NCBI GenBank assembly: GCA_001247695.2
Contig: LGRX02013719.1
Coordinates: forward strand, 154,052 to 218,051
Length of the DNA stretch: 64,000 bases
Direction: 5' to 3'
From: Cymbomonas tetramitiformis
Lineage: Eukaryota; Chlorophyta; Pyramimonadophyceae; Pyramimonadales; Pyramimonadaceae
A program made the translations under genes and the position numbers. Within the stretch, counting starts at the first letter, position 1; the number at the start of each line of letters is the position of its first letter. A model generated the notes under the pieces. It was not told the origin of the DNA. It saw nothing but the letters and a program-made list of their open reading frames with translations, and did no database searches. Positions 1 to 64,000 of this stretch are shown here, piece after piece.

Positions 1-38
1 TATATTGTGAGGTCACAACTCTTCTAAGAGGGGAGATC
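1..38 (+). other. 3' internal end of an LTR element with polypurine tract
   Basis: These bases match 37741-37778 almost exactly and end in a purine run (AAGAGGGGAGA) directly before a TGTC LTR start. That is the usual arrangement of a polypurine tract upstream of a 3' LTR. The rest of the internal region lies outside the window. Confidence 0.6.
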
Positions 39-653
39 TGTCAGGGATATGACCGATGACATATGTGCCATACGTGTCATACGTGTCATACATGTCATAC
101 AATGTCATGTCATGTCATGTCATGTCATGTCATGTCATGTCATGTCATGTCATGTCATGTCATGTCATGTCATGTCATGTCATGTCATGTCATGTCATAT
201 GTTATAATGACATACAGTCGTCAAGTATTGTCAGTGCGGTCGACTGTGACATGTACAGTCATAATGTCTGTCGTCCACTCACCATGAGTGACACCTGTCA
301 TCGAGAAGCCGGTTACGGCATCGAGATGACGAAGCAAGACAAGTTCTTCAAGAACGAACTGTTCTGAGAGGACGCGTCTTCGCTTCAAGCATACACTGAA
401 CAGTATGCGAGCATCAAAGGGCTATTCGACCAGCCGATGCGGGAAGTTCACCCAATGCCCTCGGGTTCACAACCCGATAGTGGTAACGCTTGAGAAGCGT
501 GGGGGCACTGGCGTATATGAGGCGTAATTGTACTCAAGCAAGCAACTCTGGTCTACCAGTCTGCTGCACTCATACCCACCAAACTCTTGCGCGTGCTATT
601 GTCGTTCAATAATAGCCGTGCCATACATATCGCTCGCATAGCGAGCCCTGACA
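39..653 (+). repeat. LTR, family A, copy 1
   Basis: The segment begins TGTCAGGG and ends CCCTGACA, a perfect 8-bp terminal inverted repeat typical of LTR ends. It is homologous over its length to 37779-38307. It is about 85 bp longer than that copy because of an expanded ATGTC array near its 5' end. It follows a polypurine tract, so it reads as a 3' LTR or the remains of one. No primer binding site follows it. Confidence 0.65.
101..197 (+). repeat. (ATGTC)n pentanucleotide microsatellite
   Basis: There are about 19 tandem copies of ATGTC inside LTR copy 1. The homologous stretch in LTR copy 2 (about 37832-37850) has only two to three. The open frames it produces are repeat artefacts. Confidence 0.9.
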
Positions 654-2830
654 TACGCTGCCAGGAGTACATAAGGTCCCACGGTTCACCGAAAATTACC
701 TAAACGTCGTTTTCCCACGTCATCTAGATCGTGTGTTTTACAGTGTCACTTGAGTCTGTGACACAATATGCGAATCGGGTGTGACACGCGACATCGACAG
801 ATCAACAGTAGAGGCAGCCTCTGCTCTCGCACGCCCCTCCGCCTCCGCGGGTTTATTTGTTATTTTCTACAATTTTCCAGATGGATTCGTACTTCACGAA
901 GCATCCTAGCAAGCATGCACTTTATGCTGAGCTTAGGCATTATTACCAATATTACACTACTTGTGGTGTGTGCTAGCCACTAGCTTGTGCGTTCTCATGA
1001 GAGGTACCAATAGTAGCTAGAATGACGTTGTTCCCACTCAGTTTGCTGCAATGTCTCAAGCGTACACCGGAAACTTACTTATTGATTCCCTAGATTATAC
1101 ACGAACTTGCGCGAAATGATCAATGTGCGTATTCTCATCCAAAAATGGTCAAGCATGATACAAGAGGCTATATGGCACACAAAACAAGGGAGCTATGCGT
1201 GCACAGCTCATAAGTCCAATACGTGTTCAAGATCGCCAGGCTTCGTCGGATAAATGGTCATCAGATGCTGGTAGATTATCGAAGCTACCAAGGATGGCAT
1301 CTTTACATAATATCAGATAGCAACATAAATGCTACAAATTTTGTTTTATGTTAAATTTTGAACCAGAAGCGTGGCATGACTGAAACGAATATTTGCAATG
1401 TGCAGGGTCGAGGATATTGATGATTGGCATGTAATAGAACATCTTGAAACACCACTCATCAACCAGCCACCAGGCAGCAGCCAAGGCTCTCACTCAATTC
1501 CACAGCCAAGGCTATAGCATCGTGGTACAATGTACAACGTGCATGCTTCTTCGATCGGGTCAAGACCGTGTTATTGTGGGTATCTAGCATGAAGTACTAC
1601 CTACCTCATGCTCTTGATCTGCTACTGCTGCGCCTGCGGCGGCGGCAGTGGTTGCAGCAGCAGCAGCTGCTGCTGCTGCTGCAGCAGCCTCGGGTAGCGC
1701 CATCTACGAGCTGCACACACGCCGGCACACAGCGACTTAGATAGACAACGGATTAGATTTTGATAGAAAGACTACTCGATGGACAGAGCGTCTTACGAAC
1801 CCTAGTAAGGGCGAAAAGCATGTGCGTTGTAAACCCTTGGATGCGCCCGAGGTGACAAAGCACTAATTCAGGTTCACGTAGATAATGCATAGAAGCGATT
1901 CTCGTAAACACAATAAGTCGTTGAACGTCACTATGGACTCAAAACAGTGACCGATGTTCTCATCCGTCTCAAAACACTACCTTCAGTTTGACCTCGGATA
2001 AGCAACCTGGCGAACGGAGTGCTGGCGTGCTCCGAAACCGGACAAACATAAAGCGGAGAGAGTTGGTGACCATTTCGATTTTCAGTACAAGGAAAAATCG
2101 GGGTTTAGGTGCAATGGTGCACGCAGACTGTGCCAGACAATCTTGGAAACAGAAACGTTGAGGACGCGAGCGATTACCGGATCACAGGTTTAGTGAAAAC
2201 CCACCTTTCAGGGATCGGTTTTTTCCTATTTGCCGGAAAACAGTTCGACAATGGCCTGGCCTTAGCGTTGAAGAGGCTGCTCCTGGCGTTCGACGTTCGT
2301 CCTGCTGTCACACGCACAGAAGGGATGTCGATCATCGGTTGCCAGGTCTGTGCGAACGGCACCGGGATGAAAAACAATACAAGTGCGAAGGAGGAGGATG
2401 GGTATGGCAACGAGGAAGCCACGGGATCTTCGACGCACTCTCCGTGAGGAGCTCCACGCGGATCTCGGGTCCCCGCACAAGAGCACTTCAGGGAAAAGAT
2501 CAGCGTGCTAAAATATCACCAAGCAGCCTCTTACAGGTATCGCGCAGGCTCCACTGAATACTCACAGGCAGGCGAATAGTCGGACGGGAGGGATCCTTGG
2601 AAGCGTTATCCACTGGAAATTCCACCAGCCTTGCCTAGTGAAAGTATGCGTGCACAAAAGGTGCGAGCAATTGATGTTCGTCGAGAACGCTCATCTTGTC
2701 GACAGGACGTATATCGACTCAGTTATCGGCACGCCGGCGAGGGGCACTATGACCTTCCACGCTGAGCGGCGTCGCCACGAGCAGGAGCGGCGTCGGCACG
2801 AGCAGAGCAGCGGGGGCAACGCTCATCTGA
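654..2830. other. Spacer without recognised genes
   Basis: I see no convincing coding region. Short frames around 2109-2557 overlap on both strands and have no recognisable domain. A GCA/GCT-rich block at about 1648-1692 is nearly palindromic (GCAGCAGCAGCAGCTGCTGC). A short repeat of a GCGGCGTCGCCACGAGCAG-like unit lies near 2765-2812. Confidence 0.5.
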
Positions 2831-2995
2831 TTAAGAGTCGATTTTTGAGAGGGGACGGAGATTGGTATATCATTTTGGCAGTGGCATTTTGGCCAATCAC
2901 AGTGTTAAGAAGTGTGATTCACGATGTGATTCATCCCTAACACTGTGAATCGCACTACCGGAATTCTCCGTCACCTCTCAAAAATCGACTCTTAA
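2831..2995. mobile_element. Small foldback (MITE-like) element flanked by TTAA
   Basis: About 30 bp at 2831-2860 is repeated in inverted orientation at 2966-2995 with about one mismatch. TTAA sits at both outer ends, so it can be read as a 157-bp element starting GAGTCG and ending CGACTC with a TTAA target duplication, as in piggyBac-type elements. A second internal inverted repeat (CACTGTG/AACACTGTG) occurs between the arms. There is no coding capacity. The class is inferred from TTAA only. Confidence 0.6.
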
Positions 2996-3049
2996 TTCAG
3001 TCGGTAACATGAGTGACATAAACCAAATCAGTTTATGTCACCGACTGAA
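2996..3049. repeat. Bulged hairpin adjoining the foldback element
   Basis: TTCAGTCGG (2996-3004) pairs with CCGACTGAA (3041-3049), and GTGACATAAAC (3013-3023) pairs with GTTTATGTCAC (3031-3041), around a 7-nt loop. It abuts the TTAA foldback element, so it may be the former target or a second small element. Confidence 0.6.
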
Positions 3050-3116
3050 TATGATGTCACGAACCAAATCCCAATTAATTCAGAAAACCGTCTCACCTCG
3101 CCCCTGTTATATATTT

Positions 3117-5350
3117 TACTAGGCGGATCGATCCCAAAAAGAGATCTCCACTAGGCCATCTGACCATAGGATCATGTGCGCGACAGTGCTTCGCTTTTTG
3201 CATCCCAACATGCCATACCATAACGCGTGGGTGGCGTCGCGGTAAATGTACGCGACTGCAGTGGCACTGTCATCGTAAGCGTTTGGCGATCGTGAGATCG
3301 GAAGTTCGTCTGTGTCGCCCGTTGGGATTCGCGCTTTGCTGCTGCTGCTGCTGCTGCTGATTAAGTACTAGGCGCTGTCGATCACAAATATGCGATCTCC
3401 ACTAGGCGTCGATCTTTTTGGACAGCACGGTTAATTACCGTGCGATGTTAACATGGATATCGCCATTACATCATATGACCGCAGGATCATGTGCGCGACA
3501 GTGCTTCGCTTTTTGCTTCCCAACATGCCATGCCATAACGCGTGGGTGGCGTCGCGGTACATACACGCGACTGCAGTGGCACTGTCATCGTTAGCGTCTG
3601 GCGATCGTGAGATCGAAAATTCGACTGCGTCGCCCGTTGGGATTCGAGCTTTGCTGCTGCTGCTGCTGATTAAGGTAAGTAAGGTAAGGTAAGGTAATTT
3701 GGTTTGGGTGAAAATTATAAAGGTCAAAGGTCTAGGCGCTATCGATCACAAGTATGCGATCTCCACTAGGCGTCGATCTTTTTGGACAGCGCGATTATTT
3801 ACCATGCGATGTTAACATGGATATTGCCATTACATCATCTGACCGCAGGATCATGTGCGCGACAGTGCTTCGCTTTTTGCTTCCCAGCATGCCATGCCAT
3901 AACGCGTGGGTGGCGTCGCGGTACATACACGCGACTGTTGTGGCACTGTCATCGTTAGCGTCTGGCGATCGTGAGATCGAAAATTCGACTGCGTCGCCCG
4001 TTGGGATTCGAGCTTTGCTGCTGCTGCTGCTGATTAAGGTAAGTAAGGTAAGGTACTAGGCGCTGTCGATCACAAATATGCGATCTCCACTAGGCGTCGA
4101 TCTTTTTGGACAGCACCATTACTTACCATGCGATGTTAACATGGATATCGCCATTACATCATCTGACCGCAGGATCATGTGCGCGACAGTGCTTTGCTTT
4201 TTGCTTCCCAGCATGCCATGCCATAACGCGTGGGTGGCGTCGTGGTACATACACGCGACTGTGGTGGCACTGTCATCGTCAGCGTCTGGCGATCGTGAGA
4301 TGGAACATTCGACTGTATCGCCCGTTGGGATTCGAGCTTTGCTGCTGCTGCTGCTGATTAAGGTAAGGTAACTGGCGCTGTCGATCACAAGTATGCGATC
4401 TCCACTAGGCGTCGATCCTTTTGGACAGCACCATTAATTACCATGGGATGTTAACATGGATATCGCCATTACATCATATGACCGCAGGATCATGTGCGCG
4501 ACAGTGCTTCGCTTTTTGCTTCCCAGCATGCCATGCCATAACGCGTGGGTGGCGTCGCGGTACATACACGCGACTGCAGTGGCAGTGTCATCGTTAGCGT
4601 CTGGCGATCGTGAGATCGAAAATTCGACTGCGTCGCCCGTTGGGATTCGAGCTTTGCTGCTGCTGCTGCTGCTGATTAAGGTAAGGTAAGGTAAGGTAAG
4701 GTAAGGTAAGGTAATTTGGTTTGGGTGAAGATTATAAAGGTCAAAGGTCTAGGCGCTGTCGATCATAAATATGCGATCTCCACTAGGCGTCGATCCTTTT
4801 GGACAGCACGGTTAATTACCATGCGATGTTAACATGGATATCGCCATGACATCATATGACCGCAGGATCATGTGCGCGACAGTGCTTTGCTTTTTGCTTC
4901 CCAGCATGCCATGCCATGACGCGTGGGTGGCGTCGTGGTACATACACGCGACTGTTGTGGCACTGTCATCGTTAGCGTCTGGCGATCGTGAGATGGAACA
5001 TTCGACTGCGTCGCCCGTTGGGATTCGAGCTTTGCTGCTGCTGCTGCTGCTGATTGACTAAGTACTAGGCGCTGTCGATCACAAATATGCGATCTCCACT
5101 AGGCGTCGATCTTTTTGGACAGCGCGATTAATTACCATGCGATGTTAACATGGATATCGCCATTACATCATATGACCGCAGGATCATGTGCGCGACAGTG
5201 CTTTGCCTTTTGCTTCCCAGCATGCCATGCCATAACGCGTGGGTGGCGTCGCGATAAATGTACGCGACTGCAGTGGCACTGTCATCGTTGGCGTCTGGCG
5301 AGCGTGAGATCGAAAATTCGACTGCGTCGCCCGTTGGGATTCGAGCTTTG

Positions 5351-5395
<45 letters not shown>

Positions 5396-5760
5396 ATTGA
5401 CTATGTAAGTAAGTAAGTAAGGTAATTTACTTGGTGCCAAGATTATAAAGGTCAGAGGTCTAGGCGGATCGATCTCAAAAGGAGATCTCCACTAGGCCAT
5501 CTGACCGTAGGATCATGTGCGCGACAACACTTCGCTTTTTGCATCCCAACATGCCATGCGACAACGCGAGGGTGGCGTCGCGATAAATGTACGCGACTGC
5601 AGTGGCACTGTCATCGTTAGCGTCTGGCGATCGTGAGATCGGAAGTTCGTCTGTGTCGCCCGTTGGGATTCGCGCTTTGCTGCTGCTGCTGATTAAGTAA
5701 GGTAAGTAAGTATAAAGTAAGTAAGGTAATTTGGTCCGGTTCGAAATCATAAGGAGCAGA
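3117..5760 (+). repeat. Satellite of eight ~320-390 bp units
   Basis: Units begin near 3122, 3371, 3733, 4057, 4374, 4750, 5067 and 5463. Each contains GATCTCCACTAGGC, a conserved core around CAGGATCATGTGCGCGACAG, a (CTG)n run of variable length and often a (GGTAA)n run. The first and last units share a distinct variant (CGGATCGATC start, GATCGGAAGTTCGTCTGTGT, no central 60-bp block). The six inner units share another (AAATTCGACTGCGT). A ~79-codon frame recurs in each unit but ends in CTG-encoded leucines and looks like a by-product. Confidence 0.85.
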
Positions 5761-7212
5761 GGGTATAATAATAATAATAAGTATAATAATATAATAATAA
5801 TTTTATATAGTAATAATAATAATAAATTAATCGTATAACGTAGGAGGAACGTATATCGTAGGTAAAAATTACAGAGATTGAGAAATGATAATATAATCAC
5901 GTAATAGTTGCGAGATGCATGCATGCAGACATGCATGATATGTGCAACATATGCATAATCATATATGATCGCACACGTGCCAGGCGCTATAAAATTATAA
6001 TATGCGTTCACACAATTATTCTATACATGCGTATGTAGATCAGGAATGGTCTACTGAATTGAGTGCATTCATCTCTGCTTCACTAAGAACCATATCTGAA
6101 AAATCTAGCTGCTGATGGGTGACATTTATGAAACGACCGATATTGTGAATGCTTGCAGACACGCTTGCGGATGCACCTGCGCCTGCGGAGGTGCCTACAC
6201 CTGAAGCGTCGTTTTGTGCGGATCTCAGTTCAAAAGCCATTTGCTTCAGATCTTCAAGGGAATGATTTGGGTATGTATCTGGTATTATGCGCCTGCGCCT
6301 GCGGATGCGCCTGCACCTGAAGCGTCGTTGCGCTGTTATTTGCGATGATCGATGATGCATAAACGCAGTGGCAATTCATGCAGACATTTATTCTGAGTAT
6401 ATGCATTGTGTGGACGTGCATGCATGCTACAATTATAAAAACACGCAAGTGACACAACGTGCTTCCTTTTAATAGACATTTATATTTGCAGACGGCGTGC
6501 TCACATGTCGCGATGAGATCTAGCGGGCTCCTTTCTACATCGTCTGCATGTCAAACACGCATGGTGCAATTATGAAATATATCTGCCTACAACTCGCTTC
6601 CTGTATCGCAACTGTCGAGCCTGCGTGTCGGTTGGGATGCATCCAACGGGATATCTGCCAAGACGCCATGCGAATGGAGACGATACACATTTAAATTCAG
6701 TCATTGGCACTACCATGCGAGTATAAAATGTCAATCATGACAATCAAGCACATATATTCAAGCAAATGCGCAAATGGCATCACGATATGCAAGTGTGGCA
6801 TTTGCGATACAGGAAGCGAGTTGTGAGCGTGTGCTTGTGCGAATGGGGTATATGAATAGCAGTGATTACTTGTGCTTCGATACAATTTAATCAATAATTA
6901 GAAATCCCTCAGATGGAATGCTTCGCCGACAAGTGGCATTACCAATTTATACACCTGTGTGATAAGATCAGATTCTACGCTACGGACACGTTCATGAATG
7001 TACATCGGAATATCCGATTTATATATAAATTGAATAATCGTCATTCGGGAGGCATAGTCAGCCACGTCGGCTGATTATGAAAAACAACGCAACGCCCGAT
7101 AATGATGTAGAATATAGTCACCTACATGCATATACTTTTGTGCACCGTCGGTGCGTATTTTTTATTTTTCATTTTCGTATACCTGAAACCCAACGTATAA
7201 AAAACTTAAGAA
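5761..7212. other. AT-rich spacer with microsatellites and a short internal duplication
   Basis: An (ATA/TAA)n tract occupies about 5766-5835. A ~40-bp GC-rich motif around CTGCGCCTGCGGA...CACCTGAAGCGTCGTT is duplicated at about 6170-6212 and 6288-6330. A minus-strand frame of 106 codons (6040-6360) covers this duplication. It contains a serine/alanine/glycine-rich stretch and no known domain, so I do not call it a gene. A small hairpin (TAGTCAGCC/CGGCTGATTA) lies near 7048-7076. Confidence 0.45.
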
Positions 7213-7840
7213 AATAATAATAATAATAATAACAAAACATTTACGCTAGCAAAGGGGACAAAGTCCTGAGAGTGCGGTATCCCTGCAAAGCAGGCTAGTG
7301 AAAACACCAGGGGCTACTCCCTCTGCTATAGCGCGCCCACAAAGGGGCTCAACCCACTTTTCAGCAGGGTGACATCTAGAGAAAACGCTAGGTGCTAAGC
7401 AAAAAACTCTAGAAGATGGAGAAGCAGCCATGGCCGGGTGAGTGGAGGGGTGGCTGAATCTGAGCGGTGGGGAGGGAAGTCGAAGGTGGGGTATTTGGAA
7501 GCGTTGAGGAAGGGGTCAGGGTGGGCGGGGAGAGGGGCCAGGCGGGGGAGGGGAGGGGGGGGAGGGCCCCTCCCCTAGGGGACAGAGAACCATCTTATAT
7601 TGCAAGACTTTTGAAAATTATTGCAGGAGGGTTTGAAGAAAGTCGTTTGATTGTTGCACAGCTTTTGTTTCTGTCATGGTCTCACTGCCCAGGATGTCAA
7701 CTGTATGCGTGTCAGTGTTCAAGGTGGTGGTGGTGTTTAACAGAAACACGTCTCGCCTATTTTTGGTGTGTTGCCTACAGATTCTTGAAAGTTTTTTAAG
7801 GAGAGGTTTAATCTTGCCACGGGGAACACCTATCGTGTTG
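7213..7840 (-). mobile_element. 5'-truncated LINE 3'-end fragment
   Basis: This segment is homologous to 7841-8460, the 3' end of the adjacent large LINE. It starts, at what is the 3' end on the minus strand, with an (ATA)n tail. Its 5' break lies in CTATCGTGTTG, immediately followed by the tail of the next copy. It contains most of the 3' UTR and the last few codons of the methyltransferase frame. The G-rich block at 7500-7580 has many G-runs. Confidence 0.75.
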
Positions 7841-8226
7841 ATAATAATAATAATAAAACATTTACGCTAGCAAAGGGGACAAAGTCCTGAGAGTGCGGTA
7901 TCCCTGCAAAGCAGGCTAGTGAAAAAGGGGCTACTCCCTCTACTATAGCGCGCCCACAGAGGGGCTCAACCCACTTTTCAGCAGGGTGACATCTAGAGAA
8001 AACGCTAGGTGCTAAGCAAAAAACTCTAGAAGATGGAGAAGCAGCCATGGCCGGGGTGGGGGGTAAGGCGGAGCTCGAGCGGTGGGGAGGAAGTCGAAGA
8101 ATTAAGGGGTATTTGGAGACGTTGAGGAAGGGGTCGGGTGGGCGGGGGAGGGGGTGGTGGGGGAGGAGGGGGGAGGGGGGCCCCTAGGGGACGGGGAACC
8201 ATCTTGTATTGCAAGACTTTTGAAAA
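7841..8226 (-). other. LINE 3' UTR with A+T trinucleotide tail and G/C-run block
   Basis: This lies between the stop of the methyltransferase frame and the (ATA)n tail. On the + strand 8130-8190 is a dense G-run tract, so the transcript is C-rich there. The same tract occurs in the neighbouring fragment (7500-7580). Confidence 0.65.
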
Positions 8227-9651
8227 TTACTGCAGAAGGGTTTGAAGAAAGTCGTTTGATTGCTGCACAGCTTCTGTTTCTGTCATGGTCTCACTGCTCG
8301 AGATGTCAACTGTATGCGGGTCGGTGTTTAAGGTGGTAGTGGTGTTTAACAGAAACACGTCTCGCCTATTTTTGGTGTGTTGCCTACAGATTCTTGAAAG
8401 TTTTTTGAGGAGAGGTTTAATCTTGCCACGGGGAACACCTATCGTGTTGAGGACAGTACCAAAATGAGGAGGGAGGTATCCCATGAGTGTAAGAACTTTG
8501 GGCCAGTTCACGGTGCTTATGAAGGGCTTGGAATTTGCGTTGGTGATTGTTGTGTCGTGGTGACCACCATAATAAGGCTCAACATCACTCTGATGATAGG
8601 GAGGGACTTGAGTGGGCCATGGGCAAAGCGAAGAAGGAAGTACTTTGTCGCTTTCGTTCAGAACTTCATTCCAAATATCAGGGCTGACTCCTGTGTATTC
8701 TAGCCTCTTCTCCGTGATTCTGGACTTAGGAAGGACGTTGAGGAACCATCTGGCAATCTTTTTCTGTGTAGGCCTCCAGTCAAAGGCTGGTTGAGTAACA
8801 CTGGGTGCACTGTCTATAGCTATGATAACGACATCCGAAAAGTCATCCTTATAGCATCCGCCACCTGGAAGAACGTAGGGGTCATCACCCGTCCAATAAC
8901 CATGTGGGATAAATGGAATAGTGTTATGCGGGAATCTGAAAACAAGTTTAAAACCTTTGTCGAACCATCTCTTTTGATTTTTGGGAGACAGCGGAAGAAT
9001 CCATGTTCCTGAAAATCCGGGGACGGTGTTGGCCGCTTTATGTCCCATTTCCAAGGTAGTCATAACCGCCGATGATTTGCCCTTTTCTTTCCCATCAAAG
9101 GGGGGATTTCCATAAACGATTCTGCCGATGCCTGTTATCGGATCCACGTAGGCATCCCAAGCGAGACCATCAAAGCCAATTTTCCCATGATGGCAGAAGG
9201 GCCTGAGAGCTTTCTTCATTCTTGTGGTGGGTATGCATCTTCTCGAGTGAATTCTAGGGTGGGCATTTAGTGGGTTGGAGAAAAGTTCACAGCCGTTTTT
9301 GTCAAGGTTCCTGTCATCCACCAAAATATCTAAGAGGCTTCTTCTGATTGCATAGCAGTTTTTAGGATCCCCCGATTCAAACTTACATGCATTGAGTGCT
9401 TCGTGAATATCGTGTGCCCTATTCGAGTACTCCGCAAGTGAGCATGGTACTGCTTTGTTGGAAAGGCGGTGCCAGGCCAAAAGTTTCCAAAACTCTTTCT
9501 TCTGGACATATTGGAGTTCAGGATATTTAATTGTCCCCGTGACATGGTCCACTTCAGGTTTAGCGGCCACAGCAATGGTATTCTTTTTTGAACTTGATGG
9601 TCGGTACATGCTAGCTTCCGGGAGAGCGTGTAAGTATAATTCCTCCTTCAT
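8227..9651 (-). CDS. LINE ORF2 C-terminus, duplicate A: Dam-like N6-adenine DNA methyltransferase domain
   Basis: 474 codons. After a linker conserved between both duplicates, residues ~120-300 carry the signature of a phage/bacterial Dam-type adenine methyltransferase. There is an LFSNPLNAH segment in the place of the AdoMet-binding region, then IVYGNPPFDG (NPPF at ~182-185, catalytic motif IV), then GTWILPLSPKNQKRWFDKGF resembling the conserved segment after motif IV in that family. Aromatic/proline-rich sequence and a short polar tail follow. The frame is complete to its stop and is the more intact of the two copies. A one-base deletion near 9755-9765 separates it from the upstream zinc-finger frame. 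Family membership rests on motif order; an HMM search was not possible. Substrate and activity are unknown. Confidence 0.7.
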   Translation of the reverse strand: MKEELYLHALPEASMYRPSSSKKNTIAVAAKPEVDHVTGTIKYPELQYVQKKEFWKLLAWHRLSNKAVPCSLAEYSNRAHDIHEALNACKFESGDPKNCYAIRRSLLDILVDDRNLDKNGCELFSNPLNAHPRIHSRRCIPTTRMKKALRPFCHHGKIGFDGLAWDAYVDPITGIGRIVYGNPPFDGKEKGKSSAVMTTLEMGHKAANTVPGFSGTWILPLSPKNQKRWFDKGFKLVFRFPHNTIPFIPHGYWTGDDPYVLPGGGCYKDDFSDVVIIAIDSAPSVTQPAFDWRPTQKKIARWFLNVLPKSRITEKRLEYTGVSPDIWNEVLNESDKVLPSSLCPWPTQVPPYHQSDVEPYYGGHHDTTITNANSKPFISTVNWPKVLTLMGYLPPHFGTVLNTIGVPRGKIKPLLKKLSRICRQHTKNRRDVFLLNTTTTLNTDPHTVDISSSETMTETEAVQQSNDFLQTLLQ

Positions 9652-9725
9652 TTCCTGTCTAAGGTCAGCAAGTGGAAAAAGTTTCGATGGCTGTGTTTTG
9701 ATGTATGTGGTACCCTTTCCAGGGT

Positions 9726-10578
9726 TTAGTAGTTTGGGCTTTTCTGAGATTTCTTCAGCAATGATTTCCTTAGTTCGCCATCTTGGGTTGTTCTAAGACT
9801 ATGCAAGCTATTATTATGTCCTGAGCATTCAAGTTGGATGTGTTCGAAGGTGCATTTTGTATTCTGTTGGCAGTAGGGGCAGTTTTCAGTCCCGATTTTC
9901 CCCAGTTTAAATAAACGTGCTGGAGAGGCTTGGAGACCCAGAAGTTCTCTGCTTCTAGAAGCGGTGAAAGCTTTAGGTGCTATCGTGTTGAGGACAGTAC
10001 CAAAAAGAGGAGGGAGGTACCCCATGAGTGTAAGTACTTTGGGCCATTTCACGGTGCTTATGAAGGGCTTGGAATTTGCATTGGTGATTGTCGTGTCATG
10101 GTGACCACCATAATAATGCTCAGCACCATTCTGATGATAGGGGGGGTCTTGAGTGGGCCATGGGCACAGCGAAGAAGGAAGTACTTTGTCACTTTCGTTC
10201 AGAACTTCATTCCAAATATCAGGGCTGACTCCGGTGTATTCTAGCCTCTTCTCCGTGACTCTGGACTTAGGAAGGACATTGAGGAACCATCTGGCAATCT
10301 TTTTCTGTGTAGGCCTCCAGTCAAAGGCTGGTTGAGTATCACTGGGTGCACTGTCTATAGCTATGATAACGACATCCGAAAAATCATCCTTATAGCATCC
10401 GCCACCTGGGAGAACGTAGGGGTCATCACCCGTCCAATAACCATGTGGGATAAATGGAATAGTGTTATGCGGGAATCTGAAAACAAGTTTAAAACCTTTA
10501 TCAAACCATCTTTTTTGGTTTTTGGGAGACAGCGGAAGAATCCATGTTCCTGAAAATCCAGGGACGGTGTTGGCCGCT
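9726..10578 (-). pseudogene. LINE ORF2 fragment: end of methyltransferase duplicate B fused to zinc-finger region of duplicate A
   Basis: In one minus-strand frame, the second half of methyltransferase copy B runs on from the 4-base insertion near 10580. It ends in a VLTLMGYLPP-like segment at about 10040 and continues in frame across the duplication junction near 9981 into the zinc-finger segment (CPYCQQNTKCTFEHIQLEC) of copy A, stopping at 9726. The in-frame fusion reads VLNTI then APKAFTAS. It is a rearrangement product, not a separate gene. Confidence 0.65.
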
Positions 10579-13266
10579 TTATGTATGTCCCATTTCCAAG
10601 GTAGTCATAACCGCCGAAGATTTGCCCTTATCCTTCCCATCAAAGGGGGGATTTCCGTAAACGATTCTGCCAATGCCTGTTAACGGGTCCACGTAGGCAT
10701 CCCAAGCGAGACCATCAAAGCCGATTTTCCCATGATGGCAGAAGGGCCTGAGGGCTTTTTTCATTCTAGTGGTGGGTATGCATCTTCTCGAGTGAATTCT
10801 AGGGTGGGCATTTAGTGGGTTGGAGAAAAGTTCACAGCCGTTTTTGTCAAGGTTTCTGTCATCCACCAAAATATCTAAGAGGCTTCTTCTTATTGCGTAG
10901 CAATTTTTAGGGTCTCCCGATTCAAACTTACATGCATTGAGTGCTTCATGAATATCGTGTGCCCTATTCGAGTACTCCGCAAGTGAGCATGGGACTGCTT
11001 TGTTGGAAAGGCGGTGCCAAGCCAAAAGTTTCCAAAACTCTTTCTTTTGGACATATTGGAGTTCGGGATATTTAATTGTTCCCGTAACATGGTCCACTTC
11101 GGGCTTTGCGGTCACAGCAATGGTATTCTTTTTTGAACTTGATGGACGGTACATGCTAGCTTCCGGGAGAGCGTGTAAGTATAATTCCTCATTCATTTCC
11201 TGTCTTAGGTCAGCAAGTGGAAAAAGTTTCGATGGCTGTGTTTTGATGTATGTGGTACCTTTTCCAGGGTTTAGTAGTTTAGGCTTTTCTGAGATTTCTT
11301 CAGCGATGATTTTCCTTAGTTCGCTATCTTGGGTTGTTCTAAGACTATACAAACTATTATTATGTCCTGGGCATTCAAGTTGGATGTGTTCGAAGGTGCA
11401 TTTTGTATTCTGTTGGCAGTAGGGGCAGTTTTCAGTCCCGATTTTCCCCAGTTTAAATAAACGTGCTGGAGAGGCTTGAAGACCCAGGAGTTCTCTGCTT
11501 CTAGAAGCGGTGAAAGCTTTAGGTGTTATTTTGGAAATATCTTTGGTGGGGGCGGTGTTATTCTCGTTGAGCATTCTCAGGTACTTCCCTTGGGACTGTA
11601 GAGTTATTCTCCAATTATGATAGTGTGAGAGTCGTTGAATTCTTCTGATGTGACTACGGATATCGCCTAAAATAGGGACCTCAAAAAATAATAATGAGAA
11701 GGGTAGTTCCTCGGCAGGATCGTAGCGGGAGATGTCTAAACAGCCCCCTCTGAATGAGGCTCTTTTAGCAGTACGGTCCACTCTGTCATGTACTTTGTCA
11801 TTATTGTGACCCCTAATCCATTTAAGGATGATTTTACTGTGGTCTCCTTCACTGTAAAAGCCAAGTTCTTCTAGCAGTAGGCGAACAGCCTGCACATCTC
11901 TGCGATTAGCTTCACGTAGTTTGTCCCGAGCACTCATGGACCTGCCATCCTTTGTTACCGCGGATATTGCTGCCATGGAGTCAATGGCATGTACCATTGG
12001 AGTAATGGATTTGAGGAGTTTCTCTTTTTGTTCTGTGAGTAGAAATCGCAGTCCCGCAATTTCAGCAGATGTGCTACTCGGGTTTTGGATATCTTCCTTG
12101 ATAAGGAGCCCCGATGCGGAGAAAGTTCTTGAGGGGGGGATATTCATCTTCCGTACAAGTGGCATCCCGTTGTCAAAGTTTTTTATGGCATATGCTGCCC
12201 CACTGCATGCTGTTTTCTTTCCAGCAAATAGAGAACCATCGCTTGCCATATCATAATCTTCCATTTGTTTGCTCTTTTCGGCGTTGGGGGTGGATTCTTC
12301 TTCCGAGTCGCTAGGGCAGCTGTATTCACTTTCTTCCTCCGCAGTTTTGTTTTTCATTCTGGCAATAATGGTTTCATACTGTCTGTCTGAGATGTAATCA
12401 TAGTGTGAGTTAATATCACTGACTGTAGCAAGGACAGAAGAGGGCGGGTCCATATGGTCATTATATTCGAAAATAGAACCTGCTGGAATTAGGATGCAAC
12501 CGTCATTGGTGATGCTATATTCAAAGTCGTATTGAAGACTGTTGGTACCTTCGATTGTGACAAAGACATTAGGGTTTATGGCATTGTTACTGTATTCTGT
12601 ATATTGTATTGACATGGCCTCTAAGTCAATATTGGTAATGTGAATAAGAGAGATGGAATTTCGGTCACCATTTCCATTCCAATGAAATTCACCCGTGTCG
12701 GGGGGTACTATGTTGTCTCTATATTGTTTCTTGACATATCTAGCCTGTGGGTCCAAATCTACAGGGTTTTGAAGCATTTCCTTTTCGATTTCGGTTAGCC
12801 ATCCAGGGGGTCTATTACCATTCAGCCTGAAAAAGCCTTTACTTTCTTGCCAGTTTTTTAACATTCCACCGCAGGGAGTTAGAAAGGAACCTGTGTGCTT
12901 GAGGTTGTATTTTTGTATTGCGGAGGTAACATTCCTCGACATGTAGAGTTGTCTGGGAAGGGTGGTGATTAATGTGGTTTCACCCGCTTCATTTTCAGGG
13001 TAATTTTTAGAGTCGATAGCGTATCCAAGTTTTGCCATAATGTGACCTGTACGCCTAAACCAGTTAAAGCGTTTGTCTTTAGTGTGACTGTAGGTTGCAT
13101 AGTGTGATAAGGGGAAACCCGAGATGGCATTTTTACCCATTTCGTTGTTCATGTTTTGAATTATTATTTTAAGCCATAGATTGCTGTTTCTACGGTATAG
13201 TGAGATGAGGTGGGGATCAGTGATACGGTCCGTGTGCGTGGTTGTGTTGCCAATATTCGTGTTCAT
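10579..13266 (-). CDS. LINE ORF2 part: RNase H, zinc finger and N-terminal half of Dam-like methyltransferase (duplicate B)
   Basis: 895 codons. Residues ~340-505 form an RNase H domain with the expected acidic set: D343 in ASDGS, E402 in SAEIAG, D429 in HAIDS, then H487 and D494/D497 in RGHNNDKVHDRVDRTAK. A zinc-finger-like C614-C617-H627-C632 follows. The methyltransferase begins around 800 and reaches YGNPPFDG (NPPF 872-875), where a 4-base insertion (ATGT duplicated, near 10580-10587) shifts the frame and ends the ORF after GHT. Upstream the frame overlaps the RT frame at 13217-13266 through another shift. The first ~300 residues link RT to RNase H and match nothing I recognise. Confidence 0.75.
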   Translation of the reverse strand: MNTNIGNTTTHTDRITDPHLISLYRRNSNLWLKIIIQNMNNEMGKNAISGFPLSHYATYSHTKDKRFNWFRRTGHIMAKLGYAIDSKNYPENEAGETTLITTLPRQLYMSRNVTSAIQKYNLKHTGSFLTPCGGMLKNWQESKGFFRLNGNRPPGWLTEIEKEMLQNPVDLDPQARYVKKQYRDNIVPPDTGEFHWNGNGDRNSISLIHITNIDLEAMSIQYTEYSNNAINPNVFVTIEGTNSLQYDFEYSITNDGCILIPAGSIFEYNDHMDPPSSVLATVSDINSHYDYISDRQYETIIARMKNKTAEEESEYSCPSDSEEESTPNAEKSKQMEDYDMASDGSLFAGKKTACSGAAYAIKNFDNGMPLVRKMNIPPSRTFSASGLLIKEDIQNPSSTSAEIAGLRFLLTEQKEKLLKSITPMVHAIDSMAAISAVTKDGRSMSARDKLREANRRDVQAVRLLLEELGFYSEGDHSKIILKWIRGHNNDKVHDRVDRTAKRASFRGGCLDISRYDPAEELPFSLLFFEVPILGDIRSHIRRIQRLSHYHNWRITLQSQGKYLRMLNENNTAPTKDISKITPKAFTASRSRELLGLQASPARLFKLGKIGTENCPYCQQNTKCTFEHIQLECPGHNNSLYSLRTTQDSELRKIIAEEISEKPKLLNPGKGTTYIKTQPSKLFPLADLRQEMNEELYLHALPEASMYRPSSSKKNTIAVTAKPEVDHVTGTIKYPELQYVQKKEFWKLLAWHRLSNKAVPCSLAEYSNRAHDIHEALNACKFESGDPKNCYAIRRSLLDILVDDRNLDKNGCELFSNPLNAHPRIHSRRCIPTTRMKKALRPFCHHGKIGFDGLAWDAYVDPLTGIGRIVYGNPPFDGKDKGKSSAVMTTLEMGHT

Positions 13267-14737
13267 CTGCAGAACACAGGGTGTTCATAGTTTCGGTAAT
13301 ACACGACGCGGTTACAACATCAAAGACACTATCAATACCGTACCCGCCTTGGCAGACTGCTGTCCAGATTATTTGGTGATTGGTGTCAACTGGGCAGCCC
13401 AAATATTTAATTATAAACGAAGCTATCATTTTGTCTAATTCAATTGCGACATTCTTTGAGGAGTTGGCAATTGCTGAGGTAACTTTAAGGGGGTATGCCA
13501 TCCTCGGAACTACAACCGCATTTATAACATATCTTAGCTGGTGTAGAGTCATGTGTTGCAGTTGGATGGATATTAAGGTAGATTTAAGTCTGTCGATAAG
13601 GATTTCCGCCTGTTTGTCCCATTCCCCATTTAGTGCAAACCATACTCCGAGATATCTGTTGTTTACCTCTTTGCTGTTGGAGAAATCGAGGAATTCTGGT
13701 GACTCAGGGGGTATCCATTTCGAATCAATGGAAGGACTTGAGTCATTTGTATTGGGCTCCAGGTGACCCCCTGAGATGAGTAAATCATCAGACGGGTCAT
13801 ATCGCGTTACTGTTTTGCCCTGAGGTTTGATGCGCTTTCTGTAAGAGTATTTGGATTTCTTAACATTGATGGGAATACCAATGAAGCTCATAAATTCATT
13901 AACTATACCTAGCATGTCTTGAACTTCGTCTTTAGTTTTCCCCACGAGAATGATGTCATCACAAAAGAACCGTGCAAAGATATTTAAAGTGGTGTCCTTT
14001 TCTAATAGGTTTTGGGAGGGAGGAATAACATTATTTCCTGGTTTGTCTGGTCTATGGCGTTCCGAGTTCAGTTCATATCCATATGTGGTTCCTGTCGGGT
14101 TTACACCGTTTGCTCTTTTTGCTAACCAAATTGCCAGAATGTCCATAATGGCTACAAACCTTAGTGGGCTCAAAACTTCTCCCTGAGGAACTCCACATTC
14201 TAGGGACCATTCATCCGTGAGGCCTTCTTCGGTGAGTACCATTCTAGAGGCATCATTGGTAATGTCTGAGATGATGTTGATTATTTGTGATGGGAGTCCC
14301 AACTTTCTGAGCGCTAAATTGCTCATCCAGAATTCAGCTCTGTCAAATGCTTGTTTGAGGTCCAGGTAAACTACGTGGAGGTCTTTGTCGTATCTATTGG
14401 CATCCGAAATTACTTCATTCAGAATTTGGAGTGAGTCATCTATGTTTTTATTCGGAAGAAAGGCATCTTGAATGGGAAAGAGAATGGGGTGGGTGTTAAT
14501 TATTGTTTTGAGACGGCTAGCAATTATTGTATTAAATAGTTTAAGACCCGTTTCAAACATTGTGAGGGGTCTAGAATTATCTATTGTACATGGTGCAGAG
14601 GGATTTTTAGGGATTGGAAGGATGGCTCCAGATTTTGCACTCTTTGGAAATTTCCCAGTTATAAGAATGTGGTTAAAAAGTGAGACAGTAACCTCTTGAA
14701 AATTCTCTGGGCCCTTGATCCACTGCGAGTATCTCAT
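13217..14737 (-). CDS. LINE reverse transcriptase core
   Basis: 506 codons with the RT motifs of non-LTR elements: AILPIPK near 38; the RPLTM block near 56; LDLKQAFDR with D126 (motif A); GVPQGEVLSP (182-191, motif B); and FCDD (258-261, motif C, a variant of YADD). The frame is continuous with 14792-15676 apart from one in-frame TAA between them (...ITHK stop LQQAY...). Downstream it shifts frame at ~13240 into the RNase H frame. It acts as the polymerase for target-primed reverse transcription. Confidence 0.9.
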   Translation of the reverse strand: MRYSQWIKGPENFQEVTVSLFNHILITGKFPKSAKSGAILPIPKNPSAPCTIDNSRPLTMFETGLKLFNTIIASRLKTIINTHPILFPIQDAFLPNKNIDDSLQILNEVISDANRYDKDLHVVYLDLKQAFDRAEFWMSNLALRKLGLPSQIINIISDITNDASRMVLTEEGLTDEWSLECGVPQGEVLSPLRFVAIMDILAIWLAKRANGVNPTGTTYGYELNSERHRPDKPGNNVIPPSQNLLEKDTTLNIFARFFCDDIILVGKTKDEVQDMLGIVNEFMSFIGIPINVKKSKYSYRKRIKPQGKTVTRYDPSDDLLISGGHLEPNTNDSSPSIDSKWIPPESPEFLDFSNSKEVNNRYLGVWFALNGEWDKQAEILIDRLKSTLISIQLQHMTLHQLRYVINAVVVPRMAYPLKVTSAIANSSKNVAIELDKMIASFIIKYLGCPVDTNHQIIWTAVCQGGYGIDSVFDVVTASCITETMNTLCSADEHEYWQHNHAHGPYH

Positions 14738-14791
14738 CCCTGAGGGTCCTGGTGCTGTAGAGATACCACAGTCCGAGTATGCTTGTTGGAG

Positions 14792-15676
14792 TTATTTGTG
14801 CGTGATTTCTGTCAATAGTCTCGCGGCAGCCGTATCGGGAATTTTAGGGCTATCCTTGAGAATGTCAGTAAGCCACTGAGGGAGTTCATCTGGCTCAGTC
14901 GGGTTAGTAGAAAATAATTTTTTATTTTTGTATTCATCTAGTGTTGTGTTTAGTCTTTCTGTTTTTGTCTCAGGTATCTTTCCATCACTACCTGGGGTTG
15001 CGGCTGCACCTTTTTCAGTAGGTTTCATCTTTCCCATGACTGTGTCTAGAAACCTCGAAAGGTTAGTTGAGAAAAGATGCTGCAGGGCTTCTTTTTCTCG
15101 GAGTTTGCGTCGTTCAATGTCTGTGTCTCTGCTTTTCTGAAAAGCATTTCTGATTATTACATAATTTTCATGCAATCGTAATCCCCATGTGGCTGCTGCT
15201 TCATTGTGTTTGGGTTGGAGCGAGGCAAACGGTAGCGTGCGGGCAGCCTTTTTGGCTTGCTTTGGAATGTTGCTAACATGAGTTCTTGTATCCAAATATT
15301 TGATGGTGCGGCGTACTGTGTTTAGCCATTTGTATATATAGTTAGATACTGCTGATGGTTTTTCGGGCCTCCCAGTTTTGTTCAGATTCTTGGTGCCAAA
15401 GGCGTCACTTGCCGCCTGATGTGCCAATTTGTGCAGGGCATCCCATGTCGCGTCAGGGTGCATTTCCTTGAGGCCAGTGCCGCCGTTTCTAGTTGCTTCC
15501 GATCCATTTTCCATTTCGAGTGTGCTATGTAGTCTTTCGGTGTAAGACACCCAGCCTGTAGCGTATTGGAATAAATGGGCGGTGCAGTCTATTTTTTCCG
15601 AATGCATCTCAGATCCGTACAGATTCCAGAATTTAGCAGGCATATGGGGTTGTAGAAGAATATTCCAGCTGGTCAT
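14792..15676 (-). CDS. LINE ORF2 segment between endonuclease and RT
   Basis: 294 codons, in the same frame as the RT segment downstream and interrupted from it by one TAA. It is lysine/threonine-rich and helical in character, as expected for the linker between endonuclease and RT. A frameshift near 15780 separates it from the endonuclease C-terminus. It has no independent domain and is not a stand-alone gene. Confidence 0.6.
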   Translation of the reverse strand: MTSWNILLQPHMPAKFWNLYGSEMHSEKIDCTAHLFQYATGWVSYTERLHSTLEMENGSEATRNGGTGLKEMHPDATWDALHKLAHQAASDAFGTKNLNKTGRPEKPSAVSNYIYKWLNTVRRTIKYLDTRTHVSNIPKQAKKAARTLPFASLQPKHNEAAATWGLRLHENYVIIRNAFQKSRDTDIERRKLREKEALQHLFSTNLSRFLDTVMGKMKPTEKGAAATPGSDGKIPETKTERLNTTLDEYKNKKLFSTNPTEPDELPQWLTDILKDSPKIPDTAAARLLTEITHK

Positions 15677-15764
15677 GTGCTCATCTGTGTAGGATTTCGT
15701 GATTTTCTTAACTTCCAGTGAGCTGAATGAAAGGTGTCGTTTGAGATAGGCATTAACATCTTTC

Positions 15765-16406
15765 TTATTTAGAAGGTGAGGCGAACCTAGCTATATGCCA
15801 GATGTTATCTTTGTCGTTATGGCCTAAGTTTAGACCACCTTCCGGCATCCCCTTTCCTCTAGAGAGTAAGTGAGCTGCATGCCATGGGCTATTAAGGTGA
15901 ATCCACCATTCCTTGGGTTTGTTGTGCCATTTTAGACATTGTTCTATGTTGTCTGTCTCTTTATTTTTAGCTATGAGCTTGCTCACTATTATGGGGCTGC
16001 CTTCAGTATTATCCCGTTTAAGATCGAGATCAGTGGTGTCACCCTTGATGGTGCTGATAGCGGCTCTAGCTTTGTTTTTATTGATGCACGCGTGCACAAG
16101 TTCATTTGTGCTGTATCCGTTTGCTTCGAGAAGTCCTACAATATCTTTCCTGTTTATTTTCCTTTTTGTATCCTTATTTTTGTTTGTCATTCTAATTGGG
16201 TACCCTGGGTACTCATCATGTGTGGTTTCCTTGGCACCATTAAATCTAGGTGTTGGCAAAGTTGTATCGGTAGAAATCTCCGGTTTGGTGTCGTTTTGAG
16301 GGAGCTTAAATTCAGCCCATACTATCCCGTGGTCGGAGATGATATAAGGGGTTTCCTCCGTCCATCCTGTTTTAACTGTCATTTCTGCCATAGTTGTGTT
16401 GGCCAT
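15765..16406 (-). CDS. LINE AP endonuclease C-terminal part and linker
   Basis: 213 codons. IISDHGIVWAEF near residue 24 is the SDH motif that closes the exonuclease/endonuclease/phosphatase fold. The preceding segment sits in another frame (16379-16918), so one indel lies near 16440. The rest is a linker towards RT. Confidence 0.7.
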   Translation of the reverse strand: MANTTMAEMTVKTGWTEETPYIISDHGIVWAEFKLPQNDTKPEISTDTTLPTPRFNGAKETTHDEYPGYPIRMTNKNKDTKRKINRKDIVGLLEANGYSTNELVHACINKNKARAAISTIKGDTTDLDLKRDNTEGSPIIVSKLIAKNKETDNIEQCLKWHNKPKEWWIHLNSPWHAAHLLSRGKGMPEGGLNLGHNDKDNIWHIARFASPSK

Positions 16407-16918
16407 GATATGGGTGAGTTTTGCTTTTGAGTTTTTGGATATGACATGTGTGAAATTTCCGTGTTTGGATTACGGTCCATTATCAGTTCATTAAGAGAAC
16501 ATCTGTCATTGTTGAAATAAGTTAAAAGATGCTTATTCTTTTCGACATGCTCTTGATGTGACATGTAACTTCCACCTGACACCCGCTGATTTGGAGTAAT
16601 GGTACAGTTTTTGTCACCTATCTCTACGTAGGCCTTTTTTGGATTATTTCCTGCCTTCCCTGCCCAGTCAGTAAGTGTGTCATATAATTCCACTTGTTCC
16701 TCTACTAGTGTAGCATCATTCATATAACCGCTGGCTATGTAGAGCTCAAAACCGTTATTTCCTGAAAATTTGGTCATTACTGCTCTCTTTGCATCTCCAT
16801 CGATTGTGGTGACCGAGGTGGAAAGTGGTAAACTTTTCGGATTCCATAGGATCATGGAACCAATGGAAGCTCTTTCATTTACATGAGACGTGCGAAATTG
16901 GATTCCTTTTTGTGTCAT
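16379..16918 (-). CDS. LINE AP endonuclease middle part
   Basis: 179 codons in the same frame as the Ulp1-bearing ORF upstream. An in-frame TGA at 16988-16990 separates them: ...NLLID stop RADIICISETK. Ignoring that stop, the N-terminal endonuclease motifs are visible: GMNMRGL with its Asn upstream, and ICISETK with its Glu just after the stop. The middle of the fold follows. It nicks the target DNA for priming. Confidence 0.7.
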   Translation of the reverse strand: MTQKGIQFRTSHVNERASIGSMILWNPKSLPLSTSVTTIDGDAKRAVMTKFSGNNGFELYIASGYMNDATLVEEQVELYDTLTDWAGKAGNNPKKAYVEIGDKNCTITPNQRVSGGSYMSHQEHVEKNKHLLTYFNNDRCSLNELIMDRNPNTEISHMSYPKTQKQNSPISWPTQLWQK

Positions 16919-16987
16919 TAGGGTTTTAATTAATGCAAGGTTTTCAGTATTTACCTTGGTTTCTGATATACATATTATATCAGCCCG

Positions 16988-19171
16988 TCAGTCGATTAAA
17001 AGATTGCAGATTGTTTCTAATTTGATTAAACTGTCTTTATCTTCTTTGTGGTGTCGGAGGCCTCTCATATTCATACCCATTATAATCAAATTGTTAGAGT
17101 GTTGTGCTAGTTGTAGTTTTGTGAGTCGGTCTAATTCTTCCGACTGTTTCATGGCGCTTTTGTGTTTTGCTTTTTGTAGTATGCATCTGCCATCTGCGTC
17201 ATAAATGTTCTCAATATCAAAGATTTTGTTTGTGCATTTGGTTTTAAGGATTATTCTCTTTTGTTTATGAGAGTGTTTCCTGCGGTATCCATATGTGTGG
17301 GGTTCACAAGAAGGCTTTCCTTTGCCTGAGATGCGGTGATTATAAGCAGTGTGGGTGGATTTACAGTCTTTGTTTTCAGAATTTGGCTTTGTTGGATGTG
17401 CATCAATTTTCGGAAGGTGAGTTCTCAGTGATTGTCGTATGGTCGAAATGGCTTTGTTATTTTCGTGTTTGATTATCCTAACTTCTCTGCCCGTTTGTGG
17501 TAGGATTCTAATATTTAGGTTTTCAAGTTCGTATAGTAGGTCTCTGTTTAATTGTGCTGCTGAGAAGAATTTGGTGTTGTGCAAGATGTGAAAGGCTTTG
17601 TGGGCTAGTGTAAAATTGAAAACCCCCATGTTATTCGGATGTACTCCCAGTTTCAAGGTTATGCGGTGCACACTTAGGTCTTGAGGGAGAAGTGTGAAAA
17701 TATCTTTCTGGTATTTATTGTTAGAGATATCAAACTCACAGTGAATAATCTTTCTTTCTGGAATGATGTGGACTGCAGTTGACCATATGTCATTAGTCAC
17801 AAGAAGATGAATTTGAATGTTGGTGTTATCCGTGCTCGAGGTGTGGTGATATTTCCTATGCGATTCGATGGCTTCTGAAACAATTGTTTCATTAGTGGTG
17901 TGTGTCTTCCATTTCAGTCTAAAAGTTTCTATCAGAGTTTCTATCTGCTTTTTAGGTGTGGCACCTCTACGTGTGAGGATATGGTGGGAAGGTGAGGTCA
18001 TATTTGGGCCGCTGATTGCGGCGTCGTTTCCAGCGTGCTCCAAGTGTTTGAGCTCCAGTGTGTTGCGGGTATTCTTGGCCAGCAGTCCTCTTTCTTTCCT
18101 CATTTCTAATCGGTATTTATGTATTTCCTTTTGCATTGTTTTGTCGCCATACTCCCCACTACATAAATCAGATTTTAGGTACTCGAAAAATGAGGTCTGG
18201 TGCGAACCTCTGTTCCATTGTGCCCATTTGAAGGCGGTTTTTGCTACCCATGTGCCACAGTTATATGTATCTGTTTGAAATGTATCCTTGCTAATGGTAA
18301 TTGTGGATTCCTGATATTCTGTAATGGTTATGAAAATTTTCAGCCAGGTTTTGAGTGCTACCTCAATCATATTAATGGTTTCTCTTTCGGCTTTATCTCC
18401 AAAGGGGTCATATATGTAAGCTTCTATTTTCCCGGATGATGATAAGCGGATCATTATAAGACGCCAATGTATATTGTCACACACGCCTATTTGTGTGTGG
18501 CCATATTTCTTGAGTCTGCTATTAATAAGTTGTGTGAGTTTTTGGTCCTCCCCTGTCATCTTTAGCATCATGTCTGTGAGGTCCATAGGGGCTATGGTAC
18601 TCGGGTCCCGTATTTTCATTGCATCACCAACATGAGTTGCATTTAACCACCCCTTTTCTGAAAAAAGTGATTCCGTGGCCATTTTAGTTTCATCTACTGC
18701 ATTATCTTCGGTGCTTGCTCCACCGCTTAACATCTGCTCAGGTTCAGGCATATTATGTTGTTTGGTATCGTTATCCTTCTTGTGGTGGGTTTTATGTTTC
18801 ATTATTCTTAGAGGTGATTTCATTTTTGATTTCTTAGTATTTTGGGTCCGTGTCCTCTCCCAAAGCCATGCCATTTTGGGGTTTTGAATCATGTATTTCA
18901 AGGCGCTCTTGCTTATCCTTTTGCAGGCCTTAGGTCTCTTGTGGGCTAGGTGTATTATGACTCTAGGTCCCGGGAAATATTGTTTAGGGTTCAACTTCAT
19001 TTTGCTGAGTCCCGCCATTAAATGAAAAAACATGATAGTGGGCCCGTAAGTGGTTGTTTGCAGTTCCGCTCGTGTTTTAATAATATTTTCCTCACATCTC
19101 AAGAGGTGTCTCATTATGTAATATGTCATAATTATGCTGCCGCTTATGTCTTTATCTATTTTTATTTCCAT
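16988..19171 (-). CDS. LINE ORF2 N-terminus: Ulp1-like (C48) cysteine protease and start of AP endonuclease
   Basis: 727 codons. Residues ~170-330 form a Ulp1/adenain-type protease: GWLNATH (near 174) like the entry motif of SUMO proteases, H235 in NIHW, D255 in YDPFG, and Q299 with C305 in QTDTYNCGTW. All four catalytic positions are present. A basic, polar region of ~350 residues follows. From ~690, LIIMGMNMRGL starts the AP endonuclease domain, which is cut by TGA at 16988. Cysteine proteases of this kind are known in a few algal LINEs; a role in processing the polyprotein or host SUMO is speculation. Confidence 0.8.
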   Translation of the reverse strand: MEIKIDKDISGSIIMTYYIMRHLLRCEENIIKTRAELQTTTYGPTIMFFHLMAGLSKMKLNPKQYFPGPRVIIHLAHKRPKACKRISKSALKYMIQNPKMAWLWERTRTQNTKKSKMKSPLRIMKHKTHHKKDNDTKQHNMPEPEQMLSGGASTEDNAVDETKMATESLFSEKGWLNATHVGDAMKIRDPSTIAPMDLTDMMLKMTGEDQKLTQLINSRLKKYGHTQIGVCDNIHWRLIMIRLSSSGKIEAYIYDPFGDKAERETINMIEVALKTWLKIFITITEYQESTITISKDTFQTDTYNCGTWVAKTAFKWAQWNRGSHQTSFFEYLKSDLCSGEYGDKTMQKEIHKYRLEMRKERGLLAKNTRNTLELKHLEHAGNDAAISGPNMTSPSHHILTRRGATPKKQIETLIETFRLKWKTHTTNETIVSEAIESHRKYHHTSSTDNTNIQIHLLVTNDIWSTAVHIIPERKIIHCEFDISNNKYQKDIFTLLPQDLSVHRITLKLGVHPNNMGVFNFTLAHKAFHILHNTKFFSAAQLNRDLLYELENLNIRILPQTGREVRIIKHENNKAISTIRQSLRTHLPKIDAHPTKPNSENKDCKSTHTAYNHRISGKGKPSCEPHTYGYRRKHSHKQKRIILKTKCTNKIFDIENIYDADGRCILQKAKHKSAMKQSEELDRLTKLQLAQHSNNLIIMGMNMRGLRHHKEDKDSLIKLETICNLLID

Positions 19172-20672
19172 TTAAAATATATTTCGGACCGTGCTGGGCT
19201 TACTATAAGATACATATCTTGTGTTAAGTTAGCAGCCCGTATTTTGAGGTAAAATGCATTCCATTTCAAGTTATTTGGAAGCCGCGATAAGTTTACCATA
19301 GACCGCTTAATGTTAGTAGCAGGCCTCATCGGGTCGTCTATGAGTTTGTTTAAGTTTTCTGCAGGCCATATCAGTTTAACTATGAGCCGTATTAATTTAC
19401 CTGCAAACTGTATTAAGTTATCTATATGCGGTTTGAAGGTTGCAGTAAGCTGTATAGAGTTATTTGCAAGCCGTATTAAGTTATCTACGGGTCATATTGA
19501 GTTTTTAGTGAACCGCGTTAAGTTATCTCCGTCCCATAATAAGTTTATTGTTGCTTTTATTAAGAGGACCGCGTGCCACTTAAAGTTTATTAAGTGTTGT
19601 GTAAAGTTATCTGCATACCGTGTTAAATTTTCTGCAAACCGTAACGTGTCTACTGTAGCCCATATCAAGTTATCTTCGTGCCGCTTTGGGCTTTCTGCGG
19701 TCCAAACAGGCTGCCGTATCAAAGTTTCATACATGTGTGTTATGTTTACATGAAAGTGTGTCAAGTTATCAGTCTGACATATGTTATCAGACTGCCGTGT
19801 TAACCCCTAAGTTGCGAACGGAATTTTTGGTCTTTGAAAATTGCACGTTTCTCGCGATAACTACGTGAATTCTTGCCTGAATGCACTTTTGAAAATAGTG
19901 TCTGAAAGGTCCGTTCAAGGCGGGTTGCATGATGGCGTTCAAATTGGATGACACGGAGTATCAACGACGTGAATTTGAACGGAATATTTAATGGACTCGC
20001 GTACTGTTTTGACAGTTGAAACCCTAATTCTGACCCTAGACCTCAAGTAACAATCTCGCCAAGTACTATGCATGTTGTTGGGGCTACTTATTGCCGTTAG
20101 GGTGATGTAACACTATTTTATGACTGCCCTACGCGTGACGCGTTATTTTGTAGTTGAAATCGAGTACGTATCGGTTAAAACTTCGAGTATTGAAATGATT
20201 TAGCTGCGCCCGAGTTAATGGTTACATGCGGCTGATTGAGAGCTTTTCAAAACTGTCTTCGAAAGTGAATTTGATCAATTTCCCGCTGAGAAAATCAAGT
20301 TTAAGTGTTTGTTGCGATATCGCAACACATAGCAGCTTAGGGGTTAAGTTAACACATATGTGTGTTAAGTTGACATATTGTTGCCTTAAGTTGACAGGCT
20401 GCCGAGTTCGGTTTGAGGACTGTTTTCTTAAGCTATCAGTGGTGTATATTATGCTAACAGACTGTATTGTCACACTACCAAACCGGCATTTATTGGTGGC
20501 ATAGGAACTAGTTAAGTTACTAACCTGTTTAGTGACTTCTATGTATCTGTTTGAAAGGTTTAGTCTTCTATGTATCAGTCTGACAGTGCGCACCTTGCTT
20601 CCCCCATTCCCGTGGCTTCTGAGCATTATTGTGCTCTCCGTGTTACGCGTTACACCCACTTGTTGCCTCCCC
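19172..20672. other. LINE inter-ORF region with degenerate 21-bp repeats
   Basis: No convincing gene. 19190-19800 and about 20330-20480 consist of degenerate 21-bp units described separately. A minus-strand frame at 20222-20713 (163 codons) reads partly through them and is not called. Confidence 0.5.
19195..19800. repeat. Degenerate 21-bp tandem repeat, consensus near TTAAGTTATCTGCANRCCG
   Basis: The phrase 'TTAAGTTATCTGCA..CCG' recurs every 21 bases, for example around 19470-19740. On the minus strand it reads as a seven-residue repeat of the form RYADNLT. The same repeat appears at 20330-20480 and 21080-21450. Confidence 0.75.
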
Positions 20673-23600
20673 TCAGCTACCATATCGTTTATTTGGGCAT
20701 TCCTCTTTCGCACATGGTTTCGTATATGTCCTCGGGTCCCTTCCCTGAAAATTTTTTGGTTCTAGGCTCTTTTTTGCAAAATTTCGATTTTTAGCGAATT
20801 GTGCCTCATGCAATTCGCTTCCGGTCCAAGGTTGTCCGTTTTCCTTTATTTTTCCCCTACTATCCCTTATTGTCATATATAAGCATTGTGTGAAATATTT
20901 TCGCCCAATTTTACTCCTACGCACCTCTACCCGTCCCATATTCCCTAGGTATCGACTCGAGAGGTTAGGGTTTCCTATTATTTTGGTGCTTATAGCCGCC
21001 TTTTCCCCTAGAATCATGTGTTCGTGCCCCCGGGTCTCTCGTAAAATATTTTTATCATTTCTATTACGGTGTATTGCATTCAGTACTAAGTTGTTTAAAC
21101 ACCAGGCTAAGTTTGCCGCGGCCCGCTTCAGGTTAGCAGCAAACCGCTTCGGAAAGTATATGGGTTTATTTAAGTTATTAGTTAACCGCTTGTTGTTTTC
21201 CGAGCACCGTGTTAGTAGTGATATTAAACTTACCGAGTTATTTGCACATCGTAATAAAGTTACTAGGAGCCATATTGTGCTGTCTACAGGCTGTATTATT
21301 AAGTCAGCTAGGCACTTCATTGAGTTATGTGTAAGCCGTCTTAAGTTATCTGCATAACGAGGTAGGGTAGCTTTGGGCCTAGTATAGTTATTTTCAGACT
21401 GTTTGAAGTTGTATGAGCACCGCGTTAAGTTATCAGACTGCCAGGTAAATTTGGAACATGAAGTGCTACGGCTATCTGTTAGTTGAATTGTGATATTGAG
21501 CCCCAGTTTAGAGACAATATCATTCCCGGGTTTGTCATAACAAGTGAGGGGGAAAATTTGAAAGAGCATATGTGTGAGGTTTTCTAATCTGAAAAGGGAG
21601 CTAGGAAAGCAATGCTGAAGAAATAAGTTGTGAACACAGGACAGACAGCACAGGCAGGCCCACTTGACATAATTATCATATGCTCTGCTCTTACTTAGAG
21701 AAGAGAATTGGAAGAGAAGAAAGTGTGAGGAAAGTAAATCCTTTCTGAGTTTCATATTGTGCTCTATTGAGTCAAACACCGTGAGATGCTGTACAAATCT
21801 TAAAGTGCAGGTGAGAATTGAGAGCCTGAGGCAAAGGAAGTCAGGGAATTCAGATGTCAAAGTCCATATCTTGCAGAGCAGTGAACCTGTTTTGCAATTC
21901 TGCCCCTTCGGCCTGTGCAATCTCGCTGAGTTGTTTTGCTCTGCCTTTACCAGAGCTCTTCTTGCGGTCCCCGGGGCTTGGTGATGGCTTGATTTGAGCG
22001 AGAGCTCTCTTTTTCCCTGAAAGGATTTGAAGAGTTCTCGATCACAGAGTTGAATTGCAAGTCCGCAGGGTTCAATGGAAAGGTTAATGATGTTTTTGCA
22101 ATGGAAAAGAGTGGAGGGAGAGAATGTAAAAAGCTTTCGATCACGGGGTTGAGTTACAGCACCGCAGAGCTCAATGGAGAAGTTAATGATGTTTTTGCAA
22201 TGGAAGAGGGTGGAGATTCTTTCACCTTTCTGGCAGGCCGTGCACTTGCAGTTTGAAGGATGCCCTCCGTGCCTCGTCAGAGATGCCAAAGTAGCTGCGG
22301 TTTGAGCTGTTGTGTTCTGGCCGGAGCCCTCTTCAAATCCTGGTGGGATTGAAGCCTCGTCTGGCACTGCTGCTGCTGCTGCCGCCGCTGCGGTTCGGGG
22401 GACTTTCACGTTTGGAGATCTCACACCGTAGATCCTGGCCGGGCAGTTCTTGGTGCTGTGACCGTTGGCAGTTTTACCTTCACACTCACGGCAAATTAAG
22501 GCTGAGCACTTTGAGATGAAGGCCGTTCCTAGGCCTGACCAGTGGTATTCCAATGGAAGAGCGTACAGGGCGTGCTCGATGTTCCTTTTGTCAATTTTAG
22601 CAGGTTCCGGGTGACGGCCCAGTCCCGTTTTCAGAAGCACAAAGATTTGTCGGATCAATCTCGAACGCCGCTTTGCTCCACGCACTCTGCTGTGAATTGT
22701 GAACGCCTGTTGGAATGTGACTTCTTTGATGAACTTTGAGAAGGGAGAGGCTCTGATGTGAGTGAGAATGTGAGTCAGCTTTGGTTGTTTACCCGCTCTG
22801 AGAGACTTAAATCCTAACGTGATGCTGGTTAGTTTGCTGCTCTTTGGTGTAATGAGAAAGTCTTGAGAGTCTACGACCACGACAGCGTATTCTACTAGTA
22901 CTCTAGCTTCCTCGATTGAGGCAACTTTCACGTGCAGGAAGGGGGTAGCGCTGTTGGGGTATTTTTTCCCTTTCACACTGAAGATTGCAACTGTTTTTTG
23001 AGCTTGTAACAACACCGCTTTCAGGAGTCTGCTAATAACCTCTGAGATCTCGCGCTCTGTGAAAGGACCTGCGGTCAATGCGCCCAGCCTTTTGACTTTG
23101 ACAGATGCTAGGAAGTCGTCGTTGCTGAGACCACCGTCTTCGTCGTCAGTGTCGTAGTCGTCGTTATCTTGCAGCTCCTTGTCGAGTTTTTCGAATTCTT
23201 CTGCTTCGTCGAAGGCAGAGAGGTCAAATTCGTCACCCTCTTCGTAGTCTTGCATACCCGTTGGTTCCTGTGATGCGTCAAAAGAATGGGGCGCTGTTCT
23301 AAGCTTGCACGCGTGAGAATGCACTTGTGTGAGCATATAATTTGAGCTTACCTCAGGTGGGGTGCGATCCTCTGCCGGTGAGAGATGTGGTTCAGGTGGT
23401 GGCTCCACTCCAGGATCAGGTGACGCTTTCGTGGCAGTGTCTTTGAGCTTCTGCCTCTGCAGTGACTCCACTAGAAGCGAATGCTCACTCCTCGTGTCGT
23501 GCTCGCCTGAAGAGATGTCTCTGAAAATGTTGGCAGCAGCCTCCAGCACACGCGAGTACTGGTCGTAGTCCAGCAGCTGTTCTCCACAGTTTTTCAGGTT

Positions 23601-24413
23601 CTCGACGGTCAGTTCAGAATTCGTGGCGGAAAGGATCTTCTTGGCCACGTCGCTCGCGCCAGCAACTAGCACTACTTGTTCTCCGTCCCTTGTCGCCACG
23701 TAGAAAAGGTCACTGCAAATCTGTGCAAGATGCGCGTTATTTACAGTTAGTGAATTCCTCACTGAGTTAATTTCAGTTAGGGCTAACTTTCTGGAGTCAT
23801 AATGGAAGATGAAAAGAAAGAATTTACCAGGATTCTTTATAGTAGCGTTATTTTGCGCAGGTTTATTCATAACAATGCTCTTGAAGGTTTGAGTGAAGGG
23901 ATTATAGGCTTGTACCTTGAAAATTGTGGCTGAAAGAAGTACTCGATTCCGCAATGCCAAGTCTCCAAAGTAAACAGCAACGTTCACTTCTTCGTGTTCG
24001 TCCAAGTCCTCTTTTACTGCCTTCATAAACTCAGTGTAAATGCAGGAGCCAATTTCAATCCTCTCGACACCAGAAGTTTCCCATACTTCGAATTGCGTTT
24101 TGATCTCAGCGCTGCGGAGTTTAATCTCTTCCAGGGTGGCAGCTTTATCCCAAGCTTGCCCTTGCGCGCTTTCCTGCTCTGCTTCCATATCTGTTTCAAT
24201 TTGAGTAATGGACAAACACACAAGCAAGATCGTAAGAATGTTTCGCGTGTAGCGTCGTTTGTGATGCGTGTTTATTTTCGTTTGGTTTACGATGTCGTTT
24301 GAGGTACTGGATGTTTGGTACCTCGCGAGCGCAGAGCAGAGCTCTTTGCTCACTTCACCAGGCTTATTTTTACGTGCCTTTCCCGCAGAGATTAACTCGT
24401 TGGGCTCAGACAC
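20673..24413 (-). CDS. LINE ORF1-like protein with zinc knuckle, continuing into repeat-derived sequence
   Basis: 1246 codons if read to the first stop. An acidic region (DDYDTDDEDGG near 430) is followed by a zinc knuckle of spacing C-x2-C-x7-H-x4-C (CRECEGKTANGHSTKNC, near residue 637), a run of alanines and a second CKCTAC cluster near 740. This fits a nucleic-acid-binding ORF1 of a LINE. A more natural start may be the Met before EAEQESAQGQ at about 24190, because the upstream ~75 residues include a hydrophobic stretch. After ~750 the frame passes through a duplicated ~100-bp segment and then 21-bp repeats, where it reads heptads such as RYADNLR; that part may be non-coding. Same strand and upstream position make it the likely partner of the ORF2 chain. 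Confidence 0.55.
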   Translation of the reverse strand: MSEPNELISAGKARKNKPGEVSKELCSALARYQTSSTSNDIVNQTKINTHHKRRYTRNILTILLVCLSITQIETDMEAEQESAQGQAWDKAATLEEIKLRSAEIKTQFEVWETSGVERIEIGSCIYTEFMKAVKEDLDEHEEVNVAVYFGDLALRNRVLLSATIFKVQAYNPFTQTFKSIVMNKPAQNNATIKNPGKFFLFIFHYDSRKLALTEINSVRNSLTVNNAHLAQICSDLFYVATRDGEQVVLVAGASDVAKKILSATNSELTVENLKNCGEQLLDYDQYSRVLEAAANIFRDISSGEHDTRSEHSLLVESLQRQKLKDTATKASPDPGVEPPPEPHLSPAEDRTPPEVSSNYMLTQVHSHACKLRTAPHSFDASQEPTGMQDYEEGDEFDLSAFDEAEEFEKLDKELQDNDDYDTDDEDGGLSNDDFLASVKVKRLGALTAGPFTEREISEVISRLLKAVLLQAQKTVAIFSVKGKKYPNSATPFLHVKVASIEEARVLVEYAVVVVDSQDFLITPKSSKLTSITLGFKSLRAGKQPKLTHILTHIRASPFSKFIKEVTFQQAFTIHSRVRGAKRRSRLIRQIFVLLKTGLGRHPEPAKIDKRNIEHALYALPLEYHWSGLGTAFISKCSALICRECEGKTANGHSTKNCPARIYGVRSPNVKVPRTAAAAAAAAVPDEASIPPGFEEGSGQNTTAQTAATLASLTRHGGHPSNCKCTACQKGERISTLFHCKNIINFSIELCGAVTQPRDRKLFTFSPSTLFHCKNIINLSIEPCGLAIQLCDRELFKSFQGKRELSLKSSHHQAPGTARRALVKAEQNNSARLHRPKGQNCKTGSLLCKIWTLTSEFPDFLCLRLSILTCTLRFVQHLTVFDSIEHNMKLRKDLLSSHFLLFQFSSLSKSRAYDNYVKWACLCCLSCVHNLFLQHCFPSSLFRLENLTHMLFQIFPLTCYDKPGNDIVSKLGLNITIQLTDSRSTSCSKFTWQSDNLTRCSYNFKQSENNYTRPKATLPRYADNLRRLTHNSMKCLADLIIQPVDSTIWLLVTLLRCANNSVSLISLLTRCSENNKRLTNNLNKPIYFPKRFAANLKRAAANLAWCLNNLVLNAIHRNRNDKNILRETRGHEHMILGEKAAISTKIIGNPNLSSRYLGNMGRVEVRRSKIGRKYFTQCLYMTIRDSRGKIKENGQPWTGSELHEAQFAKNRNFAKKSLEPKNFQGRDPRTYTKPCAKEECPNKRYGS
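21080..21455. repeat. Second block of the degenerate 21-bp repeat
   Basis: Units of 21 bp with TTAAGTT/CCG phrasing continue inside the downstream part of the ORF1 frame. They are more degenerate than those at 19.2-19.8 kb. Confidence 0.6.
22015..22215. repeat. Tandem duplication, ~105-bp unit
   Basis: Two copies share GTTAATGATGTTTTTGCAAT and TCGATCAC.G.GTTGA.TT. On the minus strand they give two versions of a STLFHCKNIINxSIE peptide. The copies lie just after the CKCTAC cluster of the ORF1 frame. Confidence 0.7.
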
Positions 24414-24420
24414 GGGTTAG

Positions 24421-24700
24421 CGAAAGAAGATCATAGCAAAAGTTTGCGGAAAGGGCATATGTAAGACAGGGTTTAGGCATATTTAACAGCACAGGAAGGC
24501 GCAAATCACGCTGTGAAGCACAGCGCGCTTTTACCTTCGCTTTTACCTTCCTCCAGCTTCGAAAAACCTTCAGAAAATATTATATCATAGTATTATTTTT
24601 CAGAAAAACATTTTCAGGTTCGCCTCATAGGGCGAACGTTTTTTTTGAATAACCAACTTTAATACGACTTTTGAAAACTTAAGAAAACTTAAGAAAGTAC
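24421..24700. other. Junction spacer between LINE and truncated gypsy element
   Basis: No gene is visible. The stretch holds AT-rich sequence and short homopurine/homopyrimidine runs. No LTR or target duplication is recognisable, so the 5' end of the gypsy copy is presumably deleted here. Confidence 0.4.
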
Positions 24701-24722
24701 TTGCAGAAGTGTTTATGAGGGC

Positions 24723-25988
24723 TTGGCGTTGGTGTCCTCTGGTGGTGAGCTTATGCTCTATCGGGCGATTCTCATGGACACCGGTGCCAACTGTAACATC
24801 ATCTCCATCGCAGTTGTCAGACGGCTGGGGCTCACAGTGTACGAGGCCAGCACTGGCGCCAAGGTCACCAGGTGTGACAACAGTCCAACGAAGTTCACGC
24901 ACTATTGTCACGTGGACGTCATACTGGCTGCGGGCACGCCGCACATGACGCTTCACCGGCTGCATGCCTTCGTGACATTTGAGCCTGCGAACTCGTGGGA
25001 CCTGCTGATAGGCACCGGGCCATTGAAGAACTCCCTCATGATCGACATCAAGCTTGGGAGTGGCGTGGCTGTGTCACATGCACCCTCAATTCTGGGCATG
25101 GACACTCAGGTGGTGCTCCCGCTGGTGGACATGACGCCACCCAAGCGTCCCAACCAACCCAGGCGAGTGGACCCAGTCGTGTGCCTGACAACAGAGATCT
25201 TCGGCCAGGATCTGGTGTGCGAATGGCCGTCGTACCATCCTCCCAGCGCAGAGGAGGAGAGGATAGCCGCTTCCGGGGTGCGCTCTGAGCACATCGATGA
25301 CATTGACGCGTCGCCAGTGCCATCACCTTCATCTTCGCCGACAGAACCTGGCGAACTCCCACCAGTGCGCACCAGTTCACACGCAGCCCTGCGGCAACGC
25401 GCCCTCACATGGACTTGTCCCGTTGACAATCGCCGGACGTGTGCGCTGAAGCAGCTGGCACGTGCTGTGCAGGCGGAGTCGGAGGGCGTCCTCGGACAAT
25501 TTTGTTCGCACCCAATCTCTTGGGAGGGCGGTAGGGTCAGGCAATTCTGGGATGACTGGGAGGGCGACGTCCTTCCCGACCACAGATGGGCGGACCAGAG
25601 GCTGTACCGGGACAGGAACGACATCGCGCGGCTGTGCCACATCGTCAAGCATCCCGGCCAAGACATGCCAGATCCACCTTCCGACGCACATGTCTGTGTG
25701 GAGTTCGCTCGATGTCGCGAACAGAAGTGGGTGACGAAAGATCAGCTGAAGTGGCCTAGCTGGCTGGGCGTTGACCAGAAGCTGCACCAGGACGAGGGGA
25801 GTGACAATTGGTCGTTCAGCGACAGTTACGCCACGCACATACCGTCCAGCGCCAGCAAGCGGAATGTCATCTACCCCCGAGAGAGGCATGGCGCGATGCT
25901 CGACACCAGCAAACTGAAGGTGTTGCAGGACAAGGTCCAAGCGCTGCAAAAGTACCCCAGCGGTGAGGTCACTGGGACTCTCATGTGA
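24723..25988 (+). CDS. Retropepsin-like aspartic protease part of gypsy pol
   Basis: 421 codons. AILMDTGANCNIIS carries the D-T-G-A active site (D19). A second half ending LLIGTGPLKNSL near 100 corresponds to the hydrophobic-G flap-closing segment of retropepsins. The remaining ~300 residues are polar and rich in Pro, Ser and Trp, and match nothing I recognise. An in-frame TGA at 25986 separates it from the next frame, which continues the same reading frame. The N-terminus is probably incomplete. Confidence 0.65.
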   Translation: MALVSSGGELMLYRAILMDTGANCNIISIAVVRRLGLTVYEASTGAKVTRCDNSPTKFTHYCHVDVILAAGTPHMTLHRLHAFVTFEPANSWDLLIGTGPLKNSLMIDIKLGSGVAVSHAPSILGMDTQVVLPLVDMTPPKRPNQPRRVDPVVCLTTEIFGQDLVCEWPSYHPPSAEEERIAASGVRSEHIDDIDASPVPSPSSSPTEPGELPPVRTSSHAALRQRALTWTCPVDNRRTCALKQLARAVQAESEGVLGQFCSHPISWEGGRVRQFWDDWEGDVLPDHRWADQRLYRDRNDIARLCHIVKHPGQDMPDPPSDAHVCVEFARCREQKWVTKDQLKWPSWLGVDQKLHQDEGSDNWSFSDSYATHIPSSASKRNVIYPRERHGAMLDTSKLKVLQDKVQALQKYPSGEVTGTLM

Positions 25989-26048
25989 GATCTGGAGAAG
26001 CAGGTCTTCTGCGTTCAGCCGGACACGGCCGCGCAGTACCTCGACCTG

Positions 26049-26561
26049 ATGCGATGCACGTTGGACCATGCGGTGGTGTTCAATGGCGAGGAGCTGCTGC
26101 AGGAGCTTCAGTTCCCTCATTGGTACGAGAGCGCTGGCGTCTGGGAGTATCAGTTACTCAGGTACCTTCAGCCAGTGGACATGGAGTCTCTCATGGATGG
26201 TATCTACGACACGTGGCGTAGGCATGGCCAGGATCGGCTACCCCTGGAGCTGGTCCAGCTGGATTCCAACTCCAGGTTCTACCCAGTGGAAGATGGCCTC
26301 GGAGGGCCCGGCAGGGTATTCGCCGACAATGCATCTGCCCAGGAGTACCTACACTTGGGGGAAGGCAGGAGGATGCTCAAGTGTGTGAACAATGAGCAGG
26401 CGGGGCTCACCGCGATCAGAGCGGATGCAGCACGCAGGCCACCGCCACCACAGGTCAAGCGTGTGGCGTCACAGCCGTCTGCGCCTGCCGCAGGGGCAGG
26501 ACCCTCTCGCACGACCCGGCTGGGCCGTCTCGAGCCAGGTCCCCCAGTCGTGAGAGGTTGA
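26049..26561 (+). CDS. Gypsy pol insert, first segment, function unknown
   Basis: 170 codons in the same frame as the protease segment, beyond its TGA. An ordered-looking stretch (VFNGEELLQELQFPHWYESA and onward) leads into a Pro/Ala/Arg-rich tail. It is probably part of one protease-to-RT polyprotein. No domain recognised. Confidence 0.4.
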   Translation: MRCTLDHAVVFNGEELLQELQFPHWYESAGVWEYQLLRYLQPVDMESLMDGIYDTWRRHGQDRLPLELVQLDSNSRFYPVEDGLGGPGRVFADNASAQEYLHLGEGRRMLKCVNNEQAGLTAIRADAARRPPPPQVKRVASQPSAPAAGAGPSRTTRLGRLEPGPPVVRG

Positions 26562-27934
26562 CACGGCCGAGGTCGCCACCACGCGCGGCGCCAGTGCATT
26601 CAGCAACGCCATCCCCTACTTCTAGCGTCGACATAATGGTGGGCAATCTTCGTGAGTCGTCACCTCCACCCACGCTTGCCGCAGCAGCGGGACCCTCGCG
26701 TGCGGCCGCTGGCCCATCTCGCGCCAGGTCGCCATCCTCATCTTCTACTTCCAACGTAGGGTCGTGGGCGAACTCCATCAGAGTCAGGCGTGGTGCCCGA
26801 TCCCGATCCCCGGGAGACGCACCTCCCTCCCCGCCGTACGAGCCATCTCCGGCTCATACGCCGCCGCTGTCCCCGTCTCCGACAAGGGCACCTCCCTCCC
26901 CATCTGCTGTGGGGTCAGATTGGAATGCTGTCCGAAACGCCACGAGTGTGTCCGCCCAGTCATCGCACACCTTTCTGACTGCAGGCGAGGTGGAAGACTT
27001 GAAGCGCTGCAGCAACCTCACTGTATTCATGGTAAAGTATGGCGTGGACCGCTGCCGTGACCGCCCTGTCGTGTTTCAGCTGGGTACATGTTATGCTAGG
27101 CGAGGTCTCCAACAGCGTAGTCGTCACGAGATCTCCAACAACGTAGCGCGAAGGCACGACAAGACGATTTCCTGCGCGCAGAATGGCTGGCATCTCCCTC
27201 TGGGGGGACAGACCACGTCCTCCAGCTTGCTGGGGGCGGTGGCGTCGGCCTATGCCGATGTGGTACAGTTTGGCGGTGAGGTTCAACAAGCAAAGCACTG
27301 TGTGGGGACGCTATGCACGTACGTGACGCATCGAGCCGCGCACGTGTTGTGCTGCAAGGAGAACCCGAATGCCAAGTCAGTCTATTACATCTTCGAAGAC
27401 CATGACAGGTGTTTGCCCTGGCATACTCAGTTCACGGAAGAGTACCTCGCGAAGGAGGATCGCAAGTTCACACAGGTGACATGGGGGTCCAGTTTGAAGG
27501 CCGCTCCGTGGGTACGGCCAGCGCTGGAATTCCTGGAGGAACGCCTTCTTCCAACTGCTGCGCCGCACGCACTTCAAGCTCGAGTCGCAGAAAGGCCTGA
27601 GTATGTGAACGAGGTCGACGACCGCCCATTACGCCAGCAGCGCTGGCCGCCGGCTGGCAGCATGGCTATCCAAAGACTGAGGGCGAGCGCTGGTGCACAC
27701 GCGTCCGCTCCTTCTGCTGGCCGCCGCGAGGCAACTTCCCGCGTCATGCCCACGCCGCGAGAGCCCCGGCCACCGGCCAACCTCACCTCGCAGTGTCCGC
27801 CTTCCCCTGCTTCGACGTGCACTGCTGTGACAGCGCAGATGGAGTCAGCTGAGGCATTTGAGAACCACACGCGACGACGACGAGCGCGTTTTCAGAGGGG
27901 TCTCCCGAGGACATCGGGAGGGCGGCCCTTCTGA
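26558..27934 (+). CDS. Gypsy pol insert, second segment, function unknown
   Basis: 458 codons. Low-complexity Ser/Pro/Ala sequence occupies the first ~130 residues. A compact conserved-looking region of ~200 residues follows (SSHTFLTAGEVEDLKRCSNL and onward) with several Cys and His, including HVLCCKEN and HDRCLPWH. An Arg-rich tail ends it. It lies between protease and RT, where gypsy elements normally have only a short linker. I do not recognise the fold. Confidence 0.4.
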   Translation: MTRPRSPPRAAPVHSATPSPTSSVDIMVGNLRESSPPPTLAAAAGPSRAAAGPSRARSPSSSSTSNVGSWANSIRVRRGARSRSPGDAPPSPPYEPSPAHTPPLSPSPTRAPPSPSAVGSDWNAVRNATSVSAQSSHTFLTAGEVEDLKRCSNLTVFMVKYGVDRCRDRPVVFQLGTCYARRGLQQRSRHEISNNVARRHDKTISCAQNGWHLPLGGQTTSSSLLGAVASAYADVVQFGGEVQQAKHCVGTLCTYVTHRAAHVLCCKENPNAKSVYYIFEDHDRCLPWHTQFTEEYLAKEDRKFTQVTWGSSLKAAPWVRPALEFLEERLLPTAAPHALQARVAERPEYVNEVDDRPLRQQRWPPAGSMAIQRLRASAGAHASAPSAGRREATSRVMPTPREPRPPANLTSQCPPSPASTCTAVTAQMESAEAFENHTRRRRARFQRGLPRTSGGRPF

Positions 27935-28026
27935 GCAACCAACGCTGTGGCCGTGGGCTACCGGCATAGGCAGTCCGCATAAGGCCGGGTGTCCTGCGGG
28001 CGTTTATCACGCTTGCAGGCAGTGCA

Positions 28027-29691
28027 GTGGTTTGGTGGTGGTTGGGACGAGGTCCCATGCCCATAGTTGCTATTTGGGCGATGCTGGAAGCGTTGGCCTG
28101 GCATCTGTTGCGATGCCCTTTTCAGGTCTGGTGGTGGCGCTGCGTCGCCTCGTGCTGGGACTCACTGCAGACATGGTGGTCACTCGCTCGACGTTATCCC
28201 CACCGTGAGTACTATGACATTTGGGTCCTATGGGCCCTCGCCGTCGTTTGGTACGCTGGGCTCCTTTTCGTGCACACCACAGGTGTCTATGCCGGGATAC
28301 GCCACGTTCATGCACAGAATTGAACAGTGGTGCCCCTCAGGGGGGTGATTATTTCCCTGGTGTGCTGGTCACGCTGTGCTGAGGCCGTGCTCCTCATGAT
28401 CCTCGCCTGGCTCTGGATCTGTGCTGGTCTTCATGCTGACGACGTTGCAGGCCGTGCTTCTCATGCTGTCGACACCCCTCTGGGCGTACATGGCAGCCAA
28501 GTTGGTCAGGGATGGACTGTCCTATCCTTGCGCTGGTCCCAGGTTTTCTTGCTGGGCCGTGTACACCTGCCCACTTTGCCCGTCAGGCTGGATAAGCCTC
28601 GTTTTGCGGCACGCTGGGCGCAGCTTCGGCACAATCTTCGGCTGCATCGCGTCGCGCAGGCCGCCTACCTGGCGCTTGTCTTCACGCTGGTGGTCTTTAC
28701 TGCTGCTGGTGGAAGTTCTCGCTTAACGCACGGGGGGTGGAGAGTAATGGCGTGCTTGTTCGCTTCGAACCCGCCGGTAGCCGCAGTGCGGTTCAACAGA
28801 ATTTTGCGATTTTTTCTGCTTTTGTGCGGGATTTTGTGGGTCGCCGGCAAGCTGGCGGAGGGTGTGCCTGCGCATGGTGCCATGCCATCCACACGGAGTG
28901 CCTGGGGTGCGTCGCCCTGCACTTCCTGGGAGGCTCAGCAGTCGTCAAGGCAATGGGAGCCGGGCTGGGAGGCCAACGTCGCGGAGCAGGATGAGGTCTT
29001 GCCGTACACCGTGCTGGACGAGCTTCAGCCTTTGGGCGACACGACTGTGACCAAGGGAGAGGCAGCGTGGCTCGACACAGAGCTCAATGCCACGTTTGGA
29101 GGTCATCCTGACTTCAAGGAGGAGCATTGGGAGGAAATGCGGGCTGTTCTTCGCAGATGCAAGGGCACTTTCGCCAACACCCCTCACGACTTGACTGGCT
29201 ACAAGGGCAAGGCGGAGCACAACACGTTCTCCATCCCGTTCATAGACGAGTCCAAGGCTGTTTACCAGAGGCCGAGGAAGTACAGCCCGGGCGAGCAGGA
29301 GATCATTGACATTCACTGCAATGAATTGCTGGAGTATGGCTTCATAGAGCCCGCAGCCAAACATTGCAGGCATGCAAGCAATGTCGTTGTGGCTGGTAAG
29401 AAGGTTCACGAGACTGGCTTGTGGACCCAGACACGATTCTGCGTAGATCTCAGGGGCGTCAACCGACACTCTCTCAAGGACAACACCCTGCCGCATCGAC
29501 CAGAGGAACTTTACCAGAAGGTTGCGAAGGCGAGGTTCAAGACGACGCTGGATGCCACCAAAGCCTTCCACCAGATTCCTATGGCCACGGAAGAGGACAG
29601 GAGCAAGACGGCGTTTTGGTGGAAGAACCAGTTGTACCAGTACACCTCGATGCCTTTTGGGGCTGCTGGAGCAACGTCTGCGTTTGTTTAG
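28027..29691 (+). CDS. Gypsy pol: hydrophobic membrane-like segments followed by RT N-terminal half
   Basis: One frame interrupted by TGA at 28321-28323. The first ~280 codons are strongly hydrophobic and Trp-rich, with membrane-like stretches such as ALAVVWYAGLLFV, AVLLMILAWLWICAGL, YLALVFTLVVFTAA and FFLLLCGILWVAG. The RT domain starts after that (FSIPFIDESKAVYQRPRKYS), includes RFCVDLRGVNRHS and TTLDATKAFHQIP (motif A) and SMPFGAAGATSAFV (motif B). It then stops at 29689 through a one-base shift. Membrane segments in front of RT are not usual for gypsy pol. Confidence 0.65.
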
Positions 29692-30547
29692 GATCATGGA
29701 CTACGAGTTACGTCACCTGCAACATTGCACGGTGGCATACGTCGATGACGTAGTGGTCTACACGGATTCCACGCCCGAGCAGCATCTGAAGGACGTCGAG
29801 GAGGTGCTGCGCACGTTGGGAGACGCTGGCATAAGGCTGCACGCAGGCAAGAGTACCTTCGGGGCAGCCACTGTGGACTTTCTGGGCTACCGCATTGGGC
29901 ACAACTCTATTGGTGCGCAGGAAGCAAAGTGCAAGGCCACCCAGGACCTTCCGAGGCCCCAGGACAAGACTGAGCTCCGTTCCATTCTGGGCATGATGAA
30001 CTACTATAAGGGCCTGGTGGGTGAGCCGGGGGGACCGAATTACTCTGAGATGGCCCGCCCCCTCAACGACTTGCTCAAGAAAGAGATTACCGATATCAAG
30101 GGAGCTTGGGGGAAGGAGCAGGACCAAGCGCTCCAGGACCTGAAGGACTCGCTCTGCTCTGGAAGATGTCTGAGGCCAATCGATTATGACAGGCCCCTCA
30201 TATTGTACACCGACTGGAGCACCTATGGCATTGGTGCAGTGCTGGGCCAGAAGGATGACGATGGAAAGGAGTACATCTGCATGGCGATCAGTCGTTCCTT
30301 GAGCAAGACGGAGAGGCAGTACGCTAGCTTCAAAGGTGAGATGCTTGCGGTGGTGTGGGCAGTGCACACGCTGAGGCAGTACCTGCATGGCGTCCACTTC
30401 ACGCTGGTGACTGATCACTCGCCACTCACCACCTTGATGGAGAAAGCTGACCTCCAGGGACAGCACCTACGATGGGCAATCAGCCTACCGGCAAGGATAC
30501 TGAGGTTGAATATGCCACGACTTTTCTTACAGAAATGTACAAGCTAG
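29692..30547 (+). CDS. Gypsy RT C-terminal half and RNase H
   Basis: The open frame begins at 29522, but homology starts at about 29692 (RIMDYELRHLQHCTVAYVDD). YVDD is RT motif C; FLGYRIG and LGMMNYYKG are the next RT blocks. RNase H follows: D in LYTDWSTYG, E in FKGEMLAVV, D in VTDHSPL. Coding homology ends at about 30480, after which the frame reads foreign sequence to a stop. It is a truncated polymerase and cannot be complete. Confidence 0.8.
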
Positions 30548-31560
30548 TTTTTGTTGTATCTATTTTGGGTCTTGTGGACTTGCTAGGACATACAAAAATG
30601 GTGTCCCTACTCCAGCAAACTGTAAACACGTTGCCTTGGGAAGTAGTGGAAAAGGAGGAAGCATTCGCTCACCTTTTGGATAAAGTATTCCCAGAACTGC
30701 TAGACTTCCAGGACAAAGACGCCGCGAAGGTTCCCTTAGACCCTGCTCATTTCCCTACTCTATGCGAACATGAGAACGAGATAGTGACAAAATGCACCTT
30801 CAAGGGAGTCCCCTTGAAGATTGCACCAGTTTTCAAAGGGAACTTCCAAAAAGCCTTCAGATCGGTGTGCACGAAGCGGCTCGCCGTGTGGTGTGACTTG
30901 GTACTGCAGTATTTCAGCAGCCGTTTTTTGAATACTGAGAGGCAAGCCAAATGCAAGTTGATGGCTGGGTGCTTTGATCTTCGTCAATTCTTTCAGTTGC
31001 CTAGCTTGTTGTCAGATGAACAAGGTTGCTTAAGAGCGATATTTGACTGGGCGCGCCAAGACGGAGGAGTGGCTTTGCCTTGTTTTGAGACCCTGTGGGA
31101 TCAACACAAACTCTTGAAATAACGCCTGGTTACCGCATTTCAGGAGAAGGCAGAATATGCAGCGCGATGGTTGTATTCTAGTGGCACCATGGTGATGGAA
31201 GATATTATGACTAAGCCTGAGTTTTACAAGGATGTTCATGATTGGTTGTTACTTTTCCAACACTGTGCCTTGAAAACGCAGAATGAGGCCGTCGTGGAGA
31301 GTGAGGGCTCTTGCATTGACAGGCACGCCACAGGTGGTCGCCATTTGTCGCAAGAAGCCCTCGTGATGGAGAGCGTCGTGCATTGGAACGCGCCTGCACC
31401 TCACCGTGCGGATGATTTTATTCGAGCTGCATTGAATCATCATTTTGGTGGAGCAGTCTGGCACTTTACGACCACAGACAACCGGGCCCAGTTACATACC
31501 GTGTCGGAAGTGATCGACCGCTTATTGAAGGATGATAGCAAGCTTTCTTTCATGGAATGA
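30535..31560 (+). pseudogene. Unknown gene broken by one in-frame TAA
   Basis: The same frame runs on both sides of TAA at 31120-31122 (...HKLLK stop RLVTAF...), with protein-like sequence throughout, so one ~340-residue product is likely. A possible splice acceptor (CTTTTCTTACAG) sits at 30521-30532, just before the first sensible Met. The N-terminal part (VVSILGLVDLLGHTKMVSLL) faintly resembles the middle region of hAT-type transposase-derived proteins. The C-terminal part has spaced E, H, W and N residues (VVHWNAPAPH, AVWHFTT). The 5' end abuts the gypsy truncation. I do not assign a function. Confidence 0.45.
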
Positions 31561-31922
31561 TTTTTTGAATTAATATACTCTTGCACAGCTACATTGCCAT
31601 ATTACATGTAATTCATTTTCTTTTTTGACATATTGGAATTGTTAGATCGAATGCTTACTTGAATTAAATTAGCCTTCACAATTACACATGGTCATATTAA
31701 AATGGCAGAGTCAAGATTGTTAAGGAATATTCCGAGTGCTTGCATGAGACATAATTGTCCTTTAAGGAATCGGTGATTTTTCGGAAAGGAAGATTCCCTA
31801 ATTTCAAAATTTTCGCGTGCGGCGGGCATTTTGTGATTTTCAGGGAAATGCAAATACCGGCTCGCGCCGGCATTTGCATTTATTCCAACTAGGTTTGACA
31901 CAAAGCTGGCACACTTGTTTCA
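31561..31922. other. AT-rich spacer with a GC-core hairpin
   Basis: This looks like 3' UTR and intergenic sequence. It contains an inverted repeat at 31847-31883: AAATGCAAAT(A)CCGGC pairs with GCCGG(C)ATTTGCATTT around a 4-base loop. Confidence 0.5.
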
Positions 31923-32972
31923 AAGGAATGGAGCGTTCGGCTCTCGGGTGTCCCAATCGATAAGGACGCCGACGATATACGAGAGTTGCTATTAGAGTTC
32001 TTACCAACACGAGATGAAGGAGAGCAAGAATCTGAAGAAGACACTATGCAAGTCCTCCTTGACTACTGGCACCGACAACCCCCCAAAGACTCTATTCTCG
32101 CTCAACAAGTGCGAACATGGATCGTGGAACTAAAACAACACTCGCCAGACGCAGCAATACTACGCGGACTGAAATCTGTGGAGTGGGATGACAGTGTGGT
32201 GAAGATTCGTCGGCTTGGAACACCCTCAAACGGTGGGCGTTTTTATTACATCACCGACGTTGTCAGACATGCTATTCAGCTTGCTGCGAGCTCACGAAAC
32301 TTGGTGCAAGGAGACATGCCTTTCACAGACCTCGAAACCATTGAGTTCTGCGACGGCACCGAGGTCTGTGCGCACAGCGTGACAGGTGGTAGGATCCGGC
32401 TTCTCAGCGAGACCATGTTTCAAAGCTCTTTTCTCAATCCCGACGAGCAACAACCATACACGAAACTTCTACGACTGTGGGATATGGTATGTGGTGAGGG
32501 TCAAGCGTTTCAAGGCCCGAAAATGATTGTGCTTGAGGAGCACAAGCAAGAGTTGAACTCTCTTTTCGCTCTCATGCTCCCTGAGGATTTCACTTGGTCT
32601 ACTACTTTGACAACAGCTGATCTTCGGGCACTAACAATGGTGTATTTAGATTGGTACGAGTTGAGTCAGGAAACATGCGGTGGCAGCATCCCTTTTGCAG
32701 CTTCCGTGCAACGGAGAAACAACTGGTTCATTGCAGATGGCAAAGGTGTGGACGAGATCTCGGGTATGGAGGGTAAGAGATGTGGGAGCTGTACCTTAAA
32801 TCGTGAGGAGATGGAGAATGACCTCTATACCGGCACCCTGCGGTCACAAGGTTTCAACCACACTGAGTATCAAGGACTATTGAAAGACTTGGCAAGCCTG
32901 AGTGCATATGCTTCAGGGGACCCGGAACACAAGGCAGAGTGCACAAGGACTTCGACGATGCCTCCTTTCTAG
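31923..32972 (+). pseudogene. IPT/TIG gene region, segment 1 (unknown domain)
   Basis: The open frame starts before 31923 and has its first ATG at 32046. It is acidic at first (RDEGEQESEED), then an ordered ~280-residue region with Trp and Cys (KRCGSCTLN). No family recognised. Near 32930 the frame shifts by one base into the next segment (32939-33307), so this is either an indel or an unrecognised small intron. AT-rich flanks separate it from the preceding gene. Confidence 0.45.
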
Positions 32973-33307
32973 TGTTACTACATAAAGCGCGGGACGGCGA
33001 CTCCAACAAAGTGGGGGAGTTGCGTGCCGAAATCCTCACATTGTTTGGAGTGGAAGTGATCGACGGGACAAGCTATTCAACAGTTTTCACTATTCACGAC
33101 GCTGTCTCCCTCCTAGACAGCAACGGATGGTTCGCATCACGAGGCGACACGAAACTATCCCTGACCAGAACACAAAAACTCGTCGTGTTTTTGAAGAAAG
33201 ACCGCTATCATGTCACCAAAGAGCCGGTCGACTTCGCAACTATCTTTCGAAAGTTGTTCCCTGAGACCGCGTTGAGGCACATATATATGCCCAGTCATAG
33301 TGCATAG
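32939..33307 (+). pseudogene. IPT/TIG gene region, segment 2
   Basis: About 120 codons continuing the previous segment after a shift: FDDASFLVLLHKARDGDSNK and onward. The sequence stays protein-like up to about 33295 and then shifts again into 33300-33755. No domain recognised. Confidence 0.4.
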
Positions 33308-33755
33308 CGTGCACAAAGTGTGCAAGAGAATTGTGGGCATCATTCAACTTCTGGCACAAGACGGACTCGCAGCTGAAGAAAACCAGGATCGAGCTGAGAC
33401 TCGGAGACAGATATCGAAGGCGCAGTCAGCCCTAGTTGGGACAGATGTTCTGGAGGCACAAGAGGCCTTGCAAGGAGACTCCTTGAAGACCTTAATGAAC
33501 TGCACGAAAGTGCGTCTACTTGTGGACCGAGGACAAGAAGTTTTTGGAGAAGTTCTAGACTTTCGAGGGCTGAAGCTACTAAAGTTGACGAACCTTTGTC
33601 TCAAGTTCATTTATGACAAGGCTGACCTTGCACAAGCAACTCAAGACTCAAGAATACAAGCCTTTTATGTGTACTGCAACCAAGTTTGGTGCTTCGCAGG
33701 TGTGCGCTCAACACTCCAATTCCCGCACTCCAAGGCGTTCCTTCGGCAAGACTAG
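33300..33755 (+). pseudogene. IPT/TIG gene region, segment 3
   Basis: 151 codons, helical and Gln/Leu/Lys-rich. It ends at TAG (33753-33755), beyond which the same frame continues plausibly for ~25 codons before a polypyrimidine tract and a CAG acceptor at 33831-33833. An intron between ~33700 and 33833 is likely, but donor phase could not be reconciled with the next exon. Confidence 0.4.
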
Positions 33756-33833
33756 TTCGTGGATGCTAAGCTCGTGAGGTTGAGAACATACATACCGTGG
33801 GGGGTGTTGCTGCAGTTTTCTTGATCTTTTCAG

Positions 33834-36246
33834 CCGGAAAAAGCCTGAGGCCAAGCGTATCCTGCAAAACCTGCATTTCCATCACTTCGGTGATCATATT
33901 GCGAGGTTTTTCCACCAGTTGAATCGACGACCTGAACGACTGCACAAGCCAACCAGAAGCCTCGTCCCCTTTCTAGAAGAAGACGGAGAGTATTATCAAA
34001 TGGTAAGCAAGGCGCTTGGTAAAAGAAGTGGAAACATAAACCTATTGGATGCAATGTGCACTGGCGAGCAGATAAAGGACTTGCAGGCCATGGACTACGC
34101 TACTGGGCTTCGTTGTGAGCAACGAAGTCGAGGACACAGTGACAAGCTATTCTCAGAGTCAGTCGTCGAAAACCTAGTGATTTACGCTTGTGCCTACCGC
34201 CTCGCACCCACATGGGAGAGAAACATAACACGCTTGTTATGGACTATCCTTGAGGACTTGCAAGCTCATGCAGAGCGCGTCTTTGTCTTCGAGAGCGCCG
34301 ACTATACAACTGCATCAATAACATGGGGCGGGCTTGGAGGTTGGAGTTCCCCCGACTCTCGTTATCACCTGTCTCTGTACCGCGCCCGCGTTGCCAGATT
34401 GTATCCAGAGGTTCCTGACAACATCAACTTCGCACATTTTGAGAAGGTCAAAGGCAAGTGGCGCAGCAAAGACATCAATCCTGAATTCAATTTCAAGGAG
34501 TCCGTGCACTACCCTCACCTACAGTTTCCTTGTCTGTGCAAGGATTGCATTGATGGCTTCAGAAAATCACCGAACAAGAAGGCTTATGCAGAGACACACC
34601 CTTTGGAGTTTGAACAATGCATATGCCATCGGCTTCCTGTGTTTGTTTTTAAAGTGGGCGAGACGCAACGCGGGGCGGACAAATATATTACCGTGAGATG
34701 GTGTGAAGACACTCAGTTGTGCACTGAGCCCTTCGGACACCTAACACCTCTGACAGTCTACATTCAACGGAGGGATCTGCAATACCTGGAGAAGCTGCTG
34801 TTCTCACTTCGATGGAAAGCTTATCGTGCATGGTTGGCAACGTTGAAAGCAGCAAAAGCCACGGAGTTACGCGTGATGGGGTCTCGGGGCACACGCGTTA
34901 GTGAAGGCGATACCATCATGGTGATGGGTAACTTTCCACCTGCGTTGCAAATAGCGGTAAGTTTTGGAGGCCAAAACATCTTGGAAATATCGATGCAGGA
35001 CAACAGGACCGCCTTTATTTTTATTTGCCCACGTCCGAGTTCCACTCGGACCCCTGTCGATGTTTCAATCAGGGCACACATCGAATGGCCACTGTACGAG
35101 AACAGCAAATATCTGTTCCCAAGCACCTCAAAACAATACACCATCCTTGACCGCGTACCCCACGATATTACTCTCACGCAGTTCAAAAACCGCCTGAAAT
35201 ATGCAACTCTCCGGATAGAAAAAATAACTTCACAGCGTTCCAGCACCGCAGGTGGAAAAGTGCACCTCACAGGGAATTTTCCGACCGCAGCTGGGGAAGA
35301 TATCTTCGTGAAATGTGGGGAGACGACATGCACCTTACTCACCGTTTCAAAAAACAAGGTGGAATTCGTGCTGGGTAGTGGGTGCGGTGTTAATCGTGAA
35401 GTGCAAGTGGAGGTCAGGGATCATAATACACAAGAGCTATTATCGACTGCACGAAGCTCCATTGTATCCTACCTACCGCCAGCCATAACCGGTTTTTGTG
35501 TCGAAGATATTCCAGCAAACAGGAGCTCTCCAATTACTTGCCAAACGTCTCGTGGAAGAATTTTCAGTATTGAGGGCACTAATTTCGGAGATAGCGAGGA
35601 AAACCTGACCTTGGCTTTCGGAGATACGCCGTGTATGGTGTCCGAGTGCACACATGGGAAAATCGTCGCAAAAGTACCTCCAGGTGTTGGCAGTTTCCCA
35701 ACAGTACACCTGACAGTGGGGGGGCAAAAGGAAAGCACAGAAATCCCCGTGAGATATTCACCGCCAGCAATAGTGTGCAGGAGCAAGGAGGTGATCTCGG
35801 GACATGATTTCCGTGTTCAGGGAGTAAACTTTGGAGTGGAGCCCCGATCAGTGATATGCCTCTGGATGTGTGGAACTCGGCAACAACAGCTCACAGTGCT
35901 GAACGTATCGCACACAGAGGCGCACATATCGACGCACGGTGCCCCCCTTGGCACATGCAAGGTACGCTCTCAGCATTGTTTCCCTCTTTTTTTTATTTGC
36001 CGCATTCCCTACCTGGAAAGGTGTGGCAGGAAAGTTGTATACTAAAAACCCTCTGCTCGTCACGTTTTCTTGCAGATGCAACTCTTCGTCGGCGGTCAAC
36101 AAACAGTCGATAATCGCCGAGGCCAAAAGGACCTTACACTAACTATCAAGAGTCCACCAGACCGAAATCCCTCTCATCAGCCCCAAAAAGCGCAGAGGAC
36201 TCGCTATGCAGCCCCGAGCAGTTGGCGCGTTGGGAACAGGCGTTAG
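33834..36246 (+). CDS. Protein with four IPT/TIG-like repeats, two exons in this part
   Basis: The frame is open from the CAG acceptor at 33833 and runs to 35961. An intron with canonical ends (GTACGC...TTTTCTTGCAG) occupies 35962-36075, and the second exon runs to TAG at 36244-36246; both junctions keep phase. The N-terminal ~290 residues are unknown (Cys pairs in CLCKDC, CICH). Four Ig-like IPT/TIG repeats follow, each with a GxxxxxxGxNF-type strand: TIMVMGNFPPA, KVHLTGNFPTA, IFSIEGTNFGD and DFRVQGVNFGV. The last repeat closes only when the intron is removed (TCK then MQLFVGG), which supports the splice. IPT folds bind DNA in some transcription factors and occur in surface receptors; no signal peptide or membrane helix is visible here. 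Confidence 0.65.
35962..36075 (+). other. Spliceosomal intron, GT-AG, 114 nt
   Basis: The donor is AAG|GTACGC and the acceptor TTTTCTTGCAG|ATG, with a T-rich tract upstream of the acceptor. It falls between codons, and removal joins two halves of an IPT/TIG repeat. Confidence 0.75.
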
Positions 36247-37740
36247 CCTTTGAGACTCGTACCTGAATGCAATGCCCTTGGTGTGCGGGGATGTAGTTTC
36301 AGCGTAAAACCGTTTTGTAAATAGTTCTATCATCTAAATCCACCGACAAATTATGTTGTAACGTCCTCCAGGCCATAGGTCTGACTGTTGAGTTCTGCGA
36401 GACTGTTGACTAAGCGTTCTCATGAGATAATTAAACTAGGCCCTGGGTTAGTTAAGCACATAAGCTCACAACACAGATGACCAAAAAGTTAATTCTAGGG
36501 AGCTGCAACCACAGGCAGTTTCACTTATTGTGCTTTGAAAGTGCGGGCAACCTAATCCGTGCATAGCGGCCGGTGAGCGAGACGCGCGACCTGATTCTGC
36601 CGCCAGTCTCGGCTGTCATAACTTAAAAGATATATCAGTGAAATTCTGTTACAACTGGCAGGCAAGGAAACGTAGAAATGGGCTTCACTGAGGGCTGTCG
36701 TGCGTTCCTGTGAGCCTGCTCTGAACTGCTGAAATTCTGTTTAACTTTCAGCAATTATCGCGATATGTGTTACGCAGGCCTCCATGTTCATTTTGAAGCT
36801 CAGATCGTTAGGTGGCCTGACACTTAGCTGTACTCCGTCGATCAACAAAATTATGCTATTTAGATCCCATCTCGAGCGCTCTCAAGGAATGACGGACTGC
36901 ATGTCGTGATAGCACTCAACTACGCGATGGGATTCGCCTAGTATGTGTCATGACAATGCCTCGCCATTGGCCAAATCGTGTCCAGGAACCCAAAAGTGGC
37001 CGTAGAAACGATGTCTACCCTTGCACAGATACGCATACATGCGGGTACCATATCTGTGGATAAATAAAAACTGCTATACTGCCTTTGCCAGACCGTGGTT
37101 TGTCATTCGGATCTTATGGCCAGTCATTCTGAGCTGCCGGAATGTTCTGAGGTAGATGGAGTTGTGATCCTGAGTTGTGGTTGACATACATAACTAAACG
37201 AATTCACATTAGTACGTTGTCGAATCCATCTATGAAATGTTCGTCAGAGCGCGCGTACCGGACCGAAAAAAGGAGTTTGGCAGATTGGGTGAGGATTTAA
37301 AGTGGACTCATAGAGACCCTCCGATATCTCGTAAGCAGGGCCTTCTCCGCCTGCATTAAAACAAACCTTGGAAAAGAAGGTTCTCCATTCGGCCTATGAA
37401 CCTCCATAGCAGCTTCAGGAGGGGAGGAAGGGGTGGATGTACTATATAAGGCCGTGGAAACAAATACCCAATGGGTCGAATCGTCGATCGGCAAGCGCAA
37501 TATCTCTCCGTAACGTAAACCTCGGAAGATACCCTGAGCGTCACTCTGAAATACGAAACGCCAAGCAATCAGGGGGGCTACATCCTAAGAACTGTAGGGC
37601 TATATGCCTAAGGTGAGGGTTTAAAGTGGACTCAGTTCCCCCCGATATCCTAAAACACCTTGAGGGACGCCTCATCGGTGTAAGAAGACTGGCCAGTTCG
37701 ACAACAAAGACATCAAAGACATGTACAAACGTATGCACCC
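36247..37740. other. Spacer, probably ending in degraded LTR-element internal sequence
   Basis: No gene recognised. A ~40-bp phrase, GGTGAGGRTTTAAAGTGGACTC, occurs twice (about 37290 and 37610), each time followed by a CCGATATC-type motif. The 3' end joins a polypurine tract, so roughly 37.1-37.78 kb is likely the 3' internal end of a family A LTR element. Confidence 0.45.
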
Positions 37741-37778
37741 TATATTGTGAGGTCACAACACTTCTAAGAGGGGAGATC
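37741..37778 (+). other. Polypurine tract and 3' internal end of family A element
   Basis: This matches bases 1-38 with about one difference. AAGAGGGGAGATC immediately precedes the TGTC start of the LTR. The TRIM at 49242-50111 ends its internal part with nearly the same sequence. Confidence 0.65.
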
Positions 37779-38307
37779 TGTCGGGGATATGACCGATGAC
37801 ATATGTGTCATACATGCCATACCTATCATACAATGTCATGTCATGTCATATGTCATAATGGCATACAGTCGTCGAGTATTGTCAGTACGGTCGACTATGA
37901 CATGTACAGTCATAATGTCTACCATCCACCTAAGGTGAGTGACATCTTTCATCGAGAGGCCAAGTATATGGCATCGAGATGGCGAAGCAAGACAAGTTCT
38001 TGAAGAACCGAAGGGTCCTGATAAGACGCGTCTTCGCTTCTAGCATGCACTGAACAACATGCGAGCATCAATGGCTATATCGACCAGCCGATGCGGGAAG
38101 TTCACCCAGTGCTCTCGGGTTCACAACCCGATGGTGGTAACGCATGAGATGCGTGAGAGCATTGGAGTATATGAGGAGCATTGGGCTCAAGCAAGCACTT
38201 CTGGTCAACAGACTGCTGCACTCATAACCCACCAGAATATTGCGTTTTGCTGTTACCGTTCAATAACAGCAGCGTCACACATACTGTTCGCATAGCGAAC
38301 CGTGACA
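37779..38307 (+). repeat. LTR, family A, copy 2
   Basis: Begins TGTCGGGG and ends ACCGTGACA; homologous to 39-653 but with a short ATGTC array. It is preceded by a polypurine tract and followed by 13 bp, then the TTAAG target duplication of element B. Confidence 0.65.
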
Positions 38308-38325
38308 CGCCTCTTGGATATTAAG

Positions 38326-38581
38326 TGCTGAAATATGTATAGGCAGCCCTGACCGGGAGTCCCGGTGCAGGCCCCTATGACAGACTCCTAGGACCAACAC
38401 TGGACTGCTGACTGATTTGTAGGTTCGTGCTGTGACACACGCTGTGTCACAGGTAGGCTAGACTCCGAGACCGTCCGAGACCGTTCCGGGTATATCTAGC
38501 TTAGGGTTTATTTATCTTATACAGTTTATCCACACTGAGTACGGGACTATCTGATATCTGGTGTACTAGGATATTCCGGTA
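38326..38581 (+). repeat. Left LTR of element B
   Basis: 256 bp, nearly identical to the right LTR once the TRIM is removed. It contains the palindromic stretch TGTGACACACGCTGTGTCACA. The ends TG...TA are slightly non-canonical. Confidence 0.8.
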
Positions 38582-38690
38582 GGTCGTGGCCCCATCCACG
38601 CTTTTATTCCACTTGCTATCTTGGCCATGATTGGCTAAGCAGCCGCTTGAAGAGGTGGTGCGCACTTGCGCGTTTGGGTGCGACTAGGAT

Positions 38691-39838
38691 TTGGGACATG
38701 GCTTTACGGTAGACGTCTTTTTGCGGCTGCGAGTCATGGGCACCGCGCGTTGCTATTGCTCGATTTTGACAATGTTCATCTACGTTATTTTGCCTGCCCT
38801 GATCCCGCTGGTTTGCGTATTTTGGGCTGGTGCTCCGGACACCTTCGACCACGACGACATCTGCAAGTGCCCCACGCTCGTTTCGCCTCTCCGCACGTTC
38901 TGCCGTTACGCCTTTCCTTCATTTCCGCCACAACACCCAAACGTGCAGCCGCGCATCATCTTTTCTCTGGCTTTCAGAAGTATGGCAGCATCTACACGGG
39001 CTCGCAAGCGCCTATTGAGGGATTACGACTTGGACGCCTCGATACGGCTTCTGGATGCGGTTCGGGACACTCCGACCGCTAGCACCCCACCTGTGGTGCC
39101 CCCTGCTGCTTCCAGCAACAGCGACGCTGCTGTCGCGTTGCGGAAGAACCTGGTCGACCAACATGCCACGGTTGACGCGGTGTACAAGGGGCGCTTGCAT
39201 CGGGCTTGGGCCAAGGGTATCCGCGAGGATATCCTTGGTTCCAAGAAACATCATTATCGTGGTACTGACGACACCGACCGCCTCTCCGAGTTGGTGGTGC
39301 AGCTTCGGACCGAGTTTCAGTCCGCTGGGCTGGACTTGGCCCCCTTTGACCTCGACGACCCCACCTCTCTGGTTATCGAGAAGGTTAATAGACTCCTCTA
39401 TGACGTCTTGGCCCTCGTCGTGGAGCGGAACTCTGTGGCTGACACCTGGCTTCGGGGTACGGACTCTTCGGCTGACCGAGATGGACGTCAAGCTCTCATC
39501 GACATCATCAAGGGGAGCGTGCCGGCGGTCTTACGCGAGAGCCACCAGCAGGAGCACGTGGCTCTTCGTTATCCCGCAGGCGTTGACCCGCAGCCGATCT
39601 TGGCTCGCGAGCAACGTCTGGTGCGGGATAACCGCGCTCCTGACTGGCGGCCCACCGTGCGACGAGACCCGCAAGCTTTCGCTCTACAACCGCATCGACC
39701 CAATCTTTTACGCGGCGGTGAAGGCGCGTTATCCGCTTGTGGGTGATCTCAACGGGGTCACTCTCCGCTCGCTTCAGGCTCTCGTCGTGGCCATCTTCGC
39801 CAGGCATGGGCACAGTCGGACGATGGGACGGCAGCACG
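38691..39838 (+). CDS. Element B Gag-like protein, N-terminal part
   Basis: The frame is open from 38691, but the likely start is the Met at about 38981 (MAASTRARKRLL). The upstream ~95 codons include a hydrophobic run (FIYVILPALIPLVCVFWAG) that may not be translated. The Gag-like part is helical (VVQLRTEFQSAGLDL and onward). The frame shifts by one near 39665 (DNRAPDWRPTV then CDETRKLSLYNRI) and is interrupted at 39838 by element C; it resumes at 47237. No enzymatic domain. Confidence 0.55.
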
Positions 39839-40442
39839 TGTGCTAGGGTAAGTCACGGGACAGAATGACGGCGTGTCAGAATGACGAGTGACGGGTACTA
39901 TGACAGTCACCAATGACAGGCATTTATATGACCAGATGACGAGAGTGTCTGACAGAAATGACTGACAGAAATGCCTGACCCAAAAGTGAGTTTTGGTGGG
40001 AAAACCAGCAGTCAGAGAAATTGGAGGGAAAGCTGGTAGACCTCCAATATTGCCGAGTCAGCACAGTTATAATTATTCAGAGTGATATGGAGTGGCCTGG
40101 AATGATTGATGATATAACTGGGCTAGTCGGCAGATTCTATGATGTGACAGATCGAGTTCTCATGAAGTATGATGGGACCTGACAGGAGTCGACATCGAGT
40201 TATGTTCGAAAGTTCGAGATCTGAAACCATGGCATAAGGCAGCCGAGCAGGCTGAATGAATCAGTTTTGAATTTGTTACTGTGAACAGCCACACCTGGCT
40301 GTTGTAACTTCGACATTAAAGAAAGATCCGATTCACATATATATATCATGCTTACAGCAATATATATCTCTTTGTAGGACTGAACTAGGTTCCCTGCATT
40401 GTGTAAGTAGACTGAGAGGCTCTTAGAGAGCACCCCCGAACA
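39839..40442 (+). repeat. Left LTR of element C
   Basis: Begins TGTGCTAGGG and ends CCCGAACA. The first ~140 bp hold about ten TGAC/GTCA motifs (AATGACGG, AGTGACGGG, GATGACGAG and others). A TATA-like ATATATATAT run lies near 40340-40350 and again near 40360. Confidence 0.9.
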
Positions 40443-40443
40443 A

Positions 40444-40458
40444 CTGGTATCAGCGTGG
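40444..40458 (+). promoter_or_regulatory. Primer binding site of element C
   Basis: CTGGTATCAGCG follows the LTR after about two bases. TGGTATCA is the start of the well-known initiator-tRNA-Met complement used by many plant LTR elements (TGGTATCAGAGC); the match then diverges. Confidence 0.65.
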
Positions 40459-40817
40459 TTACGTTAGACGCGACCTGTTTGTGCCGACTGCAACTTCGGG
40501 TGTACAATTACCGGCACACGAATTCCGGGAGGCCTTTCCGCGAGTTCCTAGAAGAATTCTGAAGACAACGACGTAAAACGCGCTTAATTGCGTCTGCCTT
40601 TCGTCAGGGCTGCGAATATCGACGGAAAATATATCATATACTGTTCCTGAATGCATATACCACACGTACAAGTGTGATGTAATTTGTCCTTGCAGGTGCC
40701 TTTCCGCGGGAATTGTCGTTTGTTCGACCGTCGAAATCAGCGTCAATCGGCAGAATTTTATCGCCCGTGCCGTGTGAGCTCACTGCCGTTAACGTGCGTT
40801 CGCATCACAACGCAGTC

Positions 40818-42278
40818 ATGGACTCTCAGCATGGAATTCTGCAGCACACAGCTGTAGCGACTTCCACGGGGCAATCGCCGTTCCTTTCAGCGGCGAATTA
40901 CTCCGAATCAATCGACCCCAGGAGTGTTTCGCAACCGGGCTGGCCCTTTCCGCAATCGGCTGCGCACACGCAACCTGGGCTCTCGTATATCGGCTCAACG
41001 CAACAGCTTGATGGGAATTCAGCGTACGGATTTTTGCAGGATCTGCCGCAGCGTAATTTTATGACGGCGCCGCCACAATTTCCGCAGAATTCGTACAATT
41101 CTTCTGACCCCCGCAGTGGGTACGACGAGCGTAATTCCAACGGCAGTCCAATTATGTCAACGCCGGCCGGTCAATTTTGGCTGCAGCAGCAGCCCCGTGA
41201 AGATTTAGCTCACCAGCGGAACTTTCAACAGCAAATTTTCCTGCAGCAACAGCAGTATGGTCAACAGCACCAGCTGTCGCCACGTGCCTTGTGGCCACAT
41301 GACACTCCGTTGCCGGCAGCCGCGTACGGCGTACCAATGGGGTACCCTTCACCGGGTATGCTGTCTCCCGCGGTACCGAATTTGCCAGTGCCCGAGCTTT
41401 CTCCGTACCCAACAGCGTCGGTAGCGACGAATTGGGCCCTGTCCTGTCCTGTTCCAGCGGCAGCAGAAGCAGCTGTGCAGCAACCACCTGCTGTGACAAC
41501 TTTTGTGAACGTTACCAGCGCAGGAATTAACCCCTCGGCAGGGGGGGGGGAAGTTGTGCAAGTACCAGTGAGCCCAGTACCACCGGGTACATTGCCCAGT
41601 GAGCCAGTAGGGGATATTCCGGCACTGGTGACCCCTGTTCATTCCCCTGTTTTCACTCCGGTTGCCACTAAGTTGCAGGAGTTGGAAAGGATGAACATGG
41701 CAGCTTTGGCAGCACAGTCAGTTTCTGCGACCACTTACCCGAAAGTGGGGAATCGGGCCTCCACATCGACCCCTTGCGCCGGAGGCTCTGGCGAAATTTC
41801 AACGTCACCGGTGACTGGAGATGCAGATGCTACCACTTGCCCAACAGTGGGGGATAGGGTCCCCACGTCGACCCTGTGCGCCGGAGGCTCTGGCGAAATT
41901 TCAACGTCACCGGTGTCTGGAGATACAGCCGTCATCGCTTGCCCAATAGTGGGGGATAGGGTCCCCACATCAACCCTGTGCGCCGGAGGCTCTGGCGAAA
42001 ATTTGATGTCGTCAGCATCTGGAGGGGCCGCTGCGGTTGCTTGCCCAACGGTGGGGGATAGGGTCCCCACGTCGACCCTGTGCGCCGGAGGCGCTGGCGA
42101 AATTTTGGCATCGCCAGCATCTGGAGGCGCAGTTGCGGTTGCTTGCCCAACGGTGGGGGATAGGGTCCCCACGTCGACCCTGTGCGCCGGAGGCTCTGGC
42201 AAAACGATCCGCGAGCACGTTGACTGGCTCGACGACGACGCTGGGAAGACTGGCAGTAGCCAGCGAGGGGCGTGCTGA
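40818..42278 (+). CDS. Element C Gag N-terminal part, Gln/Pro/Ser-rich
   Basis: The frame is open from 40713, and the first convincing Met is at 40818 (MDSQHGILQH). The sequence is disordered and rich in Q, P, S and aromatic residues (QQQYGQQHQL). Residues from ~310 on are built of a 34-residue repeat, CPTVGDRVPTSTLCAGGSGE. The frame ends at 42278 in a different frame from the rest of Gag, so a shift near 42210 is needed to join 42037-43458. Confidence 0.55.
   Translation: MDSQHGILQHTAVATSTGQSPFLSAANYSESIDPRSVSQPGWPFPQSAAHTQPGLSYIGSTQQLDGNSAYGFLQDLPQRNFMTAPPQFPQNSYNSSDPRSGYDERNSNGSPIMSTPAGQFWLQQQPREDLAHQRNFQQQIFLQQQQYGQQHQLSPRALWPHDTPLPAAAYGVPMGYPSPGMLSPAVPNLPVPELSPYPTASVATNWALSCPVPAAAEAAVQQPPAVTTFVNVTSAGINPSAGGGEVVQVPVSPVPPGTLPSEPVGDIPALVTPVHSPVFTPVATKLQELERMNMAALAAQSVSATTYPKVGNRASTSTPCAGGSGEISTSPVTGDADATTCPTVGDRVPTSTLCAGGSGEISTSPVSGDTAVIACPIVGDRVPTSTLCAGGSGENLMSSASGGAAAVACPTVGDRVPTSTLCAGGAGEILASPASGGAVAVACPTVGDRVPTSTLCAGGSGKTIREHVDWLDDDAGKTGSSQRGAC
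41735..42205 (+). repeat. 102-bp tandem repeat, about 4.6 copies
   Basis: Units share CCCAACRGTGGGGGATAGGG followed by TCCCCACGTCGACCCTGTGC. Each encodes 34 residues. The opposite strand is also open for 155 codons through the array, which follows from the repeat itself. The palindromic core GGGGATAGGGTCCCC recurs in the units. Confidence 0.85.
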
Positions 42279-43656
42279 ACGGACCAAGAAGTTATCAGAG
42301 CGCACAGAGCTGCTGATTCAGCGCAGTAGAACCATCGTCAGTTCTGCTGCGACTGGTCAATCATCTTCCAGCACGACTGCCACGGCATCCTCATCTTCAA
42401 CGCCGGAACAGTCAGCAAACGCTGCTTTAGCGGCCAAGGCAGGTGTGGCCCCAGTCGCCCAAGCAAGCGCAGCCCCAGCGATTCGCGACCAGAATCCCTC
42501 ACCTGTCCTGAGCGCTGGAGCGGGCTCTGGCAAGAACCCGACTCAGCCAGCGTCAGCTTTACAACACGCGGACTTTGTATTGCCAAATTCCAGTGTCTCC
42601 GCAGAGGATTTCCCAGCACTACCCCTTCCAGCGACACCGCGCCCAGCGATGGAAACAAGGGGGGATTTGGCCAGCCGGGAGTTGGTGGCTGCCCTGGAGA
42701 GAGTCGGACCGCAGCTGCGGGAAGGAGCGCGGTCTGTCAGAGCTCTGAGGGAATCAGCCAGTCTCCAGACATCAGAGCTCCCAGTTCAGCCAGCTCGGCA
42801 GGCTCAGCCAGCGGGACAGCCCTCAGCTCCTCAAGGGGACAGGCAGAGGTCGCCAGACAGGAGGAAGGATCCCCGGTCGCCTGAGCAAATGGCCCTGGAC
42901 CGTGCGTACAGTAAGTGCGGGAAGGACCAGAAGGTCAGGGTGGTCAGATGGATAGAGGGAGCCGGCACTGCGTGGAGTGACCACAGTGGAGACAGCGCGG
43001 AGTCACAGGCTTCAGCCCCCGTGAGGTTGCAGATAGTTGCACTGTCAGCTGGAGAAAAGAAGACCCTCACGCAGTGGTTCTACAGTGAGCCACGCACTCG
43101 GAGCGGGAAGATCCTTTGGCATCCGGCCTCCCCGCAGGAGTTGGCTGTGCTACAAGCAGGAGTGACAGAGAGGGAATACAGGCGCGCCCTCAAACACGGA
43201 ACCCTGTCACACCATGACGGGTTACCAAGGAAACTCTTCGCAGGAGTGAACTTTGGCAGAGCACGTGTTAAGGAAAGTGGAGCGACCCCCACCCGCAACG
43301 CCTTCACAGCACTCTCGGCGGCCCCAGCAGAGGCCCAAAGGCAGCCATCCGTGCAGCAGTGGGAGGAAATACCCAGATGCGGATTGGCATACCCACCAGG
43401 CTTTTCGCCAATTCCTCGCTTCCCTCCCTGCCAGCAGCGACAGCAGCGAGTCCAGTGACTCCAGTGACTCCACAGTTTCCCCAGAATGAGGCAGCCGCGG
43501 CAGCAGCAGGCGTAGAGGCAGAGGTAGCAGCAGCGGCAGCAGCAGGCGGCAACGGAGGCGGAAGAAGCAGCTGGCTAAGAAGAGGGCAGTCAAGGCAGCA
43601 AAAGGGAAGGCTGTAGATGAGGAGCCTGCCTCTCGAGTATCATCCCATGGCCCGTC
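42206..43656 (+). CDS. Element C Gag C-terminal part
   Basis: The coding frame is the one open over 42037-43458. It runs through an Ala/Ser-rich linker and a conserved block of ~150 residues (KVRVVRWIEGAGTAW, KKTLTQWFYSEPRTRSGKIL) with LPRKLFAGVNFGRARV. Another frame then carries a strongly basic tail near 43500-43610 (RRQRRRKKQLAKKRAVK), suitable for RNA binding, ending at TAG near 43655. No CCHC knuckle is visible. At least one frameshift is present. Confidence 0.5.
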
Positions 43657-46284
43657 TTGGTAGTATTGGCCAAACCACAGCGTAAGCACTTCGACGAGAT
43701 CACAGCTCCGAGAGAAAGACCCTCAGCATCACCAGCAGTGACTCTCAAGGGTGCAGCAGCAATAATCAGGGACCAGGCAGGTGTGGTGGAACCGGGAATG
43801 TTTCTGCGTGCCTTACGGGCAGAACACAGGCGCAGTGAGTACCTATCAGCCCTGAAGCAGGAATTACTGGCCACACAGCACCACCGCACCGAGCATTTTC
43901 GGCTGGTGAGTAACATCATCTGGAGAGTGGCGGAAGGACGCTATCAGGTGGTGTTAGCTCCCGACTCCCCTCTGAGAGAGCTGGTCTTGAGGGAAGCTCA
44001 CGAAGCACCTGCAGCAGGTCACACAGGGAGGGACAAAACCTTGGACAGAGTCAGACGGCGATTCTGGTGGCCGCGAATGGACCTGGACGTAGCTGAATGG
44101 GTGAAGACTTGCGTAACCTGTCAGCAAACCCAGCCGCGCCAAGGATACCCAGCAGGCTTGTTGCAGCCCCACACTGTGCCTAGCCGGTTGTGGGAAGTGG
44201 TGAGCATAGACTTTGTCACTGGTCTCCCCACGACAGAGAGAGGTGTGAATGCCTTCGCCACATTTACATGTAAACTGAGTAAGATGGTGCACGTGGTCCC
44301 AATGGCGTATAACGATAGTTCAGCGGAGGTGGTGACCAGAATGTTCATGGATGCAGTGTGGCGACTGCACGGGGCCCCGATGAAGATTGTGTGCGACCGG
44401 GATCCGCGCTTTCGAGATGCTCTGACACAGGAGTTCATGCGATTGATGGGCGTAAAGGTAGCCAGCACCACCCCTTATCACCCGCAGAGTGATGGCCAGG
44501 CTGAGCGTAGTAACCACACCGTGGAGCGCATGCTGCGTTGTTATGTAGCAGAGAACCAGGAGGACTGGGACCTGTGGGTGGCTCCAGTGGAGTACGCCAT
44601 CAATGACTCCAAGTCGGTAGTAACAGGGTTCTCGCCATTCGAGCTGGTGTACGGACATGCGCCAGCAACCCAGCTGGACCTCTTCATGGACGCAGCACTG
44701 GAGGGAGGCGCTAAGAGGAGAAAGGGAGGTCGCACGGCAGCGGACACGCAAGGTACAGCATATCAGTTGGCCAAGCAGTTCGCGCAGCAGCTGCAGGCGG
44801 CACGAGAGGGCTTGCAAATGGCTCAGCAGCGCATGATGGAGCAGTTTGATGCACGGCACCGGCTCCAGCAATATAAGGTGAATGATCAGGTGTGGGTGGA
44901 TGGACAACACTTGACGTTGCCTGGTGACAGGGGCCTGAAACCCAAGTTGCGCAAATTGCGGCACGGACCTCTGCGAGTAGTAGAATGTTTGTACAGCGAC
45001 CGGCAGCAGGAGTTACCAGTGCAGGACCGAGGAGCCCCGTCAGCATACAGACTGGAGTTGCCCGTGCACTGGAAGGTACATGACACATTCACCGCAGACA
45101 GGCTCAGCCCAGTACAGTCAGGCGCAAATCACTTTGTCAGCAGACGAGAAGAGATGGCACCGCCACCAGTAATGGTAGAAGGGCACAAGGAGCGCGAGGT
45201 GGAGCGCATCATCCGCACACGCTTCAGGAAGTTAGGCGGGAAAACTGGCGGGTCAGTGCAGGAGTGGTTGACCAAGTGGAAAGGATTGCCACACAGTCAC
45301 AGCCAGTGGCGGACCCGAGAGGACCTGGAGGGCAAGGGAGGCAGGCTGGAACCTTTGAGAGCCTTTGAGGCCGATGAGGAGAAGCAGAGGAAGGCCCCAG
45401 AAAAGAGGCGTAGGGAGACGCACGGCCAGCAGCAGAAGCAGAGGGCTCAGCTCATGGCAATGAGAGCCCCCACCCCGAAGGTTTACAGTAAGGGTGCCAG
45501 TCAGGTCTATCAGCCGCATCTCACGACGGTACAACATCCTGTGAGGATCCTCGTCCTCTTCTGTGGGACTGGGTCTGTAGAACAGCAGTTCCAACGACAG
45601 TTCGACGGCTGCAAAGTGGTGACAGTGGATATTCTCCCTAAGTGGCAAGCAACATGCACCGAGGACATTCTCCACTGGAACTACAGGCTGTACCCCCGAC
45701 ACTATTTCGACGTGATCTGGGCGAGCCCACCATGTAAGGAGTACAGCAAGGCCAAGACTAGGGGAGTACCGGACCTGGAGCTGGCTGATCGGCGAATGAA
45801 GCGTACCCGGCAGATCATCGAGTACTACGATCCAGCATACTACTTCATTGAGAACCCGGCTGGAGATGCTCTGCGAGGGCTGCACACGCGATCTGTGATG
45901 AAGGGTTTGCCCGATCCTCACCCCGTCTCTTACTGTAGGTATGGGACACCCTACATGAAACCTACACATATCTGGACGAACGCCGTGCTACCCGTACCCC
46001 TGCTGCAGTGTACCCAAGCAACACCATGTCCCGCGAGAGCCGTGCTGGGAAAGCACGAGAACACATCGCAGGAAGGAGTTTCAGCGTCCAGAACACGAGT
46101 CATGGGGTCAGCGCAAGCAGTATACGCGATCCCCCGCACCTTGTTGCATCATCTGTTCTGTGGGCTGAAGTTGGGTAAGAAGCGTATGAGCGAGGAAAGC
46201 GCAGCAGCAGTCATGGACCTCATCGCCACTCTGACAGCGCAGACGGACGAGATCCCGATGCAGGCACAAGATACTGAGGTCTAA
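43657..46284 (+). CDS. Integrase - chromodomain - DNA cytosine-C5 methyltransferase fusion
   Basis: 875 codons, intact. Integrase zinc-binding HHCC: LREAHEAPAAGH and CVTCQ (~112-155). Catalytic D-D-E: VSIDFVTGL (~184), VCDRDPRF (~246), GQAERSN (~282). A basic GPL/F-type tail follows. A chromodomain at ~510-560 (EVERIIRTRF, EWLTKWKGLPHSHSQWRTRE) matches the KWKG...S.W...E.L pattern. From ~627 a C5-MTase: LFCGTGS (motif I, ~634), VTVDILPKW (motif II), ASPPCKEYS (motif IV with catalytic Cys, ~690), FIENPAG (motif VI, ~731), YCRYGTPYMKPTHIWTN, and a final IPRTLLHHLF. A large target-recognition domain is not seen. The chromodomain would direct integration to modified histones; methylation of flanks or of its own DNA is inference. 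Confidence 0.85.
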   Translation: MVVLAKPQRKHFDEITAPRERPSASPAVTLKGAAAIIRDQAGVVEPGMFLRALRAEHRRSEYLSALKQELLATQHHRTEHFRLVSNIIWRVAEGRYQVVLAPDSPLRELVLREAHEAPAAGHTGRDKTLDRVRRRFWWPRMDLDVAEWVKTCVTCQQTQPRQGYPAGLLQPHTVPSRLWEVVSIDFVTGLPTTERGVNAFATFTCKLSKMVHVVPMAYNDSSAEVVTRMFMDAVWRLHGAPMKIVCDRDPRFRDALTQEFMRLMGVKVASTTPYHPQSDGQAERSNHTVERMLRCYVAENQEDWDLWVAPVEYAINDSKSVVTGFSPFELVYGHAPATQLDLFMDAALEGGAKRRKGGRTAADTQGTAYQLAKQFAQQLQAAREGLQMAQQRMMEQFDARHRLQQYKVNDQVWVDGQHLTLPGDRGLKPKLRKLRHGPLRVVECLYSDRQQELPVQDRGAPSAYRLELPVHWKVHDTFTADRLSPVQSGANHFVSRREEMAPPPVMVEGHKEREVERIIRTRFRKLGGKTGGSVQEWLTKWKGLPHSHSQWRTREDLEGKGGRLEPLRAFEADEEKQRKAPEKRRRETHGQQQKQRAQLMAMRAPTPKVYSKGASQVYQPHLTTVQHPVRILVLFCGTGSVEQQFQRQFDGCKVVTVDILPKWQATCTEDILHWNYRLYPRHYFDVIWASPPCKEYSKAKTRGVPDLELADRRMKRTRQIIEYYDPAYYFIENPAGDALRGLHTRSVMKGLPDPHPVSYCRYGTPYMKPTHIWTNAVLPVPLLQCTQATPCPARAVLGKHENTSQEGVSASRTRVMGSAQAVYAIPRTLLHHLFCGLKLGKKRMSEESAAAVMDLIATLTAQTDEIPMQAQDTEV

Positions 46285-46407
46285 AACCCCCAGGGCGCAA
46301 AGCAGCGCAAGACCCGCAGAGCGAGAGGAGTACCAGGGCGACAGAACCGTTTAAGCGTCGGCAGCGTAATTCGGGGACGGAGCCTCGGGAAACCTCCAGC
46401 GCGGAAG

Positions 46408-46529
46408 GGGACTCAGACCCAAGGACTGAGGGGCACGGGACCCAAGAACCCGAGGCTTAGAAGCCAGGGGGACTCAGACCCAAGGACTGAGGGGCACGGG
46501 ACCCGAGAACCCGAGGCTTAGAAGCCAGC
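46408..46529 (+). repeat. 61-bp tandem duplication in element C 3' UTR
   Basis: Two copies of a unit with GGGACTCAGACCCAAGGACT and GAGGGGCACGGGACCC differ at about one base. They lie between the methyltransferase stop and the polypurine tract. Confidence 0.85.
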
Positions 46530-46610
46530 ATCACTGTGCATGTTTGTTGATCCCCAGACAATGTAAATACAGGCGAACACTAGACGCTAGCGAGGACGTA
46601 AGCGCGCGCC

Positions 46611-46627
46611 TAAAAGGGGGGGAGAGT
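46611..46627 (+). other. Polypurine tract of element C
   Basis: TAAAAGGGGGGGAGAGT directly precedes the TGTGCTAGGG start of the right LTR. Confidence 0.75.
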
Positions 46628-47231
46628 TGTGCTAGGGTAAGTCACGAGACAGAATGACGGCGTGTCAGAATGACGAGTGACGGGTACTATGACAGTCACC
46701 AATGACAGGCATTTATATGACCAGATGACGAGAGTGTCTGACAGAAATGACTGACAGAAATGCCTGACCCAAAAGTGAGTTTTGGTGGGAAAACCAGCAG
46801 TCAGAGAAATTGGAGGGAAAGCTGGTAGACCTCCAATATTGCCGAGTCAGCACAGTTATAATTATTCAGAGTGATATGGAGTGGCCTGGAATGATTGATG
46901 ATATAACTGGGCTAGTCGGCAGATTCTATGATGTGACAGATCGAGTTCTCATGAAGTATGATGGGACCTGACAGGAGTCGACATCGAGTTATGTTCGAAA
47001 GTTCGAGATCTGAAACCATGGCATAAGGCAGCCGAGCAGGCTGAATGAATCAGTTTTGAATTTGTTACTGTGAACAGCCACACCTGGCTGTTGTAACTTC
47101 GACATTAAAGAAAGATCCGATTCACATATATATATCATGCTTACAGCAATATATATCTCTTTGTAGGACTGAACTAGGTTCCCTGCATTGTGTAAGTAGA
47201 CTGAGAGGCTCTTAGAGAGCACCCCCGAACA
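46628..47231 (+). repeat. Right LTR of element C
   Basis: 604 bp, differing from the left LTR at about one position by eye (CACGAGAC against CACGGGAC). Followed by the GCACG duplication. Confidence 0.9.
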
Positions 47232-47236
47232 GCACG

Positions 47237-47753
47237 TGAGAAGCAGGTGCTGGGGACGGGCGGTAAGCCCTCTGCTCTCGTCACGTCGTCGGAGTACGCG
47301 GTGCTCCTCGAGGAGATTGCGGCCTTGAAGGCCTTGGTGCGTGGTGGTCGTGCGGGCGGGGGACAGCAGCCGCAGCCGCAACATCGGGGGAAGCAGCATC
47401 CGAGGGGGTTTCGCATGGGTGCAGGGCTGCAGGCAACCCCCCCGCGGTCGGCTTCGACCGCGACAGCATGAAGGCAAAGCCGCTGTGCCACCGCTGCCGC
47501 AAGGCCGGTACGAAGGTGAGGTGTATCACCCGTACCGCGACTGCCCGCTTGGCGGTCGCCAACACTCGCCAACCACGGCCGCGGCTTTCTGCATTCCCAT
47601 TGAGCAGGAGGACGCGGAGGGCCTGCACGCACTGGCGCTCGTGCAGGTCTTCCAGGACGCGGCAGACATCGGACCGGAGGCCTTCTCGCATGCGGCGTTG
47701 GCGTATGGTCCGCCCGCGGTGCTCTCCACGGACGGCGCGTCGGTGGGATCGAC
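47237..47753 (+). CDS. Element B Gag continuation with CCHC-like knuckle (frameshifted)
   Basis: Skipping element C, the frame from the left side continues as DDGTAAREKQVLGTGG and passes SSEYAVLLEEIAALKALVRGG to about 47470. One shift later a knuckle-like pattern C-H-R-C...H-x4-C can be read across two frames (CHRCRKAG, then VYHPYRDC) at about 47490-47550. That fits the end of a Gag nucleocapsid. Then IPIEQEDAEGLHALALVQVF leads to the next segment. Confidence 0.5.
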
Positions 47754-48671
47754 GTGGCGGCCTACGGTTTCTCCGTGCCGCCTCCGCCTTCTGGCGGGAC
47801 CGACGACGAGGACATCTTGCGGCGGCTTGATGCCCTCACCTCTGAGGTTCAGGCCGCCCAAGAAAAGGTACATTTCACTCACGCGTCCTTTGTTCCTGGG
47901 AGTGAGGTGGAGGAGCATGCATCGGCTCTGGTGTGTGGCCCTGCCGCTGCGGCGGGGGCCGCGCCGGAGGAGCAGGTTCCGGCAGGTGGTGCGGCGGCAT
48001 CGGCGTCCGCCGTGCCGGCCCCTGTTATCCCTGTCTCGCAGGTGGACGATGTGGAGCCCTCGCCAACTCAATCGGCGCGGGTGACCACCACGGAGGCGAC
48101 ATGCGGTGAGTTCGGAGGCTTCGTGCAGACAGTTAATCACGCCGCGGTCATGCCGTCTGACCTCACTGGGTACGACACGGACGACTACGAGGACTTCGCC
48201 GACGGCACTTTCACGGTGAAGCCGCGGACTCCGACCATCTCGGCTAATCATGCGTCGGAGTCCGCAGCCTGCGTGCCTCAGTCTGGTGGTGCTTCCCGCA
48301 CCTACGGCTGTGGCAAGCCACCATGGGGCTTCCCCGCACACGCGGGTACGTGGGGATTTTCTTTCTTCGTCTCTCTTATCCTCTTGCTCTCGATCATGGG
48401 AGGAGGGGCTGCCGCCTACACGGCGGCCAACGACATCGGCTCTGTACAGGTATCGGGTCGGGCTGCTCCGCAGCCTGTGCTGTGCAGGGGGGACTTGTGC
48501 ATCTACCCGGGTATCTCCGAGCTGGACCCCGTCGCTCTGGATGCGGTACTGCACTCCCTGGGTGCTGCGACGGTGGTTCACCGGCCGCCTGACCCACTGG
48601 AGTGCAGTGCTGCAAACTACTGCCGTGGACATTGTGGTGACGGTGCTCCTCTGTCCTTTGACCCCGAGTAG
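47754..48671 (+). CDS. Element B Gag C-terminal extension with a membrane segment
   Basis: 305 codons. It begins with Pro/Gly and a helical segment (DILRRLDALTSEVQAAQEK), then Ala/Val/Ser-rich linkers. A single strongly hydrophobic stretch follows near 195-220 (FFVSLILLLSIMGGGAAAYTA), and a Cys-containing tail (CRGDLCIYPG, NYCRGHCGDG). One transmembrane helix with a Cys-rich outer part is unusual for a Gag-only element and could be an envelope-like remnant; I see no envelope homology. Confidence 0.5.
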   Translation: MAAYGFSVPPPPSGGTDDEDILRRLDALTSEVQAAQEKVHFTHASFVPGSEVEEHASALVCGPAAAAGAAPEEQVPAGGAAASASAVPAPVIPVSQVDDVEPSPTQSARVTTTEATCGEFGGFVQTVNHAAVMPSDLTGYDTDDYEDFADGTFTVKPRTPTISANHASESAACVPQSGGASRTYGCGKPPWGFPAHAGTWGFSFFVSLILLLSIMGGGAAAYTAANDIGSVQVSGRAAPQPVLCRGDLCIYPGISELDPVALDAVLHSLGAATVVHRPPDPLECSAANYCRGHCGDGAPLSFDPE

Positions 48672-49007
48672 CTCTGGTTCTGGTTCTGGCAGTACACCAC
48701 TTTCATGGTGGTGTGCCGAGATGTGCTTTGACCTCAACATGGTCTTCAATCTAGTTTATGCTTTTACTTTGACACCTTTGAAATCTTCAATTTGACTTGC
48801 TGACACAGAGCCTTTCAGTAGTTTAGCGGGACCTTCATTGCTCGTATGTTTCTGCTCTTGTGCTAGCTAGAGGGTTCTAATTTGTGTATCAGAATTGCAC
48901 AGTTAGATTAGCAGTTAGGCCTTGTCACCCTGGCTCCTGCCCTAACACTTGCATCTTACATTTTCTGACTCTCCTAGTCAGTCACCACCCACAGTGCTGG
49001 GGTGGTG
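48672..49007 (+). other. Element B 3' untranslated region
   Basis: No coding signal. The sequence leads into the right LTR; a clear polypurine tract is not visible. Confidence 0.5.
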
Positions 49008-49241
49008 TGCTGAAATCTGTATAGGCAGCCCTGACCGGGAGTCCCGGTGCAGGCCCCTATGACAGACTCCTAGGACCAACACTGGACTGCTGACTGATTT
49101 GTAGGTTCGTGCTGTGACACACGCTGTGTCACAGGTAGGCTAGACTCCGAGACCGTCCGAGACCGTTCCGGGTATATCTAGCTTAGGGTTTATTTATCTT
49201 ATACAGTTTATCCACACTGAGTACGGGACTATCTGATATCT

Positions 49242-49532
49242 TGTTACGGATCGAAAGATGACAGACGCCCGCAGTCGCGATGTTGGTACGTCGTCGTCGA
49301 TGTCACACGCATAGTCAATCATCGATATGTAACAGTCCGATCTGTACGAGTACCACTGAAATGCGCGAAAGGATCATCATCCTCCGCGTAGCTCAGTTGG
49401 TTAGAGCGTCGCACTAGATAAGCGAACGTCACGGGTTCAAATCCCGTCGTGGAGCCTTTTCGCCCCATGACGATATATGATTTGACCCGGCTCGTACAGT
49501 GAAAATCTCCGCACCGATTTCAAACCCTAACA
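49242..49532 (+). repeat. TRIM left LTR
   Basis: 291 bp with 8-bp inverted ends TGTTACGG / CCCTAACA (imperfect) and a tRNA-like unit at 49382-49455. Confidence 0.9.
49382..49455 (+). tRNA. tRNA-like gene in TRIM left LTR
   Basis: A full cloverleaf can be drawn. The 7-bp acceptor stem is CTCCGCG/CGTGGAG with one G-T pair; the D arm is GCTC-AGTTGGTTA-GAGC. The anticodon arm TCGCA-CTAGATA-AGCGA has an A-A mismatch next to the loop. The variable loop is 5 nt, and the T arm is ACGGG-TTCAAAT-CCCGT. The A box (TAGCTCAGTTGG) and B box (GGGTTCAAATCCC) are good. TTTT at 49457-49460 is a Pol III terminator. The nominal anticodon is AGA, but the short variable loop does not fit tRNA-Ser, so decoding function is doubtful. 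Confidence 0.75.
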
Positions 49533-49533
49533 T

Positions 49534-49545
49534 TGGTATCGAAGC
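49534..49545 (+). promoter_or_regulatory. TRIM primer binding site
   Basis: TGGTATCGAAGC starts one base after the left LTR. It resembles the initiator tRNA-Met complement (TGGTATCAGAGC) at 10 of 12 positions. Confidence 0.7.
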
Positions 49546-49806
49546 GACGGTTCGGAAACCGCCTCAGATGTAACGGCATAAGGCACACGATATGACCTAC
49601 GCTAAGATCGCGTATGCTCGGGCACGGTGATGTGACCTGCGCTACGATCGCGTATGCATGGGCACGATGTGACCCGCGCTGATGACGTGGACACATTCCA
49701 CACAACCCCCGGTACGAGCGGACAAGGTTGGCGGCCACGTCATCACATCTGAGGTCGGACCTCTGAAAAGTAACTCGACACGAATGTCGTGAGGTCACCA
49801 CACTTT

Positions 49807-49820
49807 AAAGAGGGGAGATA
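49807..49820 (+). other. TRIM polypurine tract
   Basis: AAAGAGGGGAGATA directly precedes the right LTR. Confidence 0.75.
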
Positions 49821-50111
49821 TGTTACGGATCGAAAGATGACAGACGCCCGCAGTCGCGATGTTGGTACGTCGTCGTCGATGTCACACGCATAGTCGATCA
49901 TCGATATGTAACAGTCCGATCTGTACGAGTACCACTGAAATACGCGAAAGGATCATCATCCTCCGCGTAGCTCAGTTGGTTAGAGCGTCGCACTAGAGAA
50001 GCGAACGTCACGGGTTCAAATCCCGTCGTGGAGCCTTTTCGCCCCATGACGATATATGATTTGACCCGGCTCGTACAGTGAAAATCCCCGCACCGATTTC
50101 AAACCCTAACA
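49821..50111 (+). repeat. TRIM right LTR
   Basis: 291 bp; four substitutions against the left LTR, one of them in the anticodon loop of the tRNA-like unit. Confidence 0.9.
49961..50034 (+). tRNA. tRNA-like gene in TRIM right LTR
   Basis: Same cloverleaf as the left copy, with G instead of T just 3' of the nominal anticodon AGA. Stems, A box, B box and the downstream TTTT (50036-50039) are unchanged between copies. Confidence 0.75.
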
Positions 50112-50143
50112 TATCTGGTGTACTAGGATATTCCGGTATTAAG

Positions 50144-50829
50144 GACCGGGTTGTTAAGCTGACGGGGAAACTACGAGCAGCTGCGGGACAGAAGCTTCAC
50201 GCCCAACGGCAGCAACTACAACGACAACAACAACAACAACAACAACAACAACAGGACGAGATAGTCTTAGCATCACTGCAACGGCAGAACTTGATAGGGT
50301 GACCCGAGGCGAGGGAAGGTGGGCCTCTGCGAGCATGTCTATTTCTCGGAAGACCCGGAGGCACCAGTAGGACCAGTTCTTGCTACTGCAAATGCCTTTA
50401 TCTCTGCTTGATTTGCTCCGTATCCGAGTATCTTGATATTGCTTGTTTTCATTACTGTACCATGCCACTGCCACCCACATCCACAGAATGCGGTGGTGTC
50501 ACGGGGGACTAAATATCCCGTACTGCCCCCTCTATGGCATTCCTCGATGCATGTGACAGCTGATTGCATTATTCGGCTCGAGCCGACCGCGAGTCACAAC
50601 GATCGAGAGACCGCGAGCCACGTGTTAGAGTACTCGAGCATTACCGTAGCCGTACTCGTACAACCGTTCATAGCTCACGAAGCATAAGCTACTTAGACTC
50701 TCTTACTCTCATATGTTATATCTTTTACTCAGACATATCACACGTTTCAGCCTCATATTTTTGCTTACAACGATAGTTATAAAACAAGGATATACAGAAT
50801 ATTATACCCTGTATGTGTTTCGAACTATC
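50144..50829 (+). other. Spacer with a (CAA)n tract
   Basis: A short frame around 50144-50302 reads LRAAAGQKLHAQ followed by about ten glutamines coded by CAA (50225-50255), then a stop at 50302. It may be an exon fragment left beyond LTR copy 2, but no domain supports it. The rest has no visible feature. Confidence 0.35.
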
Positions 50830-50905
50830 TCGTATTACTTGGAGGTAAAGCTCCCGCTTCATCTCGTCGCGGAGGTCAGCAAGTGGGAAAAGGGTTTCAG
50901 AGCAT
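50830..50905 (-). mobile_element. Small LINE remnant
   Basis: On the minus strand FPLADLRDEMKRELYLQ closely matches FPLADLRQEMNEELYLH, a segment just before the methyltransferase domain of the large LINE. Only this piece is recognisable. Confidence 0.6.
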
Positions 50906-50969
50906 ATGTCAATGAAGCAAGGTACCGTATCGGTTCCCAAAACGCGTATCGATAGTTTTCGATATAATG

Positions 50970-51180
50970 AAGTTTGTTGTCGACAGATACCGATAACACT
51001 GTAAAATTTGTCGACAGATATGAATAATACCATTATTGTTGTCGACAGATACCGATAACTACACGAAAGTTGTCGACAGATACCGACAAGAAACGAAAAC
51101 TTGTCGACAGATATTGATATCCCGATTTTTCCCGATATATCGATATATCGGGGATATCGACAGCAAGTGATAAATTTGTC
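50970..51180. repeat. GTCGACAGATA repeat cluster 1
   Basis: Five copies of TTGTCGACAGATA at spacings of about 25-45 bp. Each core TGTCGACA is a perfect palindrome. The cluster ends in a palindrome CCGATATATCGATATATCGG at about 51134-51154. Confidence 0.8.
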
Positions 51181-51184
51181 CAAA

Positions 51185-51690
51185 TATGACCCTTACGCCG
51201 TTAATGTCGTACGGGTTAATCTGTGTTCGCTTGACTGGGCCTGATCCTTGTGCGACCAGAACCGTGCTTGTAGAGCCCCTGCAGGATTTCCGAGCACGAC
51301 CCATCCTGAATTTTCAAATCACGATCGACAAGCCTACTTTTCAAATTCCGAGAAATGAGAGCTCGCACGAATACCGTGTCACAGTTCAATATTATGTCAC
51401 GAATACTCCTTGATCGATACGGTTGAGCAAATGAAAACCCTAAACACCCCCAATTTGGGATCGATATGGCAATTGATGAATGTGCATCATGAATGAACGC
51501 CACGGATGGAATACTCGTAAGAAAAGCAGCACGCAAGATCGATCGCTCCGTGGGTGTTTCAAAGTCAACGCCAAGGCATGCATCCATCCACCGCCAGCCG
51601 CCACACGAGCCACTGTGCGGGATGCGCACGATCCGACATCCGAGATATCGATATTTCCGATATCATCAAATGGTATCGATATCCTTGTCC
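51185..51690. other. Sequence between the two GTCGAC clusters
   Basis: No gene recognised; overlapping short frames on both strands have no domain. Confidence 0.4.
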
Positions 51691-51694
51691 ACAA

Positions 51695-51895
51695 AACGTT
51701 GTCGACAGATACCGATAACACTGAAAAACTTGTCGACAGATATGAATAACACCGTTATTGTTGTCGACAGATACCGACAACTACACGAAAGTTGTCGACA
51801 GATATTGATATTCCGATATCGCAAAAAAAGGTTGTCGACAGATACCGATATCTCCGATATATCGATATATCGGATATCGGAGATATCGATACGGT
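51695..51895. repeat. GTCGACAGATA repeat cluster 2
   Basis: Five further copies of the same motif with the same spacer order as cluster 1 (ATAACAC, TATGAATAA, ACTACACGAAAG), again closed by CCGATATATCGATATATCGG and a longer inverted sequence. It is a direct duplicate of cluster 1. Confidence 0.8.
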
Positions 51896-52085
51896 GCCTT
51901 GCAATGAAGGAGGAGCCCTTCCCTGGATTCAGCAGCTTTGAAGTTCTTTGTGTTCGCCCATGATCCGGTCTTTCATTGCTGGGTCTTCTTTGACATGGCC
52001 GTGATCATCCCTTTCTCGAAGACAATTCTGAACGAAATTAGTTTAGATTTAGTGATGGAAACACCGAAATGCTTTCAGAATAATT

Positions 52086-52345
52086 ATATTGTTGATCAGA
52101 CAATATAATTATATCGGGCAACAACCTCCCGGCGAGATCCATACGGGACTCGAACCTGCGCGCTCAAGGTGCAAGTCCAACACATAGCGCCCTACGCCGT
52201 AGCGCTACGGCGATCTGATGACATAGCGCTACGGCGTAGGGCGCTATGTGTTGGACTTGCACCTTGAGCGCGCAGGTTCGAGTCCCGTCTGGATCTCGTC
52301 GGGAGGTTGTTGCCCGATATAATTATATTGTCTCATCAACAATAT
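52086..52345. repeat. Large inverted repeat with tRNA-like sequence in each arm
   Basis: Arms 52086-52207 and 52224-52345 (122 nt each) are reverse complements with about three mismatches around a 16-nt loop. The outer ~30 bp are AT-rich (ATAATTATAT). The inner part of each arm reads outward as a tRNA-like 3' half: GTGTTGGACTTGCACC followed by a perfect B box (GGTTCGAGTCC) and a CTGGATC end. TAGCGCTACGGCG could be an A box. A complete acceptor stem is not convincing. Confidence 0.75.
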
Positions 52346-52490
52346 TTGGGAAAAATCTTTAGATTGTCCCCCTCTTTGAAAAAGTCCGTTTTATGACGTC
52401 ACAAATTTTGCGTATTGGGGGAAAATCTTTAGATTGTCCCCCTCTTTGAAAAAGTCTGTTTTATGACGTGACGCTTTTGTGTATAAATTT
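52346..52490 (+). repeat. 70-bp tandem duplication with TGACGTCA-type sites
   Basis: Two copies of a unit containing AAAATCTTTAGATTGTCCCC and GTTTTATGACGT. The first has the full palindrome TGACGTCA, the second TGACGTGA. GTATAAATTT follows at 52481-52490 as a possible TATA box. Confidence 0.7.
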
Positions 52491-52539
52491 TTAGAGGTTT
52501 GATTTCGTAGAAACCAGCTATTACAGAACGAACACTGCT

Positions 52540-52579
52540 TTGCGTGACGCACTTTTGCGTGACGCTTTTTGCGTCACGT
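52540..52579 (+). promoter_or_regulatory. GCGTGACGC repeats with hairpin
   Basis: TGCGTGACGC occurs twice, then CGTGACGC-TTTTT-GCGTCACG forms an 8-bp stem. It sits between the tandem TGACGT sites and the minisatellite. A regulatory role is only suggested by the density of TGACG motifs. Confidence 0.4.
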
Positions 52580-52606
52580 ATTGTACCGGGAGGTACGAGC
52601 AGCGGG

Positions 52607-53395
52607 GTTGCATGCTACAGAGATCTGGTTGCATGCTGCCGACGAGTGGTTGCATGATACAGATGCCTGGTTGCATGCTGCGTATGCCTGGTTGCATGCC
52701 ACAGATGCCTGGTTGCATGCTACAGATGCCCGGTTGCATGCCACGGAGGCCAGGTTGCATGCTACAGATGTCAGGTTGCATGCTACAGAGGCCCGGTTGC
52801 ATGTCACGGAGGCCAGGTTGCATGCTACAGATGTCAGGTTGCATGCTACAGAGGCCAGGTTGCATGCCACGGAGGCCAGGTTGCATGCTACAGATGTCGG
52901 GTTGCATGCTACAGAGGCCCGGTTGCACACGGAGGCCAGGTTGCATGCGACAGATGTCAGGTTGCATGCTACAGAGGCCAGGTTGCATGCGACAGAGGCC
53001 AGGTTGCATGCGACAGATGTCGGGTTGCATGCCACAGAGGCCAGGTTGCATGCGACAGAGGCCAGGTTGCATGCTACAAAGGCCAGGTTGCATGCTACAG
53101 ATGTCTGGTTGCATGCCACAGAGGCCAGGTTGCATGCGACAGAGGCCAGGTTGCATGCGACAGAGGCCAGGTTGCATGCGACAGACGTCGGGTTGCATGC
53201 CACAGGGGCCAGGTTGCATGTGACAGAGGCCAGGTTGCATGCTACAAAGGCCAGGTTGCATGCTACAGATGTCTGGTTGCATGCCACAGAGGCCAGGTTG
53301 CATGCAACAGAGCCCAGGTTGCATGCTACATATGCCAGGTTGCATGCTGGTGACGGGTGGTTGCATGCTGCAAGGGCCTTGTTGCATGCCGGTCA
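52607..53395. repeat. 21-bp GCATGC minisatellite (about 37 units)
   Basis: The unit is GGTTGCATGCNACAGANGYCA with period 21; one unit is shortened to 18. GGTTGCATGC is nearly invariant, the other half varies. It is open in several frames on both strands only because of the period. The complementary motif GCATGCAACC is the one found in the coding arrays of element D. Confidence 0.9.
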
Positions 53396-54863
53396 CAGCT
53401 GTATGAAGAAATAATTGATGGCAAGGCAGATTTCAGGAGAAGATCTGCAATGACAATAATTATATTGAGGATCTGGTGGATTCCAGAAAGATCTGCAATG
53501 GCAATATCGTGATCTGCCTGATGATTGGTGGAGGAGTACCAGAATCAGGCATATATGTGCACATGATTGGTCGATGGCAGATGTCAATACAGGAATCCTG
53601 CTAGTGTTGATCAAGAGAAATTAAGGACAAGTTGTACATGTTAGTGTTAGGTTGTAAGCCAAGACTGATATAAGGGTATAGATGTTATAGGTTTGCGACC
53701 ATACATTATATCGAAAAGTGATAGTATTGCTAGGCTGTATAGCCAGTATATGTCATGAAATAAAACAGTAGAATATAAGGCTAGAAGCCTATGTGATACA
53801 CCAAAAACAATAGAAAACATAAAAAGAAAAAGAAAGAAGATAAAAGAAAAGAAAGGAAAAATAAAGAGATAAAGATGTATAAGTTATCAGGAGTGTGTGC
53901 CTGGTACAAATTGGTTCTCAGATGATGGGAACGTTCTATGGACCTGTGGGATCTGCGTTTTGCAAGATGTTGGGGATGGCGGCTTTTGTGTTTGCGTTTT
54001 GAGCGGCTTCAGCTTACGTTTGACGGCTCAAAATACGCGCGGTGCTTGCGTTATAAACACGAAAAATTTTCGCTATGGGACCTTCTTTGTTAAAGATTTG
54101 GTTAAGGATCTTCTGTGCAGACTTGAGATGCGACTGCAAGATGACTTGGGCGACTTTTCGTTTTTGAGTTTTGAGCTGTCTCTGCTTACGTTCGACGGCT
54201 CAAATTGCGCGCGTTACGTGCACTAAAAACACGGAAAAGTTTCGCTACGGGATCTTCTTTGTGTGGGATTTGGTTGGGATCTGCGTTGGATTGCTTTTTC
54301 TTGAGACTCTGGGCGAGATTTGTGACTTGATCTTAAGAATGTTCGCAGCTGGTCCACTCCGACGGCTGTAAAGCTGGCAGGATATGCGCGTAGACGTCTT
54401 TAGTGGACCCGCGTTTTCGCTTTTGGCTGGATGTGGATGTGATGATGCGGATGCTCAGATTACTGATCTTGGATGCCGGCAGAGGCTTAAGTATGGGGGG
54501 GGAAAGTGAGCTCCTCTCAGCAACATAACTAAGCAAAGCCGCCGGAGGCTATTGTCAAAAAGTACAAATAAAAAGTATCTTTTTAGTTTGTTAACAATCT
54601 GAGCAAGTTTGGGGCCAGATCTTGTATCCTCACCAGCTGCTAAAAATAGCCTATCAGCCTTAAGTATGGTGGAAGTACCTCCCAACTTCTAGGGAAGTTC
54701 CTTATACCTTCTGGCCGAGTTCTCTACAGTTTTTGGCAGTATTTGGGCTCCACTGGACTGGTATTTCTGGAATTAAATTCTGGAAACGCCATACGACCAT
54801 ATTTGACGCTGTCATAGTTGTCATATTGTCATAACTGTCATACGGTTGACCGACAGTTGACTT
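53396..54863. other. Spacer upstream of element D
   Basis: No confident gene. It contains a purine-rich A/G tract at about 53815-53880 and a diverged ~170-bp direct duplication (about 54000-54110 and 54170-54285). The duplication shares GCTTACGTT.GACGGCTCAAA and AA.TTTCGCTA.GG. The 5' LTR of element D should lie here if present, but I could not define it. Confidence 0.4.
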
Positions 54864-57800
54864 TTGATGCTTTCGTCTGGACCTTCGCCCCCTTCCACAA
54901 CCGCCATGGACCCTTCCACCACCGCCTTCCCTCTGACACCCTTAGATCCCTCTCCACCAACCGCTTCCACCGCACCGGGACCTTCGGGCCCTTCCACCAC
55001 CACCTTCCCCTTGACCCCCTCCGACCCCTCTCCACCGATCGCTTCCATCGCAGGGGTCAGTACTGGGCAGGTTGTCGACGTTTATCAACCTGTTCCGGAC
55101 GTGCCCTTCGGCGTGCCCTTCAGCGCGCCCGTCAGCATGCAACCGCATGCAACCAGCATGCAACCGCATGCAACCAGCATGCAACCGCATGCAACCGGCA
55201 TGCAACCCAGCATGTTTCAGGGCCAGTTCTTGCACGGCCCATCCCCAGCCCCTCCTTTTGTGTTTCAACAACAAGAGGGTGGTTGGGGCAGCGTGCAGCA
55301 GCATGCAACATGGCAGGCTGAGCATGCAACCCGCCAGCCCCAGCATGCAACCTGGCAGGCCGAGCATGCAACCCGCCAGCAACCAGGCCTCTGGCCCTAC
55401 GGCATGCCACACCACCATGCCCCAGGCGTATTGACACACGCCCCGTACACTCCCGCGCCGATGTCGACCACGTACGGGGACCCGTGGACGTTACCCGCCT
55501 ATTTTCCACCGCCTCCACCTCCAACATATGGAGTTGACCCTGCGTCAGAGGCACGTGCTAGAGAATGGTGGGCAGCACGAGAGCGCATGGCGGCTGCAGA
55601 GCGGGCGGTGGCGACTGATATGAGAGTGGTCCCCCAACGATTGTATCCGACACCGCTGATGGAACCGACTCCCCACACCGATACTTCTCCTGACGAGGGT
55701 GTGGTAAACCACCAGCCGCATCATCGTCGTCGTGCTTCGGGTCCGGAGACCCTTGGGAGAACCTTGCCCATACACACGGAGCCCCAAGACGTGGTGACCG
55801 AGGACCTCTCCCAAGCTCACGCGTCTCAACCTGGGAGCACGACATCCGGCTCCGGCTATGAGTCTGCGGCGGGCACTCAGCATAGCCGCAGACGACGAGA
55901 ACGGCGTCTCAAGTTGGAGAAGCATCGGAGGAAGGAGATGACGGACCAGGAGGTGTTGCAGCGGGTGGTGCGCGCTGAGACGGCTCGGTTCCTTGCGGAA
56001 TCCGAGGCGGGAAGCTTGCGCGATCGGATGGCTCAGCTGGAGGCTGCCACAGCGGAGAGCGAGGTGGCCGAGGAACGGCGTCTGGCAAGAAGACGCCGGG
56101 CAAGCTTGGACACCCCTGTGGTGTGCGGGGCTGGTGGGGGCCAGCCGCAGCATGCAGCGGGAGCGGCGGAGCATGCAACCGGCTCGGCGGAGCATGCAAC
56201 ACAGCATGCAACACGACCGGCTGAGCATGCAACACGCCCGGCTTCGCATGCAACCAGCTCAACTTCGCATGCAACACAGCATGCAACCCGCCCGGCTGAG
56301 CATGCAACACGCCTCGCCCAACATGCAACTCGACCGGCTGAGCATGCAACGGGTCTGTCTCCGCATGCAACACGCCTAGCTCCGCATGCAACCAGTGGGT
56401 TCCAGCATGCAACCGGCGCCTCCCAGCATGCAACCAGCGGGGGACAGCTTGCCTTGGGCTGGAAGGATGGGAAGTCGCACGCCGCTGATGAAGAATCACA
56501 GAGCCGGAGTAGCGACTATAAGGACACGGAGGACGACCCTGGTGACGACCCTGGAGATGACCCTGGTGGTGACCCGACTGTGGGGGCGGGACCGTCGACG
56601 TCAACTACACGACTGTTAGTGGTCACTCCCCAAGGGGATTCCTTGTGGGTGCCCCCGGGTGAATTGGTCACTACAGCGACGTTACCTGAGATCACCTCCT
56701 CGCGCCATGGTCTGTCGGCAGCCTTGAAGGTCTGTGACAATCTTGGGCTGAGTCCTACTCGATACATTCTGAGCGGGGCCGGCGGTACCTCTTTCCCCGA
56801 GATACGTCCGTTGCACACCACCGAGACCTCCACCTACGCCCTCTTGGTGGACCGCTCGGTGGCAGAGGAGTCTATTCGAGGCACGAGGCGTCCCAGAATT
56901 CCGTCACAATGGTACCAATGCCCGAGACGACCGGTGGTGGATGCCTTCACGGAGTCGGAGGCGGAGACCTACGAGCTGGATGGGCTACAAGCCTGGGTGG
57001 AGGTATGTGCTGCTCCATGGTACCTGGCTGCATCGTTTGGGCCGCCTCCTACGATGCAGCCAGACCCCTCCACCTTCCCCGCTCCTTCACATCGACTCTC
57101 AGCCGATGCCGCGACCTTCACCCCGACGGTGGCTCATACGGCAGTGGCGGGACCACCGGCCGGGGTTGCACGAGCCCCGGAAGACCCGACGGCCATGTTC
57201 ACCCCCGACGACCGCTCTTACCAGACCGCGATCAAGAACGAGAGCTCGCTCTTGAGGGGCATCTACAAGTTGGTGGAGGACCTCCCGGAGTTCCCCGGCG
57301 ATCACTACACGAAGGGCCGGGCCATGGATGACCTTGAGGAGTTCTCTGTGGCGGTGAATGCGCTTCTGGAGCACATGACGGTGATTGCGGCGCTCACTAC
57401 TCCCAGCTTTCGGCGTGAGGCGCAAGGACGCAACCAGCTCAGCGTCTCCACCTTGCTATGGATGGTCAAGACCGCCAAGTTGGCCAAGGCTCAGAAGCTG
57501 TACGTCGAGGAGATGGCGCCGGGAGGCAGCGAAGGAGAGGCGTGGAAGGTGAGGTACGCAACGGTGCCACGGTTCATGGGCGACCTTGCCTTGTCGGTGG
57601 ACATCACCACGGACGCCTTGAAGCGGCTGAAGTCGGAGCTACTCTCAACGAGGCAGCGATCGGAGGAGAAGACCGGTGCCTTCTACACCCGCATCACCAC
57701 CCGAACCGCGACTGTCAACTTTGTGGCGGACGTAGTACGGGGTTGCGGCAAGGTTACCAAGCTGGAACTTCTCGAGCTCTTTTGGAGTGGACTACGTCAC

Positions 57801-58526
57801 AGCGTTCAAGTGGGGTCCAAGCTGGCGGATCTGGGGCTGGACACCAGTCACCCGGAGCAGTGGGAAGATGAACAACGTCGACTCGGACGGTCCGACACCT
57901 CCGCCATCTTGAAGGTTCGTTCCGTGGCCACGGAGATCGAGACGGCTAAGGTGATGGAGGACGCGGTTCTCCACGACACCATTGCCCGTAAGGTGGCGTT
58001 GGAGATGGGACATCGACAACGGCAAGTTCCACCACGCAGCACCCCGTCTGGTCGGTCTAGGTGGCCCCCGAGGAGGCCTGCGTTGGCGGCACTCACGTGG
58101 GAGCCGGGGACTGCCGGGGGCGACTCGGCAACAGCGGCCCCGGTGACCGTAAGCACGGCGGCGGCCCAAGGATCCCGACCGGCACCTGCGGTGAGGGAGC
58201 GGCCCTGTTTTGCATGTGGCAGTCTCGAGCACTTGGTGGCCAATTGCACAGACGAAAAGAAGTTGGCAATCTGGAAGGCCAACGCCCCGGCACGGTTGGC
58301 GCGAAGGCCAGGGCAAGTGGCGGCTTGCGTTGAGGTCATTGAGGAGAGAGTCGAGGAGGATTCCCTCAACCCCGAAGAGCTTGAAACGATGGAGGAGATC
58401 CTCGCTCTGGCGGATGCTGACGTGGACTCCTATGGGGATCTGTGTGCCCTGTGTGACATCACGAGCACCGAGGATCCAGCTTTTCGGAGTGGGGAGCCGA
58501 CAGGGGCTCCCGGGCAAGAGGAGTAG
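54864..58526 (+). CDS. Element D Gag polyprotein with HAT heptads and CCHC zinc knuckle
   Basis: 1220 codons, intact. A Pro/Ser/Thr-rich N-terminus is followed by a first HAT array (~90-180), a linker, a charged helical region (RRRRERRLKLEKHRRKEMTD and onward), and a second HAT array (~430-530). The conserved Gag capsid-like region spans ~790-1010 (KLVEDLPEFPGDHYTKGRAM; LYVEEMAPGGSEGEAWKVRY). Near 1114 is a zinc knuckle C-F-A-C-x4-H-x4-C. The tail is acidic (EEDSLNPEELETMEEILA). It is very long for a gypsy Gag, mainly because of the arrays and linkers. The exact start is uncertain; the Met at 54867 is plausible. Confidence 0.8.
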   Translation: MMLSSGPSPPSTTAMDPSTTAFPLTPLDPSPPTASTAPGPSGPSTTTFPLTPSDPSPPIASIAGVSTGQVVDVYQPVPDVPFGVPFSAPVSMQPHATSMQPHATSMQPHATGMQPSMFQGQFLHGPSPAPPFVFQQQEGGWGSVQQHATWQAEHATRQPQHATWQAEHATRQQPGLWPYGMPHHHAPGVLTHAPYTPAPMSTTYGDPWTLPAYFPPPPPPTYGVDPASEARAREWWAARERMAAAERAVATDMRVVPQRLYPTPLMEPTPHTDTSPDEGVVNHQPHHRRRASGPETLGRTLPIHTEPQDVVTEDLSQAHASQPGSTTSGSGYESAAGTQHSRRRRERRLKLEKHRRKEMTDQEVLQRVVRAETARFLAESEAGSLRDRMAQLEAATAESEVAEERRLARRRRASLDTPVVCGAGGGQPQHAAGAAEHATGSAEHATQHATRPAEHATRPASHATSSTSHATQHATRPAEHATRLAQHATRPAEHATGLSPHATRLAPHATSGFQHATGASQHATSGGQLALGWKDGKSHAADEESQSRSSDYKDTEDDPGDDPGDDPGGDPTVGAGPSTSTTRLLVVTPQGDSLWVPPGELVTTATLPEITSSRHGLSAALKVCDNLGLSPTRYILSGAGGTSFPEIRPLHTTETSTYALLVDRSVAEESIRGTRRPRIPSQWYQCPRRPVVDAFTESEAETYELDGLQAWVEVCAAPWYLAASFGPPPTMQPDPSTFPAPSHRLSADAATFTPTVAHTAVAGPPAGVARAPEDPTAMFTPDDRSYQTAIKNESSLLRGIYKLVEDLPEFPGDHYTKGRAMDDLEEFSVAVNALLEHMTVIAALTTPSFRREAQGRNQLSVSTLLWMVKTAKLAKAQKLYVEEMAPGGSEGEAWKVRYATVPRFMGDLALSVDITTDALKRLKSELLSTRQRSEEKTGAFYTRITTRTATVNFVADVVRGCGKVTKLELLELFWSGLRHSVQVGSKLADLGLDTSHPEQWEDEQRRLGRSDTSAILKVRSVATEIETAKVMEDAVLHDTIARKVALEMGHRQRQVPPRSTPSGRSRWPPRRPALAALTWEPGTAGGDSATAAPVTVSTAAAQGSRPAPAVRERPCFACGSLEHLVANCTDEKKLAIWKANAPARLARRPGQVAACVEVIEERVEEDSLNPEELETMEEILALADADVDSYGDLCALCDITSTEDPAFRSGEPTGAPGQEE
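55135..55385 (+). repeat. GCATGCAACC units in Gag, first block
   Basis: 21-bp units with two GCATGCAACC each near 55135-55210, then single-motif units at about 55300-55385, all in the HAT frame. Confidence 0.85.
56148..56450 (+). repeat. GCATGCAAC 21-bp array in Gag, second block
   Basis: About 14 units of the form GAGCATGCAACACGCCCGGCT, read as E-H-A-T-R-P-A and variants. The frame is held throughout. Confidence 0.9.
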
Positions 58527-59140
58527 ATCTCCATCGACCCCGTGGACAGAGGCAGCCCTATACCAATGTGGCAGCCCGTCCTTCATGGCCCTCGCGGACG
58601 TCACGTGACGAGGCCACCGCCTGTACCCCGACAAAGCCCGTCTCACCGCGAGTGCAGCATGCCCCAGTGAGCACAGAGGCTTCATCAGATTCACCCCATG
58701 GTGTGGCCGCACGGCCCCCCTCCACCGTCAGCCCGAGGCCCCGTTCATCACGGATTGCCTTCAGTGGCCGAGAGCGCGCACGGCGCGCAACCATTTTGAG
58801 CAGACGACCCCTCTCAGTGGAGGATCCCGCCCCTGCTCGGGGATCATTGACTCCGCCGATAACCCCCCCGACAGCACATCCTTGTTGGGAGACTTACTGT
58901 GCCGAACACGGTGTCCCAATTGACCGCGGTAACATTGATGGACCTCCCCCACGTGTCCGAGATCATCACGCGGCACCAACGGTTCAGCCCAGCGACTACA
59001 AGGATCTGCACCTAGCTGCACCGGGGGCCTCCGAGGTGTACCAGAGTTCCCTGGCAGATCAGCGTAGACGGTTGACATCGTGGAGCTGAAGAAGCCCGGC
59101 CGGGGCTACCTCTGAAAGTGTCCTACTACGACAACTACGC
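58527..59140 (+). CDS. Element D Gag-Pol junction region
   Basis: A 173-codon frame (58568-59089) is Pro/Arg/Ser-rich and ends in a more ordered part (YKDLHLAAPGASEVYQSSLA). It overlaps neither the Gag frame nor the next frame in phase. It could be a linker reached by frameshift or read-through. No domain recognised. Confidence 0.35.
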
Positions 59141-61477
59141 ATGACCCTCAAGAAGAAGTCCCCGGCGGAGGCACACAAGATGGCTGAGCGCAGTCGTCGC
59201 CATGCTACACGACGTCCCGCGACTACACCCTTCAGCCGTCGCCAACGGAAGTACGGGTTGGACAAGCTTATACTTGCCCGCTTGCGTGGTCGCATGGGCG
59301 GCACATTGGGCTTGGCCTGGGCAGAGTTGAGTCCACGCGAGCAGCGTCGGGCTGTGAAGCAAGAATACGGGCCGAAGACGAATGTACCTCAAGAAGGCCG
59401 ACCTTGGGAGACGACTGGGCTCCGTCGCCTTCGACGGCGTCAAGCGTCAGCGGCGATATCAATACAGCGAGCCTACCGCTTGTGGCGACGTCGGCGGGCA
59501 CAACGAGCGCAGGACACCCCCTTTGACTCCCATGCGCTCAAAACGGCCTCCACATGGACCACGGCAGTCCAGCGGGTCAGGCAGTGCGGTAAGGCGATTG
59601 TGCATGCTGTGTTCGGACGTGTTCGACGAGCACACCCACCTCCCAATCCTGCTCCTCTCAAACCATACGAGACAGTCCTTGCGGCAACTCTGGGATCGAG
59701 CCCCTCGGACCTAACCCACAGCACGGACGAGTCCGAGATGGAGATTCATTGCAGCCAATACCGGTTGCAGCAACACCGTGAGCAGTCCTCGGGGGAGGAT
59801 ACGCCTACCCGTCGTTCGAAGCCTTCGAGGAGTGGGAGGAAGCGTACGACCTTGGACCAGCGGATGAAAGCCTGGAGGAAGAATGAAGCTGCACGTCTTG
59901 CGGCTTGGGAGGCTGCGCGTCTTGCTGCTTGGGAGGGTCTGAGCACGACCCAGCAACCGGCGGGCGAACCTGAGCACCTCGAGGAGGAGCTGAGTATGAC
60001 CCAGCAACTGGCAGGCGGATCGGGCAGCATACCGCCAGCATGCAACCAACGTGCTGCATCTTGCCCTAGTCCGCCCGTGGAGGAGCTGAACATGACCCAG
60101 CAGCTGGCGGGAGGACCTAACAGCCCACGCCGGCATGCAACTCGACCGGCTGAGCATGCAACGGGCCTGTCCCCCCATGCAACACGCCCCGACCAGCATG
60201 CAACACGCCTGGTTCAGCATGCAACCAGTGGATTCCAGCATGCAACCAGCGCCTCACAGCATGCAACCAGTCCGGCTGAGCATGCGACCGGCTTGCCTGA
60301 GCATGCAGCATGCCTTGCTGAGCATGCAACCAGCCGGCCTGCGCATGCAACCAGCCGGCCTGCGCATGCAACCGGTGGGTCTCAGCATGCAACCTGCACA
60401 GCTGAGCATGCAACACGCCCGGCTGAGCATGCAACCCGCCTCGCTGAGCATGCTGCCAGCTCGCCTGAGCATGCAGCATGTCCTGCTGAGCATGCAACCA
60501 GCCGGCCTGCGCATGCAACCAGCCGGCCTACGCATGCAACCAGTGGGTCTCAGCATGCAACCTGCCCAGCTGAGCATGCAACACGCCCAGCTGAGCATGC
60601 AGCATGCCTCGCTGAGCATGCAACCCGCCCGGCTGAGCATGCAACACGCCTCGCCCGGCATGCAACACGTCCGGCTCAGCATGCAACCAGTGGGTCTCAG
60701 CATGCAACCTGCCTCGTTGAGCATGCAACCAGCCTGGCTAAGCATGCAACCTGCCCGGCTGAGCATGCGACACGCCCGGCTGAGCATGCAACCAGACAGC
60801 CTGGGCATGCAACCGGCTCCGCCAAGCATGCAACATGCCCCGCTGAGCAGGCGACGCGCCTGGCCCAGCATGCAACGCGCTCGGCCCAGCATGCAACCGG
60901 TGGGTTCCAGCCGCTGGAAAGCGGATCAGACAGTGACTCTACACATGTCAGCGCTACCGACAGTGGCATTACTCACGTCAGCGCCACCGACAGCGACACG
61001 ACGCACATTAGCGCCACCGACAGCGACACAACGCATGTCAGTGCCACCAGCAGCGACACCACTCACGTCAGCGACACCAACAGTGACACCACTCACGTCA
61101 GCCCCACTGATAGTGATACCACTCACGTCAGTGTCTCGACCAACGCCACCACGTACGTCAATGCCACTGAACATGGTAGTGGCGAAGAACACGAGTGCAA
61201 CGCCTTGGTGGACGAGGCTGCAACCGCTTTGAGCTCTCACCCGATTGAAGATGCTCTTAAATGTAAGCGTGTTCAACTGGATGGGGGGGTGCGCTGGAAA
61301 GCAAACACTCGAACAGGGACACTCCTGGCACACACACTGTCAGCGGTGCGGGACGAGGAAGGACCCTTACTCCTGGTGTTCTATGCCTACCTTCGTGGAC
61401 ACCGAGTAAAGGTGCTGGTGGACTCAGGCGCCTCGGACAACTTCATCTCGGCGGATTGTGCCCGTACCGACCTGTGA
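59141..61477 (+). CDS. Element D Pol N-terminus: HAT array, DTTHVSAT repeats and protease active site
   Basis: 778 codons. A basic N-terminal half includes IQRAYRLWRRRRAQRAQ, reminiscent of an IQ motif (IQxxxRxxxxR). A long HAT array follows (~330-590), then about eight 10-residue units of the type THVSATDSDT (~595-670). The retropepsin start VKVLVDSGASDNFIS carries the D-S-G-A active site near residue 763. The frame ends at 61477 and the second half of the protease is in another frame. The large repetitive N-terminal extension to a gypsy protease is unusual. Confidence 0.7.
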   Translation: MTLKKKSPAEAHKMAERSRRHATRRPATTPFSRRQRKYGLDKLILARLRGRMGGTLGLAWAELSPREQRRAVKQEYGPKTNVPQEGRPWETTGLRRLRRRQASAAISIQRAYRLWRRRRAQRAQDTPFDSHALKTASTWTTAVQRVRQCGKAIVHAVFGRVRRAHPPPNPAPLKPYETVLAATLGSSPSDLTHSTDESEMEIHCSQYRLQQHREQSSGEDTPTRRSKPSRSGRKRTTLDQRMKAWRKNEAARLAAWEAARLAAWEGLSTTQQPAGEPEHLEEELSMTQQLAGGSGSIPPACNQRAASCPSPPVEELNMTQQLAGGPNSPRRHATRPAEHATGLSPHATRPDQHATRLVQHATSGFQHATSASQHATSPAEHATGLPEHAACLAEHATSRPAHATSRPAHATGGSQHATCTAEHATRPAEHATRLAEHAASSPEHAACPAEHATSRPAHATSRPTHATSGSQHATCPAEHATRPAEHAACLAEHATRPAEHATRLARHATRPAQHATSGSQHATCLVEHATSLAKHATCPAEHATRPAEHATRQPGHATGSAKHATCPAEQATRLAQHATRSAQHATGGFQPLESGSDSDSTHVSATDSGITHVSATDSDTTHISATDSDTTHVSATSSDTTHVSDTNSDTTHVSPTDSDTTHVSVSTNATTYVNATEHGSGEEHECNALVDEAATALSSHPIEDALKCKRVQLDGGVRWKANTRTGTLLAHTLSAVRDEEGPLLLVFYAYLRGHRVKVLVDSGASDNFISADCARTDL
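60130..60905 (+). repeat. GCATGCAAC 21-bp array before the protease (about 37 units)
   Basis: Units such as GAGCATGCAACACGCCCGGCT, GCGCATGCAACCAGCCGGCCT and CAGCATGCAACCAGTGGGTCT. GCATGCA is nearly invariant; flanking codons vary. Higher-order blocks (CAGCATGC..GTGGGTCT) recur, showing block duplication. Confidence 0.9.
60935..61160 (+). repeat. 30-bp tandem repeat, about 7-8 units
   Basis: Units like ACTCACGTCAGCGCCACCGA with CAGCGACACC encode THVSATDSDT. CACGTCA is retained in most units. Confidence 0.8.
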
Positions 61478-61817
61478 CTTGACAGTGCGCTCAGGGACGC
61501 CAATGAAGGTCACACTGGCAGATGGATCTGTAAAGACCGCTGGAGAGGTGGCGTACACCAAGTTCACTGCGCACACGGCGGCGGGAGTAAACTACTGCGA
61601 GAAGCGAATGGCTCTGCGAGTCTTGCCGCTAGGAATCCAAGTAGACGTGGTGTTGGGGGGTAAGTGGCTTCGCAGTCTTTCCCCGGTCACGTTGGATTAT
61701 GCCGGTCACGGTTCCGTATCCTTCAACACGCGAGCAAATGGTGGAGGACAGCAACGGGTGACACTCGCGGGCTGTAGTCCGGGGGTGGGTCAGGGCAAGG
61801 CCCAAGGCGCGGGCTGA
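61458..61817 (+). CDS. Element D protease C-terminal half
   Basis: 119 codons. LRVLPLGIQVDVVLGGKWLR followed by a hydrophobic/aromatic strand is the second half of a retropepsin (hydrophobic-hydrophobic-LG motif and WL). It overlaps the previous ORF by 20 bases in another frame, so a one-base shift or programmed frameshift connects them. Confidence 0.7.
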   Translation: MPVPTCDLTVRSGTPMKVTLADGSVKTAGEVAYTKFTAHTAAGVNYCEKRMALRVLPLGIQVDVVLGGKWLRSLSPVTLDYAGHGSVSFNTRANGGGQQRVTLAGCSPGVGQGKAQGAG

Positions 61818-61831
61818 TCGATGAGGTATTC

Positions 61832-62740
61832 TTGACGGCAGCGCAGCTGAAGCAGCACCTCATCCACGCCGAGACCAGGCGCCTGGCCGGGGATGAAGAG
61901 TCACAACCTCAGTGGCTCATGATGGCCGCGCGTGGGAACGACCATGAGGCAGCTTTTGCGGCTACCGCTGCTGAAATACCGCCACCTCACACCCCCGTGG
62001 AGAAGGAAGGACCCCGTCAAGATACTCGAGATGCACCGGTAAGCAGCACGTGGAAGCAGCGCTTTGACGCCTTCTTTGAGAAGTATCTAGATACCCTGTG
62101 TGCAGCTCTACCGGAGGCCTCCAAGTTGCGTCGCACTGAGGAGGACAAGGCCCGCATTGATCGCAAGCCGGACGCGGAGGGTGGACCACCATGTAGGCGT
62201 CCATACAAGATGACCGCTGAAGAGCTACGCCAGTTACGTGAACGCATCGAGCAGCTCATGAAGAAGGGTTACATCCGGCCGTCGTCAAGCCCGTATGCCG
62301 CCCCATGTCTGATGGTACCCAAGCCTGGTGATCCGAAGACATTGCGTCTGGTGGGGGATTACCGACAATTGAATCAGCAGACGGTGCGGGACCGGTATCC
62401 ACTACCGGACATCCAACTGATGTTTGACGAGATGCAAGGGGCAGCGTTCTTCTCCTCCTTTGACGCGGTGGACGGATTTTGGCAAGTGCCAATGGCCGAG
62501 GAGGACGTGGAGAAGACCGCGTTCACCACCCAGATGGGGGCCTACGAATGGTTGGTGATGCCCCAGGGCCTGCAGAACTCTCCATCTCAGTATCAGCGGC
62601 GAATGCAGCGTGCACTTGGTCATCTCCCCTTTGTACGGATTTTCATCGACGATGTGGTGGTCTTCTCACGCACGGTGGAAGAACATTACGACCACGTACG
62701 TCAGTTCTTGGACACTTGTCGAGAAAAGGGGTATACCTGA
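61832..62740 (+). CDS. Element D reverse transcriptase
   Basis: 302 codons. Gypsy RT blocks in order: KKGYIRPSSSPYAAPCLMVP, LVGDYRQLNQQT, SSFDAVDGFWQVPMA (motif A Asp), VMPQGLQNSPSQYQRRM (motif B), FVRIFIDDVVVFSRT (IDD, motif C). The usual second position of motif C is Y/V and here is I. The frame ends 27 residues later through a one-base shift; the thumb continues in the next frame. Confidence 0.9.
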   Translation: MTAAQLKQHLIHAETRRLAGDEESQPQWLMMAARGNDHEAAFAATAAEIPPPHTPVEKEGPRQDTRDAPVSSTWKQRFDAFFEKYLDTLCAALPEASKLRRTEEDKARIDRKPDAEGGPPCRRPYKMTAEELRQLRERIEQLMKKGYIRPSSSPYAAPCLMVPKPGDPKTLRLVGDYRQLNQQTVRDRYPLPDIQLMFDEMQGAAFFSSFDAVDGFWQVPMAEEDVEKTAFTTQMGAYEWLVMPQGLQNSPSQYQRRMQRALGHLPFVRIFIDDVVVFSRTVEEHYDHVRQFLDTCREKGYT

Positions 62741-64000
62741 AGGCATCCAAGGCGCAGATGCTGAAGGAGTCTCTACGGTTCTTGGGCCACACTCTATCCG
62801 CCGAAGGATGCCAACCTCAGCATGACAAGGTGTCCTCCATCAAGGACTGGCCGAAGCTGGAGACGGTAACCCACGTCAGACAGTTCCTTGGACTAGCGGG
62901 GTACTACCGCCGGTTTGTGCACCGGTTCTCGGAGATTGCCCAACCCTTGACCTCGCTCACCAAGACCGACGTACCGTGGCAGTGGGGAGAACTCCAACAA
63001 TGGGCCTTCGACGAGCTGAAGACCGCTCTCTCCTCGGCCCCAGTATTGGCATTGCCCGACATGAAGGCAGCCGCGGATGGATCAGCGCCGTTTTTGGTAC
63101 AAACGGACGCAAGCGGAGTTGCTTTGGGAGGCGTACTCATGCAAGATACGGGGGACGGTATGAGGGTGATCGCCTACGATAGTCGGCAGTTTTCTGCAGC
63201 GGAGCAGAGTTTCCACACCGGCGAAAGGGAGCTCTGTGCGTTGCACCATTGCACCACCGTCACCTGGAGGCACTACCTGTTCTCCTCCGACTTCCGGCTG
63301 CAAGGTGACCATCGCCCCCTGGAATGGCTAATGTCCCCGGGACGAGAGCTTAGCCGACGACAGGCACGGTGGTACATGGACCTGGTGGAAGTCGGTGTCC
63401 CACGAATGGAGTACGTCAAGGGAGCCCTCCTTCTGGTCCCTGATGCGCTATCCCGCCGACCTGACTACGTGACCAAGGACCCGCGGGATGGGCTCAAGGA
63501 GGCCGGTGTTGTAGACAAGGAGCCGGACCTCCCCAAGGACCCGCTCTCCGTGCTGGATGTCGAGGAGATCTTTGAAGACCACCCGCCACCCCCTGTACCA
63601 GGATGGGTGGCCACCATGGAGTCATGGATGGATGGCGGGGAGACGCTTCAGGTGGCGGAGCGAGCCCTGGTGAGCCTGCTCCAGGCTGGCAGCGCGCCCT
63701 GGCATGCAGCATGCCTTACTGAGCATGCAACCAGCTCAGCTTTGCATGCAACCTGCCCAGCTGAGCATGCAACACGCTTGCCTGAGCATGCAACCAGCTC
63801 GCCTGAGCATGCAGCATGCCTTGCTGAGCATGCAACCAGCTCAGCCTCGCATGCAACCAGCTCAGCTTCGCATGCAACCTGCCCAGCTGAGCATGCAACA
63901 CGCTTGCCTGAGCATGCAACCAGCTCAGCTCTGCATGCAACCTGCCCAGCTGAGCATGCAACACGCTTGCCTGGGCATGCAACCAGCTCGCCTGAGCATG
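62741..64000 (+). CDS. Element D RT thumb, RNase H and HAT-array tail (open at window end)
   Basis: An open frame without stop from about 62741 to the edge. It starts LKASKAQMLKESLRFLGHTL, then VRQFLGLAGYYRRFV. RNase H: D in LVQTDASGVAL, E in TGERELCALH, D in LQGDHRPLEW, D in VPDALSRRP. A linker with acidic and proline stretches (DVEEIFEDHPPPPVPGW) follows. From 63700 the chain enters another HAT array instead of the integrase zinc-binding domain that normally follows; integrase may lie beyond the window. Confidence 0.8.
63703..64000 (+). repeat. GCATGCAAC 21-bp array after RNase H
   Basis: At least 14 units such as GAGCATGCAACACGCTTGCCT and TCGCATGCAACCAGCTCAGCT, in the HAT frame, continuing past the window edge. 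Confidence 0.9.

Follow-up and report, generated by a model that had tools for sequence, protein, structure and literature searches.

The element at 49242-50111 of the window, the whole 64,000-nt stretch of Cymbomonas tetramitiformis DNA analysed here, is a genuine, abundant and recently active miniature LTR retrotransposon with a tRNA-like sequence in both of its LTRs. It belongs to a Helenus family whose host lineage does not appear in the host table of Kojima 2024 (PMC10886601), the paper that gave this name to TRIMs with tRNA-derived LTR sequence. The finding extends tRNA-bearing TRIMs to green algae, and the family is young and large enough to test the purpose of the tRNA-like part. What is new, at moderate strength, is that the tRNA-like block is less variable than its LTR flanks and that its positions outside the A and B boxes are as constant as the boxes, unlike the reports on Cassandra. 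It seems fairly probable that we are dealing with a Helenus-type TRIM in which the block serves as an internal Pol III promoter, transcription reads through to the 3′ LTR, a host tRNA is the primer and the element is moved in trans.

Anatomy of the element and of its tRNA-like block

The element is 870 bp long and lies on the forward strand. Its two LTRs of 291 nt each (49242-49532 and 49821-50111) have TG...CA ends and differ from each other by 4 substitutions. They are flanked by the 5-bp target site duplication (TSD) TATCT at 49237-49241 and 50112-50116, and a sister repeat at 38540-38580 carries TATCT uninterrupted, thus representing the empty site. The internal region of 288 nt (49533-49820), of which a 331-nt variant occurs in other copies, has the primer binding site (PBS) at one end (49533-49551, TTGGTATCGAAGCGACGGT; TTGGTATCGAAG from 49533, TTGGTATCGAAGCGACGG at the start of the region). 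The other end is the PPT (AAGAGGGGAGAT from 49808; AAGAGGGGAGATA at the end of the region), which closes a 31-nt segment, 49789-49819, common to another LTR family in the window. The 291-bp LTRs, PBS, PPT and TATCT duplication had all been described in an earlier, sequence-only reading, and the whole of this anatomy is borne out. The longest stop-to-stop frame wholly within the element has 94 codons, and the element is non-autonomous and apparently non-coding.

At Rfam gathering cut-offs, as with ARAGORN, the 64-kb window contains two tRNA matches, one in each LTR. The 73-nt block of the 5′ LTR (49382-49454, forward strand) is called by ARAGORN as tRNA-Ser AGA with a short variable loop and reaches 54.6 bits with the Rfam tRNA model RF00005 (E value 5.5e-9). 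The block of the 3′ LTR (49961-50033, forward strand) reaches 58.4 bits (4.8e-10) and belongs to a set of 90 identical blocks in the 126 LTRs of the family that were compared. The predicted fold has 7 acceptor, 4 D, 4 anticodon and 5 T stem pairs, with one mismatch in the anticodon stem, in agreement with the cloverleaf described for each LTR by the sequence-only reading. Its fold energy, taken as fold alone, is modest (z of -2.2 and -2.0 for the two blocks). The block is not a chance feature, since it is present in 48 of 50 loci that were chosen by the LTR end and PBS alone. By tRNA numbering, we take 49389-49400 and 49433-49443 to be the A box and the B box of an internal Pol III promoter, both on the forward strand. 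In the anticodon loop of the 5′ LTR, position 49419 is a private T, while 123 of the 126 LTRs have G. The label "Ser" stands for the anticodon AGA only, because the variable loop of the block is short and tRNA-Ser has a long one.

Two other identities for the block were considered and rejected. The search at gathering cut-offs finds tRNA alone in the window, which excludes a 5S rRNA sequence of the Cassandra type. As to a phage or viral origin, five phage records match just 6-9% of the query, all inside the tRNA part, and there was no exact match of a 33-base block pattern in viral_contigs.

With the Rfam tRNA model, whose cut-off is 29, five LTR blocks taken from four loci reach 50-58 bits, both window blocks lie above the cut-off as well, and naive tRNA gene counts in the C. 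tetramitiformis genome are accordingly at risk. Applied to the whole genome, the same model gave 30,467 first-look candidates, of which 63 were scored. Other tRNA genes were encountered on the way. In contigs C4825 and C21113 (loci L038 and L046), tRNA-Leu(AAG) and tRNA-Lys(CTT) genes alternate in tandem arrays that repeat every 233 nt. On contig C1, about 820 nt of locus L035 contain a compact cluster of eight tRNA genes (Leu, Ile, Asn, Ser, Ser, Arg, Thr, Asn), which is perhaps organellar or viral.

The family in the genome and its published relatives

The search covered the assembly of 851.7 Mb in 25,745 contigs. A 16-mer spanning the LTR end and the PBS, and thus lying outside the block, has 1872 genome matches at ≤1 mismatch, as compared to 1 for the reversed control. 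With the whole LTR as query there were 1033 first-look candidates, and the 40 that were scored are all 97-100% identical. Fifty of the 100 16-mer matches listed, all with 0 mismatches, were read as loci (the first 30 and 20 more); the places outside these 50 include 20 between contigs C2366 and C3649 and array members at C4521, C4522 and C6873. ARAGORN found the tRNA-like block in 48 of the 50 loci (29 of 30 in the first set, 19 of 20 in the second). Since L080 and L081 overlap, as do L093 and L094, this corresponds to 48 distinct places, 46 of them with the block. It is lacking in L084 and L113, and neither of these two loci matches the LTR of the window element at all. The sequence-only reading had proposed a miniature LTR retrotransposon with a Pol III-type tRNA-like sequence in each LTR, and named a lack of the block in other copies as what would speak against it; its proposal holds across the family.

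The LTRs of the first 30 loci are 84.5 to 97.9% identical to that of the window element. A perfect 5-bp TSD surrounds 30 of the 41 full-length copies with both ends readable. Adjacent LTRs diverge by a median of 0.7% and a maximum of 3.5% (53 pairs), and this low median indicates that the family moved recently. Some copies form tandem arrays with common LTRs; contig C6873 has 8 such junctions, spaced 581-633 nt apart.

A tRNA gene in the LTR was not a form known to the sequence-only reading. It is a published one: Kojima 2024 described Helenus elements, with a total length of 311-1263 bp and TSDs of 4-5 bp, from fungi, animals and one lycophyte, and the hosts in Table 1 include no green alga (PMC10886601). 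The family reported here agrees with that description in being a TRIM under 1.3 kb whose internal region is bounded by PBS and PPT, in having A and B boxes within a tRNA-derived part of each LTR, and in occurring also as solo LTRs and tandem arrays. The 5-bp TSD is that of the fungal and plant families. The combination of an AGA anticodon with a short variable loop may amount to the conflict between anticodon and tRNA type that is common, but not universal, in Helenus. The 1872 LTR-end/PBS matches, although counted differently from the published copy numbers, lie within the range of the larger Helenus families. Two differences stand out. The host is a chlorophyte alga of the Pyramimonadophyceae, whereas the sole plant in Table 1 is Selaginella, and the block is no more variable outside the boxes than in them, whereas PMC10886601 stresses conservation around the boxes.

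Cassandra TRIMs are a second point of comparison. According to PMC7215508 and PMC10853983, they resemble the present family in having small-RNA gene sequence with a Pol III promoter in the LTR and in forming tandem arrays of LTR and internal domain, but their LTR sequence is derived from 5S rRNA and not from tRNA. TRIMs are also known from the green algae Chlamydomonas and Volvox (Gao 2016, PMC4717578); the terms "tRNA", "Pol III" and "polymerase III" are absent from the main text of that paper. Searches of the main journal literature listed no Helenus-like element from a green alga.

Constancy of the block across copies

The first variation set comprised 55 LTRs, from 28 pattern-sampled loci and the window. 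Deviations per site per LTR amount to 0.0309 upstream of the block, 0.0062 within it and 0.0259 downstream. Variation in the block is 3-5 times lower than in the LTR flanks, and the 73-nt stretch with the lowest variation coincides with the block to within one base. A larger set contained 126 LTRs of 71 loci, some of these loci being chosen by whole-LTR likeness. Here, derived states common to at least two loci number 6 in the 73 block columns vs. 74 in the 211 flank columns, and private derived states 47 vs. 97. One LTR, L025_2, alone accounts for 19 private block changes. Without it and L095_1 (124 LTRs), the shared states are 5 in the block and 67 in the flanks and the private ones 27 and 84, respectively, with an odds ratio (OR) of 0.23 and p of 0.0025, the private states being similar per column. 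The OR is 0.17 if the outlier L025_2 is kept. For pattern-sampled LTRs only, shared states are 5 vs. 58 and private states 19 vs. 75 (OR 0.34, p 0.042). All these p values are optimistic because the copies have common descent.

The constancy is not confined to the promoter boxes. In the 124 LTRs the deviation rate is 0.0053 in the boxes, 0.0053 in the block outside them and 0.0192 in the flanks, and columns with shared derived states make up 4 of 50 outside the boxes vs. 62 of 211 in the flanks (p 0.001). The 85 pattern-sampled LTRs give 0.0056 outside the boxes, 0.0072 within them and 0.0240 in the flanks, with 4 of 50 vs. 55 of 211 columns (p 0.005). The A and B boxes alone would not account for this constancy of the remaining block positions, which are no more variable than the boxes. 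Among the 55 pattern-sampled LTRs there are no deviations in the anticodon stem, the variable loop and the T3′ and acceptor 3′ strands. Cassandra differs in that variation has been reported between its promoter boxes (PMC10853983).

Such a pattern would suit an explanation in which the cloverleaf acts as an RNA and not only as a promoter. Within an element RNA from either Pol II or Pol III, the cloverleaf would be a substrate of RNase P or RNase Z, or would act as a tRNA mimic in export, protection or packaging, and this role would keep the sequence of the whole block. We consider this rather unlikely. The family is young, so that few events are seen, and one contiguous 50-column stretch of the flanks is nearly as constant as the block, with only 5 columns showing shared changes. 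The mismatch in the anticodon stem also speaks against it, and the stems do not clearly point to selection for pairing. Of 17 different pair states that arose by change, 9 still pair, as compared to 17.5% for random single changes (p 0.001); however, 12 of the 17 changes are transitions and include all 9 that keep pairing, and against a transition-aware null (9 of 12 vs. 52.5% expected, p 0.10) the claim of selection failed. It is therefore the sequence that is invariant, with no demonstrated selection for pairing.

As for compensatory change, suggested earlier as a check of the cloverleaf, there are no double compensatory changes among the LTRs except in L025_2. This LTR (positions 2084-2349 of locus L025) is a chimera: its upstream half is the usual one, its tRNA-like block is of another kind (ARAGORN "SeC tca") and its downstream half has diverged. 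It may be the trace of a second family that carries this other tRNA-like module. A wider version of the RNA explanation, also rather unlikely in our estimate, would have the whole cloverleaf selected for end processing, export, protection or packaging, the elements being tRNA mimics of which several families swap tRNA-like modules by recombination.

Another explanation sees in the block no more than the passive remains of a SINE or tRNA pseudogene in an ordinary Pol II-driven TRIM; its low variation would reflect youth, gene conversion or sampling. The sequence TATATG at 49474-49479, noticed by eye about 20 nt 3′ of the 5′ LTR block, would suit a Pol II promoter element, and the tandem arrays with common LTRs imply that homogenisation of LTRs can occur. 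If outliers are left out, the two LTRs of one element likewise differ less in the block (0.0057 vs. 0.0118 in the flanks, p 0.0008). This would not be expected if dead copies simply decayed, and it also weighs against the favoured Pol III reading. With all pairs included, the difference shrinks to 0.0107 vs. 0.0131 (p 0.24); a claim that the block decays neutrally in single copies was lost once the outlier was removed. The relic explanation nevertheless appears unlikely, as the block stays constant while the flanks of the same LTRs vary, and its low variation persists when the LTRs are selected through a pattern that lies elsewhere in the element. As to decay of the block at the neutral rate in all copies, named beforehand as what would refute the proposal, the block is less varied than the flanks family-wide. 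In general, these data place the block under constraint, with no clean contrast to neutral decay. We claim this at moderate strength only, because the within-element contrast depends on outliers and the p values are optimistic.

That the LTRs house a functional host gene supplying a decoding tRNA is highly improbable: an Rfam score of 58 bits and an AGA anticodon kept in nearly all copies would fit it, but this serine anticodon goes together with a short variable loop and an anticodon-stem mismatch, and disagreement of isotype is common in Helenus families (PMC10886601). The block is probably neither a working serine tRNA gene nor the primer.

Transcription, priming and mobilisation

On the favoured reading, that of a Pol III-transcribed Helenus-type TRIM, which would place it among the Pol III-driven TRIMs (TRIMp3), the A and B boxes of the block would form an internal Pol III promoter, and the element RNA would start inside the 5′ LTR. 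It would then read past a weak T-run on to the 3′ LTR and end at the block there, which would make the tRNA-like block the repeated R region. The T-run stands as TTTT at 49457-49460 3′ of the 5′ LTR block, a possible Pol III terminator, and at 50036-50039 3′ of the other block, both on the forward strand. The sequence-only reading had counted this TTTT among the features of the element; it is present in the window copy but is not fixed in the family, in which TTTT follows the block in 76 of the 126 LTRs and TTT in the remaining 50, and a fixed terminator was thus rejected. There is no T-run of 4 or more elsewhere on the sense strand of the window element. Given the variable T-run and the lack of another T4, a Pol III RNA could start at the 5′ block and sometimes read through. 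What weighs against such transcription, which we infer from the promoter-like boxes, is that in LTRs with TTTT a transcript started at the block should often stop at this T-run, before the internal region; the 50 LTRs without TTTT count against it as well.

Reverse transcription would be primed at the PBS by a host tRNA. Priming by the tRNA-like part itself, one of the roles suggested for it earlier, was rejected: the longest complement of the block to the first 40 internal bases is 6 nt, a length reached by 767 of 2000 shuffles. In this failure to pair with the PBS the block also conforms to Helenus. A search with one pattern for a host tRNA ending in the PBS complement gave 12 matches, none of them tRNA-like by eye, as compared to 4 for the reversed control.

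The proteins would be supplied in trans by an LTR retrotransposon whose PBS start and PPT resemble those of the TRIM. Most likely the window element was moved by another LTR retrotransposon, and two sequences of the window, both on the forward strand, perhaps belong to that mover. One is a 3′ end with its LTR at 37747-38307 (LTR from 37779), and the second copy is an internal 3′ end with its LTR at 7-653 (LTR 39-653). The 31 nt before the 3′ LTR junction of the TRIM, 49789-49819, are 90% identical to 37747-37777 and 87% identical to 7-37, and these two segments directly precede the LTRs of the candidate family (37779-38307 and 39-653). A parallel is the Helenus element LTR-1_PTrit, whose internal ends are common with a Copia element; here it is the PPT end that is common with another LTR family.

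The two loci without the block bear on the same question. Locus L113 has an LTR of the candidate partner family (80% identity to 294-654), followed by the PBS and leader of the TRIM, 167 nt at 98% identity to 49525-49691. In a genome search with L113, the 41 other matches either fall short of the LTR end or reach it and go no more than 8 bases further, and none of them extends into the TRIM leader. L113 may for this reason be a recombinant, which weakens it as proof of a shared leader. Twenty of the 41 matches continue beyond the LTR for 5 to 8 bases, a length that would be in keeping with a shared PBS start. Locus L084 has 45 nt of the PBS and leader at 93% identity, next to another LTR.

A Ty3/Gypsy element at 39839-47231 was rejected as a helper, its PBS starting ACTGGTATCAGCG and differing after TGGTATC. 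It has 604-nt LTRs that are 99.8% identical, 5-bp GCACG flanks on both sides and an integrase with a chromodomain. The best protein match of its integrase ORF (43657-46284) is a C. tetramitiformis protein, 91% identical over its length. Two relatives, P0008 and P0011, are listed with a DNA methylase domain (PF00145); DNMT-bearing retrotransposons have been described from charophytes and dinoflagellates (PMC5890265).

Several other features of the window were recorded. A reverse transcriptase is encoded at 13217-14737 on the reverse strand, with R2 and LINE-1 proteins among its nearest solved structures, and a 708-codon ORF with an IPT/TIG domain lies at 33919-36045 on the forward strand. An inverted repeat at 52086-52345 has 122-nt arms that are 98% complementary and 16 nt apart. 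Repeats of 21 nt around AGCATGCAACC occur in many copies on both strands at 52479-53447, 56148-56452, 60069-60977 and 63682-64000.
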